From contig PKCN01000232.1 in the NCBI GenBank assembly GCA_002862205.1, positions 1 through 40,462 on the forward strand: DNA of 40,462 bases. Reading direction: 5' to 3'. This document shows positions 1-40,462 of the stretch, piece after piece. How positions within the stretch are numbered: position 1 is the first letter of the stretch; the number at the start of each line of letters is the position of its first letter. The translations under genes and the position numbers were made by a program. Source of the DNA: Planctomycetaceae bacterium. Its GTDB lineage: Bacteria; Planctomycetota; Planctomycetia; Pirellulales; Pirellulaceae. The notes below the pieces were generated by a model. The model worked only from the letters and a program-made list of their open reading frames with translations, was not told the DNA's origin and ran no database searches.

Positions 1-45
1 TGGGGAAAGGCTTTTCTGGGATGGGCACCCTCCCCTGCGTCCGCC

Positions 46-1347
46 ATGCAACTCACGATGGACTTGAATCACAGGTACGCACTCGACGGCAGAGATCCTT
101 GCAGTTACGGGGGCGTGCTGTGGTGTTTTGGTTTATTTGATCGCCCTTTTCAACCTGCGGGGAGCGTTTTCGGCAGCATCAGAGAACGGCCCTGTGAGAC
201 CCATCAGTCACGTTTGGATCTTGAGAAGTTTAGTCAATCGGTTGACCGACCGATCGCCGCCAAGGCTCCCCGAATTGCGATGGTTGGAGCCGGTGTTGGT
301 GGGCTGATGGCGTCGAGGTGTCTTCATGATCACGGCATCGAGGTAACCGTCTTTGATAAGTCGCGGGGCGTCGGAGGGCGTTTGGCGACCCGGCAGGAAA
401 ATGGGTTGGCTTTCGATCATGGAGCTCAGTATTTCACCGCACGGGATAGTCGTTTCACACGCTACGTCCGGAGTTGGATGCAGCAGGGGTTGGTGGAACC
501 ATGGATGGGCCGTATCGTCAAATTGACCGCTGATGGTGGTTGTGAAGATCAATACGGGACTCCCCGGTATGTCGCTGTCCCGGGAATGAACAAATTGGCC
601 AAACATCTTGCTGAGGATCTTGAAGTCCGGACGAACACTTGTATTTCAAGAATCGATTCAGAGGATGGGAAGTGGAGACTCACCGACACCGCTGGCAAAG
701 ACGGCGGGGTATTCGATTGGGTGATTATGAATTGCCCCCCCAAGCAGAGCATGAAAATACTGAATGGTCATTCCGTTGTTTCCCAGCGGATATCAGAGGT
801 CACAATGGATCCCTGTTGGGCCATGATGCTGACGACCAAGGACCTCGGAGACGTCACCTTTGATGGAGCTTTTGTCGACAAAGGGCCGCTGGCATGGATC
901 GCTCACGATGGCGGTAAACCGGGACGCTGTGAAAAAGATGCTGCCACCAACTGGACATTACACGCATCGGCTGAGTGGTCTCGCGATCATTTGGAGTGTT
1001 GTCCATCGCAGATCCAAACCGAATTGCTAGCAGCGTTGGAGCTTGCATTGAATAGGAAGATCGAGCCTATCTACCGCAAGGTGCATCGTTGGAGATACGC
1101 ATTGCCCAAAGTGGCTTTGGATGAGCAGTGTCTCTGGGACCCGGTCGCTGGGCTTGGAGCTTGCGGAGATTGGTGTTTCAGTCCGAAAGTCGAAGGTGCT
1201 TTCTTGAGCGGATTAGCGATGGCCGGAACGCTGATGAGGCAGTTAACGATCGATCGGCCTGCTTCTGCGAACCCAACCACAGTGCCCGCGGCAACTTTGG
1301 CTCAGACGGGCACTTCAGCCAGTCAGCGACAAGGTAAAAACAGCTGA
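46..1347 (+). CDS. FAD/NAD(P)-dependent oxidoreductase, renalase/amine-oxidase-like
   Basis: Predicted soluble flavoprotein of the FAD-dependent amine-oxidase/renalase-like group; the substrate cannot be told from sequence. A dinucleotide-binding Rossmann motif GAGVGG lies at residues 81-86, with the acidic ribose-binding residue at about 104 in VFDKSRGVGGRLATR, which also holds the GG/RLATR motif of this group. DHGAQYFTARD follows, as in renalase-like proteins. Near the C-terminus, GLGACGDWCFSPKVEGA is the second FAD-contact motif, with the Gly-Asp that binds the FAD ribityl chain. The first 70 or so residues have no family counterpart and read like non-coding sequence, so the real start is probably later. 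The ATG at 280 would begin inside the first beta strand, and a TTG at 214 is another option; none has a clear ribosome-binding site. The gene is convergent with the glycyl-tRNA synthetase gene, 103 bp away. The family is clear; the start and substrate are not. Confidence 0.85.
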   Translation: MQLTMDLNHRYALDGRDPCSYGGVLWCFGLFDRPFQPAGSVFGSIRERPCETHQSRLDLEKFSQSVDRPIAAKAPRIAMVGAGVGGLMASRCLHDHGIEVTVFDKSRGVGGRLATRQENGLAFDHGAQYFTARDSRFTRYVRSWMQQGLVEPWMGRIVKLTADGGCEDQYGTPRYVAVPGMNKLAKHLAEDLEVRTNTCISRIDSEDGKWRLTDTAGKDGGVFDWVIMNCPPKQSMKILNGHSVVSQRISEVTMDPCWAMMLTTKDLGDVTFDGAFVDKGPLAWIAHDGGKPGRCEKDAATNWTLHASAEWSRDHLECCPSQIQTELLAALELALNRKIEPIYRKVHRWRYALPKVALDEQCLWDPVAGLGACGDWCFSPKVEGAFLSGLAMAGTLMRQLTIDRPASANPTTVPAATLAQTGTSASQRQGKNS

Positions 1348-1450
1348 ATTGGATCGGATTAGACACAGTGTTGCTGAGGTAGACCGTTGTCTGGCGATAT
1401 TCATCGGCAGAAGCTGAGAAAGGTCTGGGAGTGCCTGGCGTCGATGTGAC

Positions 1451-3067
<1,617 letters not shown>

Positions 3068-3272
3068 AATGATTCAGTGGTTGAGCTTGGGTGAAGCTGG
3101 GGCGGTAGGTGGTTTCCGCAAACTGTAGAGGTTTTGATCTTGGCTTCGTAGGCCAGCAAATTTTCCGAAGATGATTTTTGCCCACGGTTCCATTGACCTG
3201 AAGCATCGAATCGCAAACCGATTGGGGCTTCTGAGAGGCTTCAACGCGAGGGCTACCTCGGTTCAACGGTGG

Positions 3273-3302
3273 TTCGAGATCTGGATTCGAGATCTGGATT
3301 CG
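3273..3302. repeat. Short 13-bp tandem duplication
   Basis: The 13-bp unit TTCGAGATCTGGA occurs twice in a row (3273-3285 and 3286-3298), followed by the first four bases of a third copy. It lies in the gap between the TPR lipoprotein stop and the glycyl-tRNA synthetase start. It is probably replication slippage; no function can be assigned. The rest of the 271-bp gap (3068-3338) shows no gene, and I could not identify a convincing terminator or promoter in it. Confidence 0.7.
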
Positions 3303-3338
3303 GGCAGCATCGGAGCCGCCATCTGGCCTGCTGATTTA

Positions 3339-4157
3339 TTAATACCTGTTCATAAAGCCACCACCATAGGCGGGTGCCGCAATCTGTGTTTGGCCCGGAG
3401 GGGTGGGGGCTTGGATGCTGCCGCTGATTTGGTGGTTCAGCTTGGCAACTTCCGCCGCCGCCATCGGCTGGGCCGGGTTGATTGCGAGGCTCTGCTGGTA
3501 GTTCTGCAGGGCCTGCTGCAGGTCACCCGATTGTTGGCGTAATTTTGCCAGCGCGAGCCATGCACGGGGGTTATTCGCGTCTTTTTGGACTGCATCTTCC
3601 AGATATTTCATGGCCGTACTGGGGTCATTTGCTTCCTCGTAGAGACGGGCCAACTCGATTCTGGCTTCGGCGTTCGCTGGATTTTGGGTCGCCCAATTTT
3701 TCATTAGCGCAAAGGCTCGATCGTTGCGGCCGGTATCGACAAGCAGAACAGCCAGGCCCCGGTGGCATTCCAGATGGTTGGGATCGTGGTCAAGACATTG
3801 GTTGTACAGGGACTCAGCTTGGGTCAACATTTCCTGATCACCCCGCTGGTTCCCCAAACGGTGGGTTGTGGCCGCAAGGTTGTAGTAACCGTCAGCGTTT
3901 TGCGGATCGGTAGCAATTACTTTTTGAAAGCGCTGAAGGGCTGCTGTGTACTGCCCTTGCTCGTAAAGTTGCGTTCCTGTCGTGTTATGGCCACTTGCAG
4001 CCCATTGGCAGCCTGCGGCTGTCAACAGCAAGGTTGCGGGCAAGACATGGACAAAAATTCTGAAAGGAGCGCGGATCTGTGCTCGATTTACCCATCGGCT
4101 GCCGAAGGTATTAAGTGAGCTGGAGGTTTGTTGACGAACTAGGTTCAGAAGGGCCAT
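3339..4157 (-). CDS. TPR-repeat lipoprotein
   Basis: A 272-residue predicted lipoprotein with tetratricopeptide repeats, likely an envelope scaffold or binding protein; its partner is unknown. The N-terminal 30 residues are polar. A hydrophobic stretch then ends in a lipobox, LLTAAGC, with the lipidated Cys at residue 50. That leader is long for a lipoprotein, so the start may lie further in, but the next in-frame ATG is far downstream. After the Cys come about five TPR units, recognisable by spaced A/G/Y/P positions: YEQGQYTAALQRFQKVIATD, then YNLAATTHRLGN, LAVLLVDTGRNDRAFALM, RLYEEANDPSTAMKYLEDAV and LAKLRQQSGDLQQALQNYQQ. The C-terminus is Gly/Pro/Gln-rich and probably disordered. An AGGAAG-like ribosome-binding site lies about 10 bases before the ATG. 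The gene is divergent from the giant surface-protein gene. Confidence 0.88.
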   Translation of the reverse strand: MALLNLVRQQTSSSLNTFGSRWVNRAQIRAPFRIFVHVLPATLLLTAAGCQWAASGHNTTGTQLYEQGQYTAALQRFQKVIATDPQNADGYYNLAATTHRLGNQRGDQEMLTQAESLYNQCLDHDPNHLECHRGLAVLLVDTGRNDRAFALMKNWATQNPANAEARIELARLYEEANDPSTAMKYLEDAVQKDANNPRAWLALAKLRQQSGDLQQALQNYQQSLAINPAQPMAAAEVAKLNHQISGSIQAPTPPGQTQIAAPAYGGGFMNRY

Positions 4158-4646
4158 TTTTCGTGTCTTCCTGACGCGGGTGGCATTTGTTTACCCAGAA
4201 AGAGGGGGTTTGATCACTCTTTCGGGAGTGCATTTCATCCGAATACGAGGGTCGGTAGCGATCCAACGGTATCAACCCTGCGTCAAACCTTGCAAGACCG
4301 GAACTTTTCACCCGAGTCCACCGTCAAAGACGGCTGGAGCGGGCGATTGCCGTAATACCACATACAACCGCGCCAAACTGACCTAAACCCAGTACCACAG
4401 ACGATTTTCGTTGCTTAATCAAGCTGTCCAATTACACTCCTACGCTGGATTCGGCACAGGAATCCGTTGACCAGATTGATGATGTAACGGTCGTCTTTTT
4501 TGAATAAATCTCCCGTTGGACACCTTTTGGTGCCCTGCGAGACCCGAATTTTATACAGATGGCATCTCCGCCGCGCAGGGTAGGCAGTGGGGCTGTTTAA
4601 CACGATTGCCAATTGATTTTGGCACCTTGAATACAGAGGCTGCTTG
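4158..4646. other. Divergent intergenic region upstream of the giant surface-protein gene
   Basis: This gap of about 490 bp holds no credible gene. It must contain promoters for both the leftward TPR lipoprotein and the rightward 15.9-kb gene, but I see no strong -35/-10 pair. Several small inverted repeats are present: CACTC/GAGTG near 4214, CCGTC/GACGG near 4320, and TGCCAA/TTGGCA at 4607-4624, about 22 bases before the start codon. An AGAGG ribosome-binding site sits at 4635-4639. Confidence 0.5.
4607..4624. promoter_or_regulatory. Inverted repeat in the leader of the giant gene
   Basis: Perfect 6-bp arms TGCCAA and TTGGCA separated by 6 bases, ending 22 bases before the ATG at 4647. It could be a small mRNA hairpin just upstream of the ribosome-binding site or a protein-binding site. 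The arms are short enough to occur by chance, so the call is weak. Confidence 0.25.
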
Positions 4647-7600
4647 ATGACTCTCCGTGACTCGAGTGTTCGCAACGTTCTCCGCAAAGTCGACCGCAAA
4701 ACCAGCGGGCGGCTACGTGATAAGCGTCGGCGTATGGAACGACGTCTGCTGTCGGAATCGTTGGAACAACGGCAACTGCTGGCAGGTCCCGAGGTTTCCG
4801 GGATCCAACCCAATGAGGGCGCGTTGCTAGGTGAAGGTACCGTGCTCAGCGTTTCACCGCGCGAACTGGTCTTTCAGTTTGACGATGAAGCCAATTTGGA
4901 TCAAAGCACGTTATCTGCGATCCGAATCACGCAAGCCGGTGAGGGAGGAGCTTTTGATTCTGCCACGGCAATCAGCGATCTCGGAACCCAGAATGCGTTG
5001 AGCGTCGAATTCCGAGCGGTGGAATCTGGCAATGCCGGCAACGGAATTCAGGTGCAGTTCACGGCCAATCCATTTTCGTTGGTCACCTCACCCACGATTT
5101 CGGTGACCGATCGAGTCGTCGGAATCGAAGTCAGTAGCAATCCCGCCGCTGAAACAACGATGCAGGACCTGATCTCAGCAGTTTCAGCCAATCCCTCTGC
5201 CTCGGCAATGCTCGAAGTCATTCAGGTAACTGGTTCTTCGCTTTCGCCCTTCGGCCAGCAGATTGGGAGCGGACTGAGTTTAACTTTGCAAGGAGCGAAC
5301 TCAGCTGAAGCGGTAACTGACTTTGGAACCAACGGTGATGTGCAAGTTCGTTTCGTGTCTCAAACCCTTGGTCCCGATGGGCTGGGAACTGAGTTGGTAT
5401 TTGAAAAACGCAATTTTGGAGGACCTGCATCTCCAGTCATTGTCGTCAATGGCAGCTCCATTCGCGTGCAGCTCAATAGTTCAGCAGCCAACGAAACAAC
5501 CGCTCAGGAATTTCTAGACTCGATCAACAACGATCCAGCTGCTTCTGCGCTCGTGTCGGCGTCGTTACAGCAGGGGAATGATCAAGTTTTGATTGGTGCG
5601 TCGCAGGCGTTACCGGGCGTTTTGACATTGACCGGTGTTGCTGATGTGGCTGTGGAGCCTGGTTACATCGGGTTTGGTAATTCTTCCCGTGAAGTAGTTT
5701 TCCGGTTTGCGGCGCCCCTCGAGGACGACCTGTATCAGATTGATATTACTGGTAGTGGCTCAGGTGCACTGCGCAATCTTGATGGTGAACTCTTTCAGGG
5801 CGGCACTGATTTCAGTCAGCAGTTCAGTGTGAATCTTGGGCCTAAGGTTGCGGCTGTGGTTCCAGAACCTGTCAAACGGGCTGCGAACGGTGATTTGGAG
5901 CCCGCAGTGGGCAAGATCGAAGTCCATTTCAATAATGACAGACTCGATCCTGTTCGAGCGGTTGATCCAGCTTTCTACGCACTGATTTTCACGCAGGATA
6001 CGGTCAACAACACGGACGATATTCTCGTCTCGCCCGATAGTATCACTTATAACAGCACAACCAACATCGTGACTCTCGATTTTGGTAGCCCGCTGTCGCG
6101 GATTGTTAGCCCGGATCCGAATTCGGCAGGATTTTTAACCGGGGCCGCCAGATTGCGAGTGGGTGCAGATCTCATCTCAGATCCGGGGGCGGATGAGTAC
6201 TCGCCGTACGTGGCACCATTGGAAGTTGCTCTTGCTCCCGTCACCGAGGATCCTGGTGATTCCTTTTCGACCGCTTTCGATGTTTCAACGGTACTGCCGA
6301 ATCCTGTCAGTTCGACGGAGACGACTTCGGTTCGCCTGACGAGCGAGATATTCAACGCAACGCCATTTGAATTGGACTTGCCCGGACCGGATGTCGAGGG
6401 TGTTCGCGAGATTCGCGCCGATGATCCATCGAGGCTCGAACGTACCGTCCCATTGGATTACCTTCGTAATGGTGCGGATGCCGTCGATGGTATTTCAGTG
6501 GTGCAGTACGATTTCGTTTCTTCATGGTTGGGAGACGATCCCACGTCACCGGGCATTGAAGAGGATCGAACGTACTTCAATGTGATCAGTGAGCAGCAGA
6601 AAGATCGTATTCGTGAGGTGATGACCCACTATAGCGAGTATTTAGGGATCAGCTTCATTGAGGTGGAAGGTGCACCTACCAGTGATGCATTCATGTCCAT
6701 TGCCGTTGGCGACCTGTATGGCGGTGATGAAACGGCTACCAGTGGTGATGGTGGGTTGGCTGTTGCCACACGCGATCGCAACGGTGACGGCATTGATGAT
6801 CTCGCTGTCATGGATTTTCAAGACTTTGATGAGTCCATCGATGATGCATTTGGTGGTGAGTTTTTCCGCGGCGGCATGTTCGCGGTTGGGCAATTGCTGG
6901 GCTATGGTTATGCCGATGATCTGCCCCAGCCCGTGACCCAAAGTTCCGATTTTATCTTCAATCCGGGTACAGATAATGAAGCCGCTTTCCCAAGCGTCGC
7001 TGATATTGTGCACGGTCAATATCTTTATCGGCCTGACAGTACTGACATCGATCTGTATCGTTTTGAATTGCCGGCCAGCGGGATGCTCTCGGTGGAAACG
7101 ATTGCCGAACGACTTGGCAACCCGAGTTTGCTCGATTCTGTCATTCGAGTGTATGAACTGGGAACTGATGGTGCGTTCGAAGAAATCGCTTCCAATGATG
7201 ATTACTTCAGCAACGACTCACTGGTTGATCTGGAGGTCAATGCTGGCACTTACATGATTGGTGTCAGCGCTCGTGGTAATGCCGATTATGATCCGACCAT
7301 TGAGGGGACTGGATTCGGTGGTTTGACAGAAGGTAGTTACGAGCTGTTGTTGGATTTTCGACCTAATATGGTCGGTGGTCTGACAGACACCACTGGCGTT
7401 GCTCTGGACGGAAATGGTGACGGACGACCAGGGGATGTTTTCAACTTCTGGTTCGTTCCCAGCGACGTCAATGACACGTTCTATGTGGACAAAGCTGCCA
7501 CCTCAGCATCAGGTAATCTCGGTACGGTGAGCAATCCTTTCCGGGAAATTGATCAGGCGATTGCCGCTGCGACTGAAGGCACGACCATTCGTGTGCTGGG

Positions 7601-10600
7601 TAACGGTGGTGTTGATGGACAGATGGAAACGCTCGCTGATAACTACAGTTATCAGATCGGATTCACGAGCAATGGCATGCCCTTGCCTGACGGGACGAAT
7701 TTGGATGTTCCCAAAGGTGTTCGCCTGGTGATTGATTCTGGTGCCATTTTGAAAATGAGCCGAAGTAGAATCGGCGTTGGCAGTGCCTCTCTGCAAGATC
7801 AAAGCGGCGCTTCGTTGCAGGTGTTGGGAACACCGAGCATCATCACAGCTGGTGGTTTGCCTGCCCGAGATTCGCTCAACGCGATCATTCCCGGAAGCGT
7901 ATTCCTGACGAGCATCAACGATGACTCGATCGGTAATGGGAACACGGCTGGATCCAATCCCGCCGCCGGCGAGTGGGGGGGCATCGATTTACGTGGTGAT
8001 CTTGATGTTCAGGATGAGTCACGTCGCAATACCGAATTAGAGGGTGTGTTCCTCAATCACATTCAGCATGCTGACATTCGTTACGGTGGTGGGCAGGTCT
8101 TGATTGGTGGGCTGTCCGTTGTTGTTTCGCCGATTGATATGGCTGTGACCCGGCCAACGATCATTAATTCATCGGTCAGTGAAAGTGCTGATGCTGCGAT
8201 CGCGGCAACGCCTGACACATTCACTGAGACCCGATTTACGGATCCGTACTATCAGGCTTCGGGGGCATTCACTCCCGACTACGATCGTGTTGGTCCTCAT
8301 GTTTGGGGAAATACGGTTGTTGACAATACGATTAACGGCTTGTTTATTCGCGTGCGAACGCGTGCTGGTGATGTGCTCGAAACGATCTCTACCTCGGCAC
8401 GCTTTGATGATGGCGATATTCCTATCGTGCTCACTGAGACATTGCAGATTGAAGGCACTGCCGGTGGGCCTGTGCTGCAGTCCACTGCTCCCTCATCCTT
8501 GTTGGTGCGCCTGAGTGATACCCCTGTAGGTGATGTTCCCGTAGGCACCTACGAATATCGTATTACCAATGTCGATGCCAATGGTTTGGAGTCGGCGTCC
8601 AGTTTGCCTACAGTAACAATCGCGTTGACAACGACAGCAGGCATTCAACTGGATCAGTTGCCAGCAGTCAGCAGTGGAAGTGACTACGTCGGACGACGCC
8701 TCTATCGTGCAGAAATCACTCCAGTTCCCGGTGGGGATGACATCGTTGGCGATTTTCTTCTGGTTCAGGAATTGAACGCAACGGACACGGTTGCGGTTGA
8801 TCGTGCTGCTTCGGGGACAACTGTGTTGTCGACCGAGGACAGCGTGTTGCGGAGTCGGCTTGATGCCAGTTTGGTGATTGATCCCGGAACTGTGGTCAAG
8901 ATTGATGGTTCGCGAATTGAAGCCCGGTTTGGTGGCAACTTGATTGCCGAGGGAAATCCCGGAGTGCCAGTGGTGTTCACTTCGTTGGAGGATCAGCGAT
9001 ACGGTGGCGGTGGAACGTTCAACACGAATGATCGCCCTGAAGAAGCCACGTTGTCACCTGGTGACTGGGGTGGAATTTATATTGGCCAGACAGCATCTGC
9101 CAGCATCGACCAGGCAGTCATTGCCGGTGCGGGTGGAACAACACGGATCGAGGGTGGATTTGCTTCTTTCAATGCTGTTGAGGTGCAACAGGCAGATTTG
9201 CGTCTTGCAAATACGCGGCTTGAACTCAACGCCGATGGGCGTGGCCAGGACAACGGCGATCGAGTTGGCCGAGCTGACAACGGTGATGCCACCATCTTTG
9301 TGCGTGCATCGCAACCGGTGATTCTCAATAACGAGTTCATTGATAACGGTGCTGCAGCCATCTCCATCGATATCAATTCATTTTCCGCATCCGAGGTGTT
9401 TGATCCAGGACGCGCCACAGGTGGTATCGACGCTACTCGTATCGCGGGTAATTCGGGGCCATTGGTTGAAGGAAATGCGATTCAGGATAACGAACTCAAC
9501 GGCATGATTGTGCGTGGCGGGCAGTTGGCTACTGCCGGGGTGTTGGATGATGTTGATATCGTCCATGTGGTGAGAGATGCGATCGAGGTCCCCAACAAAC
9601 ACATCTACGGTGGATTGCGACTCGAGAGTGATGCTCGTGGCAGTCTGATCGTCAAATTCGAGAGTGCTGAAAATGAGAATGCCGGTCTTGTGATTGGTGG
9701 CTCACTGTTAAGTGGAGATAACGAGTTCCGGGATATTGCCGATCGTATTGGTGGTAGCCTGCAAATGCTTGGCCATCCCGATTTCCCCGTCGTGCTGACG
9801 ACTTTGGCCGATGACACCGTGGGTGCTGGTTTCACTCTCGACGGAAAATCGCAACGCGATACCAATGGTGATGGGATTGCGTTTGACGATTTGGTGAACG
9901 GGGGGGTAGGTGGACTTCCCGTGTTGCCAACCGGCCCGGAGGTCAATCGTGGACTGACAATCGATAACGATGTCGATATCAATCTGCCTGGTTACTTTGA
10001 GGCTACCATCGCGGACGGGGGCGATATCAACACTCCTGACTCGGGCGTAACTGTCGAGGATCTTTCGACGAGCACGATCCTGGTCAGTCAGAACTACATT
10101 TTCAAATACAACACCTACGTGACTACGGCGACCGGTGTCGAGCTCCTGAGTGATACGGACATGACTCAGCCTGCGACTCTAATTGCAGATGATGTGGTTG
10201 AAAGTAGAGGTACATTTGCCGGGCCAAACGGTCTTGTGTCTTGGACGGTGACTTCCTCATTCGAGGATGGTATCAGTCGACTCACTAGCGTCCTGGATTT
10301 GGACAGTGGTCAAACAACGCTCGGGGATATTCAGGTCGTTTCCTACCTGGATGAGGACGTAGGGCTTCCTGGTGACGATATTCTGGTAACAACTGGGACA
10401 CCTGGCGCTGAAGGTTTCCGGGCATTTACCATCGATACGGCTCTGAGGGTTGGGTTCTCGCACGGCGGGCACTACATCGAGGACGGTGTTAACCTTGTCA
10501 ATGCTTCCTACACAGGTTGGGCTGCTGACCAGTGGGCAGAGTTGGAAACAGCGATTGCTGCTGGAACCCAGACGTTCAGCATTGCGGGTGATATCGACTT

Positions 10601-13600
10601 GACGGATCTGCCTGCCAGTGCAGACCCGGTATTCGGCCAGAAGTATGGGCCCAACGATGCAACCACAGGTTTTGCGTGGAATACCGATGCCATTTCCACG
10701 ACCGCAACAATTACCAACTTTCTAGAACTGTTATCCCGTGACCCAGCAGTTGCTCCGCCCCTGTTCGACTTTGAAGCCGGGCTTTGGGATGGTGTGGTGG
10801 TTCGCGAGGGTGCGGATGATCGCAACGTCGCAGCTTTCGCGGAAAGCGAGCCGGTTCGATTCGGATTTGTCGATACCAATGCGATTCCGGGCCAGTCTCA
10901 ATATCTCGGTGAAATCGCGCCCAATACCCAGTCAGGAGATGAAAATCGCAGGTTAGGCTTCATTGTCAATGGTGCGGTGACTCAACGAGACGATCTTGAT
11001 GTCTATTCCTTCGTGGCCGAGAGTGGAACCGAAGTGTTCCTCGATATTGATATGACGGGCAGCCAGTTGGATTCCGTTATTGAACTCATCAACGCCAATG
11101 GTGTTGTTCTGGCTTCTTCCAATGATTCGATTCTGGCCGAAACAAATGAAGCCGCTGTTTACACGGATCCCTCCATCAATTCAGACTCGGCGCAACAGCT
11201 TACAGTTGTGGGTCAGCCGTTGCCCGTTCAGCGGGTAACGATCGATCAGTCAATTGATGATGCGACTGAGGGAGATTTGCTGCTCACGCTTTCAGGTTTT
11301 GAGGATGCTGTCGTTGTTCCAGTGGAGGACTTTCAGCTCAACCCTGCGGCAGCCGTACGAGCGGCAATGATTGCTGCCTACCCAGACGAGCTGGGTACCA
11401 CGGTTAGCACATTGTTGGAACGCGAAGCAACCGATGATTTTGTAATTCAGTTGGAGTTTGATGATCAGCAATTCACCGCTGATACCTTGCCCGACATTAC
11501 GGTAGACGGCACCAGTGTCGTGGGTGCGGTGGTTACAGGAAGCGCGGCTGAGACGCTGTTGCTTTCGCAGTTGCAGGATGATTACAGCACGAATGTGCGG
11601 GACGCTGGTTTCCGGGTTCGCTTGCCTGGAGAATTGGGGACGCGAAATCTTTACCATGTTCGCGTGCGTAGCAGCAACACAACGGATCCGCTTGATTTTG
11701 CGACTCTGAATGATCCATCGCTGGTGCGTGATGGATTGACATCCGGCAGTTATGAAATGCAGATTCGACTGCAGGAAGAAAATGAACGGGCTGGAACCCA
11801 GATTCGCCTTTCGGATGTTCGCTTCGCCACCACCGGGTTGCAGATTATCGGTCAGCCTTTGCATTCTCCTCTGTTGGGCGAAGATTACGAAACGACTGCG
11901 AGCAATGAATCACTGGCGGAGGCCCAACCGCTGGGACTGCACAATGTTGCAGGTGACTTGATTGCCCCGAGTGGACCGCTGCAGAGCGATCAACTTGCCA
12001 AGTCATTCTCTGGACGCATTGATTCGGCAACTGATGTTGATTGGTATCGATTTGATGTGACTTACGAAAATATCACACGTGATGATGCCGCACTTTACCT
12101 GTCCACTGTGTTTGACCTCGACTACGCAAGCGGATTTGCTCGCGCAGATATGGCACTTTATGTGTTCAATGGGCGGGGCGAATTGGTCTTGATGGGTAAC
12201 GACAGCAACATTGCTGATGATTTACCGGCTTCGGCCGTGGGCAATAGCACAGAAGATCTTTCTCGAGGAAGTGCTGCGGTTGAAGATCCATTCATCGGTG
12301 CGGCTGAACTCGAGGAAGGAACTTATTTCGTTGCGGTTTCAAACCAACAACAGGTTCCGCTGCCACTTGACCAGTTCTTCAACGCGAACAGCTTGAATCC
12401 ACTGTTACGTGTGGAGCCTATCGATTCGGTCAAGCGGATTGTTGAGGATCGTATTGGTTCTGTAGGTGGTGGTACTGGCGATAATACAGAAACCCCAGTG
12501 CTGTTTGATGATGCAGCGATCCAGACACATTCGTTCGATGACACACTGGTTTATGTCAATACGGCGACAGGACTGTTGCTGGTCAACCCAGCAACCGGTG
12601 CTCAGTACGGAACGGTCGGTGGACTCGGTGGCCAGATTGACGATATTGCATTTCGGGCTAACGGTGAGTTGTTTGGTTACACCGCCAGTGGCGGTACCGA
12701 CGATTCGACTGAATATGTCCGGATTGATACCGGCGATGGATCCTTGACAGTCATTGGCCTGACCGGGATGGAGACAAGGCATCGGGGGACCGATCCTGAA
12801 GAGCCGCTGCTGACTGAAGTCAGTAACGATGGATTCCAAGTCAATGCGATCAGTATCCGGGACTTCCAGGGTGCGGAGCGAGGTTTCCTTGTTGGTGAGC
12901 GTGCCTCCTTGCAGTTGGGATTGGATTACATCGAAAACATTCTTTATGAGTTCGATGATGCGACTGGCGAGATTCTGGGACAGACTGCTGACATTCCAGT
13001 GACCGATGCCGGGGCTGGTACTGTCCCACGGGAAATTGGGCAAATCAATACTCTGCCCGATGCCCCGTTCGCCAATCAGTTGGGTATCACCAATGCGACT
13101 GAGGTTGGTAGTAATGGAGTCGCCGTTCCAAGTCTGGTTGATGGAGACAACTTCACGTTGTCGAATGTCACTGATTTTGTGACTTTCGAGTTTGATCAGG
13201 ACTTCACGCTCGTTGCGGATGGTTCCCAGCCAGTTCGCGACGGTGATGCTGTTGTCATCGATGGTGTCAAGTTCGAGTTTGGAACGGCTCAGCGGTTGCA
13301 GCTGACGGAGGTAGCTCCAACGGGATTGCTCAGCGAGGGGACGACCATCAGCATTGAGGGTGCTGAGGGGGTTACCACGTTTGAATTCGTTCGCTTGGGG
13401 GACCCAGCCGAAGACAATGTTGGCATTGCGATTGTCGATTCCATTGGCACACCACTTACGGCGGATCAGATCACTTTGGATCTGGTGGCTCAGATCAACT
13501 TGAATCTGCCGGATGTTGAAGTGATCGCAGCGGACAGCGAAGTCCACTTCTCCGAACCAGCCATTTCTTTGACTGCACTTGGCCCAGGTGTCAGTATTCT

Positions 13601-16600
13601 CGGATCCACAGGCTTGAGTGATCCAGCCGCCGTGCTTGTTGATGTTTCGGCAACGCTCGGTCAAGAAGAACTGATTGCGGCTTTGGCAAACGCGATTCGT
13701 GATCAGGGGCTTTCCGTGTCAGCGAATGGTGCACAGTTGAGCTTGCCCAATGCAGTTTCTCTGGTTGTCGTGCCCGACCCGGCCTTCACTCCTTCAGCGT
13801 TCACAATTACCGGAACGCCAGGTGTGGGTGCAGGCAATGTTGCTATTACTCTACTGCCGACGGACACCTTTGACGTCATTGCCACCCGCATTGCGGCGGC
13901 GGTGCAGCAAGCCAATGATGCGGGTGATTTGCCCAATGTGACCGCGGTTCCCAAGGGCAGATCCCTGACCATCCTTGGCGGTTTTGTGGGTAACTCCTCC
14001 GGTAATCTCACCGCAGGTGGATTGCCAAACGGTGGAACAATCACCGGGGTCGAGCTTGTGAATGATCTGCTTTATGCAGTCTCGAACACAGGTGGTTTGT
14101 ACGAGATCAACGCTACTGAGTTGAGCGTCAGTAATGGTAATAAAAAGGTCGGTACCTACGTTACGACAGCAACAGACTTGATCGGGATCAATTTTGCCGG
14201 TTTGCGAGCCGGTCCGATGTCCGTTGAAGATGGTCGATTCAGTGAATTCCTGTTTGGTGTTACCAACAATGGTGATATTCATGCCTTCAATACGCAGGGT
14301 GAGTTGCAGCCAATTTTCTCTGGTGGCCGCTCCGTGGTTTCAACGGGCGTTGCAGGGGCGCTTGGGCTCGACTTTGCGACAGTGGACTTCAACCTTTGGC
14401 ATACCACCACAACACGTGGTGGTGATCAGGGGCATGGAATTGATGCGTTGCCAAATGGCACACGTGAAGCGGTTGCTGGTGGCACAAGCCTTGCATTCAA
14501 TTACGAGAACGCAACCTTTGGAGGGAACTTCCCATCCGTTTCAGAACAGCCGGTTACGGAACCGCGTTTAGACGGAACTGCCGTTGCAAGTTCATTCAAC
14601 GTGCCAGGTGGTTCTCGGGGTGCGGTGGAGACCAATCCGTTTAGCCTCGAGCCGTATTCGGCCGCTGATAAGCCGACGTTGTACTACAACTATTTCGCGG
14701 CTAACGATGGTAACGATGATCGTCTTCGTGTTTATGTCATTACAGAGGATGGTGCACAGCATTTGGTGACTTCCAATACAACTGCGCGAGGCGCGGATGT
14801 CGAGGATGATGAGTTTGATGATCCAGCTGAAGAAGGTCAGTACGATGACACTATTGATGTGAAAGTCCAGCAGGCGTTTGACAATAGTGGTTCATGGCGA
14901 CAGGCTCGGGTCGATCTCGGCAGCTTTGCTGGAATGGAAAATTTACAACTGCGAGTCGAGTACTCCACGGGTGGAACTGCTCTGAGTTCCTCGGATGCTC
15001 TGCGGGCTGTGAGTGGAAAAATTCTTGCCAACACCGTTGATCGGGAATTCATTGTTCAAGGGAGTCAGGTCACGGCAGGCGCCGAGACGTTTGTGATGCA
15101 GATGGCCCCAGTCGTTACCGTTCCGTCCGGTAGCCAGCTTGCCGCTCTTTATGTGGATCCTGCCGAAGTAGCATTGCTGACCATCGATGGACAGGAATAT
15201 CTACTCAACGACGGGACCCGAACTCCAACCGTGGACCAGGTCGATGTCGATTTGCTCGCTAATTCCGAGCCTGGCGTTACTTTGGATCAGTTGAGTGCGA
15301 CTGAAATCGCAGTGATTGTCACTGCCACGATCAACGCGAACTTGCCGTCCAATCAGGTGACTTCTGGTGTTGCCATGTCGGATGGTGAAGATGTGCCACC
15401 GGCAGCGGGGCGGAATGACTTTGTCTATGAAGCGACTTCACTGCCGTATTCAGGTGGAAACCTCACCATCGAGGGGGCAGGTCGCCTGGGGACACTGAAT
15501 GGGCTTAATCCACCTACCAATGTTGATGATGTCGATTTGATGCGAGTGAATGTCGCAGCAGGAACAGTGGTCGCGGTCGATCTTGATCTGCTGGCCGATG
15601 ATGTGTCACAAACGCCTATCGATTCCGTCATCCGGTTCTTTGATGCTGCTGGCAATGAATTGACAGGTGTTCCGAATCCTGCAGAAGATACCGTCCAAAT
15701 GACCGCAGCCTCTGATGGATTGATTTACATCGGGTTCAGTGGAATTGGAAACGAGACCTATGATCCCCGGATTGAGGATACTGCCCAGGCTGGACAGATG
15801 GGTACTTACACGGCAACGATCAGCATGACGTTGCCAAGTGCCTACCGTGCCGATGGAAATGTGATTGAGTTTGCAGGTGGTCAACAGGAAATCATCGCTT
15901 CACAACCTGCTTTGTTCGGAGTGGTCGAAGGTGCTCCCTCTGATGCGACCAAGGTGCCTGTCAGCAGATTCATGACAGCTGCGGAAGTTGCAGTTGAGGT
16001 TCAAAGAGCGATCGCAAATCGTTTTGTTGGGGGAGAGATTGACCTCCTTCCAACTTCAGGTGCAAGTGTGCGTCTTCCTGCATTCAGCATTGTGGATGCC
16101 GGACCATTCAACTCTGAAGGTGAGCGGCATGGGGAACAGTTTGCGAGTGGTGCAATTGTTGGTACTCGCGATAACGCGCATGAGGGAATCTATCTCGATG
16201 ACTTTGTGATTGCACCAGCCGAACGCGGTGAGGTTGTTACTGGTTCCAATGTGGTAGACACCGCGTTCGTCACTGATTCGCGGCCCGCGTTCTCGACCCC
16301 AGCTGACCCAACTTCGGGGTTGGTGACCGGGTCCTACAGCGTCGAAATTCGTGATGGTAGTGAGTATGTAAATTCTCTCGACAGCGAGCAGTTCCGAGCA
16401 TTCGATACGAATGAAAGACTGTCGGAATCTGTAACCATCTCGGCATTAGGAGCAGCGGAGATCAGTGACGGTGACACATTTACGCTTTCAGACGGACGTT
16501 CAGAAGTCGTCTTTGAGTTCGAACAGGTCGACTTGGGTAATGGCGTTGCACCGGGCAGAGTGGCTGTGCCGTTCACCCTTGAAAAATTGGATCTGAGCTC

Positions 16601-19600
16601 CGGATTCGAACGCGCAGAAACGGCTGCTGAGGTAGCAAGAAATATTGTCACTGCAGTCAACAGAACCGATGTTCAGGCTGTCCTTCAGATCCCGGCTATG
16701 CTTGCTGGAGGAATCGATAGCCCAGAGGGGAATCGTATTGATCTGGTGGGGGAAGTTGTCGTTGGTAATCCGGTTGGCGTTCTTGCCTCCGTGGATCAGA
16801 CACGTTTCCGCGGTGACCAGAATCGTGTCCGTGAAAGTCAAGGTGTGGTCCTTGTAGAGAACAGTCGCTTCCTGTTCAACGAAGAGCACGGAATCGTGAT
16901 CGATCATGGATTTGCTGCGGAGGTGGATGGACAGATCACACCAGTGGTCACAAGGTACCCTCGAAACCTCGTAGAGTTGAACACCGAGAATCTTGCCAGT
17001 GGTGTTGTCGTGCAAAGCAACGTGTTGGCCTTCAATGATATTGGAGGGCTGAAAATTGTCGGTGTTCCACAGGGTGCCGGAGAAACGTTGCGTGATCCAG
17101 TCTGGTACGATCGAATTGTCAACAACACCATCATTGGTGGAGACATTTCTCCTGGTCGTACTGCGCCGCCTGAGTCGTTTAATGGAATTCTGTTCCCTTC
17201 GGGTGTTGTGTCGTTCGCAGACTCTGTGGTTGATTACGACCCAACCGCCGGCGGAATCCCGCCAATTACCATTCATCAAAATCCTGCCAATGCTCTGGGA
17301 GTTCCCGATGCTCCTGGTATTGGGCCTGAGCCTGATGACGGTACTGAAACCGTGTCACTCGGCTTTGGTGGCACATTGACGTTGCAGTTTGTCGATAACC
17401 TGTTGGCAGGTAACGGTAGTCCTCAGCCGGATCTGGTGGTCTTTGAGTCCGGCGAAATCGAGTCGGTTCTGGTTGAGATCAGTCGCGACGGGACGACATT
17501 CTTTGATGTCGGAGTCGTCGGTGGACTCTCCAACACTTTGGATATTGATGCTTACGGCTTTGGTGTTCAGGACCGCTTCGCTTTTGTGAGGGTGACGGAT
17601 CTCCGTCAAGGCGATCCAAATAGCACCTCTGCAGGAGCTGATATTGATGCGATTGGCGCCATCAGTTCTGCTTCGGTGGAAGCGTATACTCCCAATGGTA
17701 TCGGCGTGGAGTTGACCGGTAATGCGGCCCCTGTTCTGCTCAATAACATCATTTCGAATTCGGATGTTGGCATCGAATTGGACCCGAATTACGACGTCCC
17801 ATTGTTGGGGGGCAATTCCTACTATCGTAATACTCAAAACGTAACGACCGATGCGAGCGTGGGGCAATTTGCTCAGGAATTGACCGACGCCGAAGTCGTG
17901 TTTGTGGGTGCACCGACACTTGTGTTCGCGCCCGCTGCTAATGCCTCGATCATTGACAGTTCCATTGACTCGCTTGAAGACCGGGCAAGTCTGACCACTG
18001 TCAAGAATCCGCTGGGACTTCCACCTTCGCCAATCATTGCTCCAGATTTTGATGTCAACGGCCAGTTACGCGTCGATGACCCCACCGTCCAAACGCCCAA
18101 TGGTCTTGGTGAGCTTGTCTTCAAAGACAGAGGAGCATTTGACCGCGGTGATGTGGTTGGCCCACGAGTGGTTCTGCTAACACCAAGTGCACCAAGTCTG
18201 GGACCTGATGCCGGAGTCGCAGAGGTGAAAGGCGAAATTCCGGGATTCTTCGAAATTCAATTGATTGATGGTATCGCTCCGGCGGACGTTGTTCCCGGTA
18301 CTGGAATCGATGACTACAGCATTTCCAGTCAGTCGGTCTTGTTACTCAAAGATGGCGTGGCACAAGTCGAAGGGCTTGATTACCGCTTTGGTTACCACCC
18401 AAGCACGAACGTCATTCGCCTGACACCAATTGCTGGTGTATGGGAGTCGGCTTCTACCTACGTCATCCGTATGATCGACTCGACAGATGCCATCGTTAGC
18501 GCAAACAAGGGGATTACCTACAGAGATGGCGATCGATTAAATATTATCGACTCTGAAGGCAATACATCGACCTTTGAGTATGAAACAGGCTTGACCCTCA
18601 GTATCAATCCACTGTTGATTGATCTGGGTCTGTCAGACGGTCTTACCATCGCAGTGTTTGATGGTGTTTCAACCGTCACCTTCGAGCTTGATGATGATGA
18701 TGTCAGCGATGAACTCAACACTGCGATTCCAGTTCCAAGTACTGTCGGGATTCTGGCAGCGTCGCTCGCTGATGCAATCAATGCCTCGAGTTTGAATCTG
18801 ACCTCCATCGCTGTTGAAAACTCGGTTCAGTTGCTTGGTTCTGATCCACTTTCCAGTGTCACGCCAAGTAGTGCCCTGATTTCCGTTCAGGGAGAGATCG
18901 GAGTATCACCCGGGTTCGGATTGAGAATTCCGAACGATGGCACTGGTATCTCTGATACGCTGGAAGAAGGTCAGACATTCAGTGTGCGTCAGGGCTCGCT
19001 CAATAACATCACCTTTGAGTTTGATAGTGATAACAATGTCGAAAGCAATGATGCCGGTGTGCCAAACATTGCGATTCCTTTCTCTGAGGTATCGACTCTT
19101 GATGGCCTCGCAGAAGCGATTGCCCTTGCAATCGGTGGTGCCCCGCTCGGACTTGATCCATTCAATGTCGGGTCAGGCCAGATTACGCTTGGGGGAGATG
19201 CCAACTACTCACTTGACCTGAGTCAAACGGTGTTGACCCAAATTGGTGTGCCCGGTGAAGCAGCCAGTACGCCAGTGGTGATCGAAATTGATTCCAGTGA
19301 TGATGAAAATGCATTGGTTATCGCGGCAGCCATTGAAGGAGCAGCGCTCCCCGGAGTGGTTCCGTCGGTCGTTGATCGGCAGATCTTCCTCGAAGGTACA
19401 GCGGGAGTCAGCGGTGTTGGTGCCGTTGAAGTCATTCCTGTCCGTGACGAAGTTGGTAATCTGCTTCAGAGCAATCAAGTCAATGGTCGTACAGAACTGA
19501 TTATCTATGTTGGCGGTGGCTACGACTATGGAGACGCACCAGGTCCCTACTTGACCACAATGGCGGACGGCGGACCACGCCACGGCGTTGAACAGGGTTT

Positions 19601-20531
19601 TGCTCTCTCACCGGTTGGAAGTGATCGGGCGATTACGGCTGACAGCGAGCCACGCTTGGATAACCTTGACGAAGATAATGGCGTGATTGTTACCAGTCCA
19701 CTGCAATCCGGATTCACTGGAAACTTCCAGGTTTCGGTTACCAACGAAGACAATCGTGATTTCTATCTCGATGCCTGGTTCGATTGGGACCGAAGTGGTA
19801 CGTTTGACGCCGACGAGGTGAGCCGATACGGATCCGTATCGGCTCCGGGTATCATCCCGATTTCTGCGGGTGATACGACAATTGGAATCAGTATCCCCAG
19901 CGACAGTGAGATAGGGGAAATCTATTCACGTTTCCGTTTGAGTGAAGTTGCCGATCTGGGACCCAATGGCGATGCTGCATCCGGTGAAGTGGAAGATTGG
20001 GCACTGACAGTCGCAGCGAACCCTTACCAAAATCCGTCGGAGAATACCGACGTCAATGCTTCAGGCGCAACCACTCCGATCGATGGTCTGCAGATTATCA
20101 ATGCTCTGGCACGTAATGGTGGAAGTAGCATCTTCCTTGACGTACTGCCGTTACCCGCGAATCTTCCTACCTATCCAGATGTGAATACTGATGGAAAAAT
20201 CAGTACGTTGGATGCTTTGGGAGTCATCAACTATCTTTCAACACTCTACAACTCCGGTAGCGGTGAGGGAGAAGCAAGTTCCTTTGTGCCCGTTGCTGGG
20301 GGTGTCATGGCATCCGGAGCAACAGTGATTGGCGATGATCTGATCCGCCGCGAGGCTGAGCGGTCAACTGTTGAAACGAATGCGGTAACATCAAAATCGT
20401 CAGTGAGTGTGTTTGATAATCCAGCTGTGGTTGATCTTGAAGATGTCGTTGATTCATTGGCAATCGATGCGGCAAGTGCTCGAGAGGCAGACGAGACAAG
20501 TTCGATTGATGCAATCTTTGCTTCGCTTTGA
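4647..20531 (+). CDS. Giant LEPR-XLL surface protein: pseudo-metzincin, beta-helix, PPC, GEVED and dockerin domains
   Basis: A 5294-residue, strongly acidic predicted exported protein. The ATG at 4647 is preferred over the TTG one codon earlier because AGAGG lies 7 bases upstream. It starts with a basic leader and an LEPR-XLL-type motif, SESLEQRQLLAG (36-47), with no hydrophobic signal peptide. Domains in order: an Ig-like region (about 50-600); a matrixin-like domain with its zinc site lost (about 610-778); a PPC domain (783-906); a beta-helix opened by FYVDKAATSASGN (about 950); a second beta-helix (about 1400-1690); PPC-like domains (about 2090, 2420-2570 and 3590-3730); split beta-propeller-like segments (about 2620-2790 and 3130-3250); recurrent DG...FEF modules; a third beta-helix with a galactose-binding-like insert (about 4065-4510); a GEVED domain (about 4958-5125, ending GEVEDW); and a dockerin pair (DVNASGATTPID, DVNTDGKISTLD) followed by GSGEGEAS. 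Adhesin or matrix function is inference. Confidence 0.93.
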   Translation: MTLRDSSVRNVLRKVDRKTSGRLRDKRRRMERRLLSESLEQRQLLAGPEVSGIQPNEGALLGEGTVLSVSPRELVFQFDDEANLDQSTLSAIRITQAGEGGAFDSATAISDLGTQNALSVEFRAVESGNAGNGIQVQFTANPFSLVTSPTISVTDRVVGIEVSSNPAAETTMQDLISAVSANPSASAMLEVIQVTGSSLSPFGQQIGSGLSLTLQGANSAEAVTDFGTNGDVQVRFVSQTLGPDGLGTELVFEKRNFGGPASPVIVVNGSSIRVQLNSSAANETTAQEFLDSINNDPAASALVSASLQQGNDQVLIGASQALPGVLTLTGVADVAVEPGYIGFGNSSREVVFRFAAPLEDDLYQIDITGSGSGALRNLDGELFQGGTDFSQQFSVNLGPKVAAVVPEPVKRAANGDLEPAVGKIEVHFNNDRLDPVRAVDPAFYALIFTQDTVNNTDDILVSPDSITYNSTTNIVTLDFGSPLSRIVSPDPNSAGFLTGAARLRVGADLISDPGADEYSPYVAPLEVALAPVTEDPGDSFSTAFDVSTVLPNPVSSTETTSVRLTSEIFNATPFELDLPGPDVEGVREIRADDPSRLERTVPLDYLRNGADAVDGISVVQYDFVSSWLGDDPTSPGIEEDRTYFNVISEQQKDRIREVMTHYSEYLGISFIEVEGAPTSDAFMSIAVGDLYGGDETATSGDGGLAVATRDRNGDGIDDLAVMDFQDFDESIDDAFGGEFFRGGMFAVGQLLGYGYADDLPQPVTQSSDFIFNPGTDNEAAFPSVADIVHGQYLYRPDSTDIDLYRFELPASGMLSVETIAERLGNPSLLDSVIRVYELGTDGAFEEIASNDDYFSNDSLVDLEVNAGTYMIGVSARGNADYDPTIEGTGFGGLTEGSYELLLDFRPNMVGGLTDTTGVALDGNGDGRPGDVFNFWFVPSDVNDTFYVDKAATSASGNLGTVSNPFREIDQAIAAATEGTTIRVLGNGGVDGQMETLADNYSYQIGFTSNGMPLPDGTNLDVPKGVRLVIDSGAILKMSRSRIGVGSASLQDQSGASLQVLGTPSIITAGGLPARDSLNAIIPGSVFLTSINDDSIGNGNTAGSNPAAGEWGGIDLRGDLDVQDESRRNTELEGVFLNHIQHADIRYGGGQVLIGGLSVVVSPIDMAVTRPTIINSSVSESADAAIAATPDTFTETRFTDPYYQASGAFTPDYDRVGPHVWGNTVVDNTINGLFIRVRTRAGDVLETISTSARFDDGDIPIVLTETLQIEGTAGGPVLQSTAPSSLLVRLSDTPVGDVPVGTYEYRITNVDANGLESASSLPTVTIALTTTAGIQLDQLPAVSSGSDYVGRRLYRAEITPVPGGDDIVGDFLLVQELNATDTVAVDRAASGTTVLSTEDSVLRSRLDASLVIDPGTVVKIDGSRIEARFGGNLIAEGNPGVPVVFTSLEDQRYGGGGTFNTNDRPEEATLSPGDWGGIYIGQTASASIDQAVIAGAGGTTRIEGGFASFNAVEVQQADLRLANTRLELNADGRGQDNGDRVGRADNGDATIFVRASQPVILNNEFIDNGAAAISIDINSFSASEVFDPGRATGGIDATRIAGNSGPLVEGNAIQDNELNGMIVRGGQLATAGVLDDVDIVHVVRDAIEVPNKHIYGGLRLESDARGSLIVKFESAENENAGLVIGGSLLSGDNEFRDIADRIGGSLQMLGHPDFPVVLTTLADDTVGAGFTLDGKSQRDTNGDGIAFDDLVNGGVGGLPVLPTGPEVNRGLTIDNDVDINLPGYFEATIADGGDINTPDSGVTVEDLSTSTILVSQNYIFKYNTYVTTATGVELLSDTDMTQPATLIADDVVESRGTFAGPNGLVSWTVTSSFEDGISRLTSVLDLDSGQTTLGDIQVVSYLDEDVGLPGDDILVTTGTPGAEGFRAFTIDTALRVGFSHGGHYIEDGVNLVNASYTGWAADQWAELETAIAAGTQTFSIAGDIDLTDLPASADPVFGQKYGPNDATTGFAWNTDAISTTATITNFLELLSRDPAVAPPLFDFEAGLWDGVVVREGADDRNVAAFAESEPVRFGFVDTNAIPGQSQYLGEIAPNTQSGDENRRLGFIVNGAVTQRDDLDVYSFVAESGTEVFLDIDMTGSQLDSVIELINANGVVLASSNDSILAETNEAAVYTDPSINSDSAQQLTVVGQPLPVQRVTIDQSIDDATEGDLLLTLSGFEDAVVVPVEDFQLNPAAAVRAAMIAAYPDELGTTVSTLLEREATDDFVIQLEFDDQQFTADTLPDITVDGTSVVGAVVTGSAAETLLLSQLQDDYSTNVRDAGFRVRLPGELGTRNLYHVRVRSSNTTDPLDFATLNDPSLVRDGLTSGSYEMQIRLQEENERAGTQIRLSDVRFATTGLQIIGQPLHSPLLGEDYETTASNESLAEAQPLGLHNVAGDLIAPSGPLQSDQLAKSFSGRIDSATDVDWYRFDVTYENITRDDAALYLSTVFDLDYASGFARADMALYVFNGRGELVLMGNDSNIADDLPASAVGNSTEDLSRGSAAVEDPFIGAAELEEGTYFVAVSNQQQVPLPLDQFFNANSLNPLLRVEPIDSVKRIVEDRIGSVGGGTGDNTETPVLFDDAAIQTHSFDDTLVYVNTATGLLLVNPATGAQYGTVGGLGGQIDDIAFRANGELFGYTASGGTDDSTEYVRIDTGDGSLTVIGLTGMETRHRGTDPEEPLLTEVSNDGFQVNAISIRDFQGAERGFLVGERASLQLGLDYIENILYEFDDATGEILGQTADIPVTDAGAGTVPREIGQINTLPDAPFANQLGITNATEVGSNGVAVPSLVDGDNFTLSNVTDFVTFEFDQDFTLVADGSQPVRDGDAVVIDGVKFEFGTAQRLQLTEVAPTGLLSEGTTISIEGAEGVTTFEFVRLGDPAEDNVGIAIVDSIGTPLTADQITLDLVAQINLNLPDVEVIAADSEVHFSEPAISLTALGPGVSILGSTGLSDPAAVLVDVSATLGQEELIAALANAIRDQGLSVSANGAQLSLPNAVSLVVVPDPAFTPSAFTITGTPGVGAGNVAITLLPTDTFDVIATRIAAAVQQANDAGDLPNVTAVPKGRSLTILGGFVGNSSGNLTAGGLPNGGTITGVELVNDLLYAVSNTGGLYEINATELSVSNGNKKVGTYVTTATDLIGINFAGLRAGPMSVEDGRFSEFLFGVTNNGDIHAFNTQGELQPIFSGGRSVVSTGVAGALGLDFATVDFNLWHTTTTRGGDQGHGIDALPNGTREAVAGGTSLAFNYENATFGGNFPSVSEQPVTEPRLDGTAVASSFNVPGGSRGAVETNPFSLEPYSAADKPTLYYNYFAANDGNDDRLRVYVITEDGAQHLVTSNTTARGADVEDDEFDDPAEEGQYDDTIDVKVQQAFDNSGSWRQARVDLGSFAGMENLQLRVEYSTGGTALSSSDALRAVSGKILANTVDREFIVQGSQVTAGAETFVMQMAPVVTVPSGSQLAALYVDPAEVALLTIDGQEYLLNDGTRTPTVDQVDVDLLANSEPGVTLDQLSATEIAVIVTATINANLPSNQVTSGVAMSDGEDVPPAAGRNDFVYEATSLPYSGGNLTIEGAGRLGTLNGLNPPTNVDDVDLMRVNVAAGTVVAVDLDLLADDVSQTPIDSVIRFFDAAGNELTGVPNPAEDTVQMTAASDGLIYIGFSGIGNETYDPRIEDTAQAGQMGTYTATISMTLPSAYRADGNVIEFAGGQQEIIASQPALFGVVEGAPSDATKVPVSRFMTAAEVAVEVQRAIANRFVGGEIDLLPTSGASVRLPAFSIVDAGPFNSEGERHGEQFASGAIVGTRDNAHEGIYLDDFVIAPAERGEVVTGSNVVDTAFVTDSRPAFSTPADPTSGLVTGSYSVEIRDGSEYVNSLDSEQFRAFDTNERLSESVTISALGAAEISDGDTFTLSDGRSEVVFEFEQVDLGNGVAPGRVAVPFTLEKLDLSSGFERAETAAEVARNIVTAVNRTDVQAVLQIPAMLAGGIDSPEGNRIDLVGEVVVGNPVGVLASVDQTRFRGDQNRVRESQGVVLVENSRFLFNEEHGIVIDHGFAAEVDGQITPVVTRYPRNLVELNTENLASGVVVQSNVLAFNDIGGLKIVGVPQGAGETLRDPVWYDRIVNNTIIGGDISPGRTAPPESFNGILFPSGVVSFADSVVDYDPTAGGIPPITIHQNPANALGVPDAPGIGPEPDDGTETVSLGFGGTLTLQFVDNLLAGNGSPQPDLVVFESGEIESVLVEISRDGTTFFDVGVVGGLSNTLDIDAYGFGVQDRFAFVRVTDLRQGDPNSTSAGADIDAIGAISSASVEAYTPNGIGVELTGNAAPVLLNNIISNSDVGIELDPNYDVPLLGGNSYYRNTQNVTTDASVGQFAQELTDAEVVFVGAPTLVFAPAANASIIDSSIDSLEDRASLTTVKNPLGLPPSPIIAPDFDVNGQLRVDDPTVQTPNGLGELVFKDRGAFDRGDVVGPRVVLLTPSAPSLGPDAGVAEVKGEIPGFFEIQLIDGIAPADVVPGTGIDDYSISSQSVLLLKDGVAQVEGLDYRFGYHPSTNVIRLTPIAGVWESASTYVIRMIDSTDAIVSANKGITYRDGDRLNIIDSEGNTSTFEYETGLTLSINPLLIDLGLSDGLTIAVFDGVSTVTFELDDDDVSDELNTAIPVPSTVGILAASLADAINASSLNLTSIAVENSVQLLGSDPLSSVTPSSALISVQGEIGVSPGFGLRIPNDGTGISDTLEEGQTFSVRQGSLNNITFEFDSDNNVESNDAGVPNIAIPFSEVSTLDGLAEAIALAIGGAPLGLDPFNVGSGQITLGGDANYSLDLSQTVLTQIGVPGEAASTPVVIEIDSSDDENALVIAAAIEGAALPGVVPSVVDRQIFLEGTAGVSGVGAVEVIPVRDEVGNLLQSNQVNGRTELIIYVGGGYDYGDAPGPYLTTMADGGPRHGVEQGFALSPVGSDRAITADSEPRLDNLDEDNGVIVTSPLQSGFTGNFQVSVTNEDNRDFYLDAWFDWDRSGTFDADEVSRYGSVSAPGIIPISAGDTTIGISIPSDSEIGEIYSRFRLSEVADLGPNGDAASGEVEDWALTVAANPYQNPSENTDVNASGATTPIDGLQIINALARNGGSSIFLDVLPLPANLPTYPDVNTDGKISTLDALGVINYLSTLYNSGSGEGEASSFVPVAGGVMASGATVIGDDLIRREAERSTVETNAVTSKSSVSVFDNPAVVDLEDVVDSLAIDAASAREADETSSIDAIFASL
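6477..6980 (+). other. Degenerate metzincin (matrixin-like) domain inside the giant protein
   Basis: The segment has the layout of a matrixin-type protease: a first strand (ISVVQYDF), YFNVISEQQKDRIREVM with the long first helix, ISFIEVEG, an acidic calcium-like loop (DRNGDGIDD) and then a second helix. Where an active metzincin reads HExGHxLGxxH, this protein reads F-A-V-G-Q-L-L-G-Y-G-Y (residues 745-755). The spacing and the Gly residues are kept, but all three His ligands and the catalytic Glu are replaced. It is therefore predicted to be non-catalytic. Confidence 0.65.
13220..13990 (+). repeat. Recurrent 'DG…FEF' beta/alpha modules, first cluster
   Basis: Consecutive related modules inside the giant protein. 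Each begins with a beta pair of the type DGDxxxxxDGxxxxFEF (for example DGDAVVIDGVKFEFG, then EGTTISIEGAEGVTTFEF). An extended strand follows, then a helix-like stretch LAxAIxxA or VAQINLNLP, and a closing I/L-x-L-x-G strand. Another nearby unit keeps only the helix and last strand (IATRIAAAVQQAND…LTILGGF). Similar modules recur at 16450-16770 and 18520-19480. I do not recognise a named family. Confidence 0.55.
16450..16770 (+). repeat. 'DG…FEF' module, isolated copy
   Basis: DGDTFTLSDGRSEVVFEFEQ is followed by VAVPFTLEKLD, a helix TAAEVARNIVTAVNR and the closing strand NRIDLVGEV. It matches the pattern of the modules at 13220-13990 and 18520-19480 in order and spacing, and lies directly before the third beta-helix of the giant protein. 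Confidence 0.55.
18520..19480 (+). repeat. 'DG…FEF' modules, second cluster
   Basis: At least three successive copies. The first begins DGDRLNIIDSEGNTSTFEYE. The second begins SDGLTIAVFDGVSTVTFELD and continues with ILAASLADAINASS and SVQLLG. The third begins EEGQTFSVRQG…ITFEFDSD and continues with NIAIPFSEVSTLDGLAEAIA and QITLGG. A truncated unit lacking the first strands follows (VIEIDSSDDENALVIAAAIE…QIFLEG). They lead into the GEVED domain. Confidence 0.6.
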
Positions 20532-20555
20532 TTCGCTTTGCTTCGCTTTGATTCG
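20521..20555. repeat. 10/20-bp tandem repeat spanning the stop codon of the giant gene
   Basis: Three and a half copies of a 10-bp unit, (C/A)TTCGCTTTG, in alternating C/A versions, so the exact period is 20 bp. The TGA stop of the giant gene (20529-20531) lies inside the first copies. Slippage here would move or remove the C-terminal residues of the protein. Confidence 0.8.
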
Positions 20556-20837
20556 GCGGAGCGGTGGTTCAGTCGATGCTTGGTGACAGTGGATGGCGAT
20601 CTGTCTGCTCGCGTTTCATTTGAAGGAATTTTCAGCTTCGAAGCAGGCCAAATCGCTGCAATCGCAGCTTTGATAATGACTTTTCGCGGTTTTTTCTGGC
20701 CCCATTCGTTGGGATTTTGAAATTCGGGGGTGATTTTTCGAGACAAACCTCCGTCTTTTGAATCTAACCCCCGTTCGCCCGAGTGAATACGACGTGTATT
20801 CCCATGGCCTTCTAAGGTCGTATTAATCCAGTATTCC
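20532..20837. other. Intergenic region between the giant gene and the metalloprotease gene
   Basis: About 300 bp with no credible gene on either strand. It holds the end of the 10-bp tandem repeat, a small GCTGC/GCAGC hairpin at 20655-20668 that lacks a proper T-run and so is not called a terminator, and the inverted repeat at 20785-20801. No strong promoter was identified. Confidence 0.5.
20785..20801. promoter_or_regulatory. Candidate operator: 6-bp inverted repeat upstream of the metalloprotease gene
   Basis: GAATAC, 5 bases, GTATTC: perfect 6-bp arms in a 17-bp site ending 36 bases before the ATG of the metalloprotease gene. The size and position fit a dimeric regulator site or a short leader hairpin. 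No second copy was noticed in the window, so the regulatory role is a guess. Confidence 0.3.
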
Positions 20838-23408
20838 ATGAAAAAGTATCGCTCAAAATCGAAAGGCAGAGACCGAAGGTCGTTTCGACGTTTGAGAGTG
20901 GAATCGCTCGAGCATCGTCGCTTGTTGACCGCAACGCCACTTGGCGTGACACCGCTGGATACAGGGGAATTCCTGCTGGGCAGTGTGGCAGTGACTCCGG
21001 TGCTGTTTGAAAGCAATGGGACGATCGACCCCGAATCACAAAATTGGACAGCTGCGGAAATTGATCAATCGCTGGCCAGAATTGGCGAAGGTGTGAATTG
21101 GTGGAGCGATACTCTCGATCAGCTCAACACGGTCCATACCATTGATTTTGTGTTTGACAATGATTTCGCGCTCAGCCCATTTGAGACAAGTTATGAGCCG
21201 ATCGATCGGATTAGCAATAATTTCAATCTCTATGTGGGCGACTTTCTGACGGCTCAGGGGTTTGGGAATGTGAGCAGCATTGAGGAGGGGATGAAGCAAT
21301 TCAATGCCCACCAGCGGGAACAGATGGGAACGGATTGGTCCTTCACCATCTTCATGGTTGATTCATCCGATGATCCCGATGGCCAGTTTTTGTCGGGTGG
21401 CTTTTTCCAAACCGCTTTCGCGTACGCGGGTGGGTTGTTCATGGTCACACCGTCGACCCGACCGGCCTCTACCATCGCGCATGAGATGGGGCACATATTC
21501 TGGGCGAGGGATGAGTATCCTGGTGGTGGATCGTGGACGGATCGTCGAGGCTACTACGATTCCCAGAACCTCAATGCGGCTGATAATCCAACGCCAGGAT
21601 TTGTTCAGGAAGACAGTATCATGAGTAGTGGTATGGTGCTGGCGAATGCCTATGCTGCGAATGAGAGCCCGGATTCTACTTTGGCCATGATCGGTTGGCG
21701 CGACACCGATGGCGATGGGGTTTTTGATCTCGCAGATGTACCCTTGGAACTTACGGGCGAGGGTTACTTTGATGCTGCATCGTCGAATTACCGCTTCACT
21801 GGCTCAGCTTCCGCTGTACCTTTGATGAATCAGAACTCGTCAGGGCCGCAGAGTGATATCACGCTGAATCGAGTCAGCCAGCTTCAGTATCGCTTGGACG
21901 GAGGAGCGTGGGTTACGGTGTCCCAGCCCGACCAACAGAAAGTTGACTTTGATGTGACCATCACACTTGGGCAGCCTTTCTCCTCAATCCAATGGCGAGT
22001 GGTTGATGATGTGACCGGGGTGACGAGTGTTGTGATTGATGGGAATGCGGCTCTGCCGGCTTATGCCCAGACCAGTGGGTCGGGAGTCGTTTTTCTCGAT
22101 GATGACGCCAACGATCAACGTGATTCCTCGGAACAGGTCCTCATCGGCACAACGGTTGACATTAAGAATGCGGATGGAAGTGAGGTTGTTTTCAACGAGG
22201 TTGGGGCATCAACTTATCCGCTTGGCTTTCTGCCCTCTAATCTGCCAAATGTCACCTTGGCCTCCCAGCATCCCAGTCTGAATCTGGTCTCAGTTGGTGA
22301 CTTGGGAACAACTGGTGTCCGAGTATTTCAGCAATTTGACTCAAGTTTTGGCCCCCTCGTGTTGCGGGATACCTGGACTCAGGATCAACCGCTGAGTGCA
22401 ACTTTTGATTTGCCGGTGGGAGAGGTTGTTGTTGATGTTCATGGAGCCATTGCGGGTAGCTTTGTCAGAATTGAGGCAAAGGATTCCCTGGGAAACCTAC
22501 TGCAACGTACCACCAGTGAGCTCATTGCATCGGGAGTTTCCAAGACCGTTCGAGTGAACGATCCGCTCGGCAGAATTGCCAGTGTGTTGGTATACGGTCA
22601 TGCGGAGACGCAGGCCTTGATCACTGGAATCAGTTTTGGCACCAATCCGGTCCTCAGCACTGGACCCAGTGGTGGTTGGCGGTTTGAAAACCTGCCCACC
22701 GGTCAATACACCGTCGATATTACCCCAGAGCTCTTGATTCATCAGGTGGATCAATCGAGTTTCACGATTGATGTGACCGCCAGTGGAAGTGGGTTTGTTC
22801 AATCAGCCGCCAGTCGTGTTGACTGTCCTCGTTTCAACGCGACACTTCCCGAAGATGTCAATGCTAGTGGCGATGTGACGGTGCTCGATGCTCTAGTGGT
22901 CATCAACGATATCGCTCGTGAGGGGGCAAGGATTCTGCAGGCCGATGAACTGCTGACGACTTTCATTGATGTCACCAATGACGGACGTGTGTCGAGTTTG
23001 GATGCGCTTCGGGTTCTCAATCGACTGAGCTTGATTTCCGGCGGTGGTGAGGGTGAAGCGGCAAGTTTCGCGTCTGCCTTGGAACCCGAGGCCAATGACA
23101 GGAGAGCCGCCGGTTCTGATCTCTACTTTCAAGCCTTTCCCTCGTGTTTCGTTGCTAAAGTACATCGCCAACCCATTGGGGGGGTGTTGAACTATGAGGA
23201 TTCTTACAGGGGTTCCGAAAGTATCGGTAGGAAGAATGCCGATACCCCCCTCTACGGACCGCTGCAACAGGTAGGGTCCGTAAATGAAATCATGGTTTTT
23301 CCGCTCAGTACGGTAGAAATGCCAGTTGAGGCTGATTCGGGTCAGGTCGAAGTTGGGCATCCAGATAAGCATTTGGGTCCAACGATTGCCCCGCAATTGC
23401 CAGAATAA
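20838..23408 (+). CDS. LEPR-XLL dockerin metalloprotease (HExxH zinc peptidase)
   Basis: An 856-residue predicted exported zinc peptidase. The leader is basic and ends in VESLEHRRLL (21-30), the LEPR-XLL-type N-terminus. The catalytic domain (about 60-300) contains HEMGHIFWARDEY at 215-227: H215 and H219 as zinc ligands, E216 as general base, and D225 or E226 as a possible third ligand. A Met-turn-like DSIMSSG follows at 259-265, so a clan MA/metzincin-like fold is likely, though the usual third His and the Gly are absent. A SdrD-B-like domain begins SGVVFLDDDANDQRDSSEQ (about 413), is interrupted by some 170 residues, and resumes at GGWRFENLPTGQYTVDI (about 612). A dockerin pair (DVNASGDVTVLD, DVTNDGRVSSLD) follows, then GEGEA at 737-741. 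The last 115 residues do not resemble the rest and may be a stop-loss extension. The substrate is unknown. Confidence 0.88.
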   Translation: MKKYRSKSKGRDRRSFRRLRVESLEHRRLLTATPLGVTPLDTGEFLLGSVAVTPVLFESNGTIDPESQNWTAAEIDQSLARIGEGVNWWSDTLDQLNTVHTIDFVFDNDFALSPFETSYEPIDRISNNFNLYVGDFLTAQGFGNVSSIEEGMKQFNAHQREQMGTDWSFTIFMVDSSDDPDGQFLSGGFFQTAFAYAGGLFMVTPSTRPASTIAHEMGHIFWARDEYPGGGSWTDRRGYYDSQNLNAADNPTPGFVQEDSIMSSGMVLANAYAANESPDSTLAMIGWRDTDGDGVFDLADVPLELTGEGYFDAASSNYRFTGSASAVPLMNQNSSGPQSDITLNRVSQLQYRLDGGAWVTVSQPDQQKVDFDVTITLGQPFSSIQWRVVDDVTGVTSVVIDGNAALPAYAQTSGSGVVFLDDDANDQRDSSEQVLIGTTVDIKNADGSEVVFNEVGASTYPLGFLPSNLPNVTLASQHPSLNLVSVGDLGTTGVRVFQQFDSSFGPLVLRDTWTQDQPLSATFDLPVGEVVVDVHGAIAGSFVRIEAKDSLGNLLQRTTSELIASGVSKTVRVNDPLGRIASVLVYGHAETQALITGISFGTNPVLSTGPSGGWRFENLPTGQYTVDITPELLIHQVDQSSFTIDVTASGSGFVQSAASRVDCPRFNATLPEDVNASGDVTVLDALVVINDIAREGARILQADELLTTFIDVTNDGRVSSLDALRVLNRLSLISGGGEGEAASFASALEPEANDRRAAGSDLYFQAFPSCFVAKVHRQPIGGVLNYEDSYRGSESIGRKNADTPLYGPLQQVGSVNEIMVFPLSTVEMPVEADSGQVEVGHPDKHLGPTIAPQLPE
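23221..23245 (+). other. Hairpin within the tail of the metalloprotease gene
   Basis: Arms at 23221-23229 (GTATCGGTA) and 23237-23245 (TGCCGATAC) pair over 9 positions with one G-U, around a 7-base loop. It lies in the unusual 3' tail of the metalloprotease reading frame, just before a second hairpin. It has no T-run on the plus strand, so it is not a classical terminator. Confidence 0.5.
23253..23282 (+). other. Second hairpin within the tail of the metalloprotease gene
   Basis: Perfect 8-bp arms TACGGACC (23253-23260) and GGTCCGTA (23275-23282) with a 14-base loop. It lies 7 bases after the first hairpin. Two strong stems back to back suggest this stretch may once have been, or may still be, a 3'-end or RNA-level element and not a protein-coding tail. 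Confidence 0.5.
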
Positions 23409-23635
23409 TCGGAACCTTTTTCCTGCTTGTTGGTCTAAAGGCCAGTCGGGTTTTTGCGCCCACGGTGAACGGACTCGCAAGTTGAGAAAATGGATGATTT
23501 GAGTAGGATATATCGGGGGCGTATGGCTCTTGATTTGAAATGTTTAGGGCTTCGGGTTGCTTGGCGGCTCGAAGCATCGAGGTTCGGTTTGCCGACAATT
23601 TCCCACACGATCCCCGCATCTTGTCGAGAAAATAG

Positions 23636-26600
23636 ATGAGAAATTTGCGTAAATTACTTTCCCGTGGCCTGAAGTCCGGTTCTAGCAAGCGTCGCAGGTC
23701 TGCGAAGCGGTCACGGAACCAAGCTTCAGTGGGGCGGCAACTTTCCAGTGAAGCTCTGGAGAAGCGTGAACTGCTGGCTGGTGATGTGGTTGAGAATGTG
23801 AATCACAACTATCACACGGCGTACGACGTCAACGCGGATTATCAGATCACCGTGGGCGATGCGCTGGCGGTGCTCAACAAGCTTGGGCAGATTGGATCTG
23901 AGGGTGAGGCCGCGCCCGATAGTGACGAATACAATGTCTATGTCGACACCAACAACGATGATAAGATTACTCCCGCAGATGCGCTTGGCGTGATCAACGC
24001 TATCGGACGCGGTGAGGGAGTGGGCGAACTTGTTGAGATGTTCCTGAGTCCGCGGACCGCAGACGATCTTGAGATGACACCCGTCAATGGTGAGTACAAC
24101 ATTGCCGTTGGGGAAAAGTTCAACCTCGAAATCGCTTACAGCGATTTGAGAACGGGCACTGAGGCAAAAGGTGCTTTTCAGATCAGAGCTGATGTGACAT
24201 CAAGTTTGCCCGATTACCTCGCACCAGTGATGACCGAAACGCAACGGTTTCGTTTTGATCAGGGTGTATTCTCCGATCCCTCGTTACAGAGTGTAACATT
24301 CACTCAAGAAGGTACAGGGACAAGCTACGTTTCGCCGGCTGTGGATTTCCAAACGAATACGTTCATTGAAGTTGTGAATGCAATGAATTCCTTTGGATAC
24401 ACCTTCAATACCGATTACAAATACACGCCAGGTCTTGAGTTTTCTGATGGAGACCAGGGCTTCCTGCTCCAATGGACTGGCGCAACTTATGATGATGTTG
24501 ATGTGCCTGACATTCTTGTCAGCATCCAGCAAAGTGGTGGAACGTTGCTGGAGGCAAGCATGGCGGAGTTTTCTCCCTATCTGGAAGGACCAGATGGGAC
24601 GATGGGAACTGCCGACGATGTCCCCAATTCTGATGCGGTGCAGTTCAATCTTGACTTGGGAGTACGTACTTGGAGTCAAACGTATCTCCTTTTGGGAGGA
24701 CTGCCAAATGCACCCTACTACAACGGGCTTAATACCGGAGAGTTTGACACACAGCGAGACGCCGTTCCATCGCGACCCGGATTCATCAAAACGGGTGGAG
24801 TCGGTGGGCTTAATCCGCAGGGTGTCAAAGGTTTTGATTCTGGGTTTGTTGGTGCGACCCCCAACGATGCCTTCAGTTTGCCTGTCAAGCTGGTCCAGCC
24901 AGTGCAGGGTCTGATCCTGAACGTGACGCCGTCTTTTGATTTAGATCCCGAGGCGCTGCTTCTGTATGGGGAGCAATCGCCCTTAGGCCCCTCTGACGTG
25001 GTTCTGGATTCGTACGATGGTACGGGTACTCCTACAGACACGGGAGTCGCTGGTGTTGCTCACATCATCATCAATGGAATTGGTGAGAATCGTGACCCCG
25101 AAGTCAGTGGTCCTATCACGCAGTCACTCACGCAGAACGATAGTCTGACGAATATTGATTTATTGGAATTTGCATCTGACCCCGACAATAATGCGTTGTC
25201 GATTGACGTCGGTAGCGTGAATTTTACTGGTAACCTGGCGGGGGTCCATGTTTCCAATAATGAAGCAATCGTTGATCCAAGCTTCTATTCATTCCTCGCT
25301 GCGTCAGAGCAGGAGGTCGTCACGATCAGTTACGATATCGTTGATGGTGCTGGCGGATCAGTGGCCCAAACGGCGACGATCACCCTTACAGGGGTCAATG
25401 ACCCGGCAACTGGGATCACTGGAGATACCACTGGCAGCGTCACTGAGGATGGGACACTCGTTGCCAATGGCTTGCTCACTGTCGCCGATCTTGACGCGGG
25501 TGAAGATGAAGTGCAGCCACAAACAAATGTTAGCGGCACTTATGGAATTTTCTCCATCGATGCTGCCGGATCTTGGACTTACTCACTGAACAATGCTGAC
25601 TTGGTGGTTCAGGCATTGGCGGCCGGTGCCGCACCCGTAGATACGTTTGCTGTTTTGTCAAAAGATGGTGCGATTTCGGTCGACGTTATCGTTACGATCA
25701 ACGGCACCAATGATGCCCCAACCAAGGGGGCGCCTGTAACAGCGACCTTCAGCGAGGAACAGCCAGTCACTTCAGTTGACTTATTAACCGGGGCATCGGA
25801 TGTAGATCAGGGTGATGTTCTGAGTGTCGCAAACTATGCGGTCACAAGTGGAGACGCTGTGGGTGTTTCCCAGAACGGCAATAATGTGGATGTTGTTCCC
25901 GGAGCCTATGGGGCGCTCGAAGATGGCCAGTCTGAGGTCATTGTTCTGAATTACGATATTGTTGATGGGAACGGTGGCTCGGTCGGGCAGACCGCCACTA
26001 TCACTGTTACGGGAGTGTCCAATTTCTCTCCTGTCATTACGATCGAAGTGGGTGATGGGGTTGTTGGTACAGTCAACGAACTGGCTGCCACACCTTCGAC
26101 AACCACCGCGATCAGCAGTCCCACGGGAAGCATTGTCGGTGCTGATACAGTTGGCCCCGGAGTTGGGTATAACTACGGCTGGCAGTTCACAGTCGACCAA
26201 CCAGTCAAAATCTCTGAACTCGGTGCATTTGTTGGCACTAACTTTGAGTCTGCCAATGACTTAGCGCCAGACCCGGACATTATCAGGGTTGGATTGTGGG
26301 ATGTGTCCACGGGACAGCGATTGACCTATGTGGATTTGGGACGCGATACGTATGGCGGGCAACAAGGACAATTCGTTTACAAATCGGTGAATCCTGTCCC
26401 GCTTCAAGTAGGCGACTCCTACAGGATTAGCGTCGCATCCACGTCAACTCCGCTCGAGTTCAGCACGGATGTCACCGCCCAGACGATGGAAGGCACTGGG
26501 ATCTTCTCCGGCTTCCAGGGTGGATTGGTGGGGCAGTCCGAAGGCGCCGATCAGTATCCCAGTACGGTGGTCGCAGGAAATTCGGGTGGCTTTGTGGGCG

Positions 26601-29600
26601 GCAACTTCATGTGGTTTGAGGATCTGCCTCAAACCGCTACGGACACATTGAGTTTCTCCGATGCTGATCCTGCTGATACGCATTCAGTCAATACACAGGA
26701 GACTGGATCAGACTATATCGGCACGTTCTCAGCGACCCTTACGCCCGCGGTGAGTGGTCTGAATGGCGAAGTGGAGTGGAGCTTCAGTGCTCTTGACGCT
26801 GAGCTGGACGAACTTGCCAAGGACGAGGTCAGGTTACAGATCTATGATGTAACGGTTACAGACAGCAACAACGGCTCCGATGTCGAACAGGTTACCATCA
26901 CACTCAATGGAGTGAATGACCAACCGCTGGTCACAGAACCGATTTCACGAGTTTTCAACTCGGGGATGGCGAGCGAGAATATCGACTTGCTGACTGGAGC
27001 AAGTGATGTCGACGGTGACACGATTAGTGTCGGAGTTGGTTCCGTCAGCGTTGCGGGTGATGATCAAAGTGGAGTTTCGGTAGATGAAGTCAATAGTCGT
27101 GTGACGGTCACGCCCGGTGCTTACGCTTCGCTCAATGCGGGCGAGAAGGAGATTGTCGAGATCACCTACACCATTGTGGATGACAATGGAGGCGTCGTTG
27201 AACAGACTGCCACACTCACTTTCAATGGCATCAATGACCCACCTACGCCGGGTTCACCAATTTCCGCAACTTTCAATCAGAACGACAATGTGTCAGTTGT
27301 CAGTCTGATCACTGGTGCGACTGATCCCGAGAATGATGTTCTGACGGTCGATCAGGTTGCCTATAATCCTGCGAACCCCGTCGGGTTCCAGATTGTCAGT
27401 AACGACTCGGTTGAGGTGACACCTGCGGAGTACGTTTCGCTCAGCGTTGGTCAGGACGCAGTGGTACAGATTAACTATGTCATTGATGATGGCAATGGAA
27501 ACCAGACCCCGGTACAGACGGCTACCATCACTATCACGGGTCTGAATGATGCTGCCACAATCACAGGAGATACGAGCGGTGCGGTTGTCGAAGATACTGC
27601 GTTAACCGGCGGTCAGCTGACGGAAACTGGAACGTTGACAGTAAATGATGTCGACGCAGGGCAGGCAATTTTCTCCACTTCGGTAACTGGTCAGGCTGGT
27701 AACCTCGGATCGCTGGTCATCACCGAAGCGGGTGTGTGGTCTTATACTCTGGACAACAGTTTGCCGTCTGTTCAGGAGTTGGCAGCGGGAGTCCAGATCA
27801 CGGATTCATTTACCGTCGTATCATTCGATGGTACCGCGACAGAGAACATTGTGATTACGATTACGGGCGTGAACGACGCCGCAACGATCACTGGAAATAA
27901 CGAGGGTGGAGTCACCGAGGATGATTCGGATCCTACTCTGACCACTTCTGGAAACCTCAGTGTCACTGATGTCGATGCTGGTGAGGCTGTTTTCGACGCG
28001 GTGGTAATCGACGTTGACTCGCCTTTGGGGGCTCTGACTATCGATGCTGCGGGTGCGTGGAACTATTCGCTTGATAACACACTACCCGCTGTTCAGTCGC
28101 TGCCAGCTGCTGCAACCTTAGTGGACAAATTCGAAGTCAAGTCATTCGATCAGAGTGCAACAGAAACCGTCACCGTGACCATTACCGGAATCAATGATGT
28201 TCCAGTCTTTGGCGGTGGTGTTGAAGGTGATGTTCAAGAAGATGATAATGCGACACTGACGACCGCAGGTTCGCTGACGATCAGTGATGTGGATACCGGT
28301 GAGTCATTTGTTGATACCGCAGTGTCCTCCGGCGTGACGCTTGGAACACTGACGATTGATGTCAACGGCAACTGGACTTATCAAGTTGATAACTCAACTC
28401 CTGAGATACAGGCCCTGGTGGAAAATGACGAAATTATAGAAGACTTCACCATCACTTCGCTCGATGGAAGTGAAACCCAGATCGTCAGCATCAAAATCTT
28501 AGGTACAAACGATGTTCCCGAGACAGTTGTAGATGAACGTCTGGCTTTGAAAGATGATACGGTAGGGATTTTGGTTGATGTCCTGGCCAACGATAACGCG
28601 GGAGCCGGTGGCTTGGAAATCCAGACCATCAGCCTCAGCAGTAACCCTGACTTGTCAGAAACTGCGACTGCTGGTGTAGTGGGTGGTTCTGCTGTTATCG
28701 AAGATGGGAAGATTCGTTACATACCAAATGCGGGATTTGAAGGTACCGCAACGATCACCTACGAAATCGTTGATGCTGGTGGTCTTACGGCGGACGGGAC
28801 CTTGACGGTTGAGGTGGTTGACTTTGTACCTTCCACGCTTGGTGGTAGTGTGTTTGTCGACCACGTCGAGAATTTCCGCGATGTACGCGATAATGGTGCG
28901 GATCCGATTCGGAACGGGATCAAGGAGGACGATGAGAAGGGTTTCGCGAGCGTTCGAATCAAATTGGTTTCAACGAACAATTACACCGGCAGTCTAATTG
29001 AACGCGAAGTGCTGACCGATGCAGAGGGTGACTTCGAATTCACGAATGTCGTGCCCGGCGTGTATAAGGTTGTTTACGAACATCCAGAGCAGGTCAGGTA
29101 CGAAGGCTCGGGTGAATATGATATGACGATTCCCGCTTTGGGAGACGTTCAGCGTAATGATTTCAACTTTGGGTTGATTGGGACTCAGGGAGCAGCGATG
29201 GCCAGCGTGGGCTTGCTTGCATCCAGCTACCTCCGCACGGATGCCACAATCTCGCAGATCTCAGACGGGGGACGAGAGGGTGGTTTGGTCTGTCTGGATT
29301 CGACTGGACAGCAGAGTTTCCTTGTGTTGGGTTCCGGATTTGAAGGTGTTACGTTCGCCGAACTTGAACTCAACACAACACAAGATGCCGCGTTATTGAC
29401 GCTGTTGACTGAACAGGGTGACTTGCTTTCGACAATCCTCACTGAGGAGTATTTCGTCGTCAGTAATGATCAATGCGGAATTCAGTTCTTCGGCAGTTTG
29501 AATGACCACTTCTTCACAGAAGCTGGTTCAACCAACGGTACGACTTTTGACAACACCCGCACTGCCGTTGATGACTTCCAGGATAATAATAGTCAGGACT

Positions 29601-29602
29601 AG
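23636..29602 (+). CDS. LEPR-XLL giant protein with N-terminal dockerin, VCBS/cadherin-like repeats and SdrD-B-like domain
   Basis: A 1988-residue acidic predicted surface or extracellular protein. The basic leader ends in SSEALEKRELLAG (37-49). A dockerin type I pair follows at once: DVNADYQITVGDALAVLNKL (64-83) and DTNNDDKITPADALGVINAI (104-123), each with the D-x-N/D-x-D-x6-D calcium loop; dockerins are usually C-terminal. A cohesin-like beta-sandwich is possible from about residue 145 (YNIAVGEKFNLEIAYSDLR). Residues about 490-1625 hold alternating cadherin-like and VCBS repeats, each closing with a TGVND-type motif; one is split by a domain resembling DUF4082. An Ig-like domain (about 1630-1725) and a SdrD-B-like domain (GGSVFVDHVENFRDVRDNG, about 1735-1850) follow, then a short C-terminal domain with a Cys pair. 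Adhesion or matrix building is inferred from these families. The intrinsic terminator at 29675-29702 ends the gene. Confidence 0.93.
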   Translation: MRNLRKLLSRGLKSGSSKRRRSAKRSRNQASVGRQLSSEALEKRELLAGDVVENVNHNYHTAYDVNADYQITVGDALAVLNKLGQIGSEGEAAPDSDEYNVYVDTNNDDKITPADALGVINAIGRGEGVGELVEMFLSPRTADDLEMTPVNGEYNIAVGEKFNLEIAYSDLRTGTEAKGAFQIRADVTSSLPDYLAPVMTETQRFRFDQGVFSDPSLQSVTFTQEGTGTSYVSPAVDFQTNTFIEVVNAMNSFGYTFNTDYKYTPGLEFSDGDQGFLLQWTGATYDDVDVPDILVSIQQSGGTLLEASMAEFSPYLEGPDGTMGTADDVPNSDAVQFNLDLGVRTWSQTYLLLGGLPNAPYYNGLNTGEFDTQRDAVPSRPGFIKTGGVGGLNPQGVKGFDSGFVGATPNDAFSLPVKLVQPVQGLILNVTPSFDLDPEALLLYGEQSPLGPSDVVLDSYDGTGTPTDTGVAGVAHIIINGIGENRDPEVSGPITQSLTQNDSLTNIDLLEFASDPDNNALSIDVGSVNFTGNLAGVHVSNNEAIVDPSFYSFLAASEQEVVTISYDIVDGAGGSVAQTATITLTGVNDPATGITGDTTGSVTEDGTLVANGLLTVADLDAGEDEVQPQTNVSGTYGIFSIDAAGSWTYSLNNADLVVQALAAGAAPVDTFAVLSKDGAISVDVIVTINGTNDAPTKGAPVTATFSEEQPVTSVDLLTGASDVDQGDVLSVANYAVTSGDAVGVSQNGNNVDVVPGAYGALEDGQSEVIVLNYDIVDGNGGSVGQTATITVTGVSNFSPVITIEVGDGVVGTVNELAATPSTTTAISSPTGSIVGADTVGPGVGYNYGWQFTVDQPVKISELGAFVGTNFESANDLAPDPDIIRVGLWDVSTGQRLTYVDLGRDTYGGQQGQFVYKSVNPVPLQVGDSYRISVASTSTPLEFSTDVTAQTMEGTGIFSGFQGGLVGQSEGADQYPSTVVAGNSGGFVGGNFMWFEDLPQTATDTLSFSDADPADTHSVNTQETGSDYIGTFSATLTPAVSGLNGEVEWSFSALDAELDELAKDEVRLQIYDVTVTDSNNGSDVEQVTITLNGVNDQPLVTEPISRVFNSGMASENIDLLTGASDVDGDTISVGVGSVSVAGDDQSGVSVDEVNSRVTVTPGAYASLNAGEKEIVEITYTIVDDNGGVVEQTATLTFNGINDPPTPGSPISATFNQNDNVSVVSLITGATDPENDVLTVDQVAYNPANPVGFQIVSNDSVEVTPAEYVSLSVGQDAVVQINYVIDDGNGNQTPVQTATITITGLNDAATITGDTSGAVVEDTALTGGQLTETGTLTVNDVDAGQAIFSTSVTGQAGNLGSLVITEAGVWSYTLDNSLPSVQELAAGVQITDSFTVVSFDGTATENIVITITGVNDAATITGNNEGGVTEDDSDPTLTTSGNLSVTDVDAGEAVFDAVVIDVDSPLGALTIDAAGAWNYSLDNTLPAVQSLPAAATLVDKFEVKSFDQSATETVTVTITGINDVPVFGGGVEGDVQEDDNATLTTAGSLTISDVDTGESFVDTAVSSGVTLGTLTIDVNGNWTYQVDNSTPEIQALVENDEIIEDFTITSLDGSETQIVSIKILGTNDVPETVVDERLALKDDTVGILVDVLANDNAGAGGLEIQTISLSSNPDLSETATAGVVGGSAVIEDGKIRYIPNAGFEGTATITYEIVDAGGLTADGTLTVEVVDFVPSTLGGSVFVDHVENFRDVRDNGADPIRNGIKEDDEKGFASVRIKLVSTNNYTGSLIEREVLTDAEGDFEFTNVVPGVYKVVYEHPEQVRYEGSGEYDMTIPALGDVQRNDFNFGLIGTQGAAMASVGLLASSYLRTDATISQISDGGREGGLVCLDSTGQQSFLVLGSGFEGVTFAELELNTTQDAALLTLLTEQGDLLSTILTEEYFVVSNDQCGIQFFGSLNDHFFTEAGSTNGTTFDNTRTAVDDFQDNNSQD
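25100..28515 (+). repeat. Array of cadherin-like and VCBS protein repeats
   Basis: Nine units of about 100 codons encode repeats within the 1988-residue protein. Cadherin-like units (LLTGASDVDGD…YDIVDGNGG…TITVTG type) start near 25100, 25720, 26930 and 27240. VCBS units (GSVTEDGTLVANGLLTV… GSWTYSLNN type) start near 25410, 27550, 27876 and 28201. A fifth VCBS-like unit starts near 26020 and is interrupted before continuing at 26641. The copies are diverged at the DNA level, so this is an old protein-domain array, not a recent DNA tandem repeat. Confidence 0.8.
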
Positions 29603-29674
29603 GCGTTCGGCATCGTCTGGACAGAATTTGGGTTTGTCTTCATGACGGACCTCTGCCCCATTGGATCTCTCCGA

Positions 29675-29702
29675 GCCCGAAACGCTGGTTTCGGGCTTTT
29701 TT
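29675..29702 (+). terminator. Intrinsic terminator after the surface-protein island
   Basis: Perfect 8-bp stem GCCCGAAA (29675-29682) and TTTCGGGC (29689-29696) with a 6-base loop, followed directly by six T residues. It stands 72 bases after the stop codon of the 1988-residue protein gene and is the clearest terminator in the window. Confidence 0.93.
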
Positions 29703-29736
29703 CATGGTTGAATTATTTTCGGCCGGGAGTTTTCGC

Positions 29737-30111
29737 ATGCATGAAATTCATCTCAGGCGACCTTGGAATCGGTTTTCCGTTCTGGATTTGCAGCCAGTTG
29801 TGGTTGATGTGCCGGACGTGAGTCCCCGAACCGGTTCGTCGAAGGCTGCAGGTGATCGGGTGAGTTATCAACGTGGTTTCAATTCACCCACTGGTTTGAG
29901 TGGGACCGACATGATTTGCTTGTGTATTTCTGAATGGCTAGGGAAGCTGGAATCTGTACGAGTCAATGACACACTGTTTTCTCATGCAGTTGCGCCGCTG
30001 GTAGTCGATCTTTCAAAAATTCTCCTCGGATTCAATCAGATCGAGATAATCCTCACCTCCGATTCCGCAGTGATGCCCCGTCTGACAGGCAAGGTGGTGC
30101 TGAGGATTTAG
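29737..30111 (+). CDS. Conserved-looking small beta-rich protein, function unknown
   Basis: A 124-residue protein I do not recognise. The ATG at 29737 is preferred because GGGAG lies 7 bases upstream. An earlier in-frame ATG at 29704 would abut the terminator T-run and has no ribosome-binding site. There is no signal peptide or membrane segment. The second half alternates hydrophobic residues like a beta-sandwich: MICLCISEWLGKLESVRVND, then PLVVDLSKILLGFNQIEIIL, then LTGKVVLRI. The order of a strand, a V-x-V/L-N-D turn, a D-L-S-x-x-L-x-x-G-x-N stretch and a final strand recalls the galactose-binding-like sandwich domains attached to glycoside hydrolases, but here it stands alone. That similarity is a visual impression. 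The gene is convergent with the pyruvate kinase gene, 54 bp away. Confidence 0.7.
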   Translation: MHEIHLRRPWNRFSVLDLQPVVVDVPDVSPRTGSSKAAGDRVSYQRGFNSPTGLSGTDMICLCISEWLGKLESVRVNDTLFSHAVAPLVVDLSKILLGFNQIEIILTSDSAVMPRLTGKVVLRI

Positions 30112-30165
30112 GAGGGTTTGAGCTGAGTAGCCTTGTAGGGACTTCACTCACCGTTGCCCCGATGA

Positions 30166-31596
30166 TCACTCGACTGTGTGAACGACCATCAGGTTGTGTG
30201 CCTTATCAACCACTCCAGTGCCAGTGACAAAAACGATGTGGTCGTTTTTTCGAAGGTTTGTGTGCGCGTGTCCCCAGCGGCACATTTGGTCGATGAAACG
30301 CGATGTGTTTTCCAGTTGCAGTGACTCAAGAGGCTTGATGCCCCAAAGCAAATTCATGCGTCTTAGGGTCGATTGGGATTCACTGGCCCCAACTGTGGGA
30401 ATGAGGCTGCGGCTTTGGCTGTTGACCCAAGCTGTATTTCCGCTGCGAGTTGCAATGACGATGAGTTTGGCTTCAATGGTTTCTGCCACGTGGGTCGCCG
30501 CTTGAGTGACGGCACTGGTAATGGGGTGAACCCGGTAGCTCAGTTGATGATTTCTATCCGCGTCACGCATCATTTCCTGTTCAGTGCATTTCATGATACG
30601 GCTCATCATGGTCACTGCGAGTACAGGATGATCACCGATTGCCGTTTCGCCACTCAGCATGCAGGCGTCTGCACCATCGAGGATGGCGTTGGCAACGTCA
30701 CTGGCTTCGGCACGAGTGGGTCTTGTGCTGGTATGCATGGACTCGAGCATTTGGGTAGCAACAATCACCGGTTTCATTTTCTCTCGGCAAACCTGAATGA
30801 TGCGTTTTTGTGCTACGGGTGTCTTGGCGACATCAATTTCGACCCCCAAGTCACCTCTGGCTACCATGATGCCATCGGCGCTTTCGACGATTTGTTCAAG
30901 TTGCTCAAGGGCTTCGGGTTTTTCGATTTTTGCGATGACCAGAGCATTTGAACCGTTGGAATGAAGGAGTTCTTTGAGCTGTCGCACATCATCTGCGGTT
31001 CTGACAAATGACAGACTGATGAAGTCGATTTCATTGTGGGCTGCCCAAATGGCATTCTTGATGTCACGTTCAAGCAGTGCAGGCACCGAAAGCTGGACAC
31101 CCGGGAGGTTGATTCCTTGTCTGCTACGTATGCTTCCGCCTCCGGTAACAACACACTCTGCACGATCTGCTTGAACTTGTTCAACCTGTAATGACACGGT
31201 GCCATCAGCCAGCATGACACGGTCACCCGGTTGCAGTTCTTCGATCAACCGTTCATAGGTACTTGTGACTTCTGTTGGTTGATCAGTTGCTTCTGTGACG
31301 AAGGTAAGCTTCGTGCCTTCTTCGCAGATTAACGGGTCATGATTCAGTTGGCCCAGTCTGATTTTGGGACCAGCAAGATCCAGCAGAATTCCAACCGGAA
31401 AGCCACACTTCCTGGATGCTTCCCGGATACGAGCCACGATGATCTCGTGTTGTTCACGATCTCCGTGGGCTGTGTTGATTCGGAAAATATCCACCCCGGC
31501 CTCGATTAGTTCTTCAATCTGAGGTGTGTCATCGCAGGCAGGTCCAACGGTGGCAACGATTTTGGTGCATGGTTCATCAAGAGAGGGCCGGGGCAT
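30166..31596 (-). CDS. pyk: Pyruvate kinase, K+-independent signature
   Basis: Glycolytic enzyme converting phosphoenolpyruvate and ADP to pyruvate and ATP. The ATG at 31596 gives 476 residues, close to the usual bacterial length. The open frame extends to a TTG at 31686, but those 30 extra residues have no family counterpart. Visible motifs: TKIVATVGPA (11-20); RINTAHG (39-45) in place of the usual RxNFSHG; DLAGPKIRLG (73-82); the active-site strand IAKIEKPEALEQ with the catalytic Lys; MVARGDLGVEI; TRPTRAEASDVANAILDGAD; MLSGETAIG; and the C-terminal domain ending TGTGVVDKAHNLMVVHTVE. In K+-dependent enzymes the DLAGPKIRL segment reads DTKGPEIRT. The Glu-to-Lys change, with the accompanying Leu, Ala and Leu, is the known pattern of K+-independent pyruvate kinases. 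The gene is divergent from the SDR gene. Confidence 0.96.
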   Translation of the reverse strand: MPRPSLDEPCTKIVATVGPACDDTPQIEELIEAGVDIFRINTAHGDREQHEIIVARIREASRKCGFPVGILLDLAGPKIRLGQLNHDPLICEEGTKLTFVTEATDQPTEVTSTYERLIEELQPGDRVMLADGTVSLQVEQVQADRAECVVTGGGSIRSRQGINLPGVQLSVPALLERDIKNAIWAAHNEIDFISLSFVRTADDVRQLKELLHSNGSNALVIAKIEKPEALEQLEQIVESADGIMVARGDLGVEIDVAKTPVAQKRIIQVCREKMKPVIVATQMLESMHTSTRPTRAEASDVANAILDGADACMLSGETAIGDHPVLAVTMMSRIMKCTEQEMMRDADRNHQLSYRVHPITSAVTQAATHVAETIEAKLIVIATRSGNTAWVNSQSRSLIPTVGASESQSTLRRMNLLWGIKPLESLQLENTSRFIDQMCRWGHAHTNLRKNDHIVFVTGTGVVDKAHNLMVVHTVE

Positions 31597-31777
31597 CAAT
31601 AAACTCGACAAGTGATGGTGATGGGCGATGATTCGTGGTAGCACCGGTGCTTGAAGTTTCAGACTGGATTCCAGCAAGAAAGGCAAAGCAGTGATACCGG
31701 ACCGCGTCTGATCGTACTAAAATTTGACCACTGGGCATTGCCCATTTATCCATTCAAACCTCTTTTACTGTGGATTC

Positions 31778-32632
31778 ATGGTTTCTGATCGACTTCCGGT
31801 CGTGCTCGTCACTGGTGGTTCAGCTGGTTTGGGATTCGTGATTGCACGAAAACTCTTGAAGGCTGAATATTGCGTTGTGATCGTAGGACGAGATTCTGAA
31901 CGATTGAACGATGCGATGAGCCGCTTGGATCCAGAGGGAACGCTGTGCCATTCAGGTAGTGTCAAACGACGCTTGGCTTGTTTTTCCTGTGACCTCACGG
32001 ATGCTGCTGCTGTCGAGCGACTTATTGCTGATACGCTGGAAACATTTGAGAGGTTGGATGTTTTGGTGAACTGCGTTGGGGCCAGTGATCGAGGCTTGAT
32101 CGAAGCTTTGGAAATTGATCGGGCCGAGTTTCTATTTCGTCAAAACGTCATCACTGCCCTGCTCTGTTCGCAAAAAGCTCTGGATGCTCTGGAAGCAACT
32201 GGCGGCATGATTGTGAATATTGGATCGCTTGCGTCGAAGGTCGGTGCTCGGTACATCGGTGCGTACTCGATGGCCAAGCATGCACTGGCTGGTATGACAC
32301 AGCAGTTGAGGTTGGAATTGAAACCGCGAGGCGTTCATGTCTGTCTGGTTAGCCCCGGACCGATTCGTCGTGAGGATGAGGGGAATCGGTATCAAAAATC
32401 CATTGATGGCCTGCCAGCTCAGGCGGCTAAACCTGGTGGCGGAACGCGGGTCAAAGGCTTGCCGCCCGAGCGTGTCGCGGATGCTGTTCTGGATGCAATA
32501 AAACACCGCAAGCCAGATGTCGTGTTGCCGCGATATCTTCGTTTACTGATCATGCTGGGTCATGCATCCCCACGTTTGGGTGACTGGTTGCTTCTTAAAT
32601 TTACATCACCCAAAGATGATCCAAGTGACTGA
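31778..32632 (+). CDS. SDR-family NAD(P)-dependent oxidoreductase
   Basis: A 284-residue classical short-chain dehydrogenase/reductase; the substrate is unknown. The ATG at 31778 places the cofactor motif TGGSAGLG at residues 12-19, the normal distance from the N-terminus; the frame continues upstream to a TTG at 31724 but without family sequence. Other landmarks: the VGRDSERL turn after the second strand, with an Arg that would favour NADP(H); the acidic CDLTD; LVNCVGAS in place of NNAG; N123; S150 in VNIGSLAS; and the catalytic pair Y163 and K167 (YSMAK). PGPIRR follows the sixth strand. The tail (YLRLLIMLGHASPRLGDWLL) is hydrophobic and amphipathic, as in SDRs that touch membranes or lipid substrates. 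The gene is divergent from pyruvate kinase across 181 bp that should hold both promoters, though I see no clear consensus boxes. Confidence 0.92.
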   Translation: MVSDRLPVVLVTGGSAGLGFVIARKLLKAEYCVVIVGRDSERLNDAMSRLDPEGTLCHSGSVKRRLACFSCDLTDAAAVERLIADTLETFERLDVLVNCVGASDRGLIEALEIDRAEFLFRQNVITALLCSQKALDALEATGGMIVNIGSLASKVGARYIGAYSMAKHALAGMTQQLRLELKPRGVHVCLVSPGPIRREDEGNRYQKSIDGLPAQAAKPGGGTRVKGLPPERVADAVLDAIKHRKPDVVLPRYLRLLIMLGHASPRLGDWLLLKFTSPKDDPSD

Positions 32633-32691
32633 TTGGAACTGCATGCCGACTCAAACGGATCTCGGTACACGAGGCGATGTCTGATTGCTGT

Positions 32692-32745
32692 TTGCGTGTC
32701 GATCGGTTGCGTGCCGATCGTTTGCGTGTCGATCGTTTGCGTGCC
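32692..32745. repeat. 15-bp tandem repeat between convergent genes
   Basis: Units of 15 bp, TTGCGTG(T/C)CGATCG(G/T), at 32692-32706, 32707-32721 and 32722-32736, followed by a partial fourth (TTGCGTGCC). The T/C position alternates between units. The array sits between the convergent stops of the SDR gene and the 902-residue protein gene. No intrinsic terminator was found there. Confidence 0.8.
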
Positions 32746-32768
32746 TGCGCCGGGGCTCTGCCGACAAA

Positions 32769-35477
32769 TCAGTCCGCGGTTTCTTCGTAAATCGGCAAGT
32801 GACGATAGTAGACTTCCAGATTCAGAAGGTTCATGGTGGTGACGTAGAGACGTCCAGCGTGAGCAGACCAGCGGTCCGGAATGGCTCCAGCAGGTTCCCA
32901 GCTACCTGCATTCACTCCTTCTTTGACTTGACTTTCGATCAGAATCGGGTTCAGCGCCCGATTCCAACGATCCCAATATTCACCACCCATATGAAACATG
33001 ACTTGGGTGGCGTAGTACCAATAGTACGTGTCTTTTTGGGGTGATTCAACGGTGCCCACTTGAGGTGGGTATTGCAGCAGATACTCGGCAGCGGATTTCA
33101 TTACTTTGTTGTCGCGTCGCCAGCCCGAGTACATCCGCATCAGCATCCCGACGGCGGTCATGGTCGGCGTAGCCATGCGTCCATGTCGCTGAGTTGGGGT
33201 GTCTGGAGCGAAAGGGTTGTACCGGTAGCGATCGGGTTGTTGCGGTACCTGTGACAAGCCCAGCCAGCGTTGAATTCCCTGGTAGGTTTTCTCTGGCACT
33301 TCCAAACCGGATAGCTGGCCACTCTTCAATGCCATCATCATCCAGCCGGTAACACTTGTGTCTGAACTGACTTGGGCTGTGTATCGCCATCCTCCACGCT
33401 GGTCGTGCTGGGTATTGACAATGAAGTTAAGGCAACGCTGGGCAGGATCCTTGAGCTCAGGATCCTGTGTCATTCCGTACGCTTCACACATTGCCAAAGC
33501 CGCAATCCCATGACTGTAAAATGCTACATTTCGATTGCTGATAGCATTTTCGGGAACGTACAAATCGCCATTGGGCTGCTGTTTGTTGATAAGAAACTCG
33601 AGACCGCGACTGATGGTGCCGGCGTATTGATGTTGGCGGTGGGTGTAACCCGCTCCTTGAAACGCCAGCAGGCATAGTCCAGTAGCTGCGGTGTTGCTTC
33701 GTAGCAGAACGTTTTCTCCGTGTCCTTGCAGCGACCAGCTACCATCATCGTTTTGGGTACTGGCCAGATAGGACAAGCCAATTTCAATTGCTTCTTCTGT
33801 TTCAGGGCCAACATCCCCTGCAGCAGTGGCGGGTGCACCGCCTTTTGTTCGCATCACTCTTCGGTTGAACGACTCGACGGAAGCCACCTGCGTGCCAAAT
33901 GGGGTCGCCGGCCCACCAAGGTTGCGTCGGGGACGCTGGCCGCGTGAAAAATCAACGACTGTGATTTCGGGTTGGGTTTCGGATGGGATGATGCCAACCC
34001 GGCCATCAGCGAGCGTTGTAATTCCGGCAGGTCCTTCATCCACCATCACGTCGAGTTTGGGGCCACCTGCAGACGCTATCCTGGTGCTTGTTGATCCTCG
34101 TTGTGGTCTTGTGACTCGTTCCATGGGACCGCCGTCAGCAATCCTGTCTCCCATTGAATCCGAGGGAGTGGTGGCGGGCAGTGTGGTATCACTTATGGAG
34201 CCTTTGGGTGCCGTCGGCGGCCCGCTTGCCGCCATTCCAAATCCAGTCGTGACTCGACGTGTCCTCCCGGGAGTGCGTTGAGCTGTGCCAGCGTTGATGG
34301 TGGGCACGCCGCTGTTGGCCACGCTGTTGTTGCGAGCCGCAGACGTCTCGGTCTGGGATTCAGATGCACCCGGTAGATTGGCTATCGCCGATTCCGATAG
34401 ATTTGCACTGAGACTAACACTACTACGGGAGCGAGTTTTTCGAGTGATAGAAAAATCACCGCGGCCAATAACGCGTTCAGCAGTGGGTACTTGTTTGGCG
34501 ACGGCAACTACCTGAGTGGCGGGAGCAGATCCTGCAGGTTCCAGAGTTCGAGTGGGTGTACTTCGCTTGCGTTGTTGTTGGGTTGCCTGTCCAACGTTGG
34601 GAAGCGAAGTGCTACGACTTCTCGCGCCGGCGATTGAGTTTTCTTGTGGGTTACTGAATTCAAGCTCGACCGATGCTGTCGAGGTTGCCGTTGATTTCGA
34701 TGTCGGCCTTGAACGGGGTTGGGGATTGACCTGTTGTTCCACAGGATTCGCTGCCGTTGTCGACTCAACCGAGACTGAGGGAGCAGTTGGATTTTGCGTG
34801 TTCCATGTGGACGGTTGGGGATTATTGGATTGCTGTCTAGCTAGCTTGGCTGGCGAATCTGTCGGTTGTGGTTTCGATTCGTTCGGCTTTCGTCGCTTTA
34901 ACAGAAACTCCTGCAATGACTCTGGTTGTGGCTCACGGGTTTTGGGAATTTCAAGTCGCGGCGCGGTTTTTTCAACGGGTGGTAACTGTCGCTCCTCAAG
35001 AGGAGTTACGCGTGATGCCGTTTCAGCATCAACTGGTTTGGACCAATCAGGTGCCGTTGCCGTTTGCTTCGGTGTCTGAAACAGGTGTTCGGATACTGTA
35101 CGACTTACAAGGGAGCGTTCCTGTGTGACACCGGAGAACGCCTCGGGAAAATAGCGGCTGAAAATGATCACATTGATTGCAAGCATCATCAACAGGAGGT
35201 GGACAAAGAGGCTGAACAGGACGCCCAGTTGGATGGTGCGTCTGACGTACCGCGAGACAAAATTGTGCGAGAAAAACGCCATCGCCAACGCAATCGCAGG
35301 GACTGCAATGGTGTAGGTCCACGCATTCAACATCCAACGTGGATCATCAAATCGCAGTTCAGTTACCGCAAGATACAACACCAATCCAGCAAACGCGGCG
35401 ATGAACACATCAAGTGGCCATGTGCGTTCCGCCTTGCTGGTCTGCGTCTCGATAGGTGGTGCTTTTATGGAATTCAC
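32769..35477 (-). CDS. Membrane-anchored alpha/alpha-toroid protein; candidate TonB/TolA-like transducer
   Basis: A 902-residue inner-membrane protein starting with GTG and lacking a clear ribosome-binding site. Three hydrophobic segments lie at about 22-39, 51-70 and 84-106. The loop SRYVRR before the third is positive, which places the large C-terminal part in the periplasm. The third segment contains S89-L-F-V-H93, the SxxxH spacing found in the transmembrane helix of TonB and TolA. A linker of about 440 residues follows, rich in Pro, Ser, Thr, Gln and Arg. From about 557 (GPETEEAIEIGLSYL) to the end is an alpha/alpha-toroid domain of the squalene cyclase/prenyltransferase type, with QNDDGSW, QQPNGDLY and QRGGWRY repeats. 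I see no DXDD cyclase motif, so catalysis is doubtful. The gene starts 39 bp after exbD in the same operon. The transducer role is inference. Confidence 0.85.
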   Translation of the reverse strand: MNSIKAPPIETQTSKAERTWPLDVFIAAFAGLVLYLAVTELRFDDPRWMLNAWTYTIAVPAIALAMAFFSHNFVSRYVRRTIQLGVLFSLFVHLLLMMLAINVIIFSRYFPEAFSGVTQERSLVSRTVSEHLFQTPKQTATAPDWSKPVDAETASRVTPLEERQLPPVEKTAPRLEIPKTREPQPESLQEFLLKRRKPNESKPQPTDSPAKLARQQSNNPQPSTWNTQNPTAPSVSVESTTAANPVEQQVNPQPRSRPTSKSTATSTASVELEFSNPQENSIAGARSRSTSLPNVGQATQQQRKRSTPTRTLEPAGSAPATQVVAVAKQVPTAERVIGRGDFSITRKTRSRSSVSLSANLSESAIANLPGASESQTETSAARNNSVANSGVPTINAGTAQRTPGRTRRVTTGFGMAASGPPTAPKGSISDTTLPATTPSDSMGDRIADGGPMERVTRPQRGSTSTRIASAGGPKLDVMVDEGPAGITTLADGRVGIIPSETQPEITVVDFSRGQRPRRNLGGPATPFGTQVASVESFNRRVMRTKGGAPATAAGDVGPETEEAIEIGLSYLASTQNDDGSWSLQGHGENVLLRSNTAATGLCLLAFQGAGYTHRQHQYAGTISRGLEFLINKQQPNGDLYVPENAISNRNVAFYSHGIAALAMCEAYGMTQDPELKDPAQRCLNFIVNTQHDQRGGWRYTAQVSSDTSVTGWMMMALKSGQLSGLEVPEKTYQGIQRWLGLSQVPQQPDRYRYNPFAPDTPTQRHGRMATPTMTAVGMLMRMYSGWRRDNKVMKSAAEYLLQYPPQVGTVESPQKDTYYWYYATQVMFHMGGEYWDRWNRALNPILIESQVKEGVNAGSWEPAGAIPDRWSAHAGRLYVTTMNLLNLEVYYRHLPIYEETAD

Positions 35478-35516
35478 AGAATGAAATATTCAACGTGAGA
35501 CATGGGGTCAGATCGA

Positions 35517-35936
35517 TTAACTTTCTGGACCTTCCTTGGTCGTAACACTGTAGTCACTGACTCCGGTACGGTTGCAAACATCCATGACACTTACGACCGG
35601 TTGAAAAGCCGTGGTTCGATCCGCTCGAATGATAACCGTTTGGTTGGTCGGGTTGTTGGAAACAGCGGTTTCAAGGAATACCTGGAGTTCACTCAAATCC
35701 GTCGATTTTCCGGAGAGATAGAGTTCGCCTTCGTTGTCAATGTCGATGACAACTTCGCGGGGCTTGCTCGTCATTGGCACCGCGCTTGTTGCTGTTGGGA
35801 GGACAATATCGAGACGTCTTTCTTCCTCCTCAAATTCGCTGGTAACAAGAAAGAAAATGAGCAACAAAAACACGACGTCGATGAGTGGCGTCAGGCTCAA
35901 TGTGCTGGCGATGCTGGAGCGTTTAATCTTGGCCAT
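35517..35936 (-). CDS. exbD: ExbD/TolR-family biopolymer transport protein
   Basis: A 139-residue single-span inner-membrane protein of the ExbD/TolR family, which with ExbB/TolQ couples the proton gradient to work at the cell envelope. The N-terminus is short and basic. The membrane helix LTPLIDVVFLLLIFFLVTS (about 15-33) holds the conserved protonatable Asp in the family motif PLIDVVF. The periplasmic part (about 35-139) shows the expected beta/alpha layout, with REVVIDIDNEGELYLSGKST and TVIIRADRTTAFQPVVSVMD. The start codon lies 2 bases after the stop of the upstream exbB-like gene, and the toroid gene follows 39 bp later, so translation is probably coupled. TolR and ExbD cannot be separated on sequence alone. 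Confidence 0.95.
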   Translation of the reverse strand: MAKIKRSSIASTLSLTPLIDVVFLLLIFFLVTSEFEEEERRLDIVLPTATSAVPMTSKPREVVIDIDNEGELYLSGKSTDLSELQVFLETAVSNNPTNQTVIIRADRTTAFQPVVSVMDVCNRTGVSDYSVTTKEGPES

Positions 35937-35938
35937 AT

Positions 35939-36895
35939 TTAACCTGCCTTGACCCCACTGCGTTTGTCTTTGACGGAACGCGGTGGCGGCGGTGGTTGTG
36001 GCGTTTCAGGCATCGTGATCTGCTTTCGATCCAGTGAATGAAGAACACCATCCTCATCAAGTCGCTGTAGGCCTGCATAAGGGGCCATCGCTGGTGCGAT
36101 GCGGAAGGCAAATTCCTCGATTTGGTGAAACAGTTTTGCCAGACGATTTTCGAGGTAGAGAGCCAGAATCGCCGCCGGGATCGCGACAATCAAGCCAGAG
36201 AGAGTGGTGACCAACGCTGTGTAAATACCCTCCGACAATTGCTCGCTCCGACTGCGGTCAGCCGTCAATGCGGTTGATTCGTGGAATGCCACGATCATGC
36301 CCCAGACCGTGCCCAGAAGCCCCATCAGCGGAGTTGCCGCGGCTGCGAGCGTCAGCCAGCGGATCGAAGAGGCTTGTTGGTCAGCCTCACGCTCCATCGT
36401 TTCGTGGGCTGTTCGCTCAATTTCTGCCAAGGGTTGTCCTGTTCTCAACAGCATTGCTGTGACAACGCGACTTGCGGGGGAGGGATATTCACGGCAGCTC
36501 TGTAACGCCACGCCAGGGCTGAAACGATCAAGCGGAGTTGAAAGATCTTCCAATTCGTTGGTCAGTTCAGAGGGCAAGATTTTTTCGGGCCGCAGACTCA
36601 TGAACTTCTCGAACGCGAGAGCTACCACCATCAAACTCATGATGCCGATTGGGATCATGAAAGCTCCTCCACGCGTCACGAGCGTCAGCAGGTCAATCCC
36701 GGGCGAATCACTTTGCGGTGACACCTCGGAAAATTCTGGTTGCTCCTGCATCACCGCCTGTATCTCATCCGCCTTGATTACCGGCGTTGGGTCCTGACCA
36801 AGTGACCAAGGCGTGTTGAGCCACGCCGAAAGGAACAGCAGGACAGCCAGAGCCAGTGAGTAGCGCGCCAATTTATGATCGTTGTTGAGTTGCAT
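35939..36895 (-). CDS. exbB: ExbB/TolQ/MotA-family proton channel protein
   Basis: A 318-residue inner-membrane protein that would form the proton channel with ExbD. The ATG at 36895 gives MQLNNDHKLARYSLALAVLL, a signal peptide or first membrane helix followed by a periplasmic acidic segment (about 34-70). The open frame extends 52 codons upstream into the TPR gene but lacks family sequence there. Core helices lie at about 77-96, 183-204 and 225-248. The family motif around 187-203 reads ATPLMGLLGTVWGMIVAF, and TALVTTLSGLIVAIPA follows. The cytoplasmic tail is Pro-rich and basic. The start lies 2 bases after the TPR gene stop. An extra N-terminal hydrophobic segment is often seen in proteins of this family from other phyla. 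Partner choice (Ton-like or Tol-like) is unresolved. Confidence 0.94.
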   Translation of the reverse strand: MQLNNDHKLARYSLALAVLLFLSAWLNTPWSLGQDPTPVIKADEIQAVMQEQPEFSEVSPQSDSPGIDLLTLVTRGGAFMIPIGIMSLMVVALAFEKFMSLRPEKILPSELTNELEDLSTPLDRFSPGVALQSCREYPSPASRVVTAMLLRTGQPLAEIERTAHETMEREADQQASSIRWLTLAAAATPLMGLLGTVWGMIVAFHESTALTADRSRSEQLSEGIYTALVTTLSGLIVAIPAAILALYLENRLAKLFHQIEEFAFRIAPAMAPYAGLQRLDEDGVLHSLDRKQITMPETPQPPPPPRSVKDKRSGVKAG

Positions 36896-36897
36896 CA

Positions 36898-39800
36898 CTA
36901 TTTTAATTTCTCCAAGCGGTCGCGGGACTTGGCAGCCAGTTCGTGGTTGGGATGTTTTTCCGTCACGTATTGGTAGAAGTCCGTTGCATAATTTTTCGCC
37001 TTGTTCTTCGCATTGTTTGTTTTTGCGTTCTGTAACAGAAGGTCGCTGCACCTTCCAGCTTCGAATCCACTTTTCGCCTGCCAGTTCTTGATTTCTTGCG
37101 GTGCTTTCTCTGCACCGAATCCGTACATCACCCGCTGGAATTCAGGAATCGCCTTGTCATAGTCACGATTTGCAAAATGTATTTCGCCCATCATGAATCT
37201 CGATCTTGCTGCGGTCGCATTGCGATAGTTGTCAGCGACTTCTTGGTAAAACTCCATCGCTTTCGAACTCTTTTCGAGTTGTTGATAGGCAAATCCAGTC
37301 TCGTAAAAAATCTGTGGAAGGTACTCCGATGACGGAAACCGCGTTCTTAATTCGTTGTACCACTCGATGGCTGTTTGCCACTTTTTCAACTGTGCCGCAC
37401 TTTGTCCCCCATGAAGAAAAACCAGTTCACGCACCTGACGTTCCGCTTTATCCAGAACATTTTTCGCAGTTTCGTTGCGGTCCTGAATGGTCGACCTTGC
37501 TATCTCGTAGCCAGTCAGAGCAGACTGATACTCTGCTCGTTTGAATCGGCATTCGGCGATCATCGTTTTTGCGTCAAAGGTAAGCTGGCCCTTTGGAAAC
37601 CTGCTTGCCATCTCCTTGAAAGCTTTTTCAGACTCCAGGTAATTCTTCGTTTTGAATAGCGACCAGCCGAGGCGATAGTACGCTTTTTCTGCCAAGCCCG
37701 CGTCTTGCGACTGTGAACTCGCCAATCTGAATTGCTTCGCGGCTTCCTGCCAGCGGCTTTGCAGGTAGGCTTTCTGGCCGATGTAGTAAGCGGACTCTGC
37801 AAGCAAGGGTGACGTTGGATGTTCCTTGACCAGCTTTGCAAAGGACTTGATTGCATCGGATTCCTTGTCGCTTTCCTGCAATGACCAACCAAGTTCATAG
37901 AGCACTTCATCCATGGGTGGGTAGTCAGGAACCCGACGCATGAGTTCTTCAAGTTTTGAGGCAGCGCGATCAGGTTGCTTGTTTTTTTGATCGATCAGAG
38001 CTGCTTCATAAAGTGCATGCCCCAAACTGATCCCCGTTGGTTTAGTCTCCAGGAAATTCTGCAAGTCTTTACCCGCTTCTGCAATCTGTCCAAGGTTGCG
38101 TCTTGCAATTCCACGAGCAAGAGTGGCCTCGCTTGCCAGGACATGATTCGGGTACATCCTTAGCATCTCAGTCAGAGGCACGACCGCTGCATCGAACTGC
38201 TGTGTTTGCATCAATGCGTTCCCTTTGCCGTACAGAGCATAGGGAACGAGTTTCGGGTTTGATTTGTCTTTGAGGACCTGATCGTAATAACCAATGGCTT
38301 CTGCATACTTCCCACTCGCATTGGATAACTGCGCCAGTTTGTATCTCGCTTGGGCGATCAACACCGGGTTTTTGCGGCGTTTGATGACCTGTTGCCAATC
38401 TTTGATGGCGTTGTCATTGTCGCCAAGAGTGGTCCTGCTCTGACCAGACAGAAGCAGTGCCTCATCGGCTCGCGCCCAGTTGGGATCACTGGCCACGCTG
38501 GCTTGGAAGGCGTTCACGGCCTGCTTGTTATCACCTGCTTCAAGAAAAGCTTGTCCAATCATAAGATGAGCTTCTGCTTTTTGGGCAGACTCGGGTAGAT
38601 TTGCGAGCTCGGATTTAAGGATGCGTGTAACGTCCTGAAACCGTTCTGCTGTCAGGAAGGCTGAGCCGGCACGAAGGATCCATGTGGGGCGCTGAATATT
38701 GTCTTTCTGGGTCGATTCCAACAGGTGTTTGTAGGTATCCGCAGCAGCTGATTCCTGCTTGGTGAGCAGCTGGCTTTCAGCGGCAACGAATTTGATGTCG
38801 GGTACGAGTGTGTCTTTGGGAAAACGCTTGATGAACTCGAGTGCAAGGCTTAAGGCCTTTTTGGGATTCTGGATTTGTAATGCCGAAAAAGCCGCGTTAT
38901 AGAGAGCTCTTGAGGCTAATGGATTGTCAGGATTCTCACGATAAATTTGCTCAAACATCGTCATCGAATTTTCGAGCGTTTTCGGCTCCATTGACAGTGC
39001 TTCTGCGAAGTCGAGTTTCAAGTCAATGGCAAATCCACCCTCGACACCGCGTTGGATCTGATCACTCGCAATGCGAGCTGCTTCTACGGGCCGACGCTTG
39101 TTGATTTCAATTCTCGATAACCAGTGCGCAGCTTCGGTTGCAGCAACCAGATTATCTTGCTTGAGAACCTGGCGGAAACGTTTGGCTGCTTCATCGATGT
39201 TACCACTGCGATAACTGCTTTGCGCTGAAGCCAGAATTGCCGAACTGGCATAGTTTGAAGTTGGGTATTCAGCGAGCAGGCGATCGTATTTTTTTGCAGC
39301 TTCTTCAGGTGCATTGGTTTGCACGTACGCAAAAGCCTGTCGGAACAGCGCATAGGCGCGATCGTCAGCGACCTCTGTCGATTCCATTGCATCACCGAAT
39401 GATTGCACAGCAGCCGCGTAATCTTTCTGCATGATCAACATGTCACCCATCCGCAGTTGGACATCGGTGATCAACTCGGCCCGTTCGCAGCCTTCCAGTA
39501 ACTGCTTGAAGGAGTCCAATGCCTGATCAAATTGTTTCAATTCTTCGTATGCCACACCTCTCGCGTAGAAAGCATCGCAACGTAACTGCGAAGATTTGGC
39601 ATCTGGCATCGTCAACATGCGGTCATAATATTGAATGGCCTGCTTGCTATTGCCCAGACCATAGGCGGCTTCACCACTGTAGAACAGAGCACGATCCATG
39701 AAACGTGTTTTTGGTGATTCCTTCAGCAATTGCTGGAAGGCGTCGAGTGACAGTTTTAATTTTCCCTGATCTCTTTTCTCGCCGTTTTCCGATGCGATGT

Positions 39801-40176
39801 AGTTACACCAACCAAAATTGGCCAGTGATTCTTCTCGCATGTCATATTTTGTTTTTTGCAGTGCCCTGCCGAATGCTTTTGCCGCAGCAATATAATCGGG
39901 CGTCTCCAGTTGCATGTAACAAACACCCAGATAGTGCGCGGCATCCGCTGCCATCGGATGTTTGGGGTACTTGGACAGAAAAGATTGCCAGCCATCAATG
40001 GCGAGATTAGTTGCCCCGCCAGTCTGGAAGTTGGCAGCATCGGCGTAGGCTGCCATGGCTGCCTCGCCCTTGTCGTCTTGCCCATGAACTTGCAACATTC
40101 CGGTCAATGGCTGCAGGCACAGAACAACACACAAACCCAACACGCGAAACCAGACATTTTGCGTTTTGTGTATCAT
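36898..40176 (-). CDS. Large periplasmic TPR-repeat protein
   Basis: A 1092-residue protein built almost entirely of tetratricopeptide-like repeats, first gene of the ExbB/ExbD operon. The ATG at 40176 gives MIHKTQNVWFRVLG followed by a hydrophobic core and a likely signal-peptidase site near VHGQD. A TTG at 40230 in the same frame would put 18 residues before it and is less likely. The repeats have the spacing of CpoB/YbgF, BamD and other outer-membrane-associated TPRs, for example FLSKYPKHPMAADAAHYLGV, LLAEYPTSNYASSAILASAQ, LVKEHPTSPLLAESAYYIGQ and LRTRFPSSEYLPQIFYETGF; the phrase A/L-x-x-Y-P-x-S/H recurs throughout. By analogy with CpoB beside TolQRA it may be the periplasmic partner of the energised complex. 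I infer that from gene order, not from a catalytic motif. Confidence 0.92.
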   Translation of the reverse strand: MIHKTQNVWFRVLGLCVVLCLQPLTGMLQVHGQDDKGEAAMAAYADAANFQTGGATNLAIDGWQSFLSKYPKHPMAADAAHYLGVCYMQLETPDYIAAAKAFGRALQKTKYDMREESLANFGWCNYIASENGEKRDQGKLKLSLDAFQQLLKESPKTRFMDRALFYSGEAAYGLGNSKQAIQYYDRMLTMPDAKSSQLRCDAFYARGVAYEELKQFDQALDSFKQLLEGCERAELITDVQLRMGDMLIMQKDYAAAVQSFGDAMESTEVADDRAYALFRQAFAYVQTNAPEEAAKKYDRLLAEYPTSNYASSAILASAQSSYRSGNIDEAAKRFRQVLKQDNLVAATEAAHWLSRIEINKRRPVEAARIASDQIQRGVEGGFAIDLKLDFAEALSMEPKTLENSMTMFEQIYRENPDNPLASRALYNAAFSALQIQNPKKALSLALEFIKRFPKDTLVPDIKFVAAESQLLTKQESAAADTYKHLLESTQKDNIQRPTWILRAGSAFLTAERFQDVTRILKSELANLPESAQKAEAHLMIGQAFLEAGDNKQAVNAFQASVASDPNWARADEALLLSGQSRTTLGDNDNAIKDWQQVIKRRKNPVLIAQARYKLAQLSNASGKYAEAIGYYDQVLKDKSNPKLVPYALYGKGNALMQTQQFDAAVVPLTEMLRMYPNHVLASEATLARGIARRNLGQIAEAGKDLQNFLETKPTGISLGHALYEAALIDQKNKQPDRAASKLEELMRRVPDYPPMDEVLYELGWSLQESDKESDAIKSFAKLVKEHPTSPLLAESAYYIGQKAYLQSRWQEAAKQFRLASSQSQDAGLAEKAYYRLGWSLFKTKNYLESEKAFKEMASRFPKGQLTFDAKTMIAECRFKRAEYQSALTGYEIARSTIQDRNETAKNVLDKAERQVRELVFLHGGQSAAQLKKWQTAIEWYNELRTRFPSSEYLPQIFYETGFAYQQLEKSSKAMEFYQEVADNYRNATAARSRFMMGEIHFANRDYDKAIPEFQRVMYGFGAEKAPQEIKNWQAKSGFEAGRCSDLLLQNAKTNNAKNKAKNYATDFYQYVTEKHPNHELAAKSRDRLEKLK

Positions 40177-40462
40177 GAAGGGCCAGCAGATAAGAGCTAA
40201 CTGCCTATTCACTAACGTGCTCCCATTCAAACAACGACGATTTCCAGATTGCCCATTCAGGCTGGGACAAGAACCACGCTTGTATTTTAACGGTACAATG
40301 AAAAAGTCGATAGTTCGTCGGATAAGTTACCTGTTCGGAAAACTCGTCATCCAACGTGGCTTGCCCAGCTCAACGAGTTTGATTGCCAATTATCGACTAT
40401 CTGAACGAACCGGTGGGCGGTTTGTTACGTAAACACGAAATTATCCTAGCAACCGCCGACTG
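40177..40462. other. Upstream region of the TPR-exbB-exbD-toroid operon
   Basis: 286 bp at the edge of the window. No reading frame here looks like a real gene, and I see no RNA gene. It should contain the promoter of the minus-strand operon; the AT-rich patch near 40280-40300 is the likeliest place, but the boxes are not convincing. Confidence 0.4.

Follow-up and report, generated by a model that had tools for sequence, protein, structure and literature searches.

A toroid-ended candidate energy transducer encoded with an ExbB-ExbD motor in a member of the Pirellulaceae

The window analyzed here is the whole 40,462-nucleotide stretch of contig PKCN01000232.1 from the draft genome of a Planctomycetaceae bacterium (family Pirellulaceae). 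It contains four closely spaced minus-strand genes, which therefore probably form a single operon:

36898..40230, minus strand: TPR gene, first gene of the probable operon
35939..36895, minus strand: exbB (PF01618), with a likely ATG at 36895; the listed open reading frame extends to 37051
35517..35936, minus strand: exbD (PF02472), with the membrane aspartate in PLIDVVF
32769..35477, minus strand: gene of the 902-residue toroid-ended candidate transducer, with a GTG start at 35477

Gaps of 2 nt separate the TPR stop codon from the exbB ATG and exbB from exbD, and 39 nt lie between the exbD stop (35517) and the GTG start of the 902-codon gene (35477). The motor genes are supported by Pfam (ExbB, PF01618, 4.6e-24; ExbD, PF02472, 6.2e-30), and the first-pass annotation was right to place the 902-residue protein directly after exbB and exbD. 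Pfam searches and inspection of open reading frames revealed no other transducer candidate in the four-gene cluster. A scan for promoters and terminators gave 3 promoters versus 6.2 expected and 13 terminators versus 10.8 expected. Elsewhere, the window contains a plus-strand open frame of 5295 codons (4644-20531), with no Pfam match at 1e-5 over its first 5000 residues; 3' of it are a dockerin-bearing ORF (20838-23408) and then a cadherin/Big/dockerin-bearing ORF of 1988 amino acids (23636-29602).

The 902-residue protein consists of a predicted N-terminal membrane domain, a long linker and a C-terminal globular domain:

35358..35420, minus strand: membrane helix 1, residues 20-40 (AlphaFold2)
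35250..35324, minus strand: membrane helix 2, residues 52-76 (AlphaFold2)
35151..35240, minus strand: membrane helix 3, residues 80-109, bearing S89 and H93 (AlphaFold2, hydropathy, conservation)
35199..35213, minus strand: SxxxH motif, codons S89 to H93 in membrane helix 3 (position and conservation)
33828..35150, minus strand: Thr/Ser/Pro/Ala-rich linker, about residues 110-550, approximately 440 residues (composition of residues 121-570)
32793..33815, minus strand: alpha/alpha-toroid output domain, about residues 555-895 (Pfam, alignment, AlphaFold2, Foldseek)

S89 and H93 are located within the most hydrophobic stretch of the protein, and their codons (35213..35199) are exactly where the motif had been placed, in the third and last membrane helix. 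A second SxxxH, at residue 582, is in the toroid and outside any membrane helix. The AlphaFold2 model of the three N-terminal helices is of moderate quality (pLDDT 72, pTM 0.46). Of the 104 distinct homologous domains, 99 have Arg or Lys at residue 80, directly before helix 3, consistent with a loop in the cytoplasm at that point and a periplasmic C-terminus. The earlier argument that basic residues before the helix put the C-terminus in the periplasm therefore finds support in the homologs taken together and not in the window protein on its own, whose loop charge counts are too small to settle topology. When the opposite topology, with the toroid in the cytoplasm, was considered, the three predicted helices and the conserved basic residue favored a periplasmic toroid.

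Residues 121-570 comprise 11.6% Thr, 11.3% Ser, 10.4% Pro, 10.2% Ala, 8.7% Arg and 5.8% Gln. The initial description of a Pro/Ser/Thr/Gln-rich linker of about 440 residues is thus accurate for Pro, Ser and Thr but not for Gln, which is exceeded by Ala, Arg, Gly, Val and Glu. A strict D-box pattern after the helix was found in 1 of 103 cases versus 2.6 expected, and the same pattern also misses E. coli TolA. Long variants of the protein (L072-L074, L076-L086, L089 and L098; about 1157-2201 amino acids) keep the three helices and the toroid and have a far longer middle region. Pfam analysis of four of them (L072, L073, L074 and L078) gave only weak toroid-type or sugar-enzyme matches, located in the toroid.

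For residues 538-902, AlphaFold2 predicts an all-helical fold (pLDDT 92.3, pTM 0.91). The best of the Foldseek matches listed is the squalene-hopene cyclase 8paj (E 2.5e-7, TM-score 0.61); the other matches among the 50 listed, nearly all of them enzymes, include further terpene cyclases as well as sugar epimerases, GH76 mannanases and AprG, and identity to toroid enzymes is 10-15% among the matches listed. The confident model and its matches to toroid proteins bear out the alpha/alpha-toroid that had been proposed to follow the linker. The squalene-hopene C-terminal family PF13243 scores 20.2 bits on the toroid, versus a cut-off of 26.1, and the DxDD motif of squalene-hopene cyclases is absent from it. 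A squalene or terpene cyclase function was rejected on the grounds that the likeness is one of fold only, that DxDD is missing and that the score falls below the family cut-off. Across 63 aligned toroids, eleven residues never vary, eight of them aromatic or acidic (Y654, E665, W697, Y699, D706, Y818, Y821 and Y822); judged from the alignment, this set suggests that the conserved residues form a pocket.

To assess conservation of the motif, homologs of the three-helix domain were assembled from a scan of genome contigs, from family genomes and from 40 added stretches hand-picked from 89 family-genome rows, and the resulting 131 homologous proteins were reduced to 104 distinct three-helix domains. 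The search profile (59 rows) includes the S and H columns and overlaps the 104 domains, so detection leans toward motif-bearing domains. Position 93 is His in 96 of the distinct domains and Asn in 8, and position 89 is Ser in 82, Cys in 14, Gly in 5 and Ala in 3 (89/93 pairs: SH 75, CH 14, SN 7, GH 4, AH 3, GN 1). The question of whether both residues are invariant across planctomycete homologs thus has a divided answer: position 93 is restricted to His or Asn in 104 of 104 domains, but Ser89 is variable, and its replacement by Cys, Gly or Ala in 22 of 104 counts against the protein being a transducer. When positions are ranked by the frequency of their commonest residue, H93 is second, and W20 of helix 1 alone is higher (Trp in 102 of 104 rows, the other two being gaps). 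On a tree built without columns 89 and 93, exchange between His and Asn requires at least two changes and the states at position 89 require 12.

Resemblance to the S-x3-H-x6-L-x3-S motif of TonB and TolA is confined to its first half. The S-H spacing is retained but the L-S half is absent: the residue at H+7 is A100 (Ala 63, Ser 13, Met 9 and Leu 7 of 104), that at H+11 is I104, which is variable in the 104 domains, and the L and S of SHLS are unconserved here. A one-sided conservation moment was not significant in any of the three helices, the helix 3 value being reached by 2943 of 5000 shuffles. As a background, 433 ORFs from related loci, excluding ExbB, ExbD and toroid proteins, supplied 309 TM-like segments, 3 of which contain SxxxH; the occurrence of SxxxH in helix 3 is beyond chance. 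One of the three background cases is a 253-residue ORF just 3' of the toroid gene in Planctomycetes bacterium CA13 (L052:8630-9388, plus strand), in which an SxxxH helix, RRAIVWSVLFHIGLIVALFFWYV, stands isolated and for which Pfam gives no convincing match. It resembles another TonB-type anchor and is possibly a small further transducer.

The other side of the proposed contact is described for E. coli in two cryo-EM papers (PMC12215075 and PMC12583513): TolA H22 contacts TolQ S28, TonB H20 contacts ExbB S34, and these serines, which are on helix 1, link via a Trp to a Pro of TM3. The corresponding positions in the window are:

36635..36637, minus strand: ExbB helix-1 serine (S87 in numbering from the ATG), which aligns with E. 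coli TolQ S28 and, in the MAFFT alignment, also with ExbB S34
36176..36178, minus strand: ExbB TM3 proline, which aligns with E. coli TolQ P187 and ExbB P190

MAFFT places E. coli TolQ S28 and ExbB S34 on one serine of the window ExbB; a profile alignment agrees for TolQ S28 but is shifted by one residue at E. coli ExbB S34. We compared 66 distinct ExbBs of these loci, 65 of which cover the serine position. The helix-1 serine is Ser in 65 of 65 and the TM3 proline is Pro in 66 of 66, and the position of TolQ W32 and ExbB W38 is Val in the window ExbB, as in 57 of the 66. All 100 distinct ExbDs have the membrane aspartate, 94 of them identified by a pattern and six by eye.

The other ExbBs of the same genome have Cys (second toroid cluster), Ser (L138), Gly (L137) and Gly (L139) at the serine position. 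The SxxxH-like stretches near other motors, SNWGH in a DUF4159 ORF of L139 (weak), ASSLH in L136, and TMVGH and ATPRRH in L138, are not convincing. No clean contrast between motif neighbor and serine was found among the ExbBs of this genome, and L138 keeps Ser with no SxxxH neighbor seen. By Pfam scan, L139 (contig C34) encodes, besides ExbB and two ExbDs, a DUF4159 protein, a TPR protein and a small protein with one helix; its two ExbDs are reminiscent of the published vWA-type cluster.

Adjacency to the motor genes was counted for the 75 distinct domains whose upstream DNA is longer than 1600 nt, 29 of 104 being omitted for too little of it or for an open 5' end. ExbD is encoded at most 250 nt upstream of the open frame in 72 of 75, and both ExbB and ExbD are present in 69 of 75. 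In L186, L189 and L173, ExbD is present and ExbB was undetected; L177, L170 and L097 have neither motor gene. A relative of the window TPR protein is encoded upstream in 57 of the 64 loci with more than 3 kb upstream. The N-terminal domain is present in 88 of 100 family genomes (12 gave no match) and in at least 10 of 294 genomes of the phylum, six of these from the same family, with at most 13 candidates scored per genome. These counts indicate that the three-helix form is mainly seen in the Pirellulaceae and near relatives.

A second TPR-ExbB-ExbD-toroid cluster is present in the same draft genome, on contig C29; the toroid protein encoded there has two helices, with SIVLH as its motif. In total, the genome has 10 ExbD matches and 11 MotA/ExbB matches, 10 of the latter above the curated cut-off. 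TonB_C has no match in it, and 7 of 19 relatives searched alike have one. As a yardstick, six of the eight TonB_C proteins of these seven relatives carry SxxxH in their most hydrophobic segment. Induction of exbB (RB12053) and exbD (RB12055) by high salt is recorded for Rhodopirellula baltica in a 2009 paper; the main text of a Planctopirus limnophila essential-gene paper has no match to the terms looked up.

Toroid proteins that do not have the three-helix domain (n = 30, after five duplicates, L126, L135, L140, L141 and L142, were dropped) were examined for the same motif. An SxxxH helix precedes the toroid in 22 of 30, in many cases with a sequence similar to SPWWMISIAIH, and in 18 of these 22 just one TM-like stretch lies ahead of the toroid; with such single-helix anchors, the motif is not required for packing a three-helix bundle. 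In L092 the SxxxH is in a stretch under the hydropathy cut, and on visual inspection the position of the Ser is occupied by Ala in L151 and L100. Whether homologs commonly occur away from exbBD depends on the type: the three-helix proteins adjoin ExbD, as counted above, but in 19 of the 22 SxxxH relatives no exbBD lies in the flanks examined, which extend to no more than about 6 kb per side, and this speaks against the motif being strictly tied to a neighboring motor. The tonB gene itself is often encoded apart from exbBD. L104, L109 and L111 are tandem pairs of single-helix toroid genes with SPWWM-SxxxH type helices and no exbBD in the flanking DNA examined. L100:1996-7092 (plus strand) encodes a 1699-residue toroid protein beside ExbBD with N-terminal PD40 propeller repeats as in TolB (PF07676, 4.3e-15), a Tol-like element and a toroid on one chain.

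The first-pass annotation had read the protein as the TonB/TolA plan with a different output domain. Conservation, gene order, the ExbB serine and the TM3 proline support that reading, with the corrections that the anchor has three helices, that SHLS is represented by its S-H half alone, that the Ser is replaceable and that vWA-ended proteins provide a precedent. Further support comes from the rarity of SxxxH in the background segments, the SIVLH of the second cluster, the TPR relatives encoded upstream, the SxxxH of most TonB_C proteins in relatives and the lack of a TonB_C match in this genome. On the other side stand the absent L-S half, the three helices, the Val at the Trp position of ExbB, the one-residue shift of the profile alignment at ExbB S34, the absent D-box pattern (a weak test), the nonsignificant conservation moment of helix 3, the missing clean contrast among the ExbBs of this genome, the 19 of 22 SxxxH relatives with no exbBD in their flanks and the 12 of 100 family genomes with no N-domain match. 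We consider it likely that the 902-residue protein is a TonB/TolA-like energy transducer driven by ExbBD and ending in a toroid output domain, and we infer its coupling and target as follows. Helix 3 would dock on the outside of the ExbB pentamer via H93 and S89, set against the serine of ExbB helix 1. The protein would be moved or activated by the ExbB-ExbD proton motor, whose genes directly precede its own. The disordered linker of about 440 residues could span the periplasm, and the toroid would act at its far end, with the outer membrane (e.g., polysaccharide), the cell wall and the co-encoded TPR protein as candidate targets.

Swayne and Postle are said to have found in 2011 that Asn fully replaces His20 of TonB in E. 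coli. Asn as the only substitute for His93 in the 104 domains matches this reported replacement and supports the transducer reading. The natural His-to-Asn replacements, together with the reported mutant, also argue that residue 93 is a contact and not a proton carrier.

It is unlikely, in our estimation, that the toroid is instead a membrane-anchored periplasmic enzyme or a sugar- or lipid-binding protein that merely shares the operon, with ExbBD driving another partner and the S/H pair packing the protein's own three-helix anchor. Such a protein would be at home among the best 50 Foldseek matches, with their squalene-hopene and other terpene cyclases, sugar epimerases and GH76 mannanases, and would account for the pocket-like invariant residues of the 63 aligned toroids; moreover, the three-helix model is too moderate in quality to orient the S/H face relative to helices 1 and 2. 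However, the 22 of 30 toroid proteins that keep SxxxH in the absence of the three-helix domain include 18 with a single TM stretch, which have no bundle to pack, His93 is exchanged for Asn alone, and the DxDD motif of squalene-hopene cyclases is missing. Less probable still is an accessory, plug or sensor that binds ExbB via S/H and carries no force, its toroid sensing a ligand or the TPR protein and gating proton flow: the suggestion in PMC10907165 that the TonB helix may serve localization alone, with force passing via the D-box, would agree with this, as would the missing D-box pattern (a weak test) and the conserved pocket-like residues, but a long linker with a globular end is the plan of a transducer, and the four-gene cluster offers no other candidate for that role.

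As a transducer, the toroid-ended protein is probably a new version of the envelope machines that carry energy. If this is true, motor and output domain are separable modules, in which a short contact motif is retained and the working end is swapped. A broader proposal, which we put forward tentatively as a possibility somewhat short of an expectation, is that alpha/alpha-toroid proteins may constitute a broad class of their own among proton-driven envelope transducers, the third alongside TonB/TolA and the vWA proteins. The Pirellulaceae three-helix form would have its own motor operon, the second cluster would be paralogous, and the single-helix S-H toroids would borrow a motor encoded elsewhere; in genomes without TonB_C, such proteins would supply the energy that otherwise comes from Ton or Tol. 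The 10 ExbD matches of the window genome, set against no TonB_C match, raise the question of what planctomycete ExbBD motors drive, and the operon described here makes that question testable.

Among known systems, TonB and TolA share with the 902-residue protein an S-x3-H helix, whose E. coli versions touch a serine on helix 1 of ExbB/TolQ, a disordered periplasmic linker, a globular C-terminal domain and motor genes nearby, although for tonB this last is not always so. They differ from it in having one N-terminal helix and not three, in the L-S half of SHLS, replaced here by A100 and I104, and in their C-terminal fold, in place of which this protein has a toroid. TonB/TolA models of Pfam and NCBIfam have no match in it up to E 0.1. 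With three helices, no TonB/TolA end domain and no L-S half, the 902-residue protein is outside the TonB/TolA family by the features tested; PMC12215075 notes weaker conservation of the L and S of SHLS in Ton as well.

With squalene-hopene cyclases and other alpha/alpha-toroid enzymes, the C-terminal fold is held in common (8paj), but the toroid of the 902-residue protein does not contain DxDD, is joined to a membrane domain and is encoded with a motor. No toroid-ended transducer was found in the literature, judged by title and abstract start among the matches listed, and no literature linking squalene, ExbD and planctomycetes was found, in both cases within a coverage that leaves out most subscription papers.

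The closest precedent is the set of vWA-ended force transducers published in 2025 (PMC12204202). That paper describes an SHLS motif in many of them, a disordered linker and no assigned function; in the PVC group they are often encoded 3' of a TPR gene, a tolQ-like gene and a pair of tolR-like genes, and more systems powered by such motors are said there to be still to be found. Its main text mentions neither toroid nor squalene. The vWA transducers resemble the window system in the gene order TPR, tolQ-like, tolR-like, transducer, in the S-H helix, in the linker and in an unrelated output domain. They have a vWA fold, one helix, a domain II of about 100 residues and two tolR-like genes, whereas the window has a toroid, three helices and one exbD-like gene. 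Since vWA-ended transducers of the same plan are already described in that paper, it is the toroid version that is new, and the plan itself is known.
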